NCBI RefSeq assembly: GCF_001889545.1
Contig: NZ_CP018194.1
Location: forward strand, 1,090,501-1,154,500
DNA from: Granulibacter bethesdensis
GTDB lineage: Bacteria > Pseudomonadota > Alphaproteobacteria > Acetobacterales > Acetobacteraceae
Direction of reading: 5' to 3'
DNA length: 64,000 nt
Positions 1-64,000 of the stretch are shown here, piece by piece; positions within the stretch are counted from its first letter, which is position 1; each line of letters starts with the position of its first letter. A program made the position numbers and the translations under genes. The notes below the pieces were generated by a model. It worked only from the letters and a program-made list of their open reading frames with translations, did not search any database and had not been told where the DNA came from.

Positions 1-248
1 GGGATCATACGACGGTCAGCCGTCAGATGGCGAAACTGGAGGATCTGGGCCTTGTCGAACGCCGGCCATCGGCGACGGACAAGCGTGTGCGGGAGGCGAT
101 AGTCAGCGCCAAGGGGCTCGACATGATCGTTGCACTGAATGCGGCCCGCGAACGGCTCGCCAATCGCATCCTGGCGTCCTGGACGGACGCGGAATTGGAC
201 GAATTGCGCAAGCTGCTCCGCCGCTTTGCCGACGATCTCATGCGCTAG
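1..248 (+). CDS. MarR-family transcriptional regulator, C-terminal part
   Basis: The gene enters from the left edge; reading frame starts at base 3. The visible ~81 residues begin inside the recognition helix of a winged helix (TTVSRQMAKLEDLGLVER), run through the wing (RRPSATDKR, a typical MarR wing with Asp-Lys-Arg) and end in the C-terminal dimerisation helices (ASWTDAELDELRKLLRRF). MarR proteins are dimeric DNA-binding repressors, often responding to phenolics or oxidants. The stop codon (246-248) overlaps the stop codon of a broken transposase on the other strand, so the IS remnant abuts or slightly alters the C-terminus. Target and ligand cannot be inferred. Confidence 0.8.
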   Translation, partial: DHTTVSRQMAKLEDLGLVERRPSATDKRVREAIVSAKGLDMIVALNAARERLANRILASWTDAELDELRKLLRRFADDLMR

Positions 249-770
249 GTGTTTAGTCCCGGTATATGGTAGATCGGATTGATGATGAACCGATCTGGGT
301 CTGACGTCCAGATTCTGGCGATGTATTCGTAGGGCGTGAGGCCGCCGAGCGTCTTGAGCCGGCGGGCAAAGTCATAGGCGGCCATGAAGTCGGCGAGGGG
401 CGTCCGCAGCTGGTCGTGGCTCTTGTAGTGGAAGCGATTGACTGTTGCCTCCTTGATGGTTCGGTTCATCCTTTCGACCTGTCCGTTGGTCCAGGGATGG
501 TTCGGCTTCGTCAGACGGTGCCCGATGTCGTTTGCCTCGCAGATCATGTCGAAGCGCATCTGGCGGGACCAGGCGGTGTTGCGGTTACGAGACTGGTCGG
601 CGAACTGATTGCCCTTGTCGGTCAGGATGGTGTGGATGCGGTAAGTGGGGGGCTGTCAGCAGGTGTTCGAGGAACTCCCATGCTGTCAGGCGATGTTCCA
701 ATCCAATGCGACTGTCGGCAGGGATCAGCCGACAGTCGCTCCCCTTGACGCCCTCCCAAGAATGTAACAT
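245..770 (-). pseudogene. Degenerate IS481-family transposase (DDE integrase core), 5'-truncated and frameshifted
   Basis: The reverse-strand frame 245-655 reads as the C-terminal half of an IS481-type DDE transposase: YRIHTILTDKGNQFAD (second catalytic Asp region), HRLTKPNHPWTNGQVERMNR (third catalytic Glu in GQVERMNRTIKE) and the conserved tail ending GLTPYEYIARIWTSDPDRF. A stop lies in frame at about 656-658, but the matching upstream segment (LEHRLTAWEFLEHLL) continues in another frame up to about 720-770, so there is at least one frameshift near 650. The N-terminal helix-turn-helix half is missing. No terminal inverted repeats could be recognised. It is an inactive remnant marking past insertion beside the MarR gene. 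Confidence 0.75.
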
Positions 771-782
771 GTAGAGTTACAT
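762..782. promoter_or_regulatory. Perfect inverted repeat, candidate operator of the Rrf2 regulator
   Basis: ATGTAAC (762-768) and GTTACAT (776-782) form perfect 7-base arms separated by 7 bases. The right arm overlaps the proposed start codon of the Rrf2 gene (781). Rrf2-family repressors commonly bind such AT-rich dyads over their own promoters, so autoregulation of this gene and the flavoprotein gene behind it is likely but inferred. Confidence 0.55.
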
Positions 783-1239
783 GTCTGACGACGTTCGCCT
801 GTCCAGTATTCTGCACCTGCTGCTTCACATGGCCGATGCATCTGCGCCGATGACATCCGATGCGATGGCCAAGGCGATGGGGAGCAATCCCGTGGTCGCC
901 CGCCGGACATTTGCAGGGCTGCGTGAGGCGGGGATCGTGCGATCGACAAAAGGGCCGGGCGGCGGATGGACGCTGGCGCGTCGCCCCAAGGAGGTGACAT
1001 TGCGAATGCTCTACGATGCCATCGGCCGGCCTCGGCTTTTCGCTTTTGGAAACCGTAGCGATCATTCGTCCTGTCTAGTTGAGCAGGCCGTGAACGCCGA
1101 GCTGGATGACGCCCGGCAACAGGCGGAGGCGGTCCTGCTCAGCCGTATGGAAGCCGTGACCTTGGCCTCCCTGTCCAAAGATTTCGATAAGCGGCTGGCC
1201 GCAATCGGAATGAAGCGATCGGATATCCGACATGCATGA
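781..1239 (+). CDS. Rrf2-family transcriptional regulator
   Basis: The 152-residue product has the Rrf2 winged-helix domain at residues 1-85: helix-turn-helix (MTSDAMAKAMGSNPVVARRTFAGL), then REAGIVRSTKGPGGGWTLAR, the family's glycine-rich wing. Rrf2 members such as IscR and NsrR sense Fe-S clusters or redox state through three cysteines; here only one Cys is visible (SSCLVEQ, about residue 99), so it is not a classical cluster sensor and may use thiol chemistry or another signal. The end overlaps the next gene's start by 8 bases, so the two are translationally coupled. Its partner is a thioredoxin-reductase-like flavoprotein, suggesting control of a redox response. The start at 781 lies inside an inverted repeat and lacks a clear ribosome site. 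Confidence 0.85.
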   Translation: MSDDVRLSSILHLLLHMADASAPMTSDAMAKAMGSNPVVARRTFAGLREAGIVRSTKGPGGGWTLARRPKEVTLRMLYDAIGRPRLFAFGNRSDHSSCLVEQAVNAELDDARQQAEAVLLSRMEAVTLASLSKDFDKRLAAIGMKRSDIRHA

Positions 1240-2119
1240 TGCAATCATTATCGGCGGCAGCTTCGCGGGGCTGTCCGCGGCCATGTATCTGGCGCGTGGC
1301 CGACACGATGTCGTCGTTCTCGACACCGGGACACCCCGCAACCGCTTCTCACCGCGATCGCACGCGTTTTTCAACCATGATGGATCGACGCCCGCCGCGA
1401 TGCTCGCGACGGCGCGAGACCAGTTGAAGCCCTATCAGACGGTTTGCTTGGGCAATGGCGAGGCGATCAGCGCGGCTGGCGCACAAGATGGCTTCTCCGT
1501 CATGCTCGCCGCGGGTGGGGTACTCGAGGGACGCCGTCTGATTCTCGCCAGCGGCGTTCGCGACATCCTGCCGCCGATCGACGGTCTTGCCGAGCGGTGG
1601 GGAACAAGCGTCCTGCACTGCCCCTATTGCCATGGCTATGAATATGCCGATCATCGGCTTGGCGTCCTTTATGCCGGCCCCGCTTCCTTGCATCACGCGC
1701 GCCTGATCGCGAACTGGGGGCCGACGACGCTGTTCACCCATGGCGTCGAGATCGAAGAAAGCGATACGCTCGCCGCGTATGGGATCGCGCTTGAAACCGC
1801 GCCGATCACAGCGCTGCGTGGCCCTGAGGGCAGGCTAAGCCATGTCGAAACGACGCCTGCGCGGTCCATCCCTCTGGATGCTCTCTATGTCGCGCCGGGG
1901 ATCGAACCGCGTGGCCATGTCGCCAGCGCGCTGGGCTGTACCATGCGGGAAACTTTGGCGGGCTCCATTCTGGCCGTCGACGAGCGGATGATGACGTCGG
2001 TTCCAGGCGTCTATGCCGCCGGCGACATTGCGGCATTTCCGTCGATGGTGGCGCGTGCTGTTGCCGATGGATCGCTGGCCGGTGCGATGGTTAGCCAGTC
2101 GCTCATTTTCGATAGCTGA
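1232..2119 (+). CDS. NAD(P)/FAD-dependent oxidoreductase, thioredoxin reductase-like
   Basis: The 295-residue cytosolic flavoprotein starts with an FAD-binding Rossmann motif (AIIIGGSFAGLSAAMYLARG), has the redox-active pair CPYC at residues 130-133 followed by HGYE, and ends with the second FAD motif (GVYAAGDIAAFPS). This is the layout of small TrxR-like reductases whose CxxC shuttles electrons from NAD(P)H to a thiol partner. The central NAD(P) domain around residues 142-190 is divergent (GVLYAGPASLHHARL), so cofactor preference is uncertain. It overlaps the upstream Rrf2 regulator by 8 bases. A dedicated thioredoxin is not seen nearby; the substrate is unknown. Confidence 0.85.
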   Translation: MHDAIIIGGSFAGLSAAMYLARGRHDVVVLDTGTPRNRFSPRSHAFFNHDGSTPAAMLATARDQLKPYQTVCLGNGEAISAAGAQDGFSVMLAAGGVLEGRRLILASGVRDILPPIDGLAERWGTSVLHCPYCHGYEYADHRLGVLYAGPASLHHARLIANWGPTTLFTHGVEIEESDTLAAYGIALETAPITALRGPEGRLSHVETTPARSIPLDALYVAPGIEPRGHVASALGCTMRETLAGSILAVDERMMTSVPGVYAAGDIAAFPSMVARAVADGSLAGAMVSQSLIFDS

Positions 2120-2132
2120 GCGGAGAACGCGC

Positions 2133-3089
2133 ATGTTCGTCTCACGCCTCGTTCTTGCCCTTCTGTTCGCGGGTATGCCCGTCGGGCTTGCTGCTCTACC
2201 AGCGCTTCCGGCGGTGGCCCCAATCGCTTCCATCGCCGATCGACGGGCCTGGGTTGGTGTCCAGCGCTTCCGTTACCTGGAAGCGGGGGCAGGAGATACG
2301 TTGATCGTCTTGCTGCACGGCTGGCCGCAGGATGCCGACGAGTGGCACAAGATCATGCCCCGGCTTGCAACGCGCTATCGCGTAGTCGCGGTGGACTTGC
2401 CGGGTGTCGGAGGCTTGACATCGCCGTCACGCGATTTCTCTAAGGCCGCGGTGGCGCGAGATCTGCACGGGTTCGTTCAGGGTCTTGGAGCTAGGCGCGT
2501 TGTGCTAGTTGGCCACGACATAGGCGGCATGGTGGCATATGCCTATGCGCGCCAGTTTCCCGGCGATGTGCAGGGCGTGGCAATCCTCGACGTGCCGCTT
2601 CCCGGTTTGGCGCCGTGGGACAAAATCGAAACGATCCAGCAGGCTTGGCACTTCCAGTTCAACGCGCAAGCGCCGCTTACCGAGCAACTCGTCGCGGGCC
2701 GGCAAGCGAGCTACTTCCGCTACTTCATCGACAGCAACGCCGGCAATCCCAAGGCGATCAGTGATGTGGATGTGGCCGGTTACGCGGCCGCCTATGAATC
2801 GGCAAACCAGCTATCTGCAGGTTTCGGGTTCTACCGGACATTCCCGCAGGACAAGCTGTTCAACGACGGACAGCGCGAGCCGTTGGCTGTGCCAATGCTG
2901 GTGGCTGGCGCAGACCGGAGCTTGGGTGCGGGCGTACAAGTGCTGGCACAGGCGCTACGTGACCACGGCGTGTCGGAGGTACGCTCGGCGACGATCGAGG
3001 GGGCCGGCCACTGGGTGGCAGAGGAGAAACCCGATGAGGTCGCCCAGCTGATCGAGCGATTCGTCGCCATCGTCGGCAAACCGCGATGA
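2133..3089 (+). CDS. Exported alpha/beta-fold hydrolase (epoxide hydrolase / dehalogenase-like)
   Basis: I chose the ATG at 2133, preceded by GCGGAG 8-13 bases upstream; it gives 318 residues beginning with a signal peptide (hydrophobic residues 5-30, small residues before about 30). The mature part is an alpha/beta hydrolase: oxyanion segment LLHGWPQ (about 61-66), nucleophile elbow VGHDIGG with Asp129, and a late GHW (His base) in GAGHWVAEEKP. An Asp nucleophile is typical of epoxide hydrolases and haloalkane dehalogenases rather than Ser esterases. It begins 13 bases after the flavoprotein gene and may be co-transcribed. The natural substrate cannot be read from sequence. Confidence 0.82.
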   Translation: MFVSRLVLALLFAGMPVGLAALPALPAVAPIASIADRRAWVGVQRFRYLEAGAGDTLIVLLHGWPQDADEWHKIMPRLATRYRVVAVDLPGVGGLTSPSRDFSKAAVARDLHGFVQGLGARRVVLVGHDIGGMVAYAYARQFPGDVQGVAILDVPLPGLAPWDKIETIQQAWHFQFNAQAPLTEQLVAGRQASYFRYFIDSNAGNPKAISDVDVAGYAAAYESANQLSAGFGFYRTFPQDKLFNDGQREPLAVPMLVAGADRSLGAGVQVLAQALRDHGVSEVRSATIEGAGHWVAEEKPDEVAQLIERFVAIVGKPR

Positions 3090-3138
3090 CTAACGGTGAT
3101 GCGTTTTCGCCGACAGTGGCAGAAAGCCTGGGGTGACC

Positions 3139-3495
3139 ATGCCCCTCACCGCCACCTGCCATTGTGGTGCCGTCGCAATTACGCTGTCGGAGCTTCCGAC
3201 CGAGCTGACGCGATGCAATTGCTCGCTCTGCCGCAGCTATGGCGTCGTCTGGGCGTATTACGACGAGGCCAGCGTCGCGATACCTGATGGGGTCGAGACC
3301 GATACGTATACGTGGAATGGTCGCAACGTCGATTTTCACCGTTGCCGTTGCTGCGGGTGTGTCACCCACTGGGTGCCGCGCCGACGATCGCGCAAAATGC
3401 GTGGCGTCAACGCCAACCTCATGCCCGCCGATCGAATCACTTCCGTTCGCGTTCGCCATCGCGACGGTGCAAAAACCGGCAAATACCTTGATTGA
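3139..3495 (+). CDS. GFA-family zinc protein (glutathione-dependent formaldehyde-activating-like)
   Basis: The ~118-residue protein begins MPLTATCHCGAV and contains the family's cysteine pattern: CHC (7-9), CNCSLC (26-31) and CRCCGC (69-74), which in GFA proteins bind two zinc ions. Founding members speed glutathione-formaldehyde adduct formation, but most family members have unknown roles. A GTG six bases upstream (3133) is an alternative start. It lies 50 bases downstream of the exported hydrolase. No glutathione-dependent formaldehyde dehydrogenase gene is adjacent, so a formaldehyde role is only suggested. Confidence 0.8.
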   Translation: MPLTATCHCGAVAITLSELPTELTRCNCSLCRSYGVVWAYYDEASVAIPDGVETDTYTWNGRNVDFHRCRCCGCVTHWVPRRRSRKMRGVNANLMPADRITSVRVRHRDGAKTGKYLD

Positions 3496-3597
3496 TATCG
3501 CCTGTGCTCTGCGAACGCTTAGGCTTGGCACAATCCCCATAATGCCATCCCAATGGGAATGCCTCGGCGGACTCGCCGCCCTCCCAATCGCGAAAGG

Positions 3598-3966
3598 TCA
3601 GCCGATCCGCCCAGCTTGACCAGCTATCACACGCCATTGCCCGGAAGTTCGCGACCATAGGCGTGTGTATGCGTAGGTTCCGTCGATCGTCATGTCGCCA
3701 AACGTGCCGGCAAGCGTGGCCTTCGTGGTCGCAAGCATCATATCGTCGACGGGATGAAACTGCCCTTCCGTCAGAGATATTTCAGTCAGCTTGAGGACAC
3801 CCGATGCGTGCGCCGAAAGGTCTTGGTCCTTACCTACGACCGTTCCATCAGGGCCGGTAAACACGAGACGGTCATCGATCAGCGCCGACAATGCGGTCAC
3901 GTCACCAGCGAGCATCGCCGCCCGTAACGCCTCCTCTGCTCGCGCGATTTCAGCTTCGTAGATCAT
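3598..3966 (-). CDS. SnoaL/NTF2-like protein (DUF4440 type)
   Basis: The ATG at 3966 is preceded on the reverse strand by AGGGGGAG and gives 122 residues. The sequence follows the NTF2-like cone fold: N-terminal helices (IARAEEALRAAMLAGDVTAL), then IDDRLVFTGPDGTVVGKD, and a beta-rich end with TRLWSRTSGQWRVIAGQAG. Such proteins are small-molecule isomerases, hydrolases or ligand-binding domains; the DLVF/GQWRV pattern suggests the DUF4440 group with unknown function. It lies head-to-head with nothing recognised; the next upstream gene is a LysR fragment on the same strand, 108 bases away. Confidence 0.72.
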   Translation of the reverse strand: MIYEAEIARAEEALRAAMLAGDVTALSALIDDRLVFTGPDGTVVGKDQDLSAHASGVLKLTEISLTEGQFHPVDDMMLATTKATLAGTFGDMTIDGTYAYTRLWSRTSGQWRVIAGQAGRIG

Positions 3967-4073
3967 GCTCCCCCTGTTTCGCCTTGGCCGATCGCGATGG
4001 CAAGGGTCAGGGAATGGCGACATTCCCATTTCTCGATCCCGATGAGAATGAATCCACGATCGCGATAGCAATC

Positions 4074-4424
4074 CTAAACGAGGCTATCGTGCAGGCGCGG
4101 CGAACGAAAAGGCTCGACCCGATTAGCGGCCACGAAGAAATCGATCGTCGCGCGCACCGCCGGACGCATCTGCCGCCGGCTGGCATGATAGATGAAGAAG
4201 CCGGGAAAGGGCGGACAATGTTCGGGGAACAGTTCGACCAGTCGCCCCGCCGCCAGATCGTCGGCCATGATGCTCTCGATCACGAACGCGATACCCGCGC
4301 CATCGCACACCGCGCGCCGTAGCAGCGCATCGTCGTTGACGATCAGCGTCTGCGGCAGCGCGTCGTCTGCAGCACGCCGTTGATGCAAGCTCAGCCTGCA
4401 GAAAGCGAACCGTAGTATCCCAAT
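4074..4424 (-). pseudogene. LysR-family regulator, C-terminal fragment
   Basis: The frame from 4424 to 4074 reads as the last third of a LysR substrate-binding domain: LIVNDDALLRRAVCDGAGIAFV, then GRLVELFPEHCPPFPGFF and the family's end motif YHASRRQMRPAVRATIDFFV. A stop codon lies immediately upstream at 4425-4427, the only start in the fragment is a weak TTG at 4388, and no helix-turn-helix domain exists nearby. About 200 N-terminal residues of a normal ~300-residue LysR protein are gone. It is most likely a decayed regulator left by rearrangement in this accessory block. Confidence 0.7.
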
Positions 4425-4430
4425 TTACAG

Positions 4431-5027
4431 GTTGATGGCCGGCAACGGCGACGCCTAACAGCTGTTAAGCCGCCCTCGCCACTCGAATTTCCCAATGATC
4501 TGAGTGCCCATCGCTTTCACCTCGGGTGCGCCAAATTCTGCCGATTGCCTTCCAAGATACACTATAGCCGCCGAACGCTGAATTCTTCGCAGAGCGTGCA
4601 ATGATATGTACGCGACAAAGGGGGCGGCGGCTTTTGACGGCCACAAAGTTTAAATAGTGCCCGGTCTCGGATAATCGGCGTCCTTCCAGAACCAAAGTGG
4701 CCAGAACCAAAGTGGCCAGAACCAAAGTGGTAGGATGTCTGGGCCGGCACTCAGCGCCAATTCGAGGCGCTCGACGGCATCATCCGCTCCGATTTCAGCC
4801 ACGGGAAGTCGAAATCCGGGAGGTGATTGGCGTGACCCCCCTGCTGTTCCAAGGAATGGGCCGACGGCGTTGAAGACACGCACGATGCTTGATGCGCTCG
4901 AAGCATAGGGAAAGTTTCAGTTCGCACGTTGATTCCGATCAATGCGCGTGCCGCCGCCGAAGCGCAGCTTACGCCTGACAATCAAAGCCGGATGCATGAA
5001 GCGAACCGGCAGAAAGGCAGGCTTTCC
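4431..5027. other. Intergenic stretch, no recognisable gene
   Basis: About 600 bases between the LysR fragment and pntAA. Short open frames exist on both strands, but none resembles a known family and none has convincing codon use. The only clear structure is a 15-base triple tandem repeat (4686-4730). The last bases must contain the pnt ribosome site (AAAGGCAGG at about 5014-5021) and probably its promoter. Confidence 0.5.
4686..4730. repeat. Three perfect tandem copies of a 15-base unit
   Basis: The unit CCAGAACCAAAGTGG occurs at 4686-4700, 4701-4715 and 4716-4730 without a mismatch. Because the unit is a multiple of three, both strands stay open through it; the reverse strand would read repeated PLWFW. 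Similar short iterons can be transposase-binding sites at IS ends, but no adjoining transposase is recognised. Function unknown. Confidence 0.85.
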
Positions 5028-6176
5028 ATGGCTTTCGTGCTTGGCCTTCTCAAAGAGGCCCATGCGGAAGAAAAGCGTGTGGCGTTAATACCGGCGGTCG
5101 CATCCCGCCTGACGCGTCTGGGCGCGGACATCAGGATCGAATCCGGCGCAGGGCTGAGCGCCACATTCACCGATACGGCTTATGTCGGTTGCCGGATCGA
5201 GCTGGACCGGCGGAAGCTCCTGAGTGAGGCGGATATCGTGCTCGCCGTACAACCGCCCCCCGTTGAAACGGTCCGGATGATGAAGGCGGGCGCGGCCCTG
5301 ATCTCGTTCGTCTATGGGGCAGCCTCTCCTGATCTCGTCAAAGCGCTCCGCGATGGCAAGATCACAAGCTTTGCGATGGAACAGATCCCGCGTATCAGCC
5401 GCGCCCAGGCGATGGACGCCTTGTCGAGCCAGGCGGCGCTTGCCGGTTACTACGCCCCGCTCATCGGGGCCGTGCATATGCCGCGTATCCTGCCCATGAT
5501 GACGACGGCGGTCGGATCGCTGCGTGCGGCACGGGTTCTGGTCATGGGGCTCGGTGTCGCCGGATTGCAGGCGCTTGCCACAGCCCATCGCCTCGGTGCC
5601 GTGACCGAGGGATACGACGTCCGCCCGGAAACGAAGGAGCAGGCCCTGTCGCTCGGCGCCAAATTCGTCGACACGGGCGTCGATGCGCGTGGCGAAGGCG
5701 GCTATGCCCGCGAACTGACGGCCGAGGAACAGGCGAAGGTCCGGTCCGTGCTCGACAGGCATATCGCTGAGGCTGACCTGATCATTACCACGGCCTCGGT
5801 TCCGGGTCGTCCGGCACCGAAGCTGATCTCGGCCAGGCAGATCGCCGCCATGAAGCCGGGTTCCGTCATCGTCGATCTCGGCGCGGAAGGCGGCGGCAAC
5901 TGCGAAGGCACGCGACCCGGTGAAACGGTGGCGGTCGGTCCGGTCACCATCCTCGGGCTTGTGAACGCGCCCTCCATGCTCGCTCAGCATGCGAGCGAAC
6001 TTTACGCCAAGAACGTCGCCAACCTTGTCGAACTGATCGTCAAGGACGGGACCATCCATCCCGATTTCGACGACGCGGTCATCGCCGGAACCGTGCTCAC
6101 CCATGACGGAGCCATCCGCAATCCGGCCGTTCAGGCCGCGCTCGCGGCCGTCAGGCTCAAGGAGACGGCAGCATGA
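5028..6176 (+). CDS. pntAA: NAD(P) transhydrogenase subunit alpha part 1
   Basis: This 382-residue soluble subunit binds NAD(H) (domain I) of the proton-translocating transhydrogenase, which reduces NADP+ with NADH at the expense of the proton gradient. The start at 5028 follows AAAGGCAGG and gives MAFVLGLLKEAHAEEKRVAL, matching the family's N-terminus (KE..EKRVA..P). Seen further on: the nucleotide-binding motif RVLVMGLGVAGLQALATAHRLGA, the RD-loop-like YDVRPETKEQ segment and the mobile loop region ITTASVPGRPAPKLI. The longer frame from 4929 lacks family similarity. The stop overlaps the start of pntAB (ATGA). Split alpha subunits (AA plus AB) are usual in alphaproteobacteria. Confidence 0.93.
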   Translation: MAFVLGLLKEAHAEEKRVALIPAVASRLTRLGADIRIESGAGLSATFTDTAYVGCRIELDRRKLLSEADIVLAVQPPPVETVRMMKAGAALISFVYGAASPDLVKALRDGKITSFAMEQIPRISRAQAMDALSSQAALAGYYAPLIGAVHMPRILPMMTTAVGSLRAARVLVMGLGVAGLQALATAHRLGAVTEGYDVRPETKEQALSLGAKFVDTGVDARGEGGYARELTAEEQAKVRSVLDRHIAEADLIITTASVPGRPAPKLISARQIAAMKPGSVIVDLGAEGGGNCEGTRPGETVAVGPVTILGLVNAPSMLAQHASELYAKNVANLVELIVKDGTIHPDFDDAVIAGTVLTHDGAIRNPAVQAALAAVRLKETAA

Positions 6177-6481
6177 CCAGCGACGTCACACTCACATGGC
6201 TCGTTGCCCTCTATATCTTCATGCTCGCGGCCTTCACTGGCTATGAAGTGATAAGCCGTGTGCCATCAATCTTGCACACGCCGCTGATGTCGGGATCGAA
6301 CTTCATCCACGGTATCGTCGTCGTCGGCGCGCTACACACCCTGCTGACTGCTACCGGCCCTGCGGCGCAGGGCATCGGCTTCATCGGTGTCCTGCTGGGC
6401 GCAGCAAACGCGACCGGCGGCTACGTCGTCACCGACCGCATGTTGGCCATGTTCCGCGCCAGCGGCCCGAAGGGAGGTTGA
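6173..6481 (+). CDS. pntAB: NAD(P) transhydrogenase subunit alpha part 2
   Basis: A 102-residue membrane protein forming part of the proton channel (domain II). It has about three transmembrane segments: LTWLVALYIFMLAAFTGYEVI, IHGIVVVGALHTLLTATG and IGFIGVLLGAANATGGYVVTD, ending with MLAMFRASG as in other PntAB proteins. It overlaps pntAA by 4 bases and ends two bases before pntB, so the three subunits are translated together. Confidence 0.93.
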   Translation: MTSDVTLTWLVALYIFMLAAFTGYEVISRVPSILHTPLMSGSNFIHGIVVVGALHTLLTATGPAAQGIGFIGVLLGAANATGGYVVTDRMLAMFRASGPKGG

Positions 6482-6483
6482 CC

Positions 6484-7929
6484 ATGTCATACACTCTTCT
6501 TCTCACGTCTCTGGAGGGTGTAAGTGGTCTGGCCGCCGCCGGTCTCTTCATCTTCGGCCTGAAACGCATGTCGTCGCCGGTCACGGCACTGGCCGGTATC
6601 AAGATCGCCGGGCTCGGCATGCTGGTGGCCGTCATGGCTGCCTTCCTCGTCCTTGTGCACCTTTCCCCGGAAGCACAGACCAAACTCCCGCAGAATCTCG
6701 GGCTTGCCGCGGCTGCGCTTCTGATTGGCGGCGGCTGGGCGCTGTGGAGCGGCCGCAGGGTGGCCATGACCGGCATGCCGCAGATGGTCGCGCTCTATAA
6801 TGGTATGGGCGGCGGAGCGGCGGCGGCGATTGCGGCAGCCGAGGTCGTTCGGGGCCCTTCCACGAGCCTTTTACTGACCGGCGTGACGCTTGCCGGCGCC
6901 TTGATCGGTTCGGTTTCGCTGACCGGTTCCATCATCGCCTGGGCGAAGCTGGACGGCCGGATTAACAAGCCGTGGCGCTTCCAGGGCCAGCAGGTTCTCA
7001 ATGGCGGCATCTTTCTGCTCGCTCTCATGCTTGCCGGACTGACGGTTACATATGGTGGGGGCGGCCTGGCAGGAGCGCTTGCGCCGGCCTTCTTCCTGGT
7101 GGCGCTGGCTTTCGGCGTGCTGATGACGTTGCCGATCGGCGGTGCGGACATGCCCGTGGTGATCTCGCTCTATAACGCCTTCACCGGTCTCGCCGTCGGG
7201 CTTGAAGGCTATGCGCTCGCCAATCCCGCCTTGATGATTGCAGGCATGGTGGTCGGCTCTGCCGGCACGCTGCTGACCGTCCTCATGGCGAAGGCGATGA
7301 ACCGGTCGCTCTCCAATGTGCTGTTCAGCAATTTCGGCGACACCGTCGCGACGGGAAGCAGCGAGGTTGCGGGCAGTCTGAAGCCGGTCAATGCGGACGA
7401 TGCGGCGATCGCCATGCGCTACGCCTCTTCGGTCATCATTGTACCGGGTTACGGCCTGGCTGTCGCCCAGGCGCAGCAGAAGCTCTATGAATTCGTCAAA
7501 CTGCTGCAGGCCGCCGGCGTCGATGTCAAATTTGCCATCCATCCGGTTGCCGGACGCATGCCGGGGCACATGAACGTTCTTCTCGCCGAGGCTGGCGTTC
7601 CCTACGACATCATCTTCGACATGGAAGACATCAACGATGCTTTCGCCTCGACGGATGTCGCATTGGTCATCGGCGCCAACGACGTCGTGAACCCGGCTGC
7701 CCGCACCGACAAGACATCGCCGATCTACGGTATGCCGATCCTCAACGTCGACAAGGCCCATCAGGTCTACGTCGTCAAGCGTGGACAGGGACGCGGCTAT
7801 GCCGGGGTCGAGAACCTGCTTTTTTACGCTGACAACTGCAACATGGTTTACGGCGATGCCCAGGCCGTGCTGACCCAAATGGTTCAATCCATCAAGGAAC
7901 TGGCAACAAAGGAGCCGGCCGCCGCCTGA
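6484..7929 (+). CDS. pntB: NAD(P) transhydrogenase subunit beta
   Basis: This 481-residue subunit has the rest of the membrane domain (about nine hydrophobic segments over residues 1-270) and the NADP(H)-binding domain III (about 300-481) with VIIVPGYGLAVAQAQ, the HPVAGRMPGHMNVLLAEA loop and GANDVVNPAA. The ATG at 6484 lies 8 bases after GGGAGG inside the end of pntAB; a TTG at 6478 is less likely. With PntAA and PntAB it makes NADPH from NADH and proton influx. Downstream lie an aldehyde and two alcohol dehydrogenases whose NADH output it could convert. Confidence 0.94.
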   Translation: MSYTLLLTSLEGVSGLAAAGLFIFGLKRMSSPVTALAGIKIAGLGMLVAVMAAFLVLVHLSPEAQTKLPQNLGLAAAALLIGGGWALWSGRRVAMTGMPQMVALYNGMGGGAAAAIAAAEVVRGPSTSLLLTGVTLAGALIGSVSLTGSIIAWAKLDGRINKPWRFQGQQVLNGGIFLLALMLAGLTVTYGGGGLAGALAPAFFLVALAFGVLMTLPIGGADMPVVISLYNAFTGLAVGLEGYALANPALMIAGMVVGSAGTLLTVLMAKAMNRSLSNVLFSNFGDTVATGSSEVAGSLKPVNADDAAIAMRYASSVIIVPGYGLAVAQAQQKLYEFVKLLQAAGVDVKFAIHPVAGRMPGHMNVLLAEAGVPYDIIFDMEDINDAFASTDVALVIGANDVVNPAARTDKTSPIYGMPILNVDKAHQVYVVKRGQGRGYAGVENLLFYADNCNMVYGDAQAVLTQMVQSIKELATKEPAAA

Positions 7930-7968
7930 AGTCGACGGTTATCTTCCTGTTCAACGAAAGAAACGGAC

Positions 7969-9360
7969 ATGACCTACGCGACCACCTACCCGTACACGGG
8001 TGAAATTCTCAAGACCTTTCCGAACGCCACGGACACGGAGGTCGGCCATGCCATAGATGCTGCCCACGCAGCCTTTCTCGCCTGGCGCGACACGTCGTTC
8101 GCGGAACGTGGCGCCGTGCTCCAGAAGGCGGCGAACCTTCTGCGCAAGGATGCCGATGCCTACGCCAAGCTTCTGACGCTGGAAATGGGCAAGCTTTTCA
8201 CCGAGGCAAAGGCCGAGGTCGAACTGTCTGCGAAGATCTTCGAATATTATGTCAGGAACGCCGAATCCCTGTTGCGGCCTGAACTCTTGAAAGTCGCAGA
8301 TCCGGCCGAAGGCGAGGCCGTGATCGTCTGCGAGCCGCTCGGCGTTCTGCTCGCCATCGAGCCGTGGAATTTCCCCTATTACCAAATCGCCCGGATCATC
8401 GCGCCGCAGCTCTCGGCCGGTAACACGATGCTTCTCAAGCACGCCTCCAACGTGCCGCAGAGCGCGGCGGCTTTCGAACGGCTGATGCATGAAGCAGGTC
8501 TGCCCGCCGGCGCCTTCACCAATCTCTATGCCACTCGCTCGCAGGTGGAGATGATCATCAACGACCCGCGCGTTCATGGCGTGGCGCTGACGGGGTCGGA
8601 GGATGCCGGCGCGGTCGTCGCGGCGCAGGCAGGCAGAGCGTTGAAGAAATCGACCATGGAGCTTGGCGGGGCCGACGCTTTTGTCGTTCTGGCCGACGCC
8701 GATCTGGAAAAGACTGTCAGATGGGCTGTCTTCGGCCGGCACTGGAACGGCGGCCAGGTCTGCGTCTCGTCCAAACGCATGATCATTGTCGACAAGGTCT
8801 ATGACGAGTTTCTGGCGCGATACCGTCAAGGCGTCGCGAGCCTGAAGGCGGGTGATCCCTTCGCCCCCGAAACCACGCTCGCTCCGCTATCCTCGCAGGG
8901 CGCCGCTGACGACATCAGGGACAAGATCAAGCAGGCCGTCGCTCATGGCGCGAAGGCCGAGGAGGTCGGCCCTCCCGTCCCCAATCAGGGCGCGTTCGTG
9001 CAGCCGACCATTCTGACCGACGTCGGAGAGGATAATCCGGCCCGTTACTGGGAGTTCTTCGGCCCGGTATCGATGTTGTTCCGGGCGAAGGACGAGGAGG
9101 ATGCGATCCGTATTGCCAATGACTCGCCATTCGGCTTGGGCGGTTCGGTGTTCACGTCGGACACGAAACACGGTGCGGAGGTCGCCAGGAAGATCTCGAC
9201 CGGCATGGTGTTCATCAACCACCCGACCAAGGTCGAGGCGGACCTGCCATTCGGTGGGGTCCGGCGCTCGGGCTACGGACGTGAGCTTCTGGGCCTCGGC
9301 CTCAAGGAGTTCGTCAATCACAAACTCATTGACATCGTCGATATCGACGCCCGGTTCTGA
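7969..9360 (+). CDS. NAD(P)-dependent aldehyde dehydrogenase (succinate-semialdehyde dehydrogenase-like)
   Basis: The 463-residue enzyme is a complete ALDH-superfamily protein oxidising an aldehyde to an acid in the cytosol. Visible are the cofactor motif PWNFP (132-136), the general base Glu231 in [10 protein letters not shown], and the catalytic Cys265 in [10 protein letters not shown]. Length and the QVC(V)SSKR context fit the short SSADH group (YneI/GabD-like) rather than 500-residue GabD. It begins 39 bases after pntB and 10 bases before an alcohol dehydrogenase, so an alcohol-to-aldehyde-to-acid path with the two ADHs is plausible. Actual substrate not determinable; gabD would be an over-call. 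Confidence 0.88.
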
Positions 9361-9370
9361 AGAGGCTGTC

Positions 9371-10399
9371 ATGGACAAGAGCATGAAGGCGGCAGTCGTC
9401 CGCGAATTCGGAAAACCGCTCGTTTTGGAAGAAGTTCCGGTGCCCAGGCCGGGTGCGGGACAAATTCTCGTCAAGATCGCAGCGACTGGTGTCTGCCACA
9501 CCGATCTGCATGCCGCCGACGGCGATTGGCCGGTCAAGCCGAAACCACCCTTTATTCCCGGTCATGAGGGCGTGGGGCACGTCGTGGCGGTTGGTTCCGG
9601 CGTCAGGCATGTCAAGGAAGGCGACCGCGTTGGCGTTCCCTGGCTTTACACCGCCTGTGGCCATTGCAAGCACTGCCTCGGGGGCTGGGAAACGCTCTGT
9701 GAGGAACAGCAGAATACGGGGTATTCCGTCAACGGCAGCTTTGCTGAATATGTCGTCGCGGACCCGAACTTTGTCGGACATCTGCCGGAGAACGTCTCCT
9801 TCGTCGATATCGCGCCCATCCTTTGCGCAGGCGTCACTGTCTACAAGGGGCTCAAAGTGACCGACACCAAGCCTGGCGACTGGGTGGTGATTTCGGGGAT
9901 CGGCGGGCTTGGCCATCTCGCTGTGCAATATGCGAAGGCCATGGGCCTGAATGTCATCGCCGTCGATATCGACGATGCCAAGCTCGACCTTGCCAAAAGG
10001 TTGGGCGCATCGCTCGCCGTCAATGCCAAAAAGGCCGATCCGGTCGCCTTCGTCAAGAAGGAGGCCCGTGGAGTCCAGGGCGTGCTCGTCACCGCTGTTT
10101 CGCCGAAGGCGTTCGAACAGGCACTTCATATGGTCGATCGTGGCGGCACGGTCTCGCTCAACGGTCTGCCGCCGGGCGACTTCCCCCTGTCGATCTTCGA
10201 CACTGTTCTGAACGGAACAACTGTGCGCGGCTCGATCGTCGGCACACGGCTCGATCTCCAGGAAGCCCTCGACTTCGCTGGCGACGGCAAGGTCAAGGCG
10301 ACGATCTCGACCGAGCGATTGGAGAATATCAACGACATCTTCGCCCGCATGCACGAGGGTGATATCCAGGGCCGTGTCGTCATCGACTTTGAGAAATAG
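9371..10399 (+). CDS. adhP: Zinc-dependent alcohol dehydrogenase, AdhP type
   Basis: The 342-residue MDR-superfamily enzyme interconverts alcohols and aldehydes with NAD(H). Catalytic zinc ligands are Cys42 (GVCHTDLH), His65-Glu66 (PGHEG) and Cys152 ([10 protein letters not shown]); four structural-zinc cysteines are at 96, 99, 102 and 110. The Rossmann motif [15 protein letters not shown] is followed by [11 protein letters not shown], an acidic residue that favours NAD. Similarity to AdhP runs the full length. The start at 9371 is 10 bases after the aldehyde dehydrogenase stop; a second ADH follows after 5 bases, indicating one operon. Confidence 0.9.
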
Positions 10400-10404
10400 A
10401 CACC

Positions 10405-11460
10405 ATGCAAGCCATGGTCCTGACAGTTAACGGCTCGCCGCTCGAATGGATCGAGCGGCCGGATCCTGTTCCCGGTCCCGGTGAGCTCCGTGTCCGTGTG
10501 GCAGCGTGCGGCGTGTGCCGGACCGATCTGCATGTAACGGATGGCGAGTTGCCCAATCCGCGCCTGCCGATCATTCCGGGTCACGAAATCGTCGGTTACG
10601 TCGATGCTCTCGGCGAGGGGGTTTCCGGGTTCCATATCGGTGAGCGAGTTGGCATTCCCTGGCTCGGTCATACTTGCGGGGCGTGTCCATATTGCCGGTC
10701 AGGGCATGAGAACCTTTGCGATGCGCCCGAGTTCACGGGCTACACACGTGACGGTGGCTATGCGACGATGGTGACTGCCGAAGCACAATTCACCTTTCCA
10801 CTCGGCGGACCAGGCAACGACGTCGATCTCGCGCCACTTCTCTGCGCCGGGCTTATTGGCTGGCGCTCCCTCGTCATGGCGGGCGATGGCAAGCGTCTCG
10901 GTCTTTATGGCTTTGGCGCGGCGGCGCATATCATCGCCCAGATTGCCCGATGGCAAGGTCGCGACATCTACGCATTTACCAGGCCGGGCAATCTTGCCTC
11001 GCAACGTTTTGCACTCGATCTGGGCGCGCATTGGGCTGGCGGCTCCGACGAGACACCGCCGGAATTCCTTGACGCCGCGATCCTGTTCGCCCCCGTTGGC
11101 GCCCTTGTGCCTCAGGCACTCAGGGCGGTTCGCAAGGGAGGGCAAGTCGTCTGTGCCGGAATTCACATGAGCGATATTCCGAGTTTTCCTTATTCCCTGT
11201 TGTGGGAAGAACGGAAGGTTGTTTCCGTCGCCAATCTGACACGCAAGGATGCTCTGGAGTTTCTGTCTCTCGCCTTGCAAATCGGCGTCAAGACACAAAT
11301 CACGACGTATCCATTGAGAGATGCCAATCGGGCGCTCTCCGATCTGCGCGCAGGCTGCTTCGATGGTGCGGCAGTGCTGGTGCCTCAGGCCGGAACCGGC
11401 AAACAGCTTGATCTCTCATGCGCCAATGGATGCAGACTGCATTTAAAGCAGGGCTATTAG
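10405..11460 (+). CDS. Zinc-dependent alcohol dehydrogenase family protein
   Basis: A second medium-chain dehydrogenase (351 residues) with catalytic ligands Cys38 (GVCRTDLH), His60-Glu61 and a distal Cys in LLCAGLIGWRSL, and structural-zinc cysteines 91, 94, 97 and 105. The nucleotide motif is GLYGFGAAAHIIAQIA, the variant GFGAAAH found in the subgroup often annotated as alcohol dehydrogenase propanol-preferring. The last ~23 residues (TGKQLDLSCANGCRLHLKQGY) extend beyond the usual end ...GAAVLVP and could come from a small 3' frameshift. It closes the pnt-ald-adh run; 221 bases then separate it from the encapsulin gene. Confidence 0.87.
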   Translation: MQAMVLTVNGSPLEWIERPDPVPGPGELRVRVAACGVCRTDLHVTDGELPNPRLPIIPGHEIVGYVDALGEGVSGFHIGERVGIPWLGHTCGACPYCRSGHENLCDAPEFTGYTRDGGYATMVTAEAQFTFPLGGPGNDVDLAPLLCAGLIGWRSLVMAGDGKRLGLYGFGAAAHIIAQIARWQGRDIYAFTRPGNLASQRFALDLGAHWAGGSDETPPEFLDAAILFAPVGALVPQALRAVRKGGQVVCAGIHMSDIPSFPYSLLWEERKVVSVANLTRKDALEFLSLALQIGVKTQITTYPLRDANRALSDLRAGCFDGAAVLVPQAGTGKQLDLSCANGCRLHLKQGY

Positions 11461-11574
11461 CATAGATTCGGCAAGGCCGTAATCAGCGAGCGCCCAGGCC
11501 ATGATCCTGATTATATTGTTGTGTTTGCCTGTCCCGCGCAAGGTCAGTTTGATCTATTACTAAAACATGCCAAT

Positions 11575-11621
11575 TTTGTAGGAAATATTTCATTGTAGAT
11601 ACAATTGATCTCCTATACAAA
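11575..11621. promoter_or_regulatory. AT-rich dyad upstream of the encapsulin operon, candidate promoter/operator
   Basis: Within the 221-base gap before the encapsulin gene, a perfect palindrome ATTGTA-GA-TACAAT spans 11592-11605. It is nested in an imperfect outer dyad, TTTGTAGGA (11575-11583) and TCCTATACAAA (11611-11621). The base composition is far more AT-rich than the surroundings, as expected of a promoter. In Synechococcus the related SrpI shell is induced by sulfur starvation through CysR; whether a sulfur regulator acts here is inference only. Confidence 0.45.
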
Positions 11622-11681
11622 GATGATGTGAGCCCGCCGCAAGCGGATTAGGGCAAATGATTTACGTGAAGGTTCTCGATC

Positions 11682-12596
11682 ATGTCTGATACGCCTCATC
11701 TGACGTCCCTCGGCGATGAAGCCGCCCGCCAGCTTGCCAATGCGACCAAGACTGTGCCGCAGATGGTGTCGATCAGTCCGCGCTGGCTGGTGCATTGCCT
11801 GGAGTGGATGCCGGTTGAGGCAGGTATTCTCCGCGTTAACCGGGTCAAGAACGAGGAAAACGTCATTGTCGGCTGCTCCGGACGCGATGAACGCGAATTG
11901 CCGCAGACCTTCGTCGATTATGAACCTAACCCGCGTGAGTACATGTTGTGCGCGGTCAATACGGTGGTGGATGTCCACACGCGGATCTCGGACCTCTATT
12001 CTTCGCCGCACAACCAGATCTCGGAGCAGCTTCGCCTGTCGATCGAGGTCATCAAGGAACAGCAGGAAAGCCAGCTCATCAATTCCGAGGAATATGGTCT
12101 GCTGGCGAATGTGGCCAAGTCGCAGCGGATCGAAAGCCCCACCGGTTTGCCGACACCTGATGCGATGGACAGCCTTATCGCCAAGTGCTGGAAGGAGCCT
12201 GGATTTTTCCTCGCGCACCCCGACACAATTGCCGCATTCGGTCGTGAGTGCACCCGCCGCGGCGTGCCGCCGGCAACCATCACCATGTTTGGCTCGCCGT
12301 TCCTCAGCTGGCGTGGCATTCCGATTGTTCCGTCCGACAAGGTGCCGGTCGTCAATGGCAAGTCATCGATCATCCTGCTGCGTGTCGGCCAGCAGCGGCA
12401 GGGCGTAGTCGGTCTGTTCCAGCCGAACTTGCCGGGTGAACAGTCGATGGGCCTGTCGGTTCGCTTCATGGGTATCAATGATAAGGCGATCGCCTCCTAT
12501 CTCGTGTCGCTCTATTGCTCGCTTGTGATTCTGACCGACGATGCGGCGGCAGTTCTCGAAAACATCGATATCACGCAGTTCCACACCTATGCCTGA
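11682..12596 (+). CDS. Family 2A encapsulin shell protein (SrpI-like)
   Basis: The 304-residue protein matches the SrpI-like Family 2A encapsulins, HK97-fold proteins that self-assemble into a closed protein shell. Landmarks: an N-terminal arm (HLTSLGDEAARQLANATKT), the segment SPRWLVHCLEWMPVEAGILRVN, the E-loop-like region EPNPREYMLCAVNTVVDVHTR, the A-domain segment TITMFGSPFLSWRGIPIVPS and the end GLSVRFMGINDKAIASYLVS. It has no cyclic-nucleotide-binding insert, so it is 2A and not 2B. Its last 8 bases overlap the start of a cysteine desulfurase with a long disordered N-terminus, the defining cargo of this family. Known 2A shells take up the desulfurase and store elemental sulfur; the same role here is inference from family and context. 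A ribosome site GTGAAGG precedes the ATG. Confidence 0.9.
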   Translation: MSDTPHLTSLGDEAARQLANATKTVPQMVSISPRWLVHCLEWMPVEAGILRVNRVKNEENVIVGCSGRDERELPQTFVDYEPNPREYMLCAVNTVVDVHTRISDLYSSPHNQISEQLRLSIEVIKEQQESQLINSEEYGLLANVAKSQRIESPTGLPTPDAMDSLIAKCWKEPGFFLAHPDTIAAFGRECTRRGVPPATITMFGSPFLSWRGIPIVPSDKVPVVNGKSSIILLRVGQQRQGVVGLFQPNLPGEQSMGLSVRFMGINDKAIASYLVSLYCSLVILTDDAAAVLENIDITQFHTYA

Positions 12597-14439
12597 TCCC
12601 AACGCACCTGCAGATCTGACCAGCCCGCCAGGGATGCCGGATACGGCTGCGCTGGCGGAAATGGCAAATGCCTTCTTCCGGGCATTGCCGGGAAGTGCTG
12701 GGGCCTTTGGTCCGGCATCGCCCGCCCAACAACAACCGACTGCGCCGGCAGTGGCGGGGGCAGGCTTTGCCCCGCCATCTATGCCTGCACCGCCGATTCC
12801 GGCTGCCGCTCGCGTCGTTCCGACCGTGCCGGGACCGAGCCCGTTCGCGACCCTTCCGGTCTCGGCGGATCCCAATCTCGGCTCGATTGCCAACCAGAAC
12901 CGCAGCTCCGAGCCGGGGCTCTATATAACAGGCTTTGCTGCACAGCGTCCGGAGGCTGCGTTGCGGCCTATCCCGTCGCTCGATCAGACATTGCCGAACG
13001 AGTCCGAGTTGAAGGAACTGCTTGCCGGACATGATCATCGTCCGGCATCGGGGCTGGCCATCCAGCAACCGGCAGGCGGTGGAACTGCTCCGAGCATCGG
13101 GCAGTCGTCGGGTGACCCCTATTTCCTGAAGCCCCTGCCGCAGCCACCAGCGGTGGCTCCGGCGGTCAAGGTGCCGCTGAACCAGCCTTCGACGCATGGG
13201 GAAGGTGCCGCCAGCTCTGGTGCAGGCTTCAACCCTTATCTGGTGCGTCAGGATTTTCCGATCCTCAATGAGCGCGTTAATGGAAAGCCGCTCATTTGGC
13301 TCGATAATGCCGCGACGACACAAAAGCCGCGCGCGGTCATCGACCGGCTAAGCTATTTCTACGAGCACGAGAACTCCAATATCCATCGCGCCGCCCACAC
13401 ATTGGCGGCGCGGGCGACGGATGCCTATGAGGCAGCGCGCGAGGAAGTGCGCCAATTCATCAATGCCGGCTCGACGGATGAAATCGTCTTCGTGCGTGGC
13501 ACCACCGAAGGTATCAACCTTGTCGCCGAGACTTGGGGGCGCGCCAATATCGGGCCCGGCGACGAAATCCTGATCACCTGGCTGGAACACCACGCCAATA
13601 TCGTGCCGTGGCATCGTCTGGCAAAGTCGGTTGGAGCCAAGCTCAAGGTCGCACCCGTCGATGACAATGGCGATATCATTGTTGAGGCTTTCGCGAGCCT
13701 GCTGACGCCACGTACAAAGCTCGTGTCGCTGACGCAGGTGTCGAATGCACTTGGCACCGTGACGCCGGCGGCGCTTCTGGTGGCGATGGCGCATGCGGCG
13801 GGGGCGAAAGTGCTCGTCGATGGCGCGCAGTCGGTTTCCCATATGCCGACTGATGTGCTGGCGCTTGATGCCGATTGGTTCGTTCTCTCCGGACATAAGG
13901 TGTTCGGCCCGACGGGCATCGGCGCGCTGTACGGCAAGAAGGCAATCCTCGATTCCATGCCGCCCTATCAGAGCGGCGGCAACATGATCGCGGATGTGAC
14001 CTTCGAAGAGATCCGCTATCAGCCGCCGCCGTTTCTGTTCGAGGCGGGCACCGGCAATATCGCGGATGCCGTGGGTCTGGGCGCGGCGCTGGCATATCTC
14101 TCTCGTCTCGGCCTTCCGGCTGTGGCAGCGCACGAACATGCCCTCATTGAGGATTGTGTGCGGCAGCTGAAGACAATTTCGGACGTCAGGATCATCGGCA
14201 ATCCGAAGGAGCGTGCTGGCGTTGTTTCCTTCATTGTTGATGGCATGAAGACCGAGGACGTTGGCAAGGCTCTGTCGCGTGATGGTATCGCCGTGCGCTC
14301 CGGACATCATTGTGCCCAGCCGATTCTGAGGCGCTTTGGGATTGAGAGCTCGGTGCGGCCGTCTTTTGCGGTCTACAACACGCATGAGGATATCGATGCG
14401 TTGATCCGCTCGGTCTGGCGCATCAAGGCAGGACGCTGA
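12589..14439 (+). CDS. Encapsulated cysteine desulfurase (SufS-like) with N-terminal cargo-loading domain
   Basis: The ATG at 12589, 8 bases inside the encapsulin gene, gives 616 residues; SufS enzymes have about 410. Residues 1-213 are rich in Pro, Ala, Gln and Gly with only short conserved-looking islands (AALAEMANAFFRALPG 20-35; GLYITGF 110-116; LPNESELKELL 135-145; DPYFLKP 176-182), matching the disordered targeting region of Family 2A cargo. Residues 214-616 are a complete class V PLP enzyme: DNAATTQKP, His pair in WLEHHANIVPW, PLP lysine Lys437 in LSGHKVFGP, and catalytic Cys575 in RSGHHCAQP. It converts cysteine to alanine plus persulfide sulfur, presumably inside the shell. No SufE/SufU acceptor or serine acetyltransferase gene is adjacent. 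Confidence 0.92.
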   Translation: MPDPNAPADLTSPPGMPDTAALAEMANAFFRALPGSAGAFGPASPAQQQPTAPAVAGAGFAPPSMPAPPIPAAARVVPTVPGPSPFATLPVSADPNLGSIANQNRSSEPGLYITGFAAQRPEAALRPIPSLDQTLPNESELKELLAGHDHRPASGLAIQQPAGGGTAPSIGQSSGDPYFLKPLPQPPAVAPAVKVPLNQPSTHGEGAASSGAGFNPYLVRQDFPILNERVNGKPLIWLDNAATTQKPRAVIDRLSYFYEHENSNIHRAAHTLAARATDAYEAAREEVRQFINAGSTDEIVFVRGTTEGINLVAETWGRANIGPGDEILITWLEHHANIVPWHRLAKSVGAKLKVAPVDDNGDIIVEAFASLLTPRTKLVSLTQVSNALGTVTPAALLVAMAHAAGAKVLVDGAQSVSHMPTDVLALDADWFVLSGHKVFGPTGIGALYGKKAILDSMPPYQSGGNMIADVTFEEIRYQPPPFLFEAGTGNIADAVGLGAALAYLSRLGLPAVAAHEHALIEDCVRQLKTISDVRIIGNPKERAGVVSFIVDGMKTEDVGKALSRDGIAVRSGHHCAQPILRRFGIESSVRPSFAVYNTHEDIDALIRSVWRIKAGR

Positions 14440-14548
14440 AGCTGTAACTGGGCGAGTGGCGCAAAAAGGGAGGGCTGATGACCAGGTTGCATGCAACCGT
14501 CGATGCCATTGGCGCTACCGCCCAGATCAAGGCCAATCCCAGCAGGAA

Positions 14549-14576
14549 TAAAAAGCCGCCGATTGACTGGCGGCTT
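14549..14576 (-). terminator. Rho-independent terminator read on the reverse strand
   Basis: AAGCCGCC (14553-14560) pairs perfectly with GGCGGCTT (14569-14576) around an 8-base loop. On the reverse strand the stem is followed by a T-rich tail (TTTTTATT), as in an intrinsic terminator. On the forward strand, downstream of the desulfurase, the T-run is short (TTTATG), so it would work less well there. Confidence 0.65.
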
Positions 14577-14945
14577 TATGAAGAGCACCCTTTCTGCACC
14601 GGCTCGGTATAGTTGGTATTTTTGACCTCTCGTTTTGTCTTGATCCGGATGAATGGATGGCCCTGCGCCCGTGTGGCGATCCTCTGTTCAAGCGCGGACC
14701 GGTCATCCGTGAGCAAGGCGCGCCTCGCCTTCTCCAAAGCCCGGCAGATCGCCCGCGATCGCGTGCATGAACCGGTAGGCGACCTCTTGGGCTGTTCGCC
14801 TTTGCTGGCGTAGATGCACCGTCTTGCGGGCATCGTTGACAAGACGCGTTCATGATTTGCTGTTTTCAGACAGCGTTTCATCGCAACCTGGTCTCCTGGG
14901 ATGTGATAGGCTCAGGCCATCATTCATTTTTACCAGTCGGGGAGC
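14577..14945. other. Gap between desulfurase and gadB; possible decayed reverse-strand gene
   Basis: No family is recognised in this stretch. On the reverse strand two frames of moderate quality abut (VNDARKTVHLRQQRRTAQEV in one, ALEKARRALLTDDRSALEQR in another) and end at the terminator at 14549-14576, which would fit a frameshifted small gene. The right end must hold the gadB promoter and the ribosome site GGGGAG at 14939-14944. Confidence 0.3.
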
Positions 14946-16358
14946 ATGGTCTTGCAAGCGGATAGTCCTGAAAACAACATGCGCAGCGAACTGCTCGACG
15001 ATTTTTATGCGTCGGGCGACCTGGCGGTGGCGTTGCCCAAATATGAATTTCCTCAGCAGGAACACGCACCGCGCCATGTTTTTGCGTCAATCCGTGATGA
15101 ACTGATGCTGGATGGCAATTCGCGGCAGAATCTGGCCACGTTCTGCCAGACCTGGGTGGATGACGAAATCCATGAGCTGATGAACCTGTCGATCGACAAG
15201 AACATGATCGACAAGGATGAGTACCCGCAGACTGCCGAGATCGAGAACCGGTGTGTCGCGATGCTGGCCGATCTGTGGCATGCGCCTGATCCCCGTGGTA
15301 CGATGGGATGCTCGACAGTTGGGTCGTCAGAAGCCGCGATGCTGGGCGGTCTGGCCATGAAATGGCGCTGGCGCAAGGCGCGGCAGGCGGCGGGGCTTCC
15401 TGTGGACAGGCCCAACCTCATCTGCGGCCCGGTGCAGATATGCTGGCATAAATTCGCCCGTTATTTCGATGTCGAGCTGCGCGAAATTCCGCTTGAGGGC
15501 GACCGGTTATTGATGAATGTGGAGGAAGTGCTGAAACGCGTCGATGAAAATACCATCGGCGTGGTGCCTACTCTCGGTGTGACCTTTACCTGCCAGTATG
15601 AGCCGGTCAGGGAGGTCAGCGATGCGCTGGATCGATTGCAGGCTGAAACCGGCCTCGATATCCCCATTCATGTGGACGGCGCCAGTGGTGGTTTTCTGGC
15701 TCCTTTCTGTGCCTCCGACCTTGTGTGGGATTTCCGTCTGCCGCGTGTGAAGTCGATTAACACATCCGGGCATAAATTCGGCCTCGCCCCGCTGGGCGTG
15801 GGTTGGATCATCTGGCGGGAGGCCGCCGATCTGCCGGAGGAGCTGGTTTTCAACGTCAATTACCTCGGCGGCGATATGCCCAATTTCGCGCTGAATTTTT
15901 CCCGTCCGGGCGGACAGGTTGTCTCGCAGTATTATAATTTCCTCCGGCTGGGGCGGGAGGGATACACGAAAATCCAATCCGCCTGTTACGCCACCGCGCA
16001 ATATCTGGCGAAGCAGATCGCGCAGATGGGGCCGTTCCACATCCTGTATGATGGAGACCCGGCCACCGGTATTCCGGCCTTGTGCTGGACCTTAAAGGAC
16101 GGGGCCGGGATCGGTGGTTACACGCTCTATGATCTGGCGGATCGGCTGCGCAGCCGCGGCTGGCAGGTGCCGGCCTATTCCATGCCTGCCAATCGTGAGG
16201 ATCTGGTGATCCAGCGTATTCTGGTGCGGCATGGGGTCAGCTTTGATCTGGCGACCCTGCTGATCGAGGATATCAGCCGCGCGGTGGATTTCTTTGCGAA
16301 ACACCCGGTTTCAAGACCGATGACGCTGGAGGAAGCTGGTAGCTTCAACCATAACTGA
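14946..16358 (+). CDS. gadB: Glutamate decarboxylase (PLP-dependent)
   Basis: This 470-residue enzyme converts glutamate to GABA and CO2, consuming a cytosolic proton. It is full length against E. coli GadB (466 residues) with the typical N-terminus ([24 protein letters not shown], shortened here to key residues), the substrate region [27 protein letters not shown], and the PLP lysine Lys277 in [13 protein letters not shown]. The start follows GGGGAGC. Acid resistance usually also needs a glutamate/GABA antiporter; none is next to it, the convergent neighbour being a CPA2 cation/proton antiporter with a 48-base 3' overlap. GABA could feed a succinate-semialdehyde dehydrogenase, and a candidate lies 5.6 kb upstream, but no GABA transaminase is visible here. 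Confidence 0.93.
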
Positions 16359-17528
16359 TCGGTCGCGCAGCACTCTCTTTGCCAACGGCATGGCGATGGC
16401 GGTGCAGATCAGTGCCATGACAATCAGGGCGGAGAAAGCGTCATCGTCGATCAGATGGGCCGTGCGCAGCATGTTGACGACGATGACCTCCATCAGCCCT
16501 TTGGTCTGGAGCAACGCCCCAAGGGCCAGACCAAAGCGCCACGACTCTCCGCCGATACGGCCCATCATGGCAACGCCTGTCATTTTTCCGATCACGGCAG
16601 ACAGCATGGCGACCGCCAGCACGATCCAGAACTCGCTGGAATGTGGGTCGATGGAGGTGCGAAGCCCTGTCAGCATGAAGAAAAACGGCATCAGCAGAGT
16701 GATACAGGTGGATTCCAGCCTGACCAGCAGCTCTCCCCGCATTGAGAGGGGAATCGTCGCACCCGCCATAAAAGCACCGAGAATATATTGAAGCCCCAGC
16801 CACTCGGTCAGTAATCCAGATGCGAGCGCATAGGTTCCGGCCACGGCCATAAGACGGTCTTCATGCCCCAGCAGCCATGGAGAGGCACGGCGCATCAGTT
16901 TCGGCAGCCCGAGAAACCAGATCGGACCGACCAGCAGGATCAGCAGAAACCGGTGATCGCTTCCGGCTGCAAGTAACAGCGCGAGCAGAATCCACAATCC
17001 GGCATCATTGGCGGCTGCAATCCGCAGCGCGCTTTGACCAAGGCGAGAGGAGGAGAGGCCATTTTCCCGCAGGATTGCTGCCAGAACCGGCAAAGCGGTT
17101 ACGCCGGCGGAAATTCCTGTGGCAGCAGCCAGCGGAAAGGAAAACCCGCATGCCAGCCCGGCAGCGCTCCCCAGTATGGTTGGCACCAGAATGCTGCCTG
17201 TGATCAGTCTGATCAGCAGCCCCGGCCGGTCGCCTGAATTGTCGCCGCGCATGCTGCCGGGGGTCAGATGCAGACCGGCCACGAAACCGAACAGAAGTAC
17301 GGCGATTGTCGCCAGACCGCTGAGTGCGCCAAGGCTGGTGCTGTTGAACAGCCATGCAGAGGCGTGAGGAAAAAAACGCCCGAACAGGCTTGGGCCGAGG
17401 ACGATACCGGACAGGATCTGCAAGACCGCCAGCGGCACGATGCGTTGCAATCTCAGGCCGTGCCATACCAGGACCGGCCCTGCCACAATGATCAGACTCT
17501 GGATCAGCAGCAGGGCAATGGGTGACAT
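16311..17528 (-). CDS. Cation:proton antiporter, CPA2 (KefB/NapA-like) family
   Basis: The 405-residue inner-membrane protein has about 12 hydrophobic segments, beginning [21 protein letters not shown], and the CPA2 features [10 protein letters not shown] (TM2), [11 protein letters not shown] and the discontinuous-helix region [14 protein letters not shown] and [14 protein letters not shown] (Asp of the ND ion-binding pair). It lacks the C-terminal RCK/TrkA-N domain of KefB, so it is a bare transporter module. Its 3' end overlaps the 3' end of gadB by 48 bases. Ion specificity (Na+ or K+) cannot be told. Together with gadB a role in pH homeostasis is plausible. Confidence 0.85.
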
Positions 17529-17585
17529 AAGGTCAGTGGTCCGGTTGTCTGGCGTGCAGGGGGCAGTAGGCCGGTGGCGTAGTGC

Positions 17586-18263
17586 TTATTGCAGAAATGG
17601 ATTGCTTTTCCGTTCTGCACCGAAGGTGGAGCCTGGTCCATGGCCGCAGAGAAAGGCCACTTCATCTCCTAACGGAAGCAGCTTCGTGTGAATGGAGTTC
17701 AGAAGCTCATCAGGGTTGCCATAGGGAAAATCGGTCCGCCCGACAGAACCTTGAAACAGCACGTCGCCGACAATGGCGAAATGCGCGGGATGGATCAGGA
17801 CGATATGGCCTGGCGTATGACCGGGGCAGTGCAGAACCTGAAACACATGTCTGCCAATGGAGAGTGTATCCCCTTCCTCCAGCCAGCGGTCAGATGTGGC
17901 ATTTTTCATGCCCGGAATCCCGTAGGCAGCGGATTGGCGGGCGATGTTCTCCATCAGGAACTGATCACGCCGGTCTGGTCCGGAAACTGGCACAGTCAGA
18001 CTGGAGCGGTTCTGAAGAGCTGTTTTCAGATCCTCCACCCCGCCTGCGTGATCCAGATGTCCGTGAGTCAGCCAGATACCTTCAACCAGAACGCCGTGAT
18101 GGTCGATGGCCGCCATGATGGAGGCGGCGTCTCCACCGGGATCAATCACGACACCCCGATTGGTTTCCTCATCCCAGAGCAATGTGCAGTTCTGCTCGAA
18201 AGGGGTTACCGGAATGACCATCAGGCGCAGCCCGGGCGGAGGGGAAGGGAAATTCTGGCTCAT
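17586..18263 (-). CDS. MBL-fold metallohydrolase (glyoxalase II-like)
   Basis: The 225-residue protein has the metal-binding THGHLDHAGG motif (about residues 66-75), a second ligand site HCPGHTPGH and GDVLFQGSVGRTD, the set seen in YcbL-type glyoxalase II proteins. These hydrolyse thioesters such as S-lactoylglutathione with a binuclear metal site. The first part, VIPVTPFEQNCTLLWDEET, is characteristic of the group. It lies 57 bases upstream-side of the antiporter on the same strand and may share a transcript. It lacks the C-terminal domain of classical GloB. Confidence 0.88.
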   Translation of the reverse strand: MSQNFPSPPPGLRLMVIPVTPFEQNCTLLWDEETNRGVVIDPGGDAASIMAAIDHHGVLVEGIWLTHGHLDHAGGVEDLKTALQNRSSLTVPVSGPDRRDQFLMENIARQSAAYGIPGMKNATSDRWLEEGDTLSIGRHVFQVLHCPGHTPGHIVLIHPAHFAIVGDVLFQGSVGRTDFPYGNPDELLNSIHTKLLPLGDEVAFLCGHGPGSTFGAERKSNPFLQ

Positions 18264-18362
18264 GTTGCTATGGCACCTGCATTGCGTACGGGTGATCGGC
18301 TGAGCGGATAACGCCGGAACAGTTGAATATCATATGGAAAAATGACCGCTACCTGGGCGGGG

Positions 18363-18436
18363 TGGAGGTCCGGGCGGGAATCGAACCCACATTCACGGAT
18401 TTGCAGTCCGCTGCATCACCACTCTGCCACCGGACC
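18363..18436 (-). tRNA. tRNA-Cys (GCA)
   Basis: Read on the reverse strand, the 74-base gene begins GGTCCGG and its acceptor pairs perfectly with CCGGACC near the end, followed by discriminator T and an encoded CCA. The anticodon loop contains GCA in GGACTGCAAATCC, and the T arm reads GGGTTCGATTCCC. U73 as discriminator is normal for tRNA-Cys. Confidence 0.95.
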
Positions 18437-18618
18437 ATCAAGCATTCAGGGCAGGGGCTGGCTTATGTCCTGTGCTCCTGGCATGGTCAAGAGGGGTTTC
18501 TGTAAAACCCGGCGTGTCATGATGTGAAACCATCCCGAAGGTGTGGCATGCAGGCCATGGCGCTTCTACGCCCGGGCGGCTATCATGAGGACGCAATAAC
18601 GGTCATGGATCGTCGCCA

Positions 18619-19317
18619 ATGGATAACGCAGCCCCTGTTTATTCCGCCGCTCCTAAGGAGTTTCAGCCGCCTCCGACAGATGCGCGGGCCTTGATGGTTG
18701 ACGGGCAGATACGTCCGAACCGGGTGACTGATCCTCGTATTCTGGCGGCCATGCGCCATCTGCCGCGGGAGCATTTTCTGCCCGAACATCTGGCCGAGTT
18801 CGCCTATATTGATGATGACATTCCCCTATCCGATGACAGGGTGATGCTGAAACCGCTGATCACGGCCCGCCTGCTGCAACTGGCGGCTCCGGTCGCAGGG
18901 GAGCGTTGTCTGGTGATCGGGGCGGGGACCGGTTACGGCGCTGCCATTCTGGCGTCCTGTGATGTCTCTGTGGTAGCGCTGGAAGAGGATGATACGCTGC
19001 GCGCCGTGGCCCGGACTGCGCTTGGGCGCCATGCTTCGGCGGTCAATCTGGTTTCAGGGAAGCTGGAGGCCGGATGCCCGGAGCATGCGCCATGGAATCT
19101 GATTCTGATCGAAGGTGCCGTAGCCTCCATTCCGGAGGCTGTCGTATCGCAGCTTCGGAAAGATGGCCGTCTGGTCACCGTGCTGCGTCCGGAAGGTGGG
19201 CCAGGCAAGGCGGTGGTGGTTGAGCAGGGAACCTCCGGGCCGGTCTGGGTCGAATCATTCGACTGTATGACGCGCTTGTTACCGCAATTTCGGGCTGTCC
19301 CTGCTTTTTCGTTTTGA
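18619..19317 (+). CDS. Protein-L-isoaspartate O-methyltransferase-like protein
   Basis: The 232-residue protein belongs to the Pcm family: the segment MVDGQIRPNRVTDPRILAAM with PREHFLPE is the family's N-terminal region, and LVIGAGTGYGAAIL is the SAM-binding motif I, followed by ALEEDDTL. Pcm methylates isoaspartyl residues for repair. This alphaproteobacterial branch carries MVDGQIRPN in place of the usual MV..QI.....I and is regularly found beside a TolC gene, as here (86 bases upstream of it), so it may have another substrate. The start at 18619 has no obvious ribosome site. Confidence 0.85.
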   Translation: MDNAAPVYSAAPKEFQPPPTDARALMVDGQIRPNRVTDPRILAAMRHLPREHFLPEHLAEFAYIDDDIPLSDDRVMLKPLITARLLQLAAPVAGERCLVIGAGTGYGAAILASCDVSVVALEEDDTLRAVARTALGRHASAVNLVSGKLEAGCPEHAPWNLILIEGAVASIPEAVVSQLRKDGRLVTVLRPEGGPGKAVVVEQGTSGPVWVESFDCMTRLLPQFRAVPAFSF

Positions 19318-19402
19318 CAGCCGGGGTATCTGCTGCGTCCGGTATCGGATGCAGAGGAAAGCAGCCGCATAACGGGCGGTCTGTAAGAACAAGGGTCTAG
19401 AG

Positions 19403-20815
19403 ATGACGTTGCGTAGTGCTTTGATGCTCGGAGTGGTAGTTTTTGAGGGGTTGGCCGTTTTTGCAGGCTCCGCTCAAGCTCGCCCGCCGGTGACGCTCAG
19501 GGAGGCCCTTGCGGCGGCTTACTCTACCAATCCAACGCTGCTGGCGGAACGGGCGAAGCTGCGTTCGACCGATGAAAACGTGCCTGCCGCCCTGTCCGGC
19601 TGGCGGCCGACGATAACGGTGGCGGCACAGCCGGGATATGGGTTCGGTCAGCTTGCTTTTGGCGCGTTTGGCGGGTCCCTGGATCAGCTCCGCAGGCAGG
19701 AACGCCCATTTTATACTGTGCAGGGTACTTTCAGCCAGCCGATCTATCAGGGCGGCAAGGTGACGGCGCGCACCCATCAGGCCGAGGATACGGTCATGGC
19801 GGAGCGCGCAAGGCTGATCGATACCGAACAGACCGTGTTCATGAACACGATCAATGCCTTTACTTCCGTGGTCCAGCAGCAGCAGTTGCTGGCCATTAAT
19901 ATCAATAATGAATCGGTTCTGGCCCGGCAGTTGCAGGCGACGAATGATCGCTTCAGAGTGGGTGAAATCACCCGTACCGACGTGGCGCAGGCCGAGGCGG
20001 CACTGGCTCAGGCCCGCGCCCTGCGCCAGACGTCTGAAGGCAATCTCCAGACGGCGCGGGCGACCTATCGCCAACAGGTGGGCGCATTGCCGGAAGCACT
20101 TGATGCACCGCAGCCGTTGAAACTGCCTGCGAAGGATCAGGATGCGGCGACGAAGCTTGCGGCCGTGAACAATCCAAAGGTCATTGCTGCGCTATATGAT
20201 AATGCAACGGCCAAGGATAATATCGATGTCCAGTACGCAGCCCTGATGCCGACTCTGACCTTGCAGACCACCGGGTTCCAGATGGTTGGCTCATCCCAGA
20301 AAGGCTATGAGTCCACTGGTGGCACCGTTGCTCTGGCAGCGCAGATCCCGATCTATCAGGGCGGTTCGGAATATGCGTCCATTCGTCAGGCAAGACAGGC
20401 GGAGCAGCAATCCCGCAAGCAGGTCGATGATGCACGTCGCACAGCCGTGCAGCAGGCTACCTCGGCCTGGCAGACCCTGATCGCGGCCCGCGCTGCGATT
20501 CAGAGCCAGCATGCTCAGGTTCGTGCCAATGAGATCGCGGTGGAAGGTGTCGAACGGGAAGCGCTGGTCGGCAGCCGCACCACCTATGACGTTCTGCTGC
20601 AACAGCAGAACCTGCTGCAATCCAGAACCAATCTGGTGAACAGCCTCGCCTCGCTGATCAATGCATCCTACGGCGTGGCGCAGGCGGTCGGGCAACTGAA
20701 TGCCAGGGATCTCAATCTGCCGGTGCCGCTCTATGATGAGACGGCCTATTACAGGGCCGTCAGAAATCGCTGGTTCGGTGCGGGTGATGAGGCGGTTCAC
20801 CAGCCGGGTCGGTAA
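19403..20815 (+). CDS. tolC: TolC-family outer membrane efflux protein
   Basis: The 470-residue protein has a signal peptide (MTLRSALMLGVVVFEGLAVF, cleavage near AQA-RPP) and two repeats of the outer-membrane-efflux domain. Typical elements are VTLREALAAAYSTNPTLLAERA at the start of the mature part, TFSQPIYQGGKVTARTHQAED, and the second-repeat copy AQIPIYQGGSEYASIRQARQ, with EALVGSRTTYDVLLQQQNLL near the end. TolC trimers form the outer-membrane channel for type I secretion and RND or ABC efflux. No inner-membrane partner genes are next to it. TolC is the family name, the exact partner is unknown. Confidence 0.9.
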   Translation: MTLRSALMLGVVVFEGLAVFAGSAQARPPVTLREALAAAYSTNPTLLAERAKLRSTDENVPAALSGWRPTITVAAQPGYGFGQLAFGAFGGSLDQLRRQERPFYTVQGTFSQPIYQGGKVTARTHQAEDTVMAERARLIDTEQTVFMNTINAFTSVVQQQQLLAININNESVLARQLQATNDRFRVGEITRTDVAQAEAALAQARALRQTSEGNLQTARATYRQQVGALPEALDAPQPLKLPAKDQDAATKLAAVNNPKVIAALYDNATAKDNIDVQYAALMPTLTLQTTGFQMVGSSQKGYESTGGTVALAAQIPIYQGGSEYASIRQARQAEQQSRKQVDDARRTAVQQATSAWQTLIAARAAIQSQHAQVRANEIAVEGVEREALVGSRTTYDVLLQQQNLLQSRTNLVNSLASLINASYGVAQAVGQLNARDLNLPVPLYDETAYYRAVRNRWFGAGDEAVHQPGR

Positions 20816-20847
20816 AAGCAGCACATTCTTTCTGTCACTATGTTCGA

Positions 20848-20883
20848 CGGGCGGAAGGGCAAAGGATCATGCCGTTCCGCCCG
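20848..20883. repeat. 9-base inverted repeat between tolC and valS
   Basis: CGGGCGGAA (20848-20856) and TTCCGCCCG (20875-20883) form a perfect stem with an 18-base loop. There is no T-run on either side, so it is a weak candidate for a terminator of tolC; a leader structure of valS is possible. I see no T-box signature. Confidence 0.4.
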
Positions 20884-20990
20884 ATCTGTATGGGAGGACT
20901 GATCACCATTGTCCTGCGATGATGGCACGGGCCATCAGTTGAGCATGTGGACCGGTTTCCCAGCCTGATTTCATCGTGTATGAACGCCGC

Positions 20991-23666
20991 ATGCTGAGCA
21001 AGAATTTCGATCATGCTGCCAATGAGCAGCGTATTTATGCGGGCTGGGAACATGGCGGCGCTTTTGCTGCCAATCCCGAGTCCTCTGCCACACCTTTTAC
21101 CATCATGATTCCCCCGCCCAACGTGACGGGCAGCCTTCATATGGGGCATGCGCTGACGTTTACGTTGCAGGATTCTCTGGTCCGCTGGCGGCGTATGCAG
21201 GGGCGGGACGTGTTGTGGCAGCCCGGCACTGATCACGCGGGCATTGCAACCCAGATGGTGGTAGAGCGTCTGCTGGCGTCCGAAGGTTCGCCGGGCCGGC
21301 GTGAGATGGGCCGCGATGCTTTTCTGGAGCGCGTCTGGCGCTGGAAAGCGGAAAGCGGCGGTCATATCACCAATCAGCTTCGTCGTCTTGGTGCTTCGCT
21401 CGACTGGGGGCGGGAGCGTTTCACCATGGATGACGGGCTTTCCGCCGCCGTGCGGGATGTCTTCGTGACGCTGTACCGGCAGGGCCTGATCTATCGTGAC
21501 CGGCGGCTGGTGAACTGGGATCCCCAGCTTCAGACCGCCATTTCCGATCTGGAAGTGGAAAGCCGGGAGGTGCGTGGGAATCTCTGGCATATCCGCTATC
21601 CGCTGGAGGACGGGGAGGGCAGCATCATCGTTGCCACGACCCGTCCGGAAACGATGCTGGGTGACAGCGCCGTTGCCGTCCATCCGGAGGATGAGCGTTA
21701 CACGGCCCTGATCGGGAAATGTGTGATCCTGCCGCTGACCGGTCGTCGTATTCCGATTGTTGCGGATACGTATTCTGATCCGGAAAAGGGCACCGGCGCG
21801 GTGAAAATCACCCCGGCGCATGACTTCAACGACTTTGCCGTTGGTCGCCGTCACGATCTGCCGATGCCGTCCATCATGGATCGCGAAGGACGGATCACGC
21901 TGGCCGAGATTACCTGTGCCGAAGCGGCAGATATCGCCGATCCGGCTTTTGTCACCGGGCTTGAGGGGCAGGAGCGGTTTGCCGCCCGCAAGGCGATTGT
22001 GGCGCGTCTGGAGGAAATGGGTTTCCTCGAAACGATCGAGCCGCATACCCATCAGGTTCCCCATGGCGACCGCTCTGGCGTGCCGATTGAGCCGCTGCTG
22101 ACCACACAATGGTTCTGCAATGCAGCCGAGCTGGCGAAACCGGCCGTGGCCGCGGTGGAGTCTGGTGATACGCGTTTCGTCCCCAAGCAGTGGGAAAACA
22201 CATTCTTCGCCTGGCTGCGGGATATTCAGCCCTGGTGCATCAGCCGTCAGCTGTGGTGGGGGCACCGGATACCTGCCTGGTATGCGCCTGATGGAAGCGT
22301 CTATGTGGCCGCGACGGCTGAGGAAGCGCAGGCTGCCTATGGTGGCAGCGAGACCCTGACGCAGGATGAGGACGTGCTGGACACGTGGTTCTCCTCTGCT
22401 CTGTGGCCGTTCAGCACGCTGGGATGGCCTGAGGATGACTCGATCCTCTCCCGCTATTATCCCACCGATGTGCTGATCACCGGCTTTGACATCATTTTCT
22501 TCTGGGTTGCCCGGATGATGATGATGGGGCTGCACATGCAGAAACAGGTGCCGTTCCGCGACGTCTATATTCATGGTCTGGTCCGTGATGAGCGTGGCCA
22601 GAAAATGAGTAAATCCAAGGGGAACGTGATTGATCCTCTGGCATTGATCGAAGCGCATGGTGCCGACCCGATGCGTTTTGCCATCTGCCTGCTGGCCGGG
22701 CCGGGGCGCGATATCAAGCTTGGTCCGAAGCGGGTGGAAGATGCCAGCCGCTTCGTCACGAAGCTTTGGAATGCATCCGTGTTCTGTGAACGGAACGGCG
22801 TGAAGCCAGAGCCGGACTTTGATCCCGCGACCGTTACGTTACCTCTGTCGCGGTGGATTCTGGCCAGCGCGGATGATGCCGTCCGGGCAGCGACGCAGGC
22901 TCTGGAAGCGTATCGTTTCGACGACTATGCCGCCACCTGTTATCGCTTTGTCTGGAACACTTTCTGTGACTGGTTCGTCGAGCTGGCGAAGCCAATTCTG
23001 CTGGCCGCCGATACCCCGGAAGCTGCCGAGATCAAGGCTGTTGCCGCCCATGTGCTGGGTGTGGTGCTGCGCCTGTTGCATCCCGCCATGCCCTATGTGA
23101 CGGAAACGCTGTGGGATCATTTTGGCTACGGGCCGGAATTCAGCCTGATCCGTGCGCCATGGCCGGAGGTTGGCGTCAGCGATCCGGCGCGGGAGGCAGC
23201 GCGTCAGGAGATCGACTGGCTGGTGCGCCTGATCGGGGAGGTCCGCACCGTCCGTAATGAGATGAACGTGCCGCCTTCAACCCTGACCCCGATCCTGCTG
23301 AAAGATGCGGCAGCGGAGACCGTGGCGCGGGCGGAGCGCTGGCGCGATCAGATTGCCCGGCTGGCCCGTGCTTCATCCGTGACATCGCTGGAGGGAGCCC
23401 TGCCGAAAGGCAGTGCCCAGGCTGTGCTGGATGAAGCCATTATCGTCATTCCTCTGGAGGGGGTGATCGATCTGGACGCCGAGCGGACACGTCTGACGCG
23501 GGAGCGCGACAAGGCGCGGGATGAGGCCGCAAAAGTAGTCCGCAAGCTTGAGAATGCTGATTTCGTCGCCCGCGCGAAGCCGGAGGTCGTGGAAGAAAAC
23601 CGTGACCGGCTGGCAGCGCTGGAGGCCGATATCGCCCGTCTCGGTGCGGCGCTGGAACGGCTTTAG
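20991..23666 (+). CDS. valS: Valyl-tRNA synthetase
   Basis: The 891-residue class I synthetase charges tRNA-Val. Class I signatures are present: HMGH (HIGH variant) in PPPNVTGSLHMGHALTF and KMSKSKGN in GQKMSKSKGNVIDP. The CP1 editing domain includes TTRPETMLGDSAVAVHPED. The DALRE-type anticodon-binding part follows (FVTKLWNASVFC), and the C-terminal coiled coil that contacts tRNA is visible at the end (DAERTRLTRERDKARDEAAK). I prefer the ATG at 20991 (MLSKNFD); a GTG at 20976 is in frame. No ribosome site is strong for either. Confidence 0.96.
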   Translation: MLSKNFDHAANEQRIYAGWEHGGAFAANPESSATPFTIMIPPPNVTGSLHMGHALTFTLQDSLVRWRRMQGRDVLWQPGTDHAGIATQMVVERLLASEGSPGRREMGRDAFLERVWRWKAESGGHITNQLRRLGASLDWGRERFTMDDGLSAAVRDVFVTLYRQGLIYRDRRLVNWDPQLQTAISDLEVESREVRGNLWHIRYPLEDGEGSIIVATTRPETMLGDSAVAVHPEDERYTALIGKCVILPLTGRRIPIVADTYSDPEKGTGAVKITPAHDFNDFAVGRRHDLPMPSIMDREGRITLAEITCAEAADIADPAFVTGLEGQERFAARKAIVARLEEMGFLETIEPHTHQVPHGDRSGVPIEPLLTTQWFCNAAELAKPAVAAVESGDTRFVPKQWENTFFAWLRDIQPWCISRQLWWGHRIPAWYAPDGSVYVAATAEEAQAAYGGSETLTQDEDVLDTWFSSALWPFSTLGWPEDDSILSRYYPTDVLITGFDIIFFWVARMMMMGLHMQKQVPFRDVYIHGLVRDERGQKMSKSKGNVIDPLALIEAHGADPMRFAICLLAGPGRDIKLGPKRVEDASRFVTKLWNASVFCERNGVKPEPDFDPATVTLPLSRWILASADDAVRAATQALEAYRFDDYAATCYRFVWNTFCDWFVELAKPILLAADTPEAAEIKAVAAHVLGVVLRLLHPAMPYVTETLWDHFGYGPEFSLIRAPWPEVGVSDPAREAARQEIDWLVRLIGEVRTVRNEMNVPPSTLTPILLKDAAAETVARAERWRDQIARLARASSVTSLEGALPKGSAQAVLDEAIIVIPLEGVIDLDAERTRLTRERDKARDEAAKVVRKLENADFVARAKPEVVEENRDRLAALEADIARLGAALERL

Positions 23667-23829
23667 AAGCCTCTTTCGTGCCTTTATCTGCCTGTCTGTT
23701 GGCAAAGTGGACAGGCAGGCGACCGGAAAGAAATGAAGTTCGGCCAGAAAAAGCCGAATTTGCCTGTGATGATGCTTTCACGTCGGGCTGCCACGCTTTA
23801 GGTTCGCCCCGCCGGTGGATGGAACAGAC

Positions 23830-24555
23830 ATGACGGAACAGCCAGTTTATAAACGCGTCCTCCTGAAAGTGTCGGGGGAGGCGCTGATGGGCAGCCGCGA
23901 ATACGGGCTGGACAAGACGATGGTGCAGACCATTGCCAACGACATTGCCGATGTCGTGGCATTCGGTGTTGAAGTCTGTCTGGTGATTGGCGGTGGCAAT
24001 ATTTTCCGCGGCGTCTCTGCCGCAGCCAGCGGCATGGATCGTGCCCAGGGTGATTATATCGGCATGCTGGCAACGGTCATGAATGCGCTGGCCATGCAGG
24101 CAGCGCTGGAAAAGCTGAACGTGCCGACCCGGGTTCAGTCGGCCATTCCAATGTCCAGCGTTTGTGAGCCTTATGTCCGCCGCCGTGCCCAGCGACACAT
24201 GGAAAAAGGCCGGGTGGTCATTTTCGCTGCCGGAACCGGCAATCCGTTTTTCACCACCGATACGGCAGCGGCTTTGCGGGCTGCCGAGATGGGCTGTAAC
24301 GCCCTGCTGAAAGGAACGCAGGTCGATGGTGTCTATGCTGCTGATCCGCGTAAAAACCCGGATGCGGAGCGGTACAGCGAACTGACCTATCTGGATGTAC
24401 TGAGCCGTGACCTGTCAGTGATGGATGCAGCGGCGATCAGCCTCAGTCGCGAAAATCATCTTCCGATCATCGTGTTCAATATCCACGAAACCGGGGCTTT
24501 CGGACGCGTCATCCGTGGTGAAGGCCGTTTCACGCGGATCGTGGAAACTCAGTAA
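23830..24555 (+). CDS. pyrH: UMP kinase
   Basis: The 241-residue amino-acid-kinase-fold enzyme phosphorylates UMP to UDP, for RNA, DNA and cell-envelope nucleotide sugars. Landmarks are [13 protein letters not shown] (phosphate-binding), [10 protein letters not shown], the UMP-site segment [16 protein letters not shown] and [19 protein letters not shown], all typical of bacterial PyrH. The ATG at 23830 fits the family; the ATG at 23815 would add five residues. It opens the long envelope operon and precedes frr in the order seen in most bacteria. Confidence 0.95.
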
Positions 24556-24636
24556 AACCACCTACCGGCTCCATCGCCTGACTTTTGGCCGGTCATACCG
24601 GTCAGAAAAAGGCCCAGAATGAAAGAGGAAGCGACC

Positions 24637-25203
24637 ATGGCCGCCGATCTCAATACGCTGAAGCAGGATCTGACCCGTCGTATGGATGGGGCACTGGAAA
24701 CATTGCGCCGTGAATTTGCCGGGCTTCGCGCCGGTCGCGCCAGCCCGGCCCTGCTGGAGCCGGTGCGGGTCGATGCTTATGGCAGCGAGGTTCCGCTGAC
24801 ACAGGTCGGCAATATCGGCGTGCCGGAAAGCCGGATGCTGACAGTACAGGTCTGGGATCGATCTCTGGTCAGCTCGGTTGAAAAGGCGATCCGCGATTGT
24901 GGGTTGGGCCTCAATCCCCAGACGGAGGGTCAGCTGATCCGCGTGCCACTGCCCATGCTGACGGAAGAGCGTCGTAACGAGTTGGCAAAAGCGGCCGGGC
25001 GCTATGCCGAGAGCACCCGTGTCGCGATCCGCGCCGTGCGTCGGGATGGCATGGATCAGATCAAGGGGCATGAGAAAAAGAGCGAGATCGGCGAGGATGA
25101 GGCCAAAACCTGGTCTGATGAGGTTCAGAAGCTGACCGATCAGTACATCAAGCGTGTGGATGACGCGTTGGTCGAAAAAGAAAAAGATATCCGTCAGGTC
25201 TGA
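24637..25203 (+). CDS. frr: Ribosome recycling factor
   Basis: The 188-residue protein releases ribosomes from mRNA after termination together with EF-G. The three-helix-bundle sequence is complete: [56 protein letters not shown], and the end [18 protein letters not shown]. The start at 24637 follows GAGGAAGC; a start at 24619 would add six residues. Order pyrH-frr-uppS-cdsA-dxr is conserved. Confidence 0.95.
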
Positions 25204-25282
25204 CGGGTCTGTTTCAGGGCATCCTTCATTGATCTTCCAGAAAAAAACCGTTCATGCGCCTGATCTCGCGCCTGCCTCGACG

Positions 25283-26017
25283 ATGGAGGCAAGCGTGCTG
25301 GCGGATGGTGCTGCGCCTTTACCGGTGCATATTGGCATCATCATGGACGGAAATGGCCGTTGGGCTGCTGCCCGTGGACTGCCGCGCATTGCCGGCCATC
25401 GGGCGGGTGCGCAGGCTGTGCGCCGGGTGGTGCAGGCCGCGATTGAGGCCCGCATCGGCTGGCTGACGCTCTATGCGTTTTCCAGTGAGAACTGGCGGCG
25501 TCCAGCGGGGGAGGTCACTGACCTGACCGGGCTATTGCGTCATTATATTCGCAGCGAAATTAACGAACTGGCGGAAAACGGAGTTCGCCTGCACATTATT
25601 GGGGACCGCTGCCGGTTTTCGCAGGATATTCAGAACGATCTGGCGCAGGCAGAAAGACGGACGGCCGATAATACCGTCCTTAATCTGGTGATTGCGCTGT
25701 CTTATGGTGCCCGGGCAGAGATTATCAATGCCGTACGCAGCGCGGCAGAGGCTCTGGCGGCAGGTCATATGGTGCCGGAAGCGCTTGATGAGGCATTGTT
25801 TTCCTCCTTTCTCTCCACGGCAGGTATGCCCGATCCTGATCTGATCATCCGGACCAGCGGGGAAAGGCGGTTGTCCAATTTCCTGCTCTGGCAGGCAGCC
25901 TATGCCGAGCTGGTATTTATGGATGTGCTGTGGCCGGATTTTGCGTCCGTGCATTTTCAGGAGGCCCTGGCCGAGTTTGGTCGACGCGAAAGGCGCTTCG
26001 GTGCCCGTCCGCTATGA
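25283..26017 (+). CDS. uppS: Undecaprenyl diphosphate synthase (cis-prenyltransferase)
   Basis: The 244-residue enzyme extends farnesyl-PP with isopentenyl-PP to make the lipid carrier for peptidoglycan and LPS precursors. The active-site motif HIGIIMDGNGRWA contains the catalytic Asp, followed by GHRAGAQAVRR, YAFSSENWRRP and the terminal RTSGERRLSNFLLWQAAYAE. It lies 79 bases after frr; a start upstream in the same frame is possible because residues before the ATG at 25283 are in frame, but they lack similarity. Confidence 0.93.
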   Translation: MEASVLADGAAPLPVHIGIIMDGNGRWAAARGLPRIAGHRAGAQAVRRVVQAAIEARIGWLTLYAFSSENWRRPAGEVTDLTGLLRHYIRSEINELAENGVRLHIIGDRCRFSQDIQNDLAQAERRTADNTVLNLVIALSYGARAEIINAVRSAAEALAAGHMVPEALDEALFSSFLSTAGMPDPDLIIRTSGERRLSNFLLWQAAYAELVFMDVLWPDFASVHFQEALAEFGRRERRFGARPL

Positions 26018-26050
26018 GCACCAGCACCTTATGAGCTATGAGGGGACAAG

Positions 26051-26893
26051 ATGACCGGGCAGGCGACGAATGCGGCCTCATCGTCGTCTGGAAAATGGCG
26101 TGATTTGCGCCTGCGTTTGCTGTCGGCGGCAGTTATGGCCCCGCTTGCCTTGGCCTGTCTGTATGAAGGCAGGCTGTTCTGGGCAGTGCTGATGGGTATT
26201 GCCGCTCTTGGCATCTCCCTTGAGTGGGTCCGGCTCTGCGGGGCGAAGGAGCGAGCCTGGCCGGGCAGTGGTGTTCCCCTCTTCATCCTGCTGGGTGGAG
26301 GAATTGCTGTTGCTCATCACGTCGTTACCGGTCTGATCGTCCTGCTGATAGGCGGGGCTTTGATCGTGTGGCTGGGCAGGGCGGCACGGCATCCGCTGAC
26401 GCTTGGTGCGGGGGTGCCTTATCTGGGGGCATGCCTGTTGACGCTGATCTGGCTGCGCTACGACCCGGTGGTGGGCAGGGCCAATGTTCTGTTTCTGGTC
26501 ATCAGCGTCTGGGCCAGCGATATTGGAGCCTATCTTGCGGGACGTCTGATCGGGGGAGCAAAGCTCGCTCCCTCCATATCACCCGGCAAGACATGGAGCG
26601 GTGCTGTTGGTGGCGTTGTGGCTGCGATGGGGACGGGGCTGGCCATTGCGCCGGTGCTGCATTCCGGGCCTGCTATCGGCGCGCTCTGGGTTGCCTGTCT
26701 GATCGCGGTGGTGTCACAGGGTGGCGATCTTCTGGAGAGCGGCTTGAAACGCCGTTTTGGAGTCAAAGATTCCGGAACACTGATTCCGGGTCATGGTGGT
26801 CTTCTGGACCGTCTGGATGGGTTGCTGACGGCGGCGCCAGTGGTGGCTGTGCTGGCGGCGTTGTTGGGGCGAGGAGTGGCAGTGTGGCAATAA
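26051..26893 (+). CDS. cdsA: Phosphatidate cytidylyltransferase (CDP-diacylglycerol synthase)
   Basis: The 280-residue inner-membrane enzyme makes CDP-diacylglycerol, precursor of all phospholipids. About eight hydrophobic segments are seen. The family signature is present near the end: SVWASDIGAYLAGRLIGG, SPGKTWSGAVGGV and GDLLESGLKRRFGVKDSG...LIPGHGGLLDRLDG, with the metal-binding Asp residues. Its last 10 bases overlap the dxr start. Confidence 0.93.
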   Translation: MTGQATNAASSSSGKWRDLRLRLLSAAVMAPLALACLYEGRLFWAVLMGIAALGISLEWVRLCGAKERAWPGSGVPLFILLGGGIAVAHHVVTGLIVLLIGGALIVWLGRAARHPLTLGAGVPYLGACLLTLIWLRYDPVVGRANVLFLVISVWASDIGAYLAGRLIGGAKLAPSISPGKTWSGAVGGVVAAMGTGLAIAPVLHSGPAIGALWVACLIAVVSQGGDLLESGLKRRFGVKDSGTLIPGHGGLLDRLDGLLTAAPVVAVLAALLGRGVAVWQ

Positions 26894-28101
26894 CCAGACG
26901 GGCAGTGGTTCCGGGTCTGAAAGATCAGGTCGATGAGGCGGCAGGTCCGCGCTCGATCACCATTCTTGGTAGTACCGGCAGCATTGGAACACAAACCATT
27001 GAGTTGCTGGGGGATCGCCGTCGCTATCAGGTGAAAGCGTTGGTGGGCGGAAAAAATGCCGCTTTGCTGGCGGATCAGGCGCTGGCGCTGGGGGCGGAGC
27101 TGGCCGTGATTGCCGATCAGGATTCCTATCCGGTGTTGAAGGAGCGTCTGGCAGGCAGTGGTATTGCCAGTGGCTGCGGTCCTGATGCGGTGGTCGAGGC
27201 CGCTGCGCTGGAGGCTGACTGGACCATGGCGGCGATCACAGGTGCTGCCGGATTGCCACCGACACTGGAAGCCATCAGGCGCGGCCGGAGCGTTGCTCTG
27301 GCCAATAAGGAGGCGCTGGTCTGTGCGGGCGATGTAATGTTGCGTGCGGTCGAGCAGGCTGGAGCAACCTTGCTGCCGGTTGATTCCGAGCATAATGCAA
27401 TTTTTCAGGCGCTGGCTGATGGCAACATCACACGACTGGACAAGATCGTCTTGACGGCATCCGGCGGGCCTTTCCGGACCGCGAGCCTTGAGGAGATGAA
27501 AGCAGCGACACCGGAACGGGCCTTGAAACATCCGGTCTGGTCGATGGGGGCCAAAATCTCCATCGACAGCGCGACCATGATGAATAAAGGTCTGGAAATC
27601 ATTGAGGCTGCAAGATTATTTTCTCTGACTGAAGATCGTATCGGTGTGTTGGTCCATCCGCAATCGGTGGTGCATGGGCTGGTTTATTATCAGGATGGCA
27701 GTGTTCTGGCGCAGCTTGGATCACCGGATATGCGGATTCCGATCGCCCATACGCTCGCATGGCCAGGGCGGGTAGAAACACAGGCGCGGCGCCTTGATCT
27801 GGCAGCTGTGTCGCGGCTCGATTTCGAGGAGCCTGATGTGGTCAGATTTCCCGCTCTGCGTCTGGCCCGCGAAGTTCTGCGTGCCGGGGGAGGCGCTCCG
27901 GCGATCTACTCGGCTGCCAATGAGATCGCAGTGGATGCATTTTTGAATAAACGCATTGGCTTCCTGGATATTGCTGAGACAGTGGATAAAACACTTCAGC
28001 ATCTGGGCGCCCCTGCCGTGGAAACGCTGGAAGCAGTGTTCGCGGTTGATGCAGAAGCCCGCCGGGTTGCGGCATCCCTGACGCAGTCCTGCGCCGCCTG
28101 A
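26884..28101 (+). CDS. dxr: 1-deoxy-D-xylulose 5-phosphate reductoisomerase
   Basis: The 405-residue enzyme carries out the first committed step of the non-mevalonate isoprenoid pathway, producing MEP with NADPH and a divalent metal. The start is a GTG at 26884, supported by GAGGAG at 26871-26876 and 7 bases spacing, and overlaps cdsA by 10 bases. Features are the NADPH motif SITILGSTGSIGTQTIEL, LANKEALVCAG, the metal/substrate site LLPVDSEHNAIFQ, TASGGPFR, and HPVWSMGAKISIDSATMMNKG. It supplies IPP for the nearby uppS product. Confidence 0.95.
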   Translation: MAITRRAVVPGLKDQVDEAAGPRSITILGSTGSIGTQTIELLGDRRRYQVKALVGGKNAALLADQALALGAELAVIADQDSYPVLKERLAGSGIASGCGPDAVVEAAALEADWTMAAITGAAGLPPTLEAIRRGRSVALANKEALVCAGDVMLRAVEQAGATLLPVDSEHNAIFQALADGNITRLDKIVLTASGGPFRTASLEEMKAATPERALKHPVWSMGAKISIDSATMMNKGLEIIEAARLFSLTEDRIGVLVHPQSVVHGLVYYQDGSVLAQLGSPDMRIPIAHTLAWPGRVETQARRLDLAAVSRLDFEEPDVVRFPALRLAREVLRAGGGAPAIYSAANEIAVDAFLNKRIGFLDIAETVDKTLQHLGAPAVETLEAVFAVDAEARRVAASLTQSCAA

Positions 28102-28119
28102 GACGAAAAAGAGGCTTTT

Positions 28120-29250
28120 ATGCTGTCTGAAACCATCCGCACTGTCCTGTCTTTCGTTGTCGTTCTGGGCGTGCTCGTATTCGTCCACGAGATGGGCCAT
28201 TATCTGGCCGCCCGGATCAGCGGTATTTATATCGAAGCCTTCTCGATTGGCTTCGGTAAGCCATTGGTGAAATGGCGGGATCGGCGGGGCTGTGAGTGGC
28301 GGCTGTGCTGGCTGCCGCTGGGCGGATACGTGAAGATGTACGGCATGGAGCGTCCGGGTGAAAATCCGGGTGCAGATCAGTCAGGTCATGCCGGCTCCCC
28401 GCCTGTGCATCCGCCTCGGCCTGGGATGGCTTTTTTTGAAAAATCAGTTGGTTCGCGGGCATTTGTAGTAGCTGCTGGACCGCTGGCCAATGCTCTTCTG
28501 GCGATTGTGCTGTTTGCGGCGCTGTTCATGACGGCAGGGCGGCAGATTCCTTTGCCGGTGGTCGGAGAGGTGCTGCCTCAATCCGCTGCAGCTGAGGCAG
28601 GACTTCAGCATGATGACCGTATCGTTGCTATTGACGGTATGCAGGTCAGCCGGTTCGAGGATATCCAGCATTCTGTGGTGGAGCACCCGAACCAGCGTCT
28701 GGTTCTGAGCGTCGAGCGGGGCGGGAAGGAAATCACCATCCCGGTGACGCCCCATGCCAAGGTGACGGACGGCCTCACGATCGGTGTTCTGGGGATCGGT
28801 GCCGGTGCCGTGACTGTGGAGCGTATGGCGCCGGGGCAGGCCATTGTTCAGGGTGTGGTACAGACATGGACGGAAACCGGGAATATCCTCTCCGGCGTCT
28901 GGCAGATGATCACCGGTCAGCGCAGCGCGAAAGAGTTGGGTGGCCCGCTGGCTATCGCACGGATTTCCGGGCAGGTGGCGCAGTTGGGTGTCCCAAGCCT
29001 TATTTCCCTGATGGCATTGCTGTCGATTAATCTTGGCCTGATCAATCTCTTCCCGATCCCCATTCTGGATGGAGGACACCTCGTGTTTTTCCTGATCGAG
29101 GCGATCCGGGGACGGCCGATGCCACCCCATGCACAGGAATATGGCCTGAAAGCGGGATTTTTGCTTCTGGCGACCTTGTTCATCTTTGTGACATGGAATG
29201 ATCTGGCGCGGATGGGTTTGTTTCACTGGTTTTCCCATCTGATCGGCTAA
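28120..29250 (+). CDS. rseP: Site-2 intramembrane zinc metalloprotease
   Basis: The 376-residue membrane protease has the active-site HExxH as VFVHEMGHYLAAR (residues about 21-33), the second ligand motif in NLFPIPILDGGHLVFFLIEA, a single PDZ domain in the middle (VVGEVLPQSAAAEAGLQHDDRIVAI), and about four transmembrane segments. In E. coli RseP cleaves the anti-sigma-E factor; here the single PDZ and the location just before bamA fit envelope stress control or signal-peptide clearance. The ribosome site AAAGAGG precedes the ATG. Confidence 0.93.
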   Translation: MLSETIRTVLSFVVVLGVLVFVHEMGHYLAARISGIYIEAFSIGFGKPLVKWRDRRGCEWRLCWLPLGGYVKMYGMERPGENPGADQSGHAGSPPVHPPRPGMAFFEKSVGSRAFVVAAGPLANALLAIVLFAALFMTAGRQIPLPVVGEVLPQSAAAEAGLQHDDRIVAIDGMQVSRFEDIQHSVVEHPNQRLVLSVERGGKEITIPVTPHAKVTDGLTIGVLGIGAGAVTVERMAPGQAIVQGVVQTWTETGNILSGVWQMITGQRSAKELGGPLAIARISGQVAQLGVPSLISLMALLSINLGLINLFPIPILDGGHLVFFLIEAIRGRPMPPHAQEYGLKAGFLLLATLFIFVTWNDLARMGLFHWFSHLIG

Positions 29251-29449
29251 AGCTATGGGGAGCGTTCTCTCAAAGACGCAGTCCGTGCTGAATATTCCGA
29301 ATGTGCACAGTGTGATGCAAGTCGCTATAGCGTGTTGCGCTGCACTGGGGTAGCTAGGCCAGCTGATGGTCCGGCGGCCTGTGCTCCGACCATGCTCAAT
29401 GATCTGTATGGTTGCCCTGTCTGCGGCAACTCGTTCGAGGGGGTACGCC

Positions 29450-31858
29450 TTGAGATTGAATCGTGCTGCGTTGCTCGCCACGACCTGCCTGTTGCCGATG
29501 GCGCTGGATCGCGTCGCGATGGCGCAGACAGGGCGTAATTCATCAGGAGCTGTGCCGCCCCATGCAGGAGGAAAGCGGCAGGCTTATCCGGTCAAGGCTG
29601 CCTCCCGTTCCGGTTTGATCGAAACAATCCAGATCGAGGGTAATCACCGGATCGAAACCGGCACGATTTTGTCATATATGGCTGTGCAGCCCGGTGACCC
29701 GTTTGATCCGGAGCGAATCGATCACAGCCTCAAGACCCTGTATGCGACCGGTCTGTTTTCCGACGTGAAGCTGGACCGCCAGGGGAATACTCTTGTCGTG
29801 AAGCTCGTTGAGAACCCGATTATCAACCGGGTTGCCTTCGAGGGGAACCACAAGCTGACCGATGAACAACTGCGCAAGATCGTGCAGCTTCGCCAGCGTG
29901 CTGTGTTCACGCCTCTTCAGGCTCAGGCTGACCGTCAGGCCATTCTGGCCGCCTATGCGGGCAGCGGGCGGTTCGCCGCTTCTGTCGAGCCGAAGATTGT
30001 GCGTCTGCCTGATAATCGTGTGGATGTGATTTATGAAATCACGGAAGGTGACGCCACGCTGATCAGCCGTATCGCCTTTGTCGGCAACAAGGCCTTCAGT
30101 GAAGGCCGCCTGCGGGAAGTGGTGGATAGCCGTGAAACGCGCTGGTGGCGGTTCCTGTCCAGTTCCGACACGTATAATCCTGAACGGATCAACTACGACA
30201 AGGAACTGCTTCGCCGCTTCTACCTTCAGAACGGCTATGTCGATTTCAAGGTCCGCGACGCCCATGCGGAACTGTCGCAGGATCGCAAATCCTTTTTCAT
30301 CACCTATGTCGTGGATGAAGGGGAGCGCTACAAGGTCGGCAAGATTACGGTTGAATCGAAGCTGCGCCATGTGAAGGGCGATACGCTGCTGGGTGATATC
30401 ACTTTGCGCAGTGGTCACTGGTATGACGGTGATGCGGTGGAGCAATCGGTTCAGGCCATCAGCGATGATGTGCAGAACCGTGGATATGCCTTCGTTCAGG
30501 TCAAGCCTCGTATCCTGCGTCATCCCGAGACTCATATCGTTGATCTGGTGTTTGACGTGACTGAGGGGCCGCGTGTCTATGTCGAGCGGATCGACATCAG
30601 CGGTAATACCCGCACCAAGGACAAGGTCATCCGTCGCGAATTCCGCCTTGCGGAAGGCGATGCCTACAATGCCGCCAATGTGCGCCGCAGCCGTGCCCGG
30701 CTTGAAAATCTGGGTTATTTCAACTCGGTTGATATCTCCCAGTCTCCGGGCAGCACGGCGGACCGGGTGGTTCTGAACGGGCGTGTCTCGGAAAAATCCA
30801 CGGGTGAACTGACCCTTGGCGGCGGTTTCTCGACCACGGCTGGTGCATTGCTGAACGTTGGTCTGCGTGAACGCAACTTTATCGGTTCAGGTATTGACGC
30901 CGGTATCAGCGGCGTCATCGCCCAGGCACAGAGCCAGGCCAATTTGAACGTGACCGATCCTTACTTCCTGGATCGGAATCTGGTCGCAGGTGTTGATCTG
31001 TATCACACCTCTCTTGATAACCGGTACACCGGTATCGCGTTGTATAGCGAGCGCAGGACGGGTGCTTCGGCCCGGATGGGATATGCGTTCAACGAACATC
31101 TGCGCCAGAGCTGGGATTACTCGATCACCACCCGTTCTGTTTATAATGTGGCGACCAATGCGAGTATCTTTATTCGCGATCAGGTCGGATCATCCCTGCT
31201 GTCGCAGATTGGACAGACTTTTACGATTGATTATCGTGACAGCGTGGTGAACCCCCATACCGGCTTTGTCGTCCGGTTTGGTCTTGATTACGCCGGTATC
31301 GGCGGTGGCGTGAATTATGTCCGTGGCAAACTGGACGGCAGCTATTACATCCCGCTGGATTATTTCTCCGGCAATCACCTTTGGGGGATCGCTCTGACGG
31401 CCGGGGCGGGATATCTCTATTCTCCGGATGATAATGAACGCATCATCGACCACTTCTTCATGGGCGGCGCCAATCTCCGCGGCTTCATGTCGGGTGGCGC
31501 TGGTCCGCATGACTCGGTCTCCCGCGATAGCCTTGGTGGTCGTTTGCTGGTGACCCAGTCTACGGAGCTACGGTTCCCGCTCCCGATTTCTGCCGATCTC
31601 GGCCTGTCCGGTCGCGCTTTCGTGGATATCGGCAGTCTGACACAGGCGGCCAATAAGCGCACTGCTGCTGCGTTGGCCTCCATGGGCGGCAGTCCCGGCC
31701 AGTTAAACGATGATGGCATCATCCGTGTGGGTGCCGGTGTCGGCGTGTCCTGGCAAACGCCTTTCGGCCTTATCAATCTTGACGTGGCGGCCCCAGTGTC
31801 TAAGGGACCCTACGATCAGACCCAGATTTTCCGCTTCGGTTTCGGCACGAGGTTCTAG
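29450..31858 (+). CDS. bamA: Outer membrane protein assembly factor BamA
   Basis: BamA inserts beta-barrel proteins into the outer membrane. A TTG start at 29450 with GAGGGGG (29437-29443) gives 802 residues beginning LRLNRAALLATTCLLPMALD, a good signal peptide with cleavage near VAMAQ. In-frame ATGs at 29366, 29399 and 29408 lack a ribosome site and would place odd residues before the signal. Five POTRA repeats follow (for example IETIQIEGNHRIETGTI and INRVAFEGNHKLTDEQL), then a 16-strand barrel with VRGF-type loop seen as GGANLRGFMSGG and the terminal FRFGFGTRF, the C-terminal Phe signal. The stop overlaps the next start by one base. Confidence 0.93.
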   Translation: MRLNRAALLATTCLLPMALDRVAMAQTGRNSSGAVPPHAGGKRQAYPVKAASRSGLIETIQIEGNHRIETGTILSYMAVQPGDPFDPERIDHSLKTLYATGLFSDVKLDRQGNTLVVKLVENPIINRVAFEGNHKLTDEQLRKIVQLRQRAVFTPLQAQADRQAILAAYAGSGRFAASVEPKIVRLPDNRVDVIYEITEGDATLISRIAFVGNKAFSEGRLREVVDSRETRWWRFLSSSDTYNPERINYDKELLRRFYLQNGYVDFKVRDAHAELSQDRKSFFITYVVDEGERYKVGKITVESKLRHVKGDTLLGDITLRSGHWYDGDAVEQSVQAISDDVQNRGYAFVQVKPRILRHPETHIVDLVFDVTEGPRVYVERIDISGNTRTKDKVIRREFRLAEGDAYNAANVRRSRARLENLGYFNSVDISQSPGSTADRVVLNGRVSEKSTGELTLGGGFSTTAGALLNVGLRERNFIGSGIDAGISGVIAQAQSQANLNVTDPYFLDRNLVAGVDLYHTSLDNRYTGIALYSERRTGASARMGYAFNEHLRQSWDYSITTRSVYNVATNASIFIRDQVGSSLLSQIGQTFTIDYRDSVVNPHTGFVVRFGLDYAGIGGGVNYVRGKLDGSYYIPLDYFSGNHLWGIALTAGAGYLYSPDDNERIIDHFFMGGANLRGFMSGGAGPHDSVSRDSLGGRLLVTQSTELRFPLPISADLGLSGRAFVDIGSLTQAANKRTAAALASMGGSPGQLNDDGIIRVGAGVGVSWQTPFGLINLDVAAPVSKGPYDQTQIFRFGFGTRF

Positions 31859-32763
31859 TGCAAACAAAACGTCAGACGTTCGCTTCCGCCCTGCTGGCTG
31901 CGGCGATTATCCTGCCTTCCGCTCCTCTTTGGGCGCAGGGCTACTTTATACCGGGACAGCAGAAAGGCGCTGCAGCCGGACCCGGGCCGCGTGCCCGTCC
32001 TGCTGCCCCTCCTGTGCAGGCTCCCCCGTCCTCTGACGAGATGGCCGGGCAGCCGCAGGAGCAGGGTGAACCGCCTCTGCCGCAGATTCCGCTGCCACCG
32101 GTGCCGGAGCTTCCCAAGCTGACCAAGGGCACTCAGCCCCCCGCTGCAATTGTCGGTGTTCTGGGTGTGCCGGAAGTCATGCGTGGCTCGACCGCTGCCC
32201 AGCAGGTGGAGCGGGTGATCGGGGGGCGCCGCAACGAACTGGCGGCTGATGCGCAGAAGGAACAGCAGGTTTGGCGACAGATGCAGCAGCAGATCCAGGC
32301 GGATCGTGGCAAGCTGTCAGTCGATCAGCTACGCAACCGTGAGCGTGCGTTGCAGGAACGTGTGCAGGAAGCCCAGCGGAAATTCCGTGACCGCAACCGC
32401 ACCATCCAGTTGGCCGCACAGGTTTCGCTTGGCCAGATCGAGCGTACCCTGATCGCGGTTATCCGTCAGGTGGCAGAAAGCCGGAACATGAATCTGGTTC
32501 TGCACCGTGCGCAGGTCGCGTTGAACGTGAATGAGTTCGATATCACCAAGGAAGTGATCGACCAGCTGAACAAGATTCTGCCGGAAGTGATCATTCCGCC
32601 GCCGGGCAAGGTGCCGACTGAAGAAGACGCGAAGTTGCCAAAGAGTGTTCTGGATGCAGCCGTGAAGGTGAATGCAGCCGATCCGTCTGAACCAGCGAAG
32701 AAGACCAATCAGGCTCCGCCTGCTTCGGCCCAGCCCTCAGCCAAGCCTCCGGCAAAGAAGTAA
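31858..32763 (+). CDS. OmpH/Skp-family periplasmic chaperone, extended
   Basis: The GTG at 31858 overlaps the bamA stop and yields 301 residues with a signal peptide (FASALLAAAIILPSAPLWAQ). Residues about 95-245 match the OmpH/Skp domain: a beta segment (AIVGVLGVPEVMRGSTAAQQ), long charged coiled-coil helices (QQVWRQMQQQIQADRGK ... ERVQEAQRKFRDRN) and a closing segment ALNVNEFDITKEVIDQLNKI. Skp holds unfolded outer-membrane proteins on the way to BamA. It is longer than E. coli Skp (161) because of Pro-rich stretches at residues 30-90 and at the C-terminus. Confidence 0.87.
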   Translation: MQTKRQTFASALLAAAIILPSAPLWAQGYFIPGQQKGAAAGPGPRARPAAPPVQAPPSSDEMAGQPQEQGEPPLPQIPLPPVPELPKLTKGTQPPAAIVGVLGVPEVMRGSTAAQQVERVIGGRRNELAADAQKEQQVWRQMQQQIQADRGKLSVDQLRNRERALQERVQEAQRKFRDRNRTIQLAAQVSLGQIERTLIAVIRQVAESRNMNLVLHRAQVALNVNEFDITKEVIDQLNKILPEVIIPPPGKVPTEEDAKLPKSVLDAAVKVNAADPSEPAKKTNQAPPASAQPSAKPPAKK

Positions 32764-32770
32764 GGATATC

Positions 32771-33796
32771 ATGAGCGTGCAGGCAGTCGTCGGTGATCCG
32801 CGGTTTTTTACGCGGAGCGGTCCGTATGACATCGCAGCGGTGGCCGAGGCAGTAGGCGCCTCTATCCCCTCTGGCTGCACGTTGTCCCTGACGGGGGTGG
32901 CTCCGCTTCAGATCGCCGGGCCTTCCGAGGTCAGCTTTCTGGATAACCGGCGCTATGCCGATGCGCTGGAGCAGACTCGTGCCGGGGCCGTGATCATTAA
33001 GGCGGATATGCTTGATCGGGTGCCTGCCGGTGTGATTGCTCTGGTGGTGCCGGAGCCTTATCTGGCATGGGCCCGGGTTGCAGCATTGTTTTATCCTCTG
33101 CCGCCGGCGCAGCCAGGTGTTCATCCCTCCGCCGTGGTGGATGAAACTGCGTGCATTGATCCCTCTGCCCAGATCGGGCCGCTCGCGGTGATTGAAGCAG
33201 GGGTGGAGATCGGCCCGGATTGCCGTATTGCCGCGCATGCGGTGATCGGGGCAGGCGTCAGGATGGGACGTGGTTGCCGCATCGGCTCCCATGCCAGTCT
33301 GAGCCATGCCATTCTGGGCGATCGGGTCTATGTCTATCCCGGCGTGCGGATCGGGCAGGACGGGTTTGGCTTTGCGCCGTCTCCGCAAGGGTTCGTGACC
33401 GTGCCGCAGCTTGGCCGCGTCATACTTGAAAACGATGTCGAGGTTGGGGCGAACAGCACCATCGACCGTGGTTCCATGCATGACACGGTGATCGGTGCTG
33501 GGTCACGCCTCGATAATCTGGTGATGATCGCCCATAACGTCCGGATGGGACGGGCCTGTGTGATCGTAGCCCAGGTTGGCATCTCCGGCTCGACGACATT
33601 GGGTGATCATGTGGTTCTGGCAGGGCAGGCTGGACTGATCGGACATTTGAAGATCGGCTCCGGTGCGCGTATCGGTGCGCAGGCGGGGGTGATGGCTGAT
33701 GTCCCGGCTGGGGCCGAGATCATGGGGTCTCCGGCTCAGCCGGTAAAGGATTTCTTTCGCCAGATTGCGACGTTACGGCGGCTTGCCCGCAGATAA
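32771..33796 (+). CDS. lpxD: UDP-3-O-acyl-glucosamine N-acyltransferase
   Basis: The 341-residue enzyme adds the second acyl chain in lipid A synthesis. N-terminal uridine-binding domain (residues 1-110, SFLDNRRYADALEQT), then a left-handed beta-helix of hexapeptide repeats (IGPLAVIEAGVEIGPDCRI and so on) with the catalytic His region LVMIAHNVRMGR and the end GVMADVPAGAEIMGSPAQP. It starts 7 bases after the Skp-like gene, in the usual bamA-skp-lpxD-fabZ-lpxA order. Confidence 0.95.
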   Translation: MSVQAVVGDPRFFTRSGPYDIAAVAEAVGASIPSGCTLSLTGVAPLQIAGPSEVSFLDNRRYADALEQTRAGAVIIKADMLDRVPAGVIALVVPEPYLAWARVAALFYPLPPAQPGVHPSAVVDETACIDPSAQIGPLAVIEAGVEIGPDCRIAAHAVIGAGVRMGRGCRIGSHASLSHAILGDRVYVYPGVRIGQDGFGFAPSPQGFVTVPQLGRVILENDVEVGANSTIDRGSMHDTVIGAGSRLDNLVMIAHNVRMGRACVIVAQVGISGSTTLGDHVVLAGQAGLIGHLKIGSGARIGAQAGVMADVPAGAEIMGSPAQPVKDFFRQIATLRRLARR

Positions 33797-33826
33797 GGCA
33801 CAAGACGTGCCAGGGAATTGAGGCTG

Positions 33827-34339
33827 ATGGACCAGAGCGTAACTTCCGAGAACCAGCCGGAAACCGGCGAAGGCCGGACTATTATCGACATTGCGGGTAT
33901 CATGAAGATGATCCCGCACCGCTACCCTTTCCTTCTGGTTGATCGGGTGATCGACATTGTCCGTGGCGAGCGTGGCGTCGGCATCAAGAATGTCACGGCC
34001 AGCGAAAGCCATTTTGCCGGACATTTCCCCAATCATCCGGTGATGCCTGGGGTGCTGATCATCGAGAGCATGGCGCAGACGGCAGCGGTGCTGGTGGTCG
34101 ATGCGCTGGGGACGGATGCTGAAGGGCGCGTTGTTTATTTCATGTCTATCGAGGGCGCGAAATTCCGCCGCCCGGTAGTACCGGGGGACCAGTTGCGGAT
34201 TGAGTGCGAGCGCTTGCAGCATCGTGGCAATGTCTGGAAATTCCGTGGCACAGCCCGTGTGGATGGGCAGATCGTTGCGGAGGCCAGTTTTGCAGCCATG
34301 ATCCTGCGGCCTTCTCCGGCCCAGCAGGCCGGGGCGTGA
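33827..34339 (+). CDS. fabZ: 3-hydroxyacyl-[ACP] dehydratase
   Basis: The 170-residue hot-dog-fold enzyme dehydrates beta-hydroxyacyl-ACP in fatty acid synthesis and competes with LpxA for hydroxyacyl-ACP. Motifs are IMKMIPHRYPFLLVDRV, the catalytic His in HFAGHFPNHPVMPGVLIIESMAQ with the Glu, and FRRPVVPGDQL. The ATG at 33827 follows TTGAGG; its stop overlaps the lpxA start (TGATG). Confidence 0.95.
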   Translation: MDQSVTSENQPETGEGRTIIDIAGIMKMIPHRYPFLLVDRVIDIVRGERGVGIKNVTASESHFAGHFPNHPVMPGVLIIESMAQTAAVLVVDALGTDAEGRVVYFMSIEGAKFRRPVVPGDQLRIECERLQHRGNVWKFRGTARVDGQIVAEASFAAMILRPSPAQQAGA

Positions 34340-35199
34340 TGAAGCCAGTGACCGAGTTGAAGCCCCCAGTGATCCATTCCACGATTCACCCCACTGCGAT
34401 CATATCCCCCTCGGCCAAAATCGGGGCAGGGGTCAGTATCGGGCCATTCTGCACCGTGGGACCGGATGTAGAGCTGGCAGATGGTGTGACCCTCGTATCC
34501 CATGTGGTTGTGGATGGTCATACGGTGATCGGGGAGGGTGCAACGCTCTGGCCGTTCTGCTCTGTCGGTCTGGCTCCTCAGGATCTGAAATACCGTGGAG
34601 AGCCGACCCGTACCGAAATCGGTGCCCGCACCCAGATTCGTGAACATTGCACTATTCACCGTGGCACGGTTACGGGCACCGGTCTTACCAAAGTCGGTTC
34701 TGACTGCCTGCTGATGGCAGTGGCGCATGTCGCGCATGATTGCGAAGTTGGTAACAACGTCATCATCGCCAATAATGTGGTGATGGGCGGGCATGTGACC
34801 ATTGGTGACCATGCCGGCATTATGGGGGCCGCGGCGATCCATCAGTTCGTCCGCATCGGTCGTTGTGCCTGGGTGGGCGGTGTTTCTGGTGTTGAGCGTG
34901 ATGTGATCCCGTTCGGCATGGTGATGGGTAATCGCGCATGGCTGGCCGGGCTGAATATCGTCGGCCTGAAGCGCCGGGGCTATGATCGCTCCGAAATTCA
35001 CCGTCTGCGCGCAGCGTTCCGCATCCTTTATCGTGATACCTCGGCCGATGACGGGGTGTTTCAGGAGCGCGTGCAGCGCGTTGCCGCGGAATATGGCGAG
35101 GATCGTCTGATCACGGAGATGCTGGCATTCATCGCGGCTCCCAGCCATCGCGGCCTGATCCGTAATGGCGTGCGTGATGACGGGGCTGAACCAGCCTGA
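34339..35199 (+). CDS. lpxA: UDP-N-acetylglucosamine acyltransferase
   Basis: This 286-residue trimeric beta-helix enzyme starts lipid A synthesis. The hexapeptide repeats begin IHPTAIISPSAKIGAGVSIG; the catalytic His lies in LLMAVAHVAHDCEVGNN, and PQDLKYRGEPT is a conserved LpxA segment. The start codon overlaps the fabZ stop, so both are coupled. The C-terminal helical region (SEIHRLRAAFRILYRD) is present, so the protein is complete. Confidence 0.95.
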   Translation: MKPVTELKPPVIHSTIHPTAIISPSAKIGAGVSIGPFCTVGPDVELADGVTLVSHVVVDGHTVIGEGATLWPFCSVGLAPQDLKYRGEPTRTEIGARTQIREHCTIHRGTVTGTGLTKVGSDCLLMAVAHVAHDCEVGNNVIIANNVVMGGHVTIGDHAGIMGAAAIHQFVRIGRCAWVGGVSGVERDVIPFGMVMGNRAWLAGLNIVGLKRRGYDRSEIHRLRAAFRILYRDTSADDGVFQERVQRVAAEYGEDRLITEMLAFIAAPSHRGLIRNGVRDDGAEPA

Positions 35200-35244
35200 T
35201 CCAGTATGTCCCATGTCACTGAGGCTGGTCTTGAAGGAGGTCTC

Positions 35245-36129
35245 ATGGCTGGTTCTTCTATGCCGAATATGAAGGTGGCGCTGGATGCGCCGCCTGCGCT
35301 CGGCATTATTGCAGGAAGTGGTGATCTGCCGGGACGTGTCGCTGCTGCTGCGATGCGGGCCGGTCGAGATGTTTTCATCATCGCCGTGGAAGGCTATGCC
35401 GAGCCTGCTGTCGTTGGTCCTTATCCTCATGCTTTTGTTCGTGTCGGAGCGGCCGGACGTATTCTGTCCCTGTTGAAACAGGCTGGATGCCGCGATCTGG
35501 TGCTGGTCGGGCCAGTCAAGCGTCCCTCTATCCTGCAATTGCGCCCCGATGCGGAAGGGGCACGCATTCTGGCGCGGATCGGCAAGGCTGCCTTTGCCGG
35601 GGATGATGGATTGCTGGCGGCGGTGGTGCGGGTGCTGGCCGAGGAAGGCTTTCAGGTCATTGGTGCTCATGATGTGCTGACCGATATTGTCGGGCCGGCC
35701 GGTGTGATGACCAGCGCAGTGCCTGATGAGGCGGCCCGTGGGGATATTGCCCGTGGAATCGCGGTGGTGCAGGCGCTTGGGGCGGTGGATGTCGGACAGG
35801 GCTGCGTGGTGCAGCAGGGGATTGCTCTGGCGGTCGAGGCCATTGAAGGCACCGATGCGATGTTGGCCCGCAGTGCGACGGTTGCCCGGCCGGGACCGGG
35901 TGGTGTTCTGGTCAAGCTGGTGAAACCCGGTCAGGATCGCAGGGCCGATCTGCCGACCCTCGGCCCGCGCACGGTACGGGCAGCCATTGAGGCCGGGCTG
36001 CGCGGCATTGCGTTCGAGGCGGGAGGCACGATCCTGACGGCCCAGGCGGAGATGGTGCGTCTGGCGGATGAAGGTGGTCTTTTTCTGATCGGAATCGATC
36101 CTGCTGCGTTTAAACCGGACATTGCCTGA
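35245..36129 (+). CDS. lpxI: UDP-2,3-diacylglucosamine pyrophosphatase LpxI
   Basis: LpxI hydrolyses UDP-2,3-diacylglucosamine to lipid X; it replaces LpxH in many alphaproteobacteria. The start at 35245 has AAGGAGG at 35234-35240; an ATG at 35206 would add 13 residues. The 294 residues include [18 protein letters not shown] near the N-terminus, [21 protein letters not shown] and the C-terminal catalytic part with [23 protein letters not shown] (shortened here) and [15 protein letters not shown]-like sequence. lpxB, which usually follows, is absent from this window. Confidence 0.92.
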
Positions 36130-36142
36130 ACAGGAGACGCTC

Positions 36143-36538
36143 ATGCTGAAGGGCCGCATGCTTCATACGATGGTCCGTGTCCGCAATCTCGATGCCAGCG
36201 TTCGTTTTTACACGGAATTGCTGGGGATGAAGGTTCTGCGCCGTAGTGAGAACGAAACCGGACGCTACACGCTGGTTTTCGTAGGGTATGGAGCAACGCC
36301 GGATGATGGCAGTCTGGAGCTGACCTATAATTGGGGTCAGGATGAAGGCTATGATCTCGGAACAGGATATGGCCACATCGCCATCGGCGTTCCTGATGTC
36401 GCGGCTGCATGTGAGGCGATCCGGCAGGGCGGTGGTCGTGTCACGCGGGAGGCCGGTCCGGTGAAAGGTGGTACGACTGTGATTGCGTTTGTCGAGGATC
36501 CGGACGGCTATAAAATCGAACTGATCGAGCGGCCCTGA
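36143..36538 (+). CDS. gloA: Lactoylglutathione lyase (glyoxalase I)
   Basis: The 131-residue enzyme converts the methylglyoxal-glutathione hemithioacetal to S-lactoylglutathione. The metal ligands of the GloA family appear as His in [14 protein letters not shown], Glu in SLELTYNWG, His in [11 protein letters not shown] and Glu in [14 protein letters not shown] 8 bases upstream supports the ATG at 36143. It is embedded at the end of the lipid A operon, an unusual position; an MBL glyoxalase II-like gene is at 17586-18263. Confidence 0.94.
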
Positions 36539-36553
36539 GCCGGAATAATCGGT

Positions 36554-37981
36554 ATGGCGCTGTCCGGTTTCAGGCTTCCGGGCTGGGATGATATTGCCGG
36601 TCCGGCTCTGGGTGGCAGGTCCGTGGTGCGGATCGGCGTCACTGGACTGGCCCGTTCCGGCAAGACCGCCTTTCTGACATCTGTGGCGGCCAATCTTCTG
36701 GCGCAGGGGGCCGGGCTTGTGACGCTGCCCGCCTTGCAGACTGCGCTGCAAGACCGTGCCCTGAGTGTGGCCATCGCCCCATCCGGGACGGAGAGCATCC
36801 CCAGATTTGATTATGCCGCGCACATGGCATCTCTTGCAGCGGACCCGCCTGCATGGCCGGAGCGGACCGATACTGTTTCCATGCTCGCGCTTGATCTGAC
36901 GATCAGTCGCTCCGGTCTGGCCTCGGTGCTGCCGGAGCGTCGTATCCGCCTCGAATGTCTTGATTATCCCGGCGAGTGGCTGCTGGATCTGCCGATGCTG
37001 GGGCAGGACTATGCGGAATGGTCCAACGCGGTGCTGGCGCGTCTGGAAGGGCAGGCGGAGGCCGCCGGATTTCTGGGTTTCGTCAAGGCGCTTCCGGCTT
37101 CCGCCCCCGCAGATGAGGCGATTGCGGAGGAGGGTGCGCGCCTGTATCGCACCATGCTCCATCGCCTGCGGGCGCAGGGCCTGTCCTTTCTTCAGCCGGG
37201 ACGGATGTTGATGCCTCCGCCGGGATTGGAGCCGCCATGGATGGGATTTTTCCCCAGCCTTGCCCGTGGCGGGCTGGGGGGACTGCTGAACGGGCGTTAT
37301 GACCGCTATCGTCAGGCGATCAGGGATGAGCTGATGGCTCCTTCCTTTGGTCGTGTGGATCGGCTTGTGGTGATGGCTGATCTGCTATCGGCGCTTCATG
37401 CCGGACCGGATGCTTATGCGGATGCGGCTTCTGCGCTGGGAGCGGTGGCTTCGGCGTTGCGGTGGCGCGGAGGCTGGACCGATTCCATCCCGCTGCTGCG
37501 TGAGGCCGGACGGGTTCTGCCGGAATGGCTGCGCTCGGCCCTGCTGCCCGGTGCGATCACGCGTGCAGCGTTTGTCGCCAGCAAGGCGGATCACGTCGCG
37601 GAGCGGCAACGCGGCAATCTGGCGGCGCTGATGGGCTTGCTGACGGATAGTGTTCCGGAGCGGTTCCGACAGGAAACGGCACGTGAGGGGCGCACCCGTG
37701 CCTTCGCCATGGCCTCGGTCCGCTGCACGGAGGATTTCGTGTGGACGCTGGATGGCCATCCTGTCTCCGCTGTGCGCGGTCGGCTGACCGGCAGTGATCG
37801 CCTCACCCGCTCCTATCCGGGTGAGGTGCCTGACCGGCCGCCGGAGCCTTCATTCTGGGCGCACCGTTTTCTGGCCCCGCCGGATTTTGAGCCGATGCGC
37901 CTGCCTGCCGGTGGGCGGGCTGGCATTCCACATCTTGGTCTCGATACGCTCCTCGCATGGCTGCTGGAGGATGTGCTGTGA
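36554..37981 (+). CDS. ycjX: YcjX-family P-loop NTPase
   Basis: The 475-residue protein carries a Walker A motif GVTGLARSGKTAFLTS (residues about 29-44), characteristic of the YcjX/DUF463 GTPase-like family, followed by LECLDYPGEWLLDLPML, another family hallmark. Its cellular role is poorly known; in enterobacteria it sits with ycjF in the phage-shock neighbourhood. Here the next gene encodes a YcjF-like membrane protein that overlaps by 4 bases, so the pair is conserved and coupled. Confidence 0.88.
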   Translation: MALSGFRLPGWDDIAGPALGGRSVVRIGVTGLARSGKTAFLTSVAANLLAQGAGLVTLPALQTALQDRALSVAIAPSGTESIPRFDYAAHMASLAADPPAWPERTDTVSMLALDLTISRSGLASVLPERRIRLECLDYPGEWLLDLPMLGQDYAEWSNAVLARLEGQAEAAGFLGFVKALPASAPADEAIAEEGARLYRTMLHRLRAQGLSFLQPGRMLMPPPGLEPPWMGFFPSLARGGLGGLLNGRYDRYRQAIRDELMAPSFGRVDRLVVMADLLSALHAGPDAYADAASALGAVASALRWRGGWTDSIPLLREAGRVLPEWLRSALLPGAITRAAFVASKADHVAERQRGNLAALMGLLTDSVPERFRQETAREGRTRAFAMASVRCTEDFVWTLDGHPVSAVRGRLTGSDRLTRSYPGEVPDRPPEPSFWAHRFLAPPDFEPMRLPAGGRAGIPHLGLDTLLAWLLEDVL

Positions 37982-38964
37982 GTGATCCTGTCACGCCCCG
38001 TCCCATTATTGCGCCCATCATTGCGCCACGTGTGGAAACAGAGGGGGAGCCTCCTGCCTCTGGTTCCTCCTCTGCGCGATTGAAGGAATCTGTTTTCGTG
38101 GAGCCCGAGACTCCACCCTTCATCGCACCGCGTGTGGAGACAGATCACCTTCCCGCCGAGCGTCTGGAACAGGCATTGCCATCCATTCCGCTCAATCCCG
38201 GACGTGGTCTCGGCACACTGACGCTGATGGCGTCCGGAGCGGGGCTGCTTGGAGTGGGGTTTGCGGCCCTGCTGGCGATCGGTTTCGTGATGGATCAGTT
38301 CGCACGCAGCACGTGGCTGGGCGGGGTCAGTCTGGCGGTTTCGCTCGCCGGTTTCGGTCTGCTGGGGACAGGGTTCTGGCGGGAGGCGCGCGGCTTATTG
38401 GCCCTGAAGGCGGTTGATCAGGAGCGGGCGGCGATTTTGGGCAAGGATGTCGATGCAGCACGGCAAGCGGCACGCCGTTGGTCGCGCCATGCGCGTCATG
38501 GGGCGGAGGTTCTGCCTGCCATCGAGGAAGCAAATTCTTCTGCCGCCATTGCCTCCCTGCTGCGGGCGGGCCCAGTCGCGGCGTTGCGAGAGGAGAGCGA
38601 TGCGCTGGCCCGCGCTGCGGCGGTGCAGGTGTTCAGCGCGACGGCCGCGATTCCGTCACCTGCGCTGGACGGTTTTTTTGTGGCATGGCGCGGCGTGCGG
38701 CTGGTGCGGCAGGTGGCGGCACTGCACGGGATGCGGCCTGGCCTGCTTGGCACGCTGGCCTTATTACGGCGGGTGACGCTTTCGGCGGCGGCGGTCGTGA
38801 CGACGGATGTGGCGCTGAATGCGGCCTTGCAGGCGCTGGGAACCCATCCATTGTTGCGCCACGTTGCGGGCGATGTGGCCGGCGCCGGAGTCGCAGCCCG
38901 GCGTATGCTGGTTCTGGCGCGGGTTACGGCGGCTGCGTGTGATCCGACGCAGCGTGAGAAATAG
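37978..38964 (+). CDS. YcjF-like membrane protein (TIGR01620/DUF697 family)
   Basis: A GTG at 37978 overlapping the ycjX stop gives 328 residues. The first ~75 are Pro-rich and soluble, with a twice-used motif IAPRVETE/IAPRVETD (residues about 13-20 and 48-55). Two transmembrane segments follow (TLMASGAGLLGVGFAALLAIGF and WLGGVSLAVSLAGFGLLGTGF), then a helical domain ending near ARRMLVLARVTAAACD. Function unknown; probably acts with YcjX at the inner membrane. The 3' end overlaps ruvX by 41 bases. Confidence 0.78.
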   Translation: MSDPVTPRPIIAPIIAPRVETEGEPPASGSSSARLKESVFVEPETPPFIAPRVETDHLPAERLEQALPSIPLNPGRGLGTLTLMASGAGLLGVGFAALLAIGFVMDQFARSTWLGGVSLAVSLAGFGLLGTGFWREARGLLALKAVDQERAAILGKDVDAARQAARRWSRHARHGAEVLPAIEEANSSAAIASLLRAGPVAALREESDALARAAAVQVFSATAAIPSPALDGFFVAWRGVRLVRQVAALHGMRPGLLGTLALLRRVTLSAAAVVTTDVALNAALQALGTHPLLRHVAGDVAGAGVAARRMLVLARVTAAACDPTQREK

Positions 38965-39424
38965 GCGGCAACGCGTCCAGCGCCGATTGCAGCATCACGG
39001 CGGCGGCCATTTTGTCCACTACGGCCGCCCTTCTTTTACGGCCGAGATCGGCGGAACCGATCAGAAGCTGATGCACCCTGCTGCTGGTTTCGCGCTCATC
39101 CCACAGGGCCGCCGGCAGGCCGGTGGCGTTGGAAAGCGCAATGGCCCAGTCCCGTGCTGCCTGAGCCGCCGGCCCGAAACTGCCATCCATCGACAAAGGC
39201 AGGCCGATGATCATTCCGCCTGCTTCTTCCTTGCGGGCGATCGCGGCGATTTCCTCTGCATTGATGCGGAGCCTGCCGCGTCTGATCGAACCGTACGGGC
39301 TGGCGATCCCCAGCAGGACATCGGACAGCGCGATGCCGATAATCCGGCTGCCGGGGTCGATTCCGAGCAGCCTTTGATTGCGGGAGAGTCGGCTTTGCAG
39401 ATCGGGCACGTTGAACAGGGACAT
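38924..39424 (-). CDS. ruvX: Putative pre-16S rRNA nuclease / Holliday junction resolvase YqgF
   Basis: The 166-residue RNase H-fold protein has the motif LGIDPGSRIIGIALSD with catalytic Asp, IIGLPLSMDGSFGPAAQ with the family's GLP..DG, the Glu in WDERETSSRVHQ, and a C-terminal Asp in VDKMAAAVMLQSALD. YqgF processes pre-16S rRNA ends. The ATG at 39424 is preferred to 39430. It is divergent from gatC and convergent with the YcjF-like gene. Confidence 0.92.
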   Translation of the reverse strand: MSLFNVPDLQSRLSRNQRLLGIDPGSRIIGIALSDVLLGIASPYGSIRRGRLRINAEEIAAIARKEEAGGMIIGLPLSMDGSFGPAAQAARDWAIALSNATGLPAALWDERETSSRVHQLLIGSADLGRKRRAAVVDKMAAAVMLQSALDALPPISHAASDHTQPP

Positions 39425-39473
39425 GCGCACCGTTATGGTCCGCTGCTTCTGGGAAGAACAGGGTTTCGATCAA

Positions 39474-39797
39474 ATGGCATTGGACACCGGCGTCGTCCGG
39501 CGCATCGCCCGGCTGGCACGCATTCATGTGGATGAGGCTGATCTGGGTGCGCTGCAAGGCGAATTGAACGCAATTCTTGGTTGGGTCGACCAACTGGAAG
39601 CGGTGGATGTCAGCGCGGTGGATGGAATCGCGCCGATGACAGGCCCGGCGGATATACAGGCGGATGGCGAGACCAGCCTGGCCGTCGCGCCGATGAGGGA
39701 TGATGTGGTGACGGAAGGCGATCTGTCGGAAAAGGTTCTGGCCAATGCGCCGGACCGTGCCGGACCGTTTTTTGCCGTGCCGAAGGTGGTGGAATAA
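39474..39797 (+). CDS. gatC: Asp-tRNA(Asn)/Glu-tRNA(Gln) amidotransferase subunit C
   Basis: The 107-residue subunit stabilises GatA-GatB. It matches GatC end to end: [37 protein letters not shown], and the end [19 protein letters not shown]. The ATG at 39474 is preferred over upstream starts that lie in the ruvX promoter. Its stop overlaps the gatA start (TAATG). Confidence 0.93.
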
Positions 39798-41296
39798 TGA
39801 GCGCGCTGACCGATCTGACCATTGCGGAGGCCCGGGACGGGCTGCGCGCAAAACGTTTTTCGGCGCGGGAGCTGACCGACGCGCATCTCGGCGCGATCGA
39901 GGCCCTCAATCCTCGTCTCAACGCCTATATCACCGTGACGCCGGATCAGGCGCGTGCGCAGGCTGATGCTGCCGACCGCGCCCTTGCCTCCGGTGAGGCC
40001 GGGGCGCTGGCAGGTATTCCGGTTGCCAGCAAGGATATGTTCTGCTCCGAGGGTATTCGCACGACGGCAGGCAGCCGCATTCTGGACAATTTCGTGCCGC
40101 CTTACGAAAGCGCGGTGACGGAGCGGATGCTGCGTGACGGGGCTGTGATCCTCGGCAAGGCCAATCTGGATGAATTCGCGATGGGGTCGGCCAACCTGAC
40201 CTCCGCCTATGGTCCGGTGGAAAATCCGTGGAAGCGCCATGGCGACGATGCGGTGCTGGTGCCGGGTGGTTCTTCCGGCGGTTCTGCCGCGGCAGTGGCC
40301 GCGCATCTGGCGCTGGGGGCGACCGGAACAGATACGGGTGGCTCGATCCGTCAGCCTGCCAGCTATTGCGGCATTGCCGGGATCAAGCCGACCTACGGGC
40401 GGTGCAGCCGTTGGGGGATTGTGGCCTACGCATCCTCGCTGGATCAGGCTGGTCCGTTTGCGCGTACGGTGCGGGATAATGCGATCCTGCTGCGCTCCAT
40501 GGCCGGACATGATCCGCGTGACAGCACCAGCGCCATGCGCGAGGTGCCGGATTTCGAGGCCGCCTGTCAGCGCGGTGTCAAAGGGTTGCGGATCGGCCTG
40601 CCGCGCGAATATGTCGCCGATGGCATGAGCGAGGAAATCCGCACGCTCTGGCAGAACGGCGCCGCCATGCTCCGTGCCGCCGGGGCCGAAGTGGTGGATG
40701 TCAGCCTGCCGCATACAAAGCATGCTCTGGCAGCCTACTACATCATTGCGCCGGCGGAGGCGTCCTCGAATCTCGCGCGTTATGACGGTGTGCGGTTCGG
40801 CCATCGCTCCAGCGATAACAGGGATCTGAATGATCTCTATGAGCGCAGCCGGGCTGAAGGATTCGGTGCCGAGGTGAAGCGCCGCATCATGGTCGGCACG
40901 TATGTGCTCTCGGCCGGGTATTACGATGCCTATTATCTGAAGGCGCAGAAGGTGCGTGCTCTGATCGCCCGGGATTTTGCGGAGGCTTTCCGCTCGGTCG
41001 ATGCGCTGCTGACCCCGACCGCGCCGAGTGCCGCTTTCGCGCAGGGTGAGACCATCGACGATCCGGTGGCGATGTATCTGAACGACGTGTTCACTGTGCC
41101 GATCAATCTGGCCGGACTGCCCGCCATGTCCATTCCTGCCGGGTTGAGCGCAACCGGTCTGCCGCTCGGTTTGCAGATCATCGGCCGGGCTTTCGATGAG
41201 GAAACGGTCTTTGCCGTCTCGGCCGCGCTGGAGCAGGCGGCTGCCTTCACTCATCGCCCCGCTTTGCGCGCTGATACCCTGAATGCTGGAGCCTGA
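39797..41296 (+). CDS. gatA: Asp-tRNA(Asn)/Glu-tRNA(Gln) amidotransferase subunit A
   Basis: This 499-residue amidase releases ammonia from glutamine for transfer to mischarged tRNA. The Ser-cisSer-Lys triad is visible: Lys in [14 protein letters not shown], cis-Ser in [13 protein letters not shown] and the nucleophile in [14 protein letters not shown]. The presence of GatCAB implies that Gln-tRNA, and possibly Asn-tRNA, is made by the indirect route in this organism. Confidence 0.96.
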
Positions 41297-41302
41297 AACG
41301 AG

Positions 41303-42754
41303 ATGAGCTACACGATTGAGGGCGCAACCGGCGCATGGGAACTGGTGATCGGGCTGGAGGTCCATGCCCAGGTCATCAGCCAGTCCAAGCTGTTCAGCGG
41401 TGCGGCAACGGCGTTCGGTGCGGAGCCGAACTCGCAGGTCAGTCTGGTGGATGCCGCTCTGCCTGGTATGCTGCCTGTGCTGAACAGGGAATGTGTCGCT
41501 CAGGCGGTCCGCACCGGGCTGGGCCTGAAGGCGCATATCAATCCGGTCAGCCGTTTCGACCGGAAAAACTATTTCTACGCTGATCTGCCGCAGGGTTATC
41601 AGATCAGCCAGTTCGCGCATCCGATTGTCGGCTCCGGCACGATCGAGATCGAGTTGCAGGATGGCTCCACACGCCAGATCGGCGTGACACGGCTGCATCT
41701 GGAGCAGGATGCCGGGAAATCCCTGCATGATCAGGACCCGACCCGCAGCTTTATCGACCTGAACCGTTCGGGCGTTGCGCTGATGGAGATCGTCAGTGAG
41801 CCGGATATGCGCAGCCCGGAAGAGGCGGGTGCCTATCTGCGCAAATTGCGGACGATTCTGCGTTACCTTGGCACCTGTGACGGCAATATGGAGGAAGGCT
41901 CCATGCGCGCTGACGTGAATGTGTCGGTGCGCCGCGCCGGGGAGCCGTTCCGCACCCGCTGCGAAATCAAGAACGTCAACTCGATCCGCTATGTGATGCA
42001 GGCGATCGAGGCCGAGGCGAAGCGTCAGATCGCGCTCTGGGAAGAAGGGGGAGAGGTCGATCAGGAAACCCGCCTGTTCGATCCGTCACGCGGCGAGACC
42101 CGGTCCATGCGCAGCAAGGAAGACGCGCATGATTACCGCTATTTCCCCGATCCTGATTTGCTGCCGCTGGTTCTGGATGAGGACTGGATCGAGGGGCTGA
42201 AAGCCTCCCTCCCGGAGCTGCCGGATGAAAAGCGGGCGCGATTCATCTCTGAATACGGGCTGACCCCGTATGATGCGGGCGTGTTGGTGGCGGAGCAGGC
42301 CAGCGCCAGTTTCTTCGAGACAGTGGCAAAGGGGCGTGATGCCCGTCTGGCGGCGAATTACATCACCGGCGATCTGTTCGCTGTGTTGAATCGCACCGGG
42401 CGCAGTATCACCGACAGCCCGATTTCAGCGGAGGCGCTGGGCGGTCTGCTCGATCTGCTGGCCGATAACACCATCAATGGCCGTATCGCCAAGGAAGTGT
42501 TCGAGGCCATGGCCGAAACCGGCGAGCACCCAGCCGATATCGTCGAAGCCCGTGGTCTGCGTCAGGTGACTGATACAGGGGCCATTGATACGGCGGTGGC
42601 GCAGGTTCTGGCGGCCAATCCTGACAAGCTGGCGGAATATCGCTCCGGCAAGGACAAGCTGTTCGGCTTCTTCGTCGGTCAGGTGATGAAGGCCATGCAG
42701 GGCAAGGGGAATCCCGCTCTGGTCAACGAGGCGCTGAAAAAGGCGCTCGGCTGA
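41303..42754 (+). CDS. gatB: Asp-tRNA(Asn)/Glu-tRNA(Gln) amidotransferase subunit B
   Basis: The 483-residue subunit binds tRNA and activates the misacylated amino acid. Landmarks are [61 protein letters not shown] and [15 protein letters not shown], followed by the C-terminal YqeY-like tail domain. It ends the gatCAB operon, followed by a strong terminator. Confidence 0.96.
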
Positions 42755-42779
42755 GCCTGGGCGTCAGGGTCCGGATACA

Positions 42780-42809
42780 AAAAGGGCCGGTCGTGAGACC
42801 GGCCCTTTT
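42780..42809. terminator. Bidirectional intrinsic terminator between gatB and sodB
   Basis: A perfect 13-base stem (AAAAGGGCCGGTC with GACCGGCCCTTTT) closes a GTGA tetraloop. It has A's before and T's after the stem, so it can end both gatB (forward) and sodB (reverse) transcripts. Confidence 0.9.
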
Positions 42810-42833
42810 CCGTCTGGCGATGCCTGATCGCGC

Positions 42834-43436
42834 TCAGCCCAGCTGGGCTTCGGCGAATTCGTAATTGGCCAGCTTGTCCAGATAGTTCTGGACGTAGTCC
42901 GGGCGGCGGTTGCGGAAATCGACGTAGTAGCTGTGCTCCCACACATCCAGCGCCAGCAGAACCTTGCCCTCATCGGTGGCGACAGGGTTCACGCCGTTCG
43001 GGCTTTTGGTCACTTTCAGCTTGCCGTCGGACCCCAGCACCAGCCAGGCCCAGCCGGAGCCGAACTGGGTGGTGGCGGCGGTCTTGAACTGTTCCTTGAA
43101 GGTGTCCACGCTGCCGAAATCCGCGGCGATCTTCTGTTCGAGTCGAGTGGGAATCCGACCACCATTCGGGCTCAGATTCTGCCAGAATACGATATGGTTC
43201 CAATGCTGGCCGGCATTGTTGAACACCGGAGCGACATCGGCCCTGTTATAGGTGGCCTTGATGATCTCTTCGAGAGATTTGCCCTGCAACTCCGGGTTTT
43301 TCTCGACGAAACCGTTCAGGGCGGTCACATAGGCCTGATGATGCTTGCCATGGTGCAGTTCGAGTGTTTCCTGCGACATGCCGTTGGCCGCGAGGGCATT
43401 CAGCGAATAAGGCAGGGAGGGAAGTTCAAAAGCCAT
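42834..43436 (-). CDS. sodB: Superoxide dismutase (Fe/Mn family, Fe type likely)
   Basis: The 200-residue cytosolic enzyme removes superoxide. Metal ligands are His28 in LELHHGKHHQAY, the His in NNAGQHWNHIVFW, and Asp/His in LALDVWEHSYYVDF. The FWQNLSPNG and FGSGWAWLV segments (Gln in AATTQFGSGWAW near the metal) point to the iron form; metal choice needs an assay. Terminated by the hairpin at 42780-42809. Confidence 0.94.
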   Translation of the reverse strand: MAFELPSLPYSLNALAANGMSQETLELHHGKHHQAYVTALNGFVEKNPELQGKSLEEIIKATYNRADVAPVFNNAGQHWNHIVFWQNLSPNGGRIPTRLEQKIAADFGSVDTFKEQFKTAATTQFGSGWAWLVLGSDGKLKVTKSPNGVNPVATDEGKVLLALDVWEHSYYVDFRNRRPDYVQNYLDKLANYEFAEAQLG

Positions 43437-43534
43437 GTCCAGAGTCTCCGTTTTGTGTCTCTGATGGTCGAGCCAGAGCTATTGTTGCCGCTTTCCGCCG
43501 TCAAGGACACAGGCGACAGAAAGACAGGTCTTTC

Positions 43535-44356
43535 ATGTCCCCGTCACTGAACGAACCCGTTCTGAGCCCTGCTGCCCATATTGTCAGGCGGCATGATCCG
43601 GATCGTTTTTTCGCGTCCTTGTTCGCCGCACCGGACAGGCGTGAAAGCCTCATGCTTCTATACGCTTTGAACCATGAACTGGTTCGGGCAAGGGAGGTGG
43701 CCAGCACGCCGATTGTCGCGCTGATCCGTCTGCAATGGTGGCGGGAGGTGGTCGAGGGCGCGGAGAAACGCCACGAACTGGCGACTCCGCTGGGGGCAGC
43801 GCTGAAGGCGGGGCAACTCGACCGGGAAGGGCTGCTGGCCCTGATCGAGGCGCGGGAAGCCGATACGGAGGACACTTTCCCTGATTCCCTGACGCTATGG
43901 CATTACCTGGAGCAGACAGCCGGGCAGGTGGCGGTACTGGCCGGGCAGATCCTGGGGGCAGGCAAGGAGGAACAGGTGCGCCTGCGCCGTCTGGGAGCCA
44001 TATATGGGCTGGCCGGGGTTGTGCATGGGGTCTGCGCCCATGCCGCGCAGGGACGGGTTCTGGTGCCTGTGGCAGAATTGCAGGCGGTAGGGCTGGAGCC
44101 GGAGATATTGACCAGTGCACCGCAGGAGGCAGGTACCCTTGCTGCCGGACCTTTGAGGGCGCTGGCAACAGAAGGGCAGCGGAGATTGCGCCTCTGCCGT
44201 GGCCGGGTCGAAAGAGGCTGGATGGCGGCAGCTTTACCCGCAGTGCTGGCCAGACGCGATCTGGGCCGGCCTGTTTTCGGCAGCATCAACCCATTGCAGC
44301 GCGGCCTTGGCGACCGTCTGGCGGTGATGATGGCTGCATTGACTGGCAGGATTTAA
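43535..44356 (+). CDS. Squalene/phytoene synthase-family protein
   Basis: The 273-residue protein resembles the isoprenoid synthase fold of squalene/phytoene synthases: RFFASLFAAPDRRESLMLLYALNHEL near the start, then VALIRLQWWREVVEG and AIYGLAGVVHGV. The aspartate-rich DxxxD motifs that bind diphosphate are degenerate (EADTEDTF and none clear in the second site), as in the NDUFAF6/C8orf38-type subfamily linked to complex I assembly. I therefore do not assign a squalene or hopanoid role. ATG at 43535, divergent from sodB; the 3' end overlaps the next gene's end by 4 bases. Confidence 0.75.
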   Translation: MSPSLNEPVLSPAAHIVRRHDPDRFFASLFAAPDRRESLMLLYALNHELVRAREVASTPIVALIRLQWWREVVEGAEKRHELATPLGAALKAGQLDREGLLALIEAREADTEDTFPDSLTLWHYLEQTAGQVAVLAGQILGAGKEEQVRLRRLGAIYGLAGVVHGVCAHAAQGRVLVPVAELQAVGLEPEILTSAPQEAGTLAAGPLRALATEGQRRLRLCRGRVERGWMAAALPAVLARRDLGRPVFGSINPLQRGLGDRLAVMMAALTGRI

Positions 44357-44766
44357 ACCGCAGCAGCTTCTTCATCCAGCCGCGCAAAGACGGCCCGGGC
44401 TGTTGCCAGGCCGTTCATGGCGGCTGGAAAGCCTGCATAGACAGCCATTTGCATGATGATTTCGATGATTTCCTGCCGCGTCAGTCCGATATGGAGGCCA
44501 GCAGCGATATGAGATTCCAGTTGTGGCAATGCATTGCCCATCGCCGCGAGGGCGGAGATCGTCGCAATCTGGCGTGAACGCAGATCAAGTCCGGGACGGC
44601 TGTACACATCTGCAAACGGAAATTCGTAGATCATGCGCGCAAAGTCGGGGGCAAAGGCACCAAGCCCATCGACGGTATCCAGCCCGTGCTGCCCGTGCAG
44701 GGTGTGCAGCATGTTTCGCCCGCGCTGATAACGCTGTTCTTGATCGTCCTGATGAGTCATGGTCAT
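44353..44766 (-). CDS. Carboxymuconolactone decarboxylase-family protein
   Basis: The 137-residue protein belongs to the CMD/AhpD-like all-helical family: FARMIYEFPFADVYSRPGLD, LRSRQIATISALAAMGNALPQLESHI and IGLTRQEIIEIIMQMAVYAGFPAAMN. The AhpD CxxC pair is absent, so it is closer to 4-carboxymuconolactone decarboxylase (PcaC-like) than to a peroxidase. PcaC acts in protocatechuate breakdown, but no other pca genes are near; function is uncertain. Start 44766 or 44760. Confidence 0.8.
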   Translation of the reverse strand: MTMTHQDDQEQRYQRGRNMLHTLHGQHGLDTVDGLGAFAPDFARMIYEFPFADVYSRPGLDLRSRQIATISALAAMGNALPQLESHIAAGLHIGLTRQEIIEIIMQMAVYAGFPAAMNGLATARAVFARLDEEAAAV

Positions 44767-44815
44767 CAATTCCTGTGCATCTGAAATGTGGTGCAGCATG
44801 AAGCTGTATAATGAA

Positions 44816-44841
44816 AAAAGGGAGCCTTTTGGCTCCCTTTT
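44816..44841 (-). terminator. Intrinsic terminator of glnA
   Basis: An 11-base stem AAAAGGGAGCC / GGCTCCCTTTT closes a TTTT loop 27 bases past the glnA stop. On the reverse strand the stem ends in a T-run, fitting termination of the glnB-glnA transcript. Confidence 0.9.
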
Positions 44842-44867
44842 CCCGTTCGTTCCAATCGCGCAGGCGA

Positions 44868-46298
44868 TCAGGCGGAGTAGTACATTTCGAACTCGACCGG
44901 GTGCGGCGTGTGTTCGAAGCGGTACACTTCCTTCCATTTCAGTTCGATATAGCTCTCGATCTGATCCTTGGAGAACACGTCGCCCTGGAGCAGGAATTCG
45001 TGATCGGCTTCCAGAGCCTGCAGCGCTTCACGCAGCGAGCCGCAGACGGTCGGGATGTCTTTCAGTTCTTCCGGCGGCAGATCGTACAGATCCTTGTCCA
45101 TCGGGTCGCCCGGGTGGATCTTGTTCTTGATGCCGTCCATGCCTGCCATCAGCAGCGCGGAGTAGGCGAGGTAGGGGTTGGCGACCGGATCCGGGAACCG
45201 GACTTCGACGCGCTTCGCCTTCGGGCTGGTGGTGTACGGAATACGGCAGGAGGCCGAGCGGTTGCGGGACGAATAGGCCAGCAGCACCGGAGCCTCGAAG
45301 CCCGGAATCAGGCGCTTGTAGCTGTTCGTCGACGGGTTGGTGAAGGCATTGCATGCCTTGGCATGCTTGATGATTCCGCCGATGAAGTACAAACACAACT
45401 CGGACAGGTCGGCATAACCATTGCCGGCGAAGAGCGGCTTGCCTGCTTTCCACAGCGACAGGTGGGTGTGCATGCCGGAGCCGTTATCGCCATAGATCGG
45501 CTTCGGCATGAAGGTTGCCGTCTTGCCGTAGCTATGGGCCGTATTGTGCACGCAGTATTTATAGATCTGCATGTCGTCGGCCATGCGGGTCAGCGTGTTG
45601 AACTTGGTGCCAAGCTCATGCTGGGACTGCGCCACTTCGTGGTGGTGCTTTTCGATCACCAGACCCATCTCGCCCATGGCGGACAGCATCTCGGCGCGCA
45701 GATCGCTTTCACCATCGACCGGCGGAACCGGGAAATAGCCGCCCTTGACGCCCGGACGGTGGCCCATATTGCCTTCCGGATAGTCCTTCATGCTGGAGCC
45801 GGGGCCTTCAACGCTGTCCAGCTGGAAGGTGCCGAAATTGCCGCCGGTGCCGAAGCGCACGCTGTCGAAGATGAAGAATTCGGCTTCCGCACCGATTGAG
45901 ACCGTGTCGGCCACGCCGGAGGTACGGACATACTGTTCAGCCAGCTTCGCGGTGGCGCGAGGGTCACGGGCGTAGAACTGGCCGGTGCTCGGCTCGATGA
46001 TGTCGCAGAACAGGATCAGGGACGGTTTGGCGGCGAACGGGTCCATGACGGCCGTTTCCGGGTCCGGCATCAGCACCATGTCGCTTTCATTGATGGCTTT
46101 CCAGCCGGCAATGGAGGAGCCGTCGAACATGAAACCGTCGCGGAACGAATCTTCGTTCACGGTGGAGATATGCTGAGCAGTGTGCTGCCACTTGCCGCGG
46201 GGATCGGTGAAACGCAGGTCGACATATTCGACCGCGTTTTCCCTGATCATGTCCATCACGCGAGAGACGCTGTCCGGCGTCGAGTCTTTTTCCGACAT
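44868..46298 (-). CDS. glnA: Glutamine synthetase, type I
   Basis: The 476-residue enzyme makes glutamine from glutamate, ammonia and ATP. The sequence is typical GSI-beta: [15 protein letters not shown], the [13 protein letters not shown] segment, [12 protein letters not shown] (metal Glu), [29 protein letters not shown] and [12 protein letters not shown]. The adenylylation tyrosine lies in [11 protein letters not shown], so it should be controlled by GlnE. A ribosome site GAGGAACAGGG precedes the ATG. glnB is immediately upstream on the same strand. Confidence 0.97.
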
Positions 46299-46479
46299 AC
46301 TCGCCCTGTTCCTCTGTTAGATTAGGCTTCTGAATTACATGCCCCGGCCATAGGGCCGAACGCATGCTTGAGACAGCCATAACCGGGTTTTGCGGGTTTG
46401 ACGCGGGCAAACACGTCACAAACCTCTGTAAAACGCCAGGCTATGGTGAAAAATTAACCGGCAGGCAACGTGGCCGGGA

Positions 46480-47082
<603 letters not shown>

Positions 47083-47149
47083 TCAGTTGCGGGTGATTGC
47101 CGACCATTCGCCTGCCGCGCATAGTCTGCGCACAGACAGGAGCCGTGCC

Positions 47150-48310
47150 GTGAAGCCATTGAATGCCTTGATGTCCTCCCTTGAAACCACTGTATTCACC
47201 GTTATGTCGGCACTGGCGGCCAGGCATAATGCAGTCAATCTCGGGCAGGGCTTTCCCGATACGGAAGGGCCGGATTTTATCGTCCGTGCTGCGGCAGAGG
47301 CATTGCTGGACGGACGCAATCAGTATGCGCCCATGCCTGGCGTGCCTGAATTGAGGCATGCTGTTGCTGCATCGGAGTCGCGACATTACGGCATCACCGT
47401 TGATCCCGATTCGGAGGTGCTGGTGACGGCGGGCGCCAGCGAGGCTCTGGCTGTCAGCCTGATGGCGCTGCTCGATCAGGGAGATGAGATCATCCTGTTC
47501 GAGCCGCTGTTCGATACATATCTGCCGATCATTCGCATGATTGGCGCGGTCCCCCGCATCGTCAGGCTGGAGGCCCCGGACTGGTCACTGCCGGAGCAGG
47601 CGTTGCGGGAGGCATTCGGTCCTAAAACCAAGGCGATCCTGCTGAATACGCCGATGAATCCGTGCGGCAAGGTTTTCGGGCCCGATGAGTTGGCACTGAT
47701 TGCGGAACTCGTGGAGGCTCATGATGCCTATGCGATCTGTGACGAGGTGTATGAGCATCTGGTGTATGCGCCATCGCGTCATATTCCCTTGCGCACCCTG
47801 CCGGGCATGTCCGACCGCTGCCTTCGCATCGGCAGTGCTGGCAAGACCTTCAGCCTGACCGGCTGGAGGGTTGGTTATGTGACCGGGCCGAAATCGCTGG
47901 TGTCGGTCGTGATGCGGGTGCACCAGAATCTGGTATTCGCGATCGCCCCCAATCTTCAGCGTGCCGTGGCAGTGGGGCTGAATGCGCCTGACAGCTATTT
48001 TGCCGAACTGTCAGACAGTCTGAGACAGAAGCGGGACCGGCTGCATGCTGGTCTGACCGCAATCGGATTTGACGTCATGCCCATACAGGGCAGCTATTTC
48101 CTGATCGCCGATTATCGTGGTCTGGGATTTGAGGCCGATGACATGGCATTCTGCCGTTTGCTCGTGGAAAAGGCTGGGGTCGCCGCGATCCCTGTTGCGG
48201 CTTTCTATGACAGGGATGCTCCCCAGGGATTTGTGCGTTTCGCTTTTTGCAAGCGGAATGAGGTGCTGGATGAGGGAATTGCCCGGATGCGCGCCTTTTT
48301 CAGTCGCTGA
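47150..48310 (+). CDS. PLP-dependent aminotransferase (class I/II, kynurenine/methionine aminotransferase-like)
   Basis: The 386-residue fold-type I aminotransferase begins with a GTG at 47150, supported by AGGAG at 47138-47142. Motifs include VNLGQGFPDTEGPDFI, YAPMPGVPELRHAVA, LLNTPMNPCGKVF (PLP-binding Asn), ICDEVYEHLVY and the PLP lysine in SAGKTFSLTGWRVGY. This group (YbdL, KAT, DapC-like proteins) has broad specificity; the substrate cannot be assigned. It is divergent from glnB, sharing a ~330-base gap. Confidence 0.88.
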   Translation: MKPLNALMSSLETTVFTVMSALAARHNAVNLGQGFPDTEGPDFIVRAAAEALLDGRNQYAPMPGVPELRHAVAASESRHYGITVDPDSEVLVTAGASEALAVSLMALLDQGDEIILFEPLFDTYLPIIRMIGAVPRIVRLEAPDWSLPEQALREAFGPKTKAILLNTPMNPCGKVFGPDELALIAELVEAHDAYAICDEVYEHLVYAPSRHIPLRTLPGMSDRCLRIGSAGKTFSLTGWRVGYVTGPKSLVSVVMRVHQNLVFAIAPNLQRAVAVGLNAPDSYFAELSDSLRQKRDRLHAGLTAIGFDVMPIQGSYFLIADYRGLGFEADDMAFCRLLVEKAGVAAIPVAAFYDRDAPQGFVRFAFCKRNEVLDEGIARMRAFFSR

Positions 48311-48440
48311 AGCCGGGCATTCCGGACATAAATCGATCCTCTTATGCGCAGGGGGCGTTGACGCGGGCGGTGTGATCAGTCAAATACGCCCCGCCCCATC
48401 CGGTTGTGGTTATAAACCGGGCGGTCAGCACTGGGTCATG

Positions 48441-48516
48441 GCGGGTGTAGCTCAGATGGTAGAGCGCCAGGTTGTGGTCTTGGATGTCGCGGGTTCGAGT
48501 CCCGTCGCTCGCCCCA
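48441..48516 (+). tRNA. tRNA-His (GTG)
   Basis: The gene begins GCGGGTG, has the D arm GTAGCTCAGATGGTAGAGC, anticodon GTG in AGGTTGTGGTCTT, and T arm GCGGGTTCGAGTCCCGT; the CCA end is encoded. The base before (G at 48440) can pair with the C discriminator, the G-1 identity element of tRNA-His. Confidence 0.96.
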
Positions 48517-48588
48517 GTGCCCTTTCATGCTGCATCAGCGGCATAATCCCTGCAATGTCATCATTGATGGATGCGTGAGGCCTTACCG

Positions 48589-49452
48589 ATGCGTATCGCT
48601 GTGCTGGGCACCGGGATCATGGGGCGGTGGATGGCGGGCCGGCTTGCTGATGCCGGGCATGAAGTAACAGTCTGGAATCGTAATCCTGTCCGAGCCGCTG
48701 AACTCGGGCTGCCCGTGGCGGCATCAGCCCCTGATGCGGCACGTGGGGCCGATGTCGCGTTGCTGATGGTGTCTGACGGTCCTGCCTGCGATGCGGTGCT
48801 GGAGACCGGGTTTGCCGATAGTATGGCGCAGAATGGCATCGTGCTGGTGATGAGCTCCATTGAGCCATGGCGCGCCCGCGCCCAGGCAAAGAAAGTATCG
48901 CCCCGGTTTTACGTTGATGCACCTGTTTCCGGCGGAGAGGGCGGTGCGCGGAATGGTACCCTCGCGATCATGGCGGGGGGAGAGGAGGCGGTGCTGAACC
49001 GTCTGGCTCCGGTTTTTGCCGTGCTGGGTCGTATGACCAGAATCGGCGATATCGGTGCCGGTCAGCTTGCGAAACTGGCCAACCAGTTGATCGTCGGTGT
49101 GACGATCGGTGCGGTGTCGGAGGCCTTCGTGCTGGCCGAAGCAGGTGGCGCTTCCGCCGCACGGTTCAGGGAGGCTGTAGCGGGCGGTTTTGCCGATAGC
49201 CGTATCCTGCGCGAGCACGGGCAACGCATGCTGGATGAGAATTTTGTTCCGGGTGGAAGATCCGTGATCCAGCTCAAGGATCTGCGCATGATTCTGGAAG
49301 AGGCGAAAACGCTCGGGCTGTCACTGCCGATGACGGAAGCGGTGGCCGCTCTCTATCGTGCTCTTTGCGAAGCGGGGGATGGGGATCTGGACCATGCGGG
49401 GCTGATCCGGCAGATACGGCGCGGCAGTGCATTGCCAGGAACCATTCAGTAG
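48589..49452 (+). CDS. NAD(P)-dependent dehydrogenase, 3-hydroxyisobutyrate dehydrogenase family
   Basis: The 287-residue protein has the N-terminal Rossmann motif MRIAVLGTGIMGRWMAGRL, the substrate motif FYVDAPVSGGEGGARNGTLAIM and the catalytic Lys in AGQLAKLANQLIVG. This is the beta-hydroxyacid dehydrogenase family (HIBADH, GarR, GLYR). Asn/Arg after the motif (VWNRNPVRA) suggests NADP preference, as in glyoxylate reductases. GTGAGG 8 bases upstream supports the ATG at 48589. Substrate unknown. Confidence 0.87.
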   Translation: MRIAVLGTGIMGRWMAGRLADAGHEVTVWNRNPVRAAELGLPVAASAPDAARGADVALLMVSDGPACDAVLETGFADSMAQNGIVLVMSSIEPWRARAQAKKVSPRFYVDAPVSGGEGGARNGTLAIMAGGEEAVLNRLAPVFAVLGRMTRIGDIGAGQLAKLANQLIVGVTIGAVSEAFVLAEAGGASAARFREAVAGGFADSRILREHGQRMLDENFVPGGRSVIQLKDLRMILEEAKTLGLSLPMTEAVAALYRALCEAGDGDLDHAGLIRQIRRGSALPGTIQ

Positions 49453-49910
49453 CGACGCCATGCGGCAGGTAAATGCTGCTCCGCCTGTGCATCCGGTTGG
49501 GATGCATCCAGATCACGCAGACATTGCCGCACGATCGGTGCGCAATACGCATCCGGTGCTCCGCGGGCATCTTTCTCACCACTGTAGTGAATTTGTGTCA
49601 CCCGGTCATGATCCAGCCGGAAGGTCGCATGGCAGTATCCACCGCCAGAGACGCTCATGCCACCCCCGATAATCGGCAGCGTGATATTGATGCCGCCACT
49701 GCCGGTAGAGTTGGCATAGTATGTCAAAATCGTGGTGTCGCCTGCGGTATTTTTTTGATCCGGTACACCGAGACAGGTCTGCAAATCGACCGCTGACAGA
49801 CCGACAAATCTTGTTCTGGCCCGTTGTGCGGTGTGGGAATCAGACAGGGAGCACCCGCCTGACAACACTAAAAGGGCCAGACAGAAAGCCCGATAAGGGA
49901 CGCTCAGCAT
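49446..49910 (-). CDS. Predicted lipoprotein, no recognised family
   Basis: The 154-residue product begins with a lipoprotein signal (YRAFCLALLVLSGGCSLSD; lipobox LSGGC, Cys near residue 20) and is thus probably membrane-anchored. The mature part holds VDLQTCLGVPDQKNTAGDTTILTYY, a segment reminiscent of SmpA/BamE-like lipoproteins that link sequence variation to a short beta-repeat, then GGINITLPIIGGGMSVSGGGY and CHATFRLDHDRVTQIHYSG. Alternative upstream TTG (49922). No SD site is evident. Convergent with the dehydrogenase by a 7-base overlap. Confidence 0.7.
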   Translation of the reverse strand: MLSVPYRAFCLALLVLSGGCSLSDSHTAQRARTRFVGLSAVDLQTCLGVPDQKNTAGDTTILTYYANSTGSGGINITLPIIGGGMSVSGGGYCHATFRLDHDRVTQIHYSGEKDARGAPDAYCAPIVRQCLRDLDASQPDAQAEQHLPAAWRRY

Positions 49911-50031
49911 TGATAAGATCAAAACTTCTATCAGCTCGTTGATGACAGACGGCTATGATCGAAGCCGCCTGTTACCAGACGCATCAGGCGACCGAGCGTT
50001 GCGCATCATTCCGCATCCGTGGCAGTGCCGC

Positions 50032-51216
50032 TCAGGGTGAATGAGGAGGCTGGTTGGACAGCGGCAGTTCCTGCTCCACCAGCGTTACCCAGTAGGATGC
50101 CCCCAGCGGCAGGATCGCATCGTTGAAATCATAGGCGGGGTGATGCAGACCGGGATCGGTCGCGGTCTTTCCACTGCCCAGCATGATGTAGCTGCCGGGT
50201 TTGACGTTCAACATGAAGGAGAAATCCTCTCCCCCCATGGAGGGAGCAGGCAGTGTCTCGGTCGGGGCAACGGCACTGGCGGCTTTCCAGGCGCGCTCTG
50301 TTGCATCAGCATCGTTGATGGTCGCCGGATAGAGCACGTCGAAGGTAAAGGAGACCTGCGCACCGAAGGCTGAGGCGATACCGTTCACAATGCCGCGTGC
50401 CGCGGCTTCCATCGCCTGGCCCAGTCCCGGCGTGAACCAGCGGGCAGTGCCTTTTAACTCCACACGTTCCGGGATGACGTTATAGGCGTTGCCGCCTGCG
50501 ATCTGGGTGATCGACAGCACGGCCTTGTCGGTCGGATCGACGATCCGGGAGACGACGGATTGCAGCCCCGTCACGATATGGGCGGCCACAACCACCGAAT
50601 CTATGCCACGCTGGGGCTGAGCGCCATGCGCGCCTTTACCGGTGACGATGATGTCGATATTGGCGACCGCTGCCATGACCGGACCGGGGGCCATCTGGAA
50701 TACACCTTCCGGAGAACTCGGCCAGTTATGCAGGCCGTAGATACGCTCCATGGGGAAGCGGTCGAACAGCCCTTCCTCGACCATGATGCGGCCGCCGCCG
50801 ATCTGTTCCTCGGCAGGCTGGAAAATCAGATAGGCCGTCCCTGCAAAATTCCTTGTCGCGGCCAGATCACGTGCGGCCCCCAGCAGCATGGTGGTGTGGC
50901 CGTCATGACCGCAGGCATGCATCACACCGGGATTGGCAGAGGCATAGGGTTTGCCGCTTTCTTCCATGATGGGCAGAGCATCCATATCGGCGCGCAGGCC
51001 GATGGTCCCGCCCGCCGCACGACCATGGATCACGGCGACAACCCCGGTTTCGGCGATCCCGGTGATGATCTCGTCCACGCCGAATTCCCGCAGCTTCTGC
51101 TGCACGAAGGCGCTGGTTGCGGTTTCTTCCAGCGACAGCTCCGGATGACGGTGGAGATGATGCCGCCACTGCGTCATCTCATCCTGAAAAGCGGCGATAC
51201 GGTCTTTGATCGGCAT
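50032..51216 (-). CDS. M20-family amidohydrolase (hippurate/N-acyl-amino-acid hydrolase-like)
   Basis: The 394-residue dizinc enzyme hydrolyses N-acyl or amide bonds of amino acids. Metal and catalytic motifs: LHRHPELSLEE, GLRADMDALPI, MHACGHDGHTTMLLG (metal Cys/His), FQPAEEQIGGG (catalytic Glu), GKGAHGAQPQRGID and SMGGEDFSFML. The overall pattern is the M20D (AbgA/HipO/IAA-amino-acid hydrolase) group. A 28-base gap separates it from the upstream NAD-binding gene on the same strand, and they may be co-transcribed. Confidence 0.9.
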   Translation of the reverse strand: MPIKDRIAAFQDEMTQWRHHLHRHPELSLEETATSAFVQQKLREFGVDEIITGIAETGVVAVIHGRAAGGTIGLRADMDALPIMEESGKPYASANPGVMHACGHDGHTTMLLGAARDLAATRNFAGTAYLIFQPAEEQIGGGRIMVEEGLFDRFPMERIYGLHNWPSSPEGVFQMAPGPVMAAVANIDIIVTGKGAHGAQPQRGIDSVVVAAHIVTGLQSVVSRIVDPTDKAVLSITQIAGGNAYNVIPERVELKGTARWFTPGLGQAMEAAARGIVNGIASAFGAQVSFTFDVLYPATINDADATERAWKAASAVAPTETLPAPSMGGEDFSFMLNVKPGSYIMLGSGKTATDPGLHHPAYDFNDAILPLGASYWVTLVEQELPLSNQPPHSP

Positions 51217-51244
51217 GGGTGTCTCTCCGTGGCCGGGCGGTGGA

Positions 51245-52162
51245 TCAGGCTTGAGCCGGGCTGAAGCTGCGCGTCAACCCATCTTTCAGGCTGATCGGCT
51301 CGATCCCCAGAATGTGGCGCATCGGTGTGATATCGAAAGCGCGATTTTCGGTCAGACGCTGAATTTCTCCTTCCAGCTTGCTCATGAAAGGGCGGCGGGC
51401 GAGGGCTGGAATGCGCTGCCCCAGCGCAAGCCCATGCAGCATCAGCGATGCAGGCAGCGGCAGGATCAGGGGAGCGCGCACTCCGGATATCCGGGCGATA
51501 ATGCGGATACAGTCCGCGTAGGAGACCGGCTCCGGCCCCGCAATGACGAGTGTGGAGGCATCGTTCCATGGGCGCGACAGGGCAGCGATCAGGCAGCGTG
51601 TGACGTCATCCTGATGAATCGGCTGGATCAGGGCGCGCCCGCCATCCGGTATCGGCAGAACGTGGGTTTTGCGGATCAGCCTGGCAAGGCGACGCAGCGT
51701 CTGTTCCTCCGGATCGCCATAGATCATGGTGGGATGCAGCATGACGCCGTGCCGCCCGGAGCTGAGAAAAGCCTGCTCCCCCGCAAGTACCCCCTCGCTA
51801 TGTGGGTCTGTGAAGGCAGAGAATTTCCTTGTGCTGCCCATCAGGATCAGGCTGGCCTGTTCAGGGGCTGCTTCGATGATGGTGGCGCTATGGCTGGCAT
51901 GGCTGGTAGCGACGATCGCGCTGACACCATCCAGTGCATGGCGAAGCTGATCCGGCCGGGTGACGTCAGCGCCTCTGACCTGCGCGTCATTTTCTGCATG
52001 GACGGGTTGCGTGATACCGCAGGCACGCCATTTATCGGGGTTCCGCACGACCGGACGGAATGGGATACCGGCTTCTGACAAAGCGCGGCAAAGCGCCAGA
52101 CCGGTGCGACCGGTGGCGCCGATCACGGCCACCAGACCGGGGTTCAGGGTGTGTGGTATCAT
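51245..52162 (-). CDS. NAD(P)-binding protein, SDR/NmrA-type epimerase-like
   Basis: The ATG at 52162 gives 305 residues opening with a Rossmann motif VAVIGATGRTGLALCRALSEAG. Features are VRNPDKWRACG, VTRPDQLRHALDGVSAIVAT, and the active-site-like MLHPTMIYGDPEEQTLRRL with no intact YxxxK, which suggests an atypical SDR (NmrA or NDUFA9-like) that binds a cofactor rather than catalysing epimerisation. A longer start at 52228 is less likely. The start codon lies in the loop of a perfect hairpin (52150-52173). Confidence 0.82.
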   Translation of the reverse strand: MIPHTLNPGLVAVIGATGRTGLALCRALSEAGIPFRPVVRNPDKWRACGITQPVHAENDAQVRGADVTRPDQLRHALDGVSAIVATSHASHSATIIEAAPEQASLILMGSTRKFSAFTDPHSEGVLAGEQAFLSSGRHGVMLHPTMIYGDPEEQTLRRLARLIRKTHVLPIPDGGRALIQPIHQDDVTRCLIAALSRPWNDASTLVIAGPEPVSYADCIRIIARISGVRAPLILPLPASLMLHGLALGQRIPALARRPFMSKLEGEIQRLTENRAFDITPMRHILGIEPISLKDGLTRSFSPAQA

Positions 52163-52173
52163 AATACCACACA
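52150..52173. promoter_or_regulatory. Perfect 10-base inverted repeat covering the start codon of the NAD-binding gene
   Basis: TGTGTGGTAT (52150-52159) and ATACCACACA (52164-52173) flank CATA. On the reverse strand the 4-base loop reads TATG, so the ATG of the 51245-52162 gene sits in the loop of a stable hairpin. The core TGGTAT...ATACCA also resembles GntR/FCD-type operators. It lies about 96 bases upstream of rplM, so a divergent regulatory site is possible. Confidence 0.55.
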
Positions 52174-52268
52174 AAGGAATGCTTGACCTTCGGGGGATTG
52201 CAGGCCATAAGCCGCCACCCGAACGCATGCGGTTTTGTCCGCCACTGCCATTCTCGAGGACATCCTAG

Positions 52269-52733
52269 ATGAAGACCACCCTCTCGCTGAAACCCGCGGA
52301 GGTGAACAAAGACTGGGTATTGATCGACGCGGAAGGGCTGGTGCTCGGCCGTCTTGCCGTCATCATCGCCAACCGTCTGCGTGGCAAGCACAAGCCGCAG
52401 TTCACCCCCCATGTCGATTGCGGCGACAACGTTGTCGTGATCAACGCTGACAAGATCCGCGTGACCGGCAATAAAGCCGATCAGTCGGTCTTTTACTACC
52501 ACACCGGCTATGCCGGTGGCATCAAGGGCCGCACCATCCGCCAGCGCCTTGAAGGCAAGCATCCCGAATCCGTGGTCGAAAAGGCCGTGGAGCGCATGAT
52601 TACGCGCGGTCCGTTGCAGCGCCAGCAGATGAAGCATCTGTACGTGTATGCCGGTGCATCCCACCCGCATGACGGCCAGCAGCCGAAGGCGCTGGATGTC
52701 GGCGCGCTCAACAGCAAGAACCGGAGGGTCTGA
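52269..52733 (+). CDS. rplM: 50S ribosomal protein L13
   Basis: The 154-residue protein of the large subunit, with typical segments [57 protein letters not shown] and [15 protein letters not shown]. It is followed by rpsI after 5 bases, the conserved rplM-rpsI operon. Confidence 0.97.
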
Positions 52734-52738
52734 CCTCT

Positions 52739-53242
52739 ATGTCCGATACACAGACCCGTACCCTGGCCGATCTGAAGGATCTCGCGGTCGCACAGGGTTC
52801 AACCGTTGCTGGTGGTGAAGCCCCCGCCGCTTCCCGTGAGCCGAAGCGCGATGCGCAGGGCCGTTCCTACGGCACTGGTCGCCGCAAGGATGCCGTTGCC
52901 CGCGTGTGGGTGAAGCCCGGCAAGGGCGACATTCAGGTCAATGGCAAGAAGGTCGGCACCTATTTTGCGCGCCCTGTGCTGCGCATGCTGATCACCCAGC
53001 CTTTCCTGGTCACCGATCGCTACAACCAGTTCGACGTGTATTGCACGGTGACTGGCGGCGGTCTGTCCGGTCAGGCCGGTGCGGTTCGTCATGGCATCAG
53101 CCGCGCTCTGGTCAATTATGAGCCGGAGCTGCGCAGCATTCTCAAGGTTGCTGGCTTCCTGACCCGCGACCCGCGCGTCGTTGAACGCAAGAAATACGGT
53201 AAGGCCAAGGCCCGCCGTAGCTTCCAGTTCAGCAAGCGCTGA
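52739..53242 (+). CDS. rpsI: 30S ribosomal protein S9
   Basis: The 167-residue protein carries an N-terminal extension of about 38 residues relative to E. coli S9 (130), as is common in alphaproteobacteria. The S9 domain starts [19 protein letters not shown], has [19 protein letters not shown] and ends [16 protein letters not shown], the tail that reaches the ribosomal P site. Confidence 0.97.
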
Positions 53243-53261
53243 GTTCCACTGGTTGGTGGAA

Positions 53262-53291
53262 AAAAGGCCGGGCAGCAATGTCCGGCCTTTT
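53262..53291 (+). terminator. Intrinsic terminator of rplM-rpsI
   Basis: AAAAGGCCGG (53262-53271) and CCGGCCTTTT (53282-53291) pair perfectly across a 10-base loop, followed by CTTTATCTT. It lies 19 bases after the rpsI stop. Confidence 0.88.
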
Positions 53292-53353
53292 CTTTATCTT
53301 GCCTCTTTTCTTTGCGGGGCGGGTGCCTATCCTGCGGCGGCGGATGGAAGGGC

Positions 53354-54274
53354 ATGATCGAGATGACGCACAGCATTTTTATCGACGGCGAAAGCGGCAC
53401 CACTGGCCTTGGTATCCGCGAAAGGCTGGGCGATCTGCCCGGTGCTTCCCTGCGCAGTCTGCCCGCAGAGCATCGTAAGGATCCGGAGGCCAAGCGCGCT
53501 ATTCTGGCTGAAGTCGATCTTGCCATCCTGTGCCTGCCTGATGAAGCGGCGAAGGAAACGGTTGCGCTGGCTGATTCTCTTGGAGAAAACGCACCGAAAC
53601 TGCTGGATGCCAGCACGGCCCATCGTGTGGCGGAGGGCTGGGTATACGGTTTTGCCGAGCTGCATGCGGATCAGGCGGCGCAGATTCGCAGCGCCGGGAA
53701 AGTCGCCAATGTCGGCTGTTACGCAGTCGGCAGCATTTCCCTGCTGCGTCCTCTGGTCAATGCCGGACTGATTGCGCCGGATCAGCCGCTCAGCATCAAC
53801 GCGATCAGTGGCTATAGCGGCGGCGGCAAAAACATGATTGAGGCGCATGAGAAGGAAGGCGGTCCCGCTTTCGAGCTTTATGCGCTGGGGCTGGAGCATA
53901 AGCATCTGCCGGAGATCATGGCTTATGCAGGGCTGACACGGCGACCGATTTTCGTGCCGTCTGTCGGGCATTTTCCGCAGGGCATGCTGGTTTCCGTGCC
54001 GCTCCATCTTGATGATCTGCCGGGACGGCCCTCCGCGAGTGATCTTGAAGCCGCCTTGCGTACCCATTACAGCGCGGCGAGGCAGGTTCGGGTGCTGGAC
54101 ACTGTATCAACCCTGCGCGCAGAAGATTCCTCCGGCTCGGATCATCTGGAGCTGCGGGTTTTCGGCAATGAAAACAGGCGTCAGGCCGTGCTGGTGGCCA
54201 AGCTGGATAATCTGGGCAAAGGTGCCTCCGGTTCGGCGATCCAGAATGCACGCCTGATGCTGGGGCTGGAGTAG
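53354..54274 (+). CDS. argC: N-acetyl-gamma-glutamyl-phosphate reductase
   Basis: The 306-residue enzyme makes N-acetylglutamate semialdehyde with NADPH in arginine synthesis. It is the short (type 2) form: IFIDGESGTTGLGIRERL, the catalytic Cys in ANVGCYAVGSISLLRP, SGYSGGGKNMIEAHE, LGLEHKHLPEIM and the end NLGKGASGSAIQNARLM. The ATG at 53354 has GGAAGGG; 53363 is an alternative. The other arg genes are not in this window. Confidence 0.93.
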   Translation: MIEMTHSIFIDGESGTTGLGIRERLGDLPGASLRSLPAEHRKDPEAKRAILAEVDLAILCLPDEAAKETVALADSLGENAPKLLDASTAHRVAEGWVYGFAELHADQAAQIRSAGKVANVGCYAVGSISLLRPLVNAGLIAPDQPLSINAISGYSGGGKNMIEAHEKEGGPAFELYALGLEHKHLPEIMAYAGLTRRPIFVPSVGHFPQGMLVSVPLHLDDLPGRPSASDLEAALRTHYSAARQVRVLDTVSTLRAEDSSGSDHLELRVFGNENRRQAVLVAKLDNLGKGASGSAIQNARLMLGLE

Positions 54275-54281
54275 GTATCGC

Positions 54282-54812
54282 GTGATTATCGCGTTTGAAG
54301 GCAAAACACCGATCATTCATCCCTCCGCCTGGATTGCGCCGGGGGCTGTGATCATTGGCGATGTTGAGATCGGGCCGGACAGCTCCGTCTGGTATGGCTG
54401 TGTCCTGCGCGGCGACACGAACCGGATCAGGATTGGTGCGCGCACCAATATTCAGGATGGCACCATCGTTCATGTGAACCATGTCTGCTATCCCACTCTG
54501 ATTGGCGATGACGTTACCATTGGCCATGCCGCCATCGTGCATGCCTGTGAACTGCATGATGGCAGCTTCGTCGGCATGGGGGCCACGGTGATGGACGGAG
54601 CCGTGCTGGGTCGTGGCAGCGTGCTGGGCGCACGGGCCATGCTGACGCCGGGCAAGGTCACTGGGGAGGAAGAGCTGTGGATTGGTTCCCCCGCGAAACT
54701 CCAGCGCTGCCTCAGCGAGCAGGACAAGGCCATGTTCGCCGATACTGTGCCGCATTACCTCGACCTGTCGAGGCGTCACGCCAGAACCGCGAAACGCCTC
54801 GACGAGGAATAA
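54282..54812 (+). CDS. Gamma-carbonic anhydrase-family protein
   Basis: The GTG at 54282 gives 176 residues forming a left-handed beta-helix: hexapeptides (APGAVIIGDVEIGPDSSVWYG), the metal-site His residues in IVHVNHVCYPTLIG and DDVTIGHAAIVHACEL, and the tail GLSPAK-like GSPAKLQRCLSEQDK. Members (YrdA, PaaY, CaiE-like) are often annotated as carbonic anhydrases; activity is proven for few. Seven bases after argC, so co-transcribed; functional link unclear. Confidence 0.88.
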   Translation: MIIAFEGKTPIIHPSAWIAPGAVIIGDVEIGPDSSVWYGCVLRGDTNRIRIGARTNIQDGTIVHVNHVCYPTLIGDDVTIGHAAIVHACELHDGSFVGMGATVMDGAVLGRGSVLGARAMLTPGKVTGEEELWIGSPAKLQRCLSEQDKAMFADTVPHYLDLSRRHARTAKRLDEE

Positions 54813-54825
54813 GAGCGGTCTTCTG

Positions 54826-55212
54826 TCAGCTTCTGTAAAGTGTGCGAGGATCGATCAGTGGTTCTGTCAGGGTGGTGACGGCGCCATCCTTGTCGGCAGC
54901 CCGGTAGAAACAGCTCCGGCGTCCGGTATGGCAGGCAACACCGGGCTGATCGACCAGCACCAGCAGGGCATCACCGTCACAATCGACCCGTAACTCGATC
55001 AGCGTCTGCACTTGTCCCGAGGTCTCGCCTTTGCGCCACAGCCCGTTTCGGCTGCGGCTGAAATAGCAGACCCTCCCGGTGGCCAGCGTTTCCTCCACGG
55101 CCTCCCGGTTCATCCAGGCCAGCATCAGCACCTCGCCAGTGTCATGCTGCTGGGCAATGGCAGTGACAAGGCCCTGATCATTGAAGCGGATAATATCGAA
55201 CACGTTGCTCAT
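54826..55212 (-). CDS. hisI: Phosphoribosyl-AMP cyclohydrolase
   Basis: The 128-residue enzyme opens the purine ring of PR-AMP in histidine synthesis. Features are IRFNDQGLVTAIAQQ, EVLMLAWMNREAVEETLATGRVCYFSRSRN, LWRKGETSGQVQTL, DCDGDALLVLV and VDQPGVACHTGRRSCFYR, with zinc-ligand cysteines. The start overlaps the metC stop by 4 bases. hisE is not fused, unlike in enterobacteria. Confidence 0.95.
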   Translation of the reverse strand: MSNVFDIIRFNDQGLVTAIAQQHDTGEVLMLAWMNREAVEETLATGRVCYFSRSRNGLWRKGETSGQVQTLIELRVDCDGDALLVLVDQPGVACHTGRRSCFYRAADKDGAVTTLTEPLIDPRTLYRS

Positions 55213-56423
55213 CGCTGCATGGCTTCCAGAGCCTGTAGCAGGTCGGCGATCAGATCCTGAGGGTCTTCCAGACCGATATGGATACGCACGGTCGGCCCTT
55301 CGAGCTTGATGCCATGGCTGCGGTGGATCGTACCATAAGTCGGCATGATCAGGCTTTCATAGCCACCCCAGGAGGCACCCAAACCGAAAATCGAGAGAGA
55401 ATCGATGAAACGATCGCTCTGCTCTGTCGTGAAAGAACTCTTGAACTCCACACCGAACAGGCTGGGTGCACCGGTGAAATCCCGCTTCCACATCTCATAA
55501 CCGGGATCGCCCGGCAGGGCAGGGTAGAGTACGCGCTGAATCTCGGGCCGTTCGCTCAGGAAGGTAGCGATATGCAGTGCGCTCTGCATCTGGTGGTTCA
55601 TCCGTACCGCCATGGTGCGCAGGCCGCGCAGGGCCAGCCAGCAATCGTCGGGGCTTGCATATTGTCCCAGCAGGCCGGCTGTGCTGCGCACCCGGCGCCA
55701 ATGAGCTTCGTCATTGACGGTGATGGAGCCGAGCAGAAGATCGCTGTGCCCACCGACATATTTCGTCAGCGCCTGAAGCGAGAGATCAATTCCGTGCCGG
55801 AATGGCTGAAAGTGACGAATGCCCCAGGTATTATCGAGCATTGTCACCGCCCCGTGCTCATGCGCCAGGGCGCAAAGCGCTGCGACATCCTGCACCTCGA
55901 ACGTATGGCTGCCGGGGCTTTCCAGAAACAGCACTTTGGTTTCCGGCCTGAACAGGGGCGCAAGTTCATGCGCAGTCGCTGTAGCGGTGTAGAAAGTTGT
56001 TTCTATCCCGAACTGTTTGAGCAGACCTTCGCAGAAATCGCGTGTCGGGCCATAAACCATATCCGGAACCAGCAGGTGATCGCCTGCGCTCAGATAACCG
56101 AGTAAAGGTACCGTACACGCTGCCAGACCGGAGGATACGATCTGGCAATGCGTGCCGCCTTCTATTTCGGCGATGGCATTTTCCAGCGCAAAATGGGTTT
56201 CCGATCCATTCAGCCCGTAGGTCAGGGCTTGTTCCAGCCAGCGCTTTCCCTCACGACGTCGGGTCGCTGTATCTGGTTGCAGCACGGTCGATCCGCGGAT
56301 GAGGGGCGGGTTCACGACACCGGTGTATTTTTCCACCGGTCGGCCAGCCCGCACCAGTCTGGTATCGGGATGTTCATTAGGCGCATCAGATGGGGTGCGC
56401 GGTCCCGGACGATTATACTGCAT
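55209..56423 (-). CDS. metC: Cystathionine beta-lyase (Cys/Met metabolism PLP enzyme)
   Basis: The 404-residue fold-type I enzyme cleaves cystathionine to homocysteine, pyruvate and ammonia. It shows the Cys/Met signature: VNPPLIRGSTVL, YGLNGSETHFALENAIAEIE, SSGLAACTVPLLGYL, VPDMVYGPTRDFCE, TMLDNTWGIRHFQPF, and the PLP lysine in LSLQALTKYVGGHSDLLLG. MetC is preferred over gamma-lyase by the DNTWG motif (E. coli MetC has DNTW), but specificity is inferred. The start at 56423 overlaps the sseA stop. Confidence 0.88.
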   Translation of the reverse strand: MQYNRPGPRTPSDAPNEHPDTRLVRAGRPVEKYTGVVNPPLIRGSTVLQPDTATRRREGKRWLEQALTYGLNGSETHFALENAIAEIEGGTHCQIVSSGLAACTVPLLGYLSAGDHLLVPDMVYGPTRDFCEGLLKQFGIETTFYTATATAHELAPLFRPETKVLFLESPGSHTFEVQDVAALCALAHEHGAVTMLDNTWGIRHFQPFRHGIDLSLQALTKYVGGHSDLLLGSITVNDEAHWRRVRSTAGLLGQYASPDDCWLALRGLRTMAVRMNHQMQSALHIATFLSERPEIQRVLYPALPGDPGYEMWKRDFTGAPSLFGVEFKSSFTTEQSDRFIDSLSIFGLGASWGGYESLIMPTYGTIHRSHGIKLEGPTVRIHIGLEDPQDLIADLLQALEAMQR

Positions 56424-57267
56424 CACGCTGCTTCTGAGTATCGGGGCGGCTGCCCCATTCCGACCATGAGCCGTCATAAATGGCGGCCGCCTCCAGGCCT
56501 GCCACCGCCATAGCAAAGCTGAGCAGGGAGGCGGAAACGCCGCTTCCGCAACTTGCAATCACTGGTTTGCTGCCATCAATACCGGCAGCAGCAAAACGCT
56601 GACGCAAAGTCTCGGGCGGCAACAGGGTGCCATCGGCTGCCAGAACCTGATTGAAAGGAAGATTGAGACTGCCGGGAATCCGGCCGGATTCAACGCCGGG
56701 ACGCGGTTCCGCCGCAGTGCCGGCAAAACGCTCCGCGCTGCGGGCATCCAATACCAGTTCTGCCCGGGATATCAGATTATCCTTGATGTCGCCGATGCCC
56801 CGTACGTATTTCGGGCGCCAGTCGGTCAACAAGGCAGATGGAGCGGGTGAGGGGGCAATCTCGCCACTTTCGGTCGGGCCGCCGGCCCGAACCCACGCAT
56901 CAAGCCCCCCATCCAGTACGGCAGCTTCCAGACCAAACAGCCGGAACAGCCACCAGCCGCGGGCAGCCCACATCATGCTGTTCTGATCATAGAAAACGAC
57001 CCTGCTGTTGTTGGACACGCCAAGCGCACCAAGCTGGGCCGCGAACTGGCCGGGTGGGGGAACCATATGCGGCAGATCGGTCTGCTGATCGGCTATGGCA
57101 TCAATATCGAAATAAACAGCCCCGGGAATATGGCTGCGCACGTAGTCATCATGACCGTTGCGGCCCTGATTGGGTAAAAATTTCGTTGCGTCGAAAATGA
57201 TCAGATCAGCCGCACCCATTGACTCTCGCAGCCACGCAGCGTCGACCAAAACAGGCAGTGTCGCCAT
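56413..57267 (-). CDS. sseA: 3-mercaptopyruvate sulfurtransferase (tandem rhodanese)
   Basis: The 284-residue two-domain rhodanese transfers sulfur from 3-mercaptopyruvate or thiosulfate to an acceptor. The N-terminal inactive domain (ATLPVLVDAAWLRESMGAADLI, HIPGAVYFDIDAIAD) is followed by an active C-terminal domain with loop ASCGSGVSASLL, Cys in CGSGVSA typical of MST rather than rhodanese (CRxGx[RT]). It overlaps metC by 11 bases and is preceded by a NUDIX gene, making a NUDIX-sseA-metC-hisI run with cysteine-sulfur content. Confidence 0.92.
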   Translation of the reverse strand: MATLPVLVDAAWLRESMGAADLIIFDATKFLPNQGRNGHDDYVRSHIPGAVYFDIDAIADQQTDLPHMVPPPGQFAAQLGALGVSNNSRVVFYDQNSMMWAARGWWLFRLFGLEAAVLDGGLDAWVRAGGPTESGEIAPSPAPSALLTDWRPKYVRGIGDIKDNLISRAELVLDARSAERFAGTAAEPRPGVESGRIPGSLNLPFNQVLAADGTLLPPETLRQRFAAAGIDGSKPVIASCGSGVSASLLSFAMAVAGLEAAAIYDGSWSEWGSRPDTQKQRDAV

Positions 57268-57917
57268 TACTCGTCCCTTCCGAGCCAGTCGCGTTTAATC
57301 CGGTCACGTTGTGCTGCCAGCCAGAGCAGGGCAACCGTTGTTACCACATTGCTGAACTGACCGGCGATGGCGGCCTCGATCGCCTGCCGGGCAGGAACGA
57401 CGCGGATTCGGATATCCTCGTTTTCAGCTCTCAGACCTCCTGTCCCCGCATAGTCCCCGTGATAGAGCGCAGGAGAATTGGCTTCACCGATATACAGTGA
57501 CAGTGTTTCATCTGATCCGCCCGGTGTCAGAAGATAATTTCCGGCATGAATCAGCCTTTTCAGGGTGAGGCCGGTCTCCTCCAGACATTCACGATGGGCT
57601 GTTTCCGCCGGATCCTCGCCGGAATCGCGCATGCCGGCAGGAATTTCGGTCATGACCGGCTCAAGACCGGCGGCCAGGGCGGCAATCCGTATCTGTTCGA
57701 TCAAAATGACGGTATCGCTTGCCGGATCATATGGCAGAACTGCGGATGCCTTGCCACGTCGCCAGATTTCCCAGCGCTGCAGGCCGGACCATGCACCATC
57801 GAAGCGTCGGTTGCGGAATGAGATCAGTTCCACAGCATAGCGCCCTTTCCAGGCGATATGGCGGGACTTAATCTTTATATCCGCATGCGAGGGCAGGGGA
57901 AGAAAATCGTCTGACAT
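57267..57917 (-). CDS. NUDIX hydrolase, ADP-sugar pyrophosphatase type
   Basis: The 216-residue protein contains a complete Nudix box: Gly ... GMRDSGEDPAETAHRECLEETG followed by L, with REXXEE catalytic glutamates. The upstream region WEIWRRGKASAVLPYDPASDTVILIEQIR and downstream TPGGSDETLSLYIGEA match the ADP-ribose pyrophosphatase (NudF/TIGR00052) subgroup. Its stop overlaps the sseA start codon by one base. The transcript leader has an 8-base inverted repeat (57931-57963). Confidence 0.88.
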   Translation of the reverse strand: MSDDFLPLPSHADIKIKSRHIAWKGRYAVELISFRNRRFDGAWSGLQRWEIWRRGKASAVLPYDPASDTVILIEQIRIAALAAGLEPVMTEIPAGMRDSGEDPAETAHRECLEETGLTLKRLIHAGNYLLTPGGSDETLSLYIGEANSPALYHGDYAGTGGLRAENEDIRIRVVPARQAIEAAIAGQFSNVVTTVALLWLAAQRDRIKRDWLGRDE

Positions 57918-57930
57918 GCGTTTCCTGACC

Positions 57931-57963
57931 AGAGAATCGCCTGAACGGCAATGGTGATTCTCT
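57931..57963. repeat. 8-base inverted repeat between NUDIX and XRE genes
   Basis: AGAGAATC (57931-57938) and GATTCTCT (57956-57963) are perfect arms with a 17-base spacer, 14 bases upstream of the NUDIX start. It may be a weak terminator for the XRE gene or an operator; no T-run follows. Confidence 0.4.
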
Positions 57964-58016
57964 CGTCATAGCGGATGGACTATTTCCACATACAGCTTTC
58001 GCATGATGAACTCTGC

Positions 58017-58877
58017 TCAGGATGACCGCAGCATGCCGCGAAGGATTTTGGCTCCCTCATGACCCTTGATTGAGCTTTTCCAGCACATTTCGGCCATTTT
58101 CTGATGGGACGTTACAATCTCCTCGGCAGAAGAGATGATCGCTACGCCTTGCTGAAGATCGGGTGCGCCATCGGTGTGAAACGGATTGAGGACAAGCTGT
58201 ATTGTTGAATGAGACCGTGCGATCACCATGCGGCTGTTGATTTCCCCCGGTGACAGCAGTCCGAACTGCAGCCCCATTGGCTCCGTTTCCAGCAGGTTGG
58301 CTATGTGCTCAACCTCCCGTCTTGCCACGGCAAGGCCGGCTGCTTTCAGTTCTTCCGATAGATCCGGGCCGCCAATACCCTGTTGCAGCATAACGGAAAT
58401 GGCAGCTGGGGATAACATCGCAATGAGGTTGGGTCGTCGTGCTGCGTAGGAGGCACGCCTTTCTTTCAGAGTCGTTACAAGCTGCTCGACGTAAAGGCGG
58501 TCTGCTTTCGATCGCCCGGCATGGCGCGACAGAATGGATTCGATGAGAAACGCTTCTGTTTCATCCAGCATTGTCAGATGGCACAAGGCATCTCCGACAA
58601 ACTGAAGCTGGGCAGCATTTTCCTCAATCTGGCGGGCACGTTCGAAATATCCGACAGGACGGCTCTGATACTCAATGCTGACACCCAGCAAGGACAGAGG
58701 GGAAACCTGCAGAAGTTCAGCCAGTCTCTGCACGGTATCCAGTTTGATGACCTCGCCTTTTTCATAGCGGTACAGGGCGGCCCTTGAGACACCAAGCCGT
58801 GCTGCTATCTCCTCTGCGCGTAATCCAGACTCCAGGCGATAGGCACGCAGGCGCTGACCAATTTCCGCGAAACGCAT
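58017..58877 (-). CDS. XRE-family regulator with C-terminal sensor domain
   Basis: The 286-residue protein has an N-terminal helix-turn-helix of HTH_3 type: IGQRLRAYRLESGLRAEEIA, ARLGVSRAALYRYEKGEVI. After residue ~75 comes a helical domain without a recognised family (ARQIEENAAQLQFVGDALCH, EAFLIESILSRHAGRSKADR, GGPDLSEELKAAGLAVARRE). It is not a short phage-type repressor. Start 58877 chosen because similarity to the HTH begins there; GTG at 58901 adds 8 residues. Target unknown; divergent-side gap is AT-rich. Confidence 0.75.
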   Translation of the reverse strand: MRFAEIGQRLRAYRLESGLRAEEIAARLGVSRAALYRYEKGEVIKLDTVQRLAELLQVSPLSLLGVSIEYQSRPVGYFERARQIEENAAQLQFVGDALCHLTMLDETEAFLIESILSRHAGRSKADRLYVEQLVTTLKERRASYAARRPNLIAMLSPAAISVMLQQGIGGPDLSEELKAAGLAVARREVEHIANLLETEPMGLQFGLLSPGEINSRMVIARSHSTIQLVLNPFHTDGAPDLQQGVAIISSAEEIVTSHQKMAEMCWKSSIKGHEGAKILRGMLRSS

Positions 58878-59084
58878 AATCAATGTCGGGTGTCCTGCCA
58901 CGCTTTGAAAGAATAAGGATATAAAGAGCTAAATAGGGCAGCCGTAAAGATTTTAAAAGTATATCAAAATACGATATGAAAAAAGAGATTTAAAAACCAA
59001 AATGGTACAAAAAATAAGATAAAATACTTATTTGTTTAAGTGTCTCTACAAAGAATACACTTCTTAAAAACCTACCTTTGAAGC
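58878..59084. other. AT-rich intergenic region
   Basis: About 200 bases, markedly AT-rich compared with the flanks (many A/T runs such as AAAAAAGAGATTTAAAAACC). It separates two reverse-strand genes. No RNA gene or inverted repeat of note was seen; promoters of the XRE gene may lie here. Confidence 0.5.
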
Positions 59085-59867
59085 TTAAACTTTATAATTA
59101 TCCCGCCATATAAGACCATTTATTGTAGATTTTAATGGATTATATTCACAACTAATCCAGCCGTGATAATTTTCATTTCTGATGATAGAGAATATCTCTT
59201 TCCATAAGATATTTCCGGTTCCAGGTTCATGGCGGCCGGGACTATCAGCGATCTGGATATGCCGTGTTTGTGGAAGCCATTTTTGCAGTGATTGTTCCAG
59301 CATATTTTCTTCTGTTAAAGATAAATGATATAGATCAAGCTGAAGACCAATATTAGGCATTTTAGTTAATGAAATTATTTTTGAAGCCTGTTCTGCTGTT
59401 TTTAGATAGTAGTGGTTAATAGTTTGCAGGCTGATAGGTTCGATTGTTATCGTTATGTTTGCCTCACCCGCAAGGCGGGCAGCCCATATCAGGTTTGAGA
59501 CATAGCACTGTTCCATAGCGGGCGTGTCGTGACCGGTTTCAGACAAGCCCGCCATGCAATGAATAAATGAACAGTTCAGCGTTCTGGCATAGTGCAGAGC
59601 CTGCAAAAAACCTGCCCTGAACTCATCCTGTCTATCAGGAAGAGCAGCAAGACCCCTTTCACCCTTATCCCAGTTTCCTGCCGGGGCGTTAATAAGCACC
59701 ATCTTCAACCCGGTTTTTTTCAATACGGAGTCGATATGATCTGCGGGTACAGCGTAAGGAAAAAGACATTCCACGGCCGAAAAATTGGCTGAAGCCGCCT
59801 GCTGAAAGCGCTCCAGAAAATCAAATTCAGTAAACAGAAAAGAAAGATTGGCGCAGAGAGACAGCAT
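59085..59867 (-). CDS. Hydroxypyruvate isomerase-like TIM-barrel protein
   Basis: The 260-residue protein matches the Hyi/OtnI family of sugar isomerases: LCANLSFLFTEFDFLERFQQA, ANFSAVECLFPYAVPAD, INAPAGNWDKGERGLAALPD, ITIEPISLQTINHYYLKTAEQA, and HIQIADSPGRHEPGTGNILW. The metal-binding Glu/Asp/His/Glu of the family are in place (EPIS, LDLYH, IADSPGRHEPG, CEYNP). It interconverts hydroxypyruvate and tartronate semialdehyde, or the OtnI sugar-acid step. Lower GC than its neighbours and no glyoxylate (gcl, glxR) or oxidase gene adjacent, so likely a transferred orphan. Confidence 0.85.
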   Translation of the reverse strand: MLSLCANLSFLFTEFDFLERFQQAASANFSAVECLFPYAVPADHIDSVLKKTGLKMVLINAPAGNWDKGERGLAALPDRQDEFRAGFLQALHYARTLNCSFIHCMAGLSETGHDTPAMEQCYVSNLIWAARLAGEANITITIEPISLQTINHYYLKTAEQASKIISLTKMPNIGLQLDLYHLSLTEENMLEQSLQKWLPQTRHIQIADSPGRHEPGTGNILWKEIFSIIRNENYHGWISCEYNPLKSTINGLIWRDNYKV

Positions 59868-60045
59868 GTCAGTAACACCGTACCAGCATTTTGATATGGA
59901 TCATCAACGAATTTTTCTTTGAATCCAAATCAAATTATCAAATTCAGATGATATGGTCAGTGGTCAAGCATCTGTGACAGACCGATGTTATCTCGGTTTG
60001 GCCAGAAGACTGATTTCTATAACTATATGTGAGTCGGCTGCCGTA

Positions 60046-61851
60046 TTATTCTCCGGCCGGAATACCATCTCGCCGAGGATCGGCTGCTCCTGTAAGGCGC
60101 CCGTCTGTTTTTTTGACAATCATGGAGAGACCTGAATTGAGCCTCATGATCGCAGGATGATGGCCATACTGGAGCAGGCGATCAGCCAGTAAGGCAGCTT
60201 CAGTTCCTGATTCCAGATCGGCTTTAAGGCCTGTGGTGCCGATATGTGGTGCCGATACGGCCTGGGCAGGAGACAGGTTCCAGCGCATGGACAGCAGCAT
60301 GGCCTGACTGACATAGCTGATAATGTGGCCGCCTCCGGGCGATCCGGCAATCATGTCGAGCTTTCCATTCTGATCCAGTACAATGATCGGAGCCATGCTG
60401 CTGCGTGGTCTTTTGCCTGGCTGAATCCGGTTGGCAACAGCCTTGCCTGCCTCTTCAGCTACAAAGGCGAAATCGGTCAGCTCATCGTTCAGAATAAATC
60501 CGTCGACCAGGAGCTTGGAGCCAAATACGTCCTGCACTGTGGTCGTCATGGACACTGCATTGCCCTGCGAATCCACGATGCTGATATGACTGGTGCCATG
60601 CTCCGGTTTGGGTGGTTGTGCACCCCGCACAGGGGGCAGGTCGGGCATGGACCAGGATGGGTTGCCGGCTTCTACTGTGGAAGCGGCATGGCGGGGATGA
60701 ATCATCCTGGCTCTTTGTCGGAGATAGGCCGGGTCGAGCAGACCGCGCAGCGGTATCCGCACGAAATCCGGATCAGCCAGAAACAGGTTGCGATCAGCAA
60801 AGGCCAGTTGTTCGGCCTGAATGATCAGATCGGCTGCTTCGGCGCTGTCAGGGCGCAGATGCCGCAGATCAAACCCCTCCAGCATGGAGAGTATCTGCAG
60901 GACGGCGACACCCCCTGAGGAAGGTGGTCCCATGCTGCACACTGTCCGCATTTTGACAGTCATGCACAGGGCCGGGCGCTGACGGGGTTGATAGGAGGCC
61001 AGATCATCCATCGTCATGGTCCCGGCGGCCGGGCTTTGCCGGATCGCTGCCACAATGTCGGTGGCGATCTGACCGGTCAGCAAAGCATCTGCCCCTTTGG
61101 CGGCAATGCTCCGCATCGTTTCTGCAAGAGCGGGGTTTTTTAACATGTATCCCGGCTCAGGCACTGTGCCATTTGGCAGGAAATAGGTTCTTGCGGCCTC
61201 CTGCACCATCAAGCTGTTCTGTTCTTCCCGGATTTCCCGACTCATCAGGGCAGAAACCGGAAAACCGCTCTCCGCCTGGGCGATGGTGCTGGTAAACAGG
61301 TCTTTCCAGGGCAGATGCCCATGCAGCCTGTGCACGGCTTCGAGCATTCTCAGCGCACCGGGCACCCCGACGGCGCGTCCTCCGATTCCGGCGCTGTTAA
61401 GCGGGAGCGGTCTGCCGGTCGCATCCTGAAAAATGGTGGAGGGGATAGCGGCGGGTGCGGTCTCCCGTCCGTCCCAACTGGTAACCTGCCGGGTCGCTGC
61501 ATCATAGTACAGTAGAAAGGCGCCTCCACCCAGACCGGAGGACTGAGGCTCCACCAGTGACAGCATCGCCTGTGCGGTAACAGCGGCATCAATGGCATTG
61601 CCACCTGCTTTCAGCACATCCAGTGCTGCGCGGCTGGCGAACGGGTTGGCTGTCACCACCATCATATGGGCGGCGGTCACATCCCGGGCCAGCGGCGGAA
61701 ACGGATGAGAAGTGGAGGGCTGATGTGCGGGCGTTTCAGCGGCGAGGGAAAAAGGCATTATGACAGTCGCGCATAACGCGAGCCGTGCCAGGCTTTGTCT
61801 TGTGAACAGCAGCCTGTGCCATGCCTGCCGCCGTTCCCGTGTGACTGTCAT
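60046..61851 (-). CDS. ggt: Gamma-glutamyltransferase (Ntn hydrolase)
   Basis: The 601-residue precursor has an N-terminal signal region (LARLALCATVIMPFSLAAET) for export to the periplasm. It self-cleaves before Thr420 in PEHGTSHISIVD, the new nucleophile. Substrate-binding hallmarks are SGLGGGAFLLYYDA, AFADRNLFL and the large subunit FEPGKRPRSSM-like NRIQPGKRPRSSMAPII with GSPGGGHIISYVSQ. It transfers or hydrolyses the gamma-glutamyl group of glutathione. Start at 61851 (MTVTRERRQ); an upstream in-frame start at 61884 would overlap the YraN gene. A divergent 15-base gap separates it from YraN. Confidence 0.92.
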   Translation of the reverse strand: MTVTRERRQAWHRLLFTRQSLARLALCATVIMPFSLAAETPAHQPSTSHPFPPLARDVTAAHMMVVTANPFASRAALDVLKAGGNAIDAAVTAQAMLSLVEPQSSGLGGGAFLLYYDAATRQVTSWDGRETAPAAIPSTIFQDATGRPLPLNSAGIGGRAVGVPGALRMLEAVHRLHGHLPWKDLFTSTIAQAESGFPVSALMSREIREEQNSLMVQEAARTYFLPNGTVPEPGYMLKNPALAETMRSIAAKGADALLTGQIATDIVAAIRQSPAAGTMTMDDLASYQPRQRPALCMTVKMRTVCSMGPPSSGGVAVLQILSMLEGFDLRHLRPDSAEAADLIIQAEQLAFADRNLFLADPDFVRIPLRGLLDPAYLRQRARMIHPRHAASTVEAGNPSWSMPDLPPVRGAQPPKPEHGTSHISIVDSQGNAVSMTTTVQDVFGSKLLVDGFILNDELTDFAFVAEEAGKAVANRIQPGKRPRSSMAPIIVLDQNGKLDMIAGSPGGGHIISYVSQAMLLSMRWNLSPAQAVSAPHIGTTGLKADLESGTEAALLADRLLQYGHHPAIMRLNSGLSMIVKKTDGRLTGAADPRRDGIPAGE

Positions 61852-61866
61852 GATTGAGTACTGCCA

Positions 61867-62337
61867 ATGAACAAAAAGAAACATGATCGTGATGGTCTGT
61901 CATTACCGTCTGACAGAAGGTTTTGCAGTTTACATGAAAACGACAGCCTCTGGCAGCATGATAAAAAGGCTTGGCGTGGCGGTAAGGCCAGCCGTGACGG
62001 GATAGAGGCAGAGCGTATTGCCGCGCAGGCACTGGAAGCAGATGGCTGGCAGATTTTGGGCCGGCGGCTGCGTACACCCGCAGGCGAGATTGATATTCTT
62101 GCTGATCTGGACGGATTGCTGGCGATTGTCGAGGTGAAATACCGGCCTACCCTGAGCGAGGCAGCCCATGCGCTGGGTCCGCGCCAGCGCAAACGCCTGA
62201 TCGCGGCGGCCTCGTATGTGCTGGCACAAAATCCGGACTACGGTACCGAAGGCGTGAGATTCGACGTCCTTGTTGTTGATATGGCCGGACAGGTACGCAG
62301 GATTGCCGATGCGTTCAGGCTGGATGAGGAGGCGTAG
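61867..62337 (+). CDS. YraN/UPF0102-family protein
   Basis: The 156-residue protein has a nuclease-like fold of the PD-(D/E)XK class: GIEAERIAAQALEADGWQILG, RRLRTPAGEIDILADLDGL, LAIVEVKYRP and GPRQRKRLIAAASYVLAQ. Function of the family is not established; often near penicillin-binding or ComM genes, as here. The N-terminal ~40 residues are low-similarity and the real start may be downstream. Confidence 0.83.
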   Translation: MNKKKHDRDGLSLPSDRRFCSLHENDSLWQHDKKAWRGGKASRDGIEAERIAAQALEADGWQILGRRLRTPAGEIDILADLDGLLAIVEVKYRPTLSEAAHALGPRQRKRLIAAASYVLAQNPDYGTEGVRFDVLVVDMAGQVRRIADAFRLDEEA

Positions 62338-62339
62338 CT

Positions 62340-63851
62340 TTAGCCACGCCATTGCCGGACACGGAAATTCAGGGCTTCGGCCAGATGCAGGCGGGAAATA
62401 TCCGCTTCCTGTGCCAGATCGGCGATGGTGCGGGCGACGCGGATCATGCGCGTCAAACCACGCGCCGATAATTTCAGGCGCAGGCTGGCCTGTTCTGCGA
62501 AAGCGGCGACCTCAGGGGAGAGGGAAGGTTCTGCGCCATTCTGACGCTCGCCGGACTGGCGGCGTGCTTCCCGAAACTGCCGTGCTGCCTCGACTCGTGC
62601 CGCCACCGAGGCGCTGTTTTCACCGGGAGGAGCCCGCATCAACTCTGTCGGAGTAGCAGGCTGGACCGTGACCACAATATCCATACGATCCAGCAGTGGG
62701 CCGCTGATCCGGGCCTGATAGCCATCGCCGCAGGCAGGTGCGCGCACGCATTCCCGATCCGGAGTGCCGAGATAGCCGCAGCGGCATGGATTCATGGCGG
62801 CAATGAGTTGGAACCGCGCGGGATAGGTAATATGTGCCGCAGCCCGAGCCACCGTTGCCTGTCCGGTTTCCATGGGTGTTCGTAAGGCTTCCAGCACCTG
62901 ACGGGAAAATTCAGGGAATTCGTCCATGAACAGGACGCCATGATGGGCGAGGGAGATTTCCCCCGGCCTGGCCCGCGGCCCACCCCCGGCAATGGCCGCC
63001 TGGCTGGCGCCATGATGCGGTTCACGGAAAGGGGGACGGGTGATCAGCCTGCCATCCCGCAGCATGCCTGCAATACTATGGATCGTGCTGACATCCAGAA
63101 TCTGCGATGGCGTCAGGGGTGGCAGCAGGCCGGGTAGACGGGCGGCGAGCATCGATTTGCCCGCCCCAGGCGGCCCGATCAGCAGAAGATTATGCTGTCC
63201 GGCGGCGGCGATTTCCAGTGCCCGTCTGGCTGTCTCCATGCCTTTGACATCGGCAAGGTCAGGGAGTGCTGATCCCTCCGCCTGTCCGGCCGGTTCCGGT
63301 CGGGGCAGGGTCTGTGTGCCACGAAAATGATTGATGATGGCCAGCAGATTGGGTGCGGCAAGGATGCGTTCTACCCCGGACCATGCGGCTTCTCCGCCCT
63401 GCCGTTCCGGGCATATCAGGCCGAGGCCGCATGCATGCGCGCCGATGGCGGCTGGCAGCACACCGTTCACCGGCTGCAAGGCTCCATCCAGTGAAAGCTC
63501 GCCGAGGCTGGTATATCCGGCACTATCAGAGGCTGGCAGGATATCCATTGCCGCCAGCACCCCCAATGCGATTGGCAGGTCGAAATGACTGCCTTCCTTG
63601 AGCAGATCGGCAGGCGCCAGATTGACCAGAATACGCCGTGGCGGCAGAGCCAGCCCCATGGAGGCCAGGGCTGCTCGTACCCGCTCCCGTGCTTCTCCCA
63701 CTGCTTTATCGGGCAGACCAACCACCTGAAAAGCAGGAAGGCCGGGAGAAATTTGTACCTGAATTTCCACAGGAATGGCAGTGACCCCGGCAAAGGCGAA
63801 GGAGTGGGTGCGGACGACCTTGCTACCTTCACGATGGGGAGTTTGTGCCAT
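62340..63851 (-). CDS. comM: ComM/YifB-family Mg chelatase-like AAA+ ATPase
   Basis: The 503-residue helicase-like protein aids branch migration in natural transformation. N-terminal Lon-protease-like domain (VVRTHSFAFAGVTAIPVEIQ; GLPDKAVGEARERVRAAL), then the AAA+ module with Walker A LLLIGPPGAGKSMLAARLPG, the VLFMDEFPEFSRQVLEALR Walker B and C-terminal Mg-chelatase-type segment ISGPLLDRMDIVVTV. The start at 63851 follows the family's usual beginning; the longer frame from 63965 lacks similarity. ComM in transformation is family knowledge; competence here is not shown. Confidence 0.9.
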   Translation of the reverse strand: MAQTPHREGSKVVRTHSFAFAGVTAIPVEIQVQISPGLPAFQVVGLPDKAVGEARERVRAALASMGLALPPRRILVNLAPADLLKEGSHFDLPIALGVLAAMDILPASDSAGYTSLGELSLDGALQPVNGVLPAAIGAHACGLGLICPERQGGEAAWSGVERILAAPNLLAIINHFRGTQTLPRPEPAGQAEGSALPDLADVKGMETARRALEIAAAGQHNLLLIGPPGAGKSMLAARLPGLLPPLTPSQILDVSTIHSIAGMLRDGRLITRPPFREPHHGASQAAIAGGGPRARPGEISLAHHGVLFMDEFPEFSRQVLEALRTPMETGQATVARAAAHITYPARFQLIAAMNPCRCGYLGTPDRECVRAPACGDGYQARISGPLLDRMDIVVTVQPATPTELMRAPPGENSASVAARVEAARQFREARRQSGERQNGAEPSLSPEVAAFAEQASLRLKLSARGLTRMIRVARTIADLAQEADISRLHLAEALNFRVRQWRG

Positions 63852-63911
63852 TGAAATAACCAGTTTCTGACTAAAACAGGCCTGATAGGCTTTCTCCGAA
63901 TCAGGCAATTT

Positions 63912-63930
63912 ATTGTTCCTACAGAACAAT
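63912..63930. promoter_or_regulatory. Perfect inverted repeat upstream of comM
   Basis: ATTGTTC (63912-63918) and GAACAAT (63924-63930) form perfect 7-base arms with a 5-base spacer, about 60 bases upstream of the comM start. The core GTTC-N5-GAAC is operator-like but its spacing differs from the alphaproteobacterial LexA box, so the regulator is not assigned. Confidence 0.45.
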
Positions 63931-64000
63931 TGTGGCGGGAGAAAGATAAAGGATGCTCCTTGCATCGGGCCAGAAAGAGGTGCGGATGATGTCTTGTTTT

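Follow-up and report, generated by a model that had tools for sequence, protein, structure and literature searches.

The cargo-loaded Family 2A encapsulin of Acinetobacter baumannii (8t6r) is said to be a site of sulfur storage. A second described member of the family, SrpI of Synechococcus elongatus with its cargo CyD (6x8m, 6x8t), was solved by Nichols et al. (PMC8049743), whose available text assigns G194 and P196 of the shell to the pore, places F262 and Y273 near the cargo density, rates R192 as poorly conserved, and gives two motifs in the CyD front, LARLANEFFS and AASPYYFLDG. Sulfur storage is one of two models proposed in the same text, and a later paper (PMC12407261, in the part available) cites the A. 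baumannii study for sulfur storage by this cargo class. The one paper found that contains both "encapsulin" and "Acetobacteraceae", the family of the host studied here, deals in its available part with a linocin/peroxidase encapsulin (PMC8776678).

We analyzed a stretch of 64,000 nucleotides of the Granulibacter bethesdensis chromosome (the window; NZ_CP018194.1, positions 1,090,501 to 1,154,500), in which a first-pass annotation had proposed a SrpI-like Family 2A shell gene followed by a cysteine desulfurase cargo gene. The features of this pair are as follows.

11461..11681, + strand: AT-richer gap of 221 bases upstream of the shell gene, where a promoter is likely to lie
11682..12596, + strand: Family 2A encapsulin shell gene, ATG start, 304 aa, without a cNMP-binding insert
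12589..14439, + strand: gene for an encapsulated SufS-type cysteine desulfurase cargo, ATG at 12589, 616 aa
12589..13224, + strand: Pro/Ala/Gly-rich front of the cargo (codons 1-212), disordered by AF2 pLDDT and composition
12652..12678, + strand: front motif 1 (residues 22-30, LAEMANAFF), which corresponds to LARLANEFFS of CyD and lies in a predicted short helix
12994..13023, + strand: front motif 3 (residues 136-145, PNESELKELL), within the sample confined to alphaproteobacterial cargos
13117..13128, + strand: front motif 2 (residues 177-180, PYFL), which corresponds to AASPYYFLDG of CyD

Both gene assignments hold. The annotation had suggested a search with family models, and in this search the shell scores 501.4 bits against NCBIfam encap_f2a (NF041162; cut-off 380) and the cargo 800.3 bits against NF041166, a bare pass by 0.3 bits over the cut-off of 800, with E-values far past chance (6.5e-151 and 1.8e-240). 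Against the Family 2B model the shell reaches 399.5 bits, below the cut-off of 400. Its sole Pfam match at E <= 0.01 is PF19307 (SrpI-like), and no cNMP-binding domain lies inside the 304 residues, which align with SrpI without a gap over residues 3-303. Relatives with solved structures are SrpI, Mmp1 and the Family 2A shell of A. baumannii; the SrpI structure 6x8m matches the shell at E 4.8e-149, and tblastn identity is 70.6% to SrpI and 68.1% to the A. baumannii shell, which belongs to the same family and is more distant from the window shell than are the Hyphomicrobiales relatives described below. Because the alignment with SrpI is free of gaps, SrpI numbering applies to the window shell, and we find that it has the same pore and cargo-site residues: G194, P196, F262 and Y273 are all kept and are invariant in 25 of 25 aligned shells. 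R192 is also retained and invariant across these 25 shells, and the position of SrpI R304 is an Ala. The AF2 model of the shell is weak (mean pLDDT 55.3, built with 25 aligned rows), so the assignment of an HK97 fold leans on homology through the SrpI alignment. Taken together, these comparisons confirm that the predicted product of 11682..12596 is a Family 2A encapsulin shell.

The cargo gene overlaps the shell gene by 8 bases (12589-12596), as first reported. A longer in-frame start (ATG 12541, 632 aa) is disfavored, since a Met aligned with the one at 12589 and the same 8-base overlap occur in all six closest relatives (L047-L052). With an ample margin, the cargo also scores 543.8 bits against the SufS subfamily model TIGR01979 (cut-off 475.1). 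K437 in SGHK, C575 in RSGHHCAQP and R590 in SVRPSF are all present, the first two as originally noted; in line with what is established for SufS-type enzymes, we take K437 to be the PLP lysine, C575 the persulfide cysteine and R590 a further catalytic residue. AF2 models the desulfurase domain mostly at pLDDT 74-97, with dips around 241-280 and 461-490. The predicted product of 12589..14439 is thus confirmed as a Family 2A cysteine desulfurase cargo. The pair as a whole is a well-supported added member of known Family 2A and not a novel kind.

A disordered front of about 213 residues had been proposed for the cargo, and the AF2 model agrees: pLDDT is below 50 at residues 1-17 and 31-212, with a helix at 19-31. 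The first 217 residues contain 18.4% Pro and 18.0% Ala, and neither Cys nor Trp. Compared with the 225-residue front of CyD in the available text of PMC8049743, the window front of about 212 residues is likewise long and disordered and carries the same two motifs. Searched with loose patterns, motif 1 was found in 64 of 72 cargo fronts (shuffle mean 0.29) and motif 2 in 69 of 72 (shuffle mean 0.54); L092, whose cargo match begins at domain position 95, was left out of the count. The window front additionally carries PNESELKELL, although the comparison with CyD covers the two published motifs only. The search pattern for this third motif, P[GNSRDQ][EDQ]xx[LI]xx[LIM][LIVM] (short form P[GN]ExELxxLL), was devised after viewing the alignment, and it occurs in 13 of 72 fronts compared with a mean of 0.37 and a maximum of 2 in shuffles. 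The carriers (the window, L047-L052, L029-L032, L034 and L082) are alphaproteobacterial by record title or come from the window's own family, which is taken as alphaproteobacterial. L033, also from that family, is without the motif; L030, L031 and L032 have three copies each. A helix predicted over the motif (138-146) is of low confidence, with a pLDDT of about 40. The motif was not found in the available parts of PMC8049743 or PMC8346489 and may be in print. We tentatively suggest, as an idea somewhat doubtful in itself, that motif 3 could serve alphaproteobacterial cargos alone as a third motif for docking to the shell, and that its copy number in the front might tune the strength of loading or the number of cargo copies inside the shell.

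Using the shell as query, we scanned genome contigs and obtained 125 relatives, of which 80 were kept; the scan relies on exact short peptide patterns and so can miss relatives. The six best shells, at 85-88% identity, belong to Siculibacillus lacustris, a Hyphomicrobiales MAG, an Azospirillaceae MAG, two Phyllobacterium and Xaviernesmea oryzae; past these six (five Hyphomicrobiales and the Azospirillaceae MAG) the next shells are at 73% or lower. DNA similarity between window positions 1-18500 and the six best loci is restricted to the two genes. A shell match occurs in 7 of the 299 genomes searched from the host's own family, and in 6 of them, among these the host genome, it exceeds the cut-off of the model; of 385 genomes sampled from the class, 4 have a shell match, again counting the host genome. 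The six host-family loci compared (L029-L034) have the same encapsulin family and the same two-gene order, but their shells are only 50-72% identical to that of the window. One host-family genome, G076, carries two different Family 2A pairs, L034 (G076:C71) and L030 (G076:C154), in one of which the N-terminal part of the shell lies in another frame. Dyadobacter sediminis (L111) has a divergent, long-branched shell that is Family 2A-like (53%), and the locus retrieved gave no desulfurase match.

Trees were built from 75 shells and 72 cargo domains, leaving out 12 loci whose shells are long and Family 2B-like (L114-L119, L121-L126), L128 (a 63% shell from the host's class) and, from the cargo tree, L082, whose one-frame match is only 189 residues. 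In both trees the window falls into a 7-row clade with the six best loci at an SH-aLRT of 100, and the nearest by branching are the sister loci of Siculibacillus lacustris (L047; shell 88%, cargo domain 88% to the window) and the Azospirillaceae MAG (L049; shell 87%, cargo domain 83%), both with the same 8-base overlap. The host-family pairs L029-L032 and L034 take a separate place. Forcing the window to group with them costs 87 (shell) and 109 (cargo) log-likelihood units, with p-AU values of 6.6e-8 and 7.9e-4 that are post hoc, since the tested clade was named after the shell tree had been viewed. For the rows compared, the trees reject vertical inheritance within the host's family. As a yardstick, the housekeeping protein GatA of the window (39797-41296) is 65-66% identical to Shinella/Sinorhizobium among the matches listed, with Tistrella mobilis the nearest among plasmid records (66.6%); a shell at 85-88% to Hyphomicrobiales against a GatA at 65-66% is what transfer would give.

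The genomic setting of the pair can be described by two further features.

1..14851, no strand: window portion of a genomic island that lies between tRNA-Arg(tct) and the shared backbone
14440..14851, no strand: right edge of the island, which looks decayed

SrpI/CyD is carried on a plasmid with sulfur-related genes, whereas the window pair lies in a chromosomal tRNA-Arg island and has no identified sulfur gene beside it. The island spans 33,398 bases (genome 1071954-1105351), and the encapsulin pair is its last gene pair, in accord with the first-pass placement at the end of an accessory block. On the left, similarity to two other species of the genus (G100 and G157, one genome each) stops at the end of tRNA-Arg(tct) (genome 1071953-1071954); on the right, it resumes at window positions 14852 and 14862. 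No shell match was found anywhere in G100 or G157. In G157 only 20 bases separate the tRNA-Arg end (15601) from the shared right flank (15621), a near-empty site, and G100 has about 2 kb there, read as LysR-like and SDR-like ORFs, with GGCGCGCCA at both ends. GC content is 0.620 for the island and 0.596 for window positions 14852-64000. Third-position GC is uninformative on transfer (pair 0.70; 7 island ORFs 0.73; 14 presumed backbone ORFs 0.68).

Across the genus, tRNA-Arg(tct) is an insertion hot spot, holding 33.4 kb in the host, about 2 kb in G100 and nearly nothing in G157 (L045:4377-5680, the left end of the island outside the window; L026:13568-15650; L027:15525-15621). The tRNA-adjoining 422-aa ORF has Recombinase and zinc-ribbon domains and no resolvase domain was found in it; the other island ORFs scanned encode MFS transporters, aldehyde and alcohol dehydrogenases, a transhydrogenase, regulators, flavin enzymes, an acetyltransferase, a nitronate monooxygenase and a transposase. 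Parts of window positions 1-9300 have matches elsewhere in the sister genomes, including an aldehyde dehydrogenase stretch at 71-72% in both (with a 71% copy elsewhere in the host genome) and 247 bases at 97% in G100, so the island may have been built in several steps. At the right edge, positions 14740-14847 share 75% identity with a piece of an ORF that lies close to an integrase-like ORF at another place in G100 (L025), and for this reason the edge looks like decayed island DNA. No attR copy of the tRNA-Arg end was recognized near 14852, where no word of at least 10 bases is shared at the edge and the nearest 10-base match is at 14724. The first gene past the island is a glutamate decarboxylase with mixed matches. 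A plasmid vehicle was considered and rejected: among 32 plasmid records with a shell match, none exceeds 80% (best S. elongatus, 70.6%), which gives no indication of a plasmid source.

Absence from the two sister genomes, the island edges and the concordant shell and cargo trees bear out the earlier suggestion of acquisition, and as judged from sequence comparison it is well supported that horizontal transfer brought in the two genes as a unit. The source would be an alphaproteobacterium related to Hyphomicrobiales, and the landing site the far end of the tRNA-Arg island; because the trees are unrooted, we infer this direction of transfer.

The pair had also been called the full two-gene set of a sulfur-storing compartment. 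Shell and cargo are indeed both present, but this set appears to be the minimal form, since four of the six closest relatives (L047, L050, L051, L052) add a gene for a serine acetyltransferase (SAT, L050-like) no more than 300 bases 3′ of the cargo and on its strand. An adjoining SAT or rhodanese gene is common in such operons but is no requirement. The same placement is seen in four of the six host-family loci (L029, L030, L032, L034), although the L032 gene runs off its contig and L030 and L034 belong to a single genome. Overall, 12 of 72 cargo-bearing loci have a SAT match at E <= 1e-15; the remaining four, at 36-40% identity (L068, L072, L094, L105), may be other enzymes. At this threshold no SAT match was found in the window or in L045 and L046, nor was a remnant behind the cargo (14400-14960, E up to 10). 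Compared with its two sisters in the trees, the window pair has neither the SAT gene found behind the L047 cargo nor the sulfate permease gene immediately upstream of the L049 pair. Two scanned neighbors of the L048 pair encode a luciferase-like monooxygenase and a heparinase-like protein. Genes for SAT, SufE and rhodanese are present elsewhere in the host genome, so the cysteine supply and sulfur acceptors could come from unlinked genes. The nearest rhodanese is a 284-aa ORF at 56413-57267 on the - strand, about 42 kb from the pair, with two rhodanese matches, and is a possible sulfur acceptor. The aminotransferase class V family occurs in 8 places in the host genome, with one other strong match at 462.5 bits.

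Altogether, we consider it very probable that the locus encodes a Family 2A encapsulin system in which a desulfurase cargo is tethered inside the shell and sulfur is kept there or released later, the pair having been acquired horizontally. About 60 shell copies would assemble into a T=1 shell of about 24 nm, like SrpI. The cargo front, through its LAEMANAFF helix together with PNESELKELL and PYFL, would tether the desulfurase to the inner wall near the threefold axis (F262, Y273), and the fivefold pore (G194, P196) would admit cysteine. The enzyme, with PLP on K437 and the persulfide on C575, would then convert cysteine to alanine and sulfane sulfur, which could be held inside as a store or later handed to acceptors. 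Sulfur storage by the window pair is drawn from its relatives and is thus expected by analogy.

The same shell and cargo could instead serve controlled delivery, with the shell restricting persulfide sulfur to chosen acceptors such as rhodanese or SufE. The available part of PMC8346489 puts this forward with rhodaneses and serine acetyltransferases as enriched partners, and the host genome does have SufE and rhodanese genes; however, its rhodanese matches do not adjoin the pair, none of the 10 neighbor ORFs scanned in relatives is a rhodanese, and storage is what the later PMC12407261, in its available text, cites for this cargo class. We regard delivery as a possible function with the lesser share of the probability. 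It is unlikely that the pair is an inert passenger, intact and brought in with the island and unused or unexpressed in the host, even though several observations fit such a state. No sigma-70 promoter candidate was found in the gap before the shell gene (11461-11681), and the two candidates over 11400-15000 are in line with shuffles (mean 1.6); additionally, the SAT partner is absent, the adjoining region edge is apparently decayed, and the island recombinase ORF is without a resolvase catalytic domain. However, the promoter scan covered sigma-70 only, and both ORFs are full length with their catalytic, pore and cargo-site residues and motifs retained, which suggests selection or recent arrival. 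That the shell is the major capsid protein of a prophage remnant, a phage capsid reading being the alternative that the first-pass annotation had in view, can be dismissed almost entirely, because the HK97 fold in common and a weak match to the best PHROG (phrog_212 major head protein, 30.7 bits) stand against 501.4 bits for the encapsulin model, an adjoining cargo gene with loading motifs, seven Foldseek matches of the weak AF2 shell model at E <= 0.001 that are all Family 2 encapsulins with phage capsids only next, and protein matches in just 2 of 50,697 phage records, both with an annotated desulfurase under the match too. These two records (CAKLQH020000001.1 and CAKLQF020000001.1; 328 and 378 kb), labelled Acinetobacter phage, encode a Family 2A shell, under the annotation 35 kDa antigen, together with a desulfurase annotated as SufS, and are perhaps bacterial sequence under a phage label.

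In a literature search of partial coverage we found no report of this operon, and curated NCBI models already name both of its genes. The understanding of the encapsulin family is unchanged by the window pair. What the locus offers is a clear example of encapsulin transfer between bacteria of distant kinship in which the unit consists of shell and cargo only, with a near-empty site in a sister genome for comparison. The locus also suggests that these two genes can spread and be retained by themselves, without the SAT partner found in four of the six closest relatives. Additionally, the clade-specific third motif of the cargo front provides a concrete lead on how this class of cargo is loaded.
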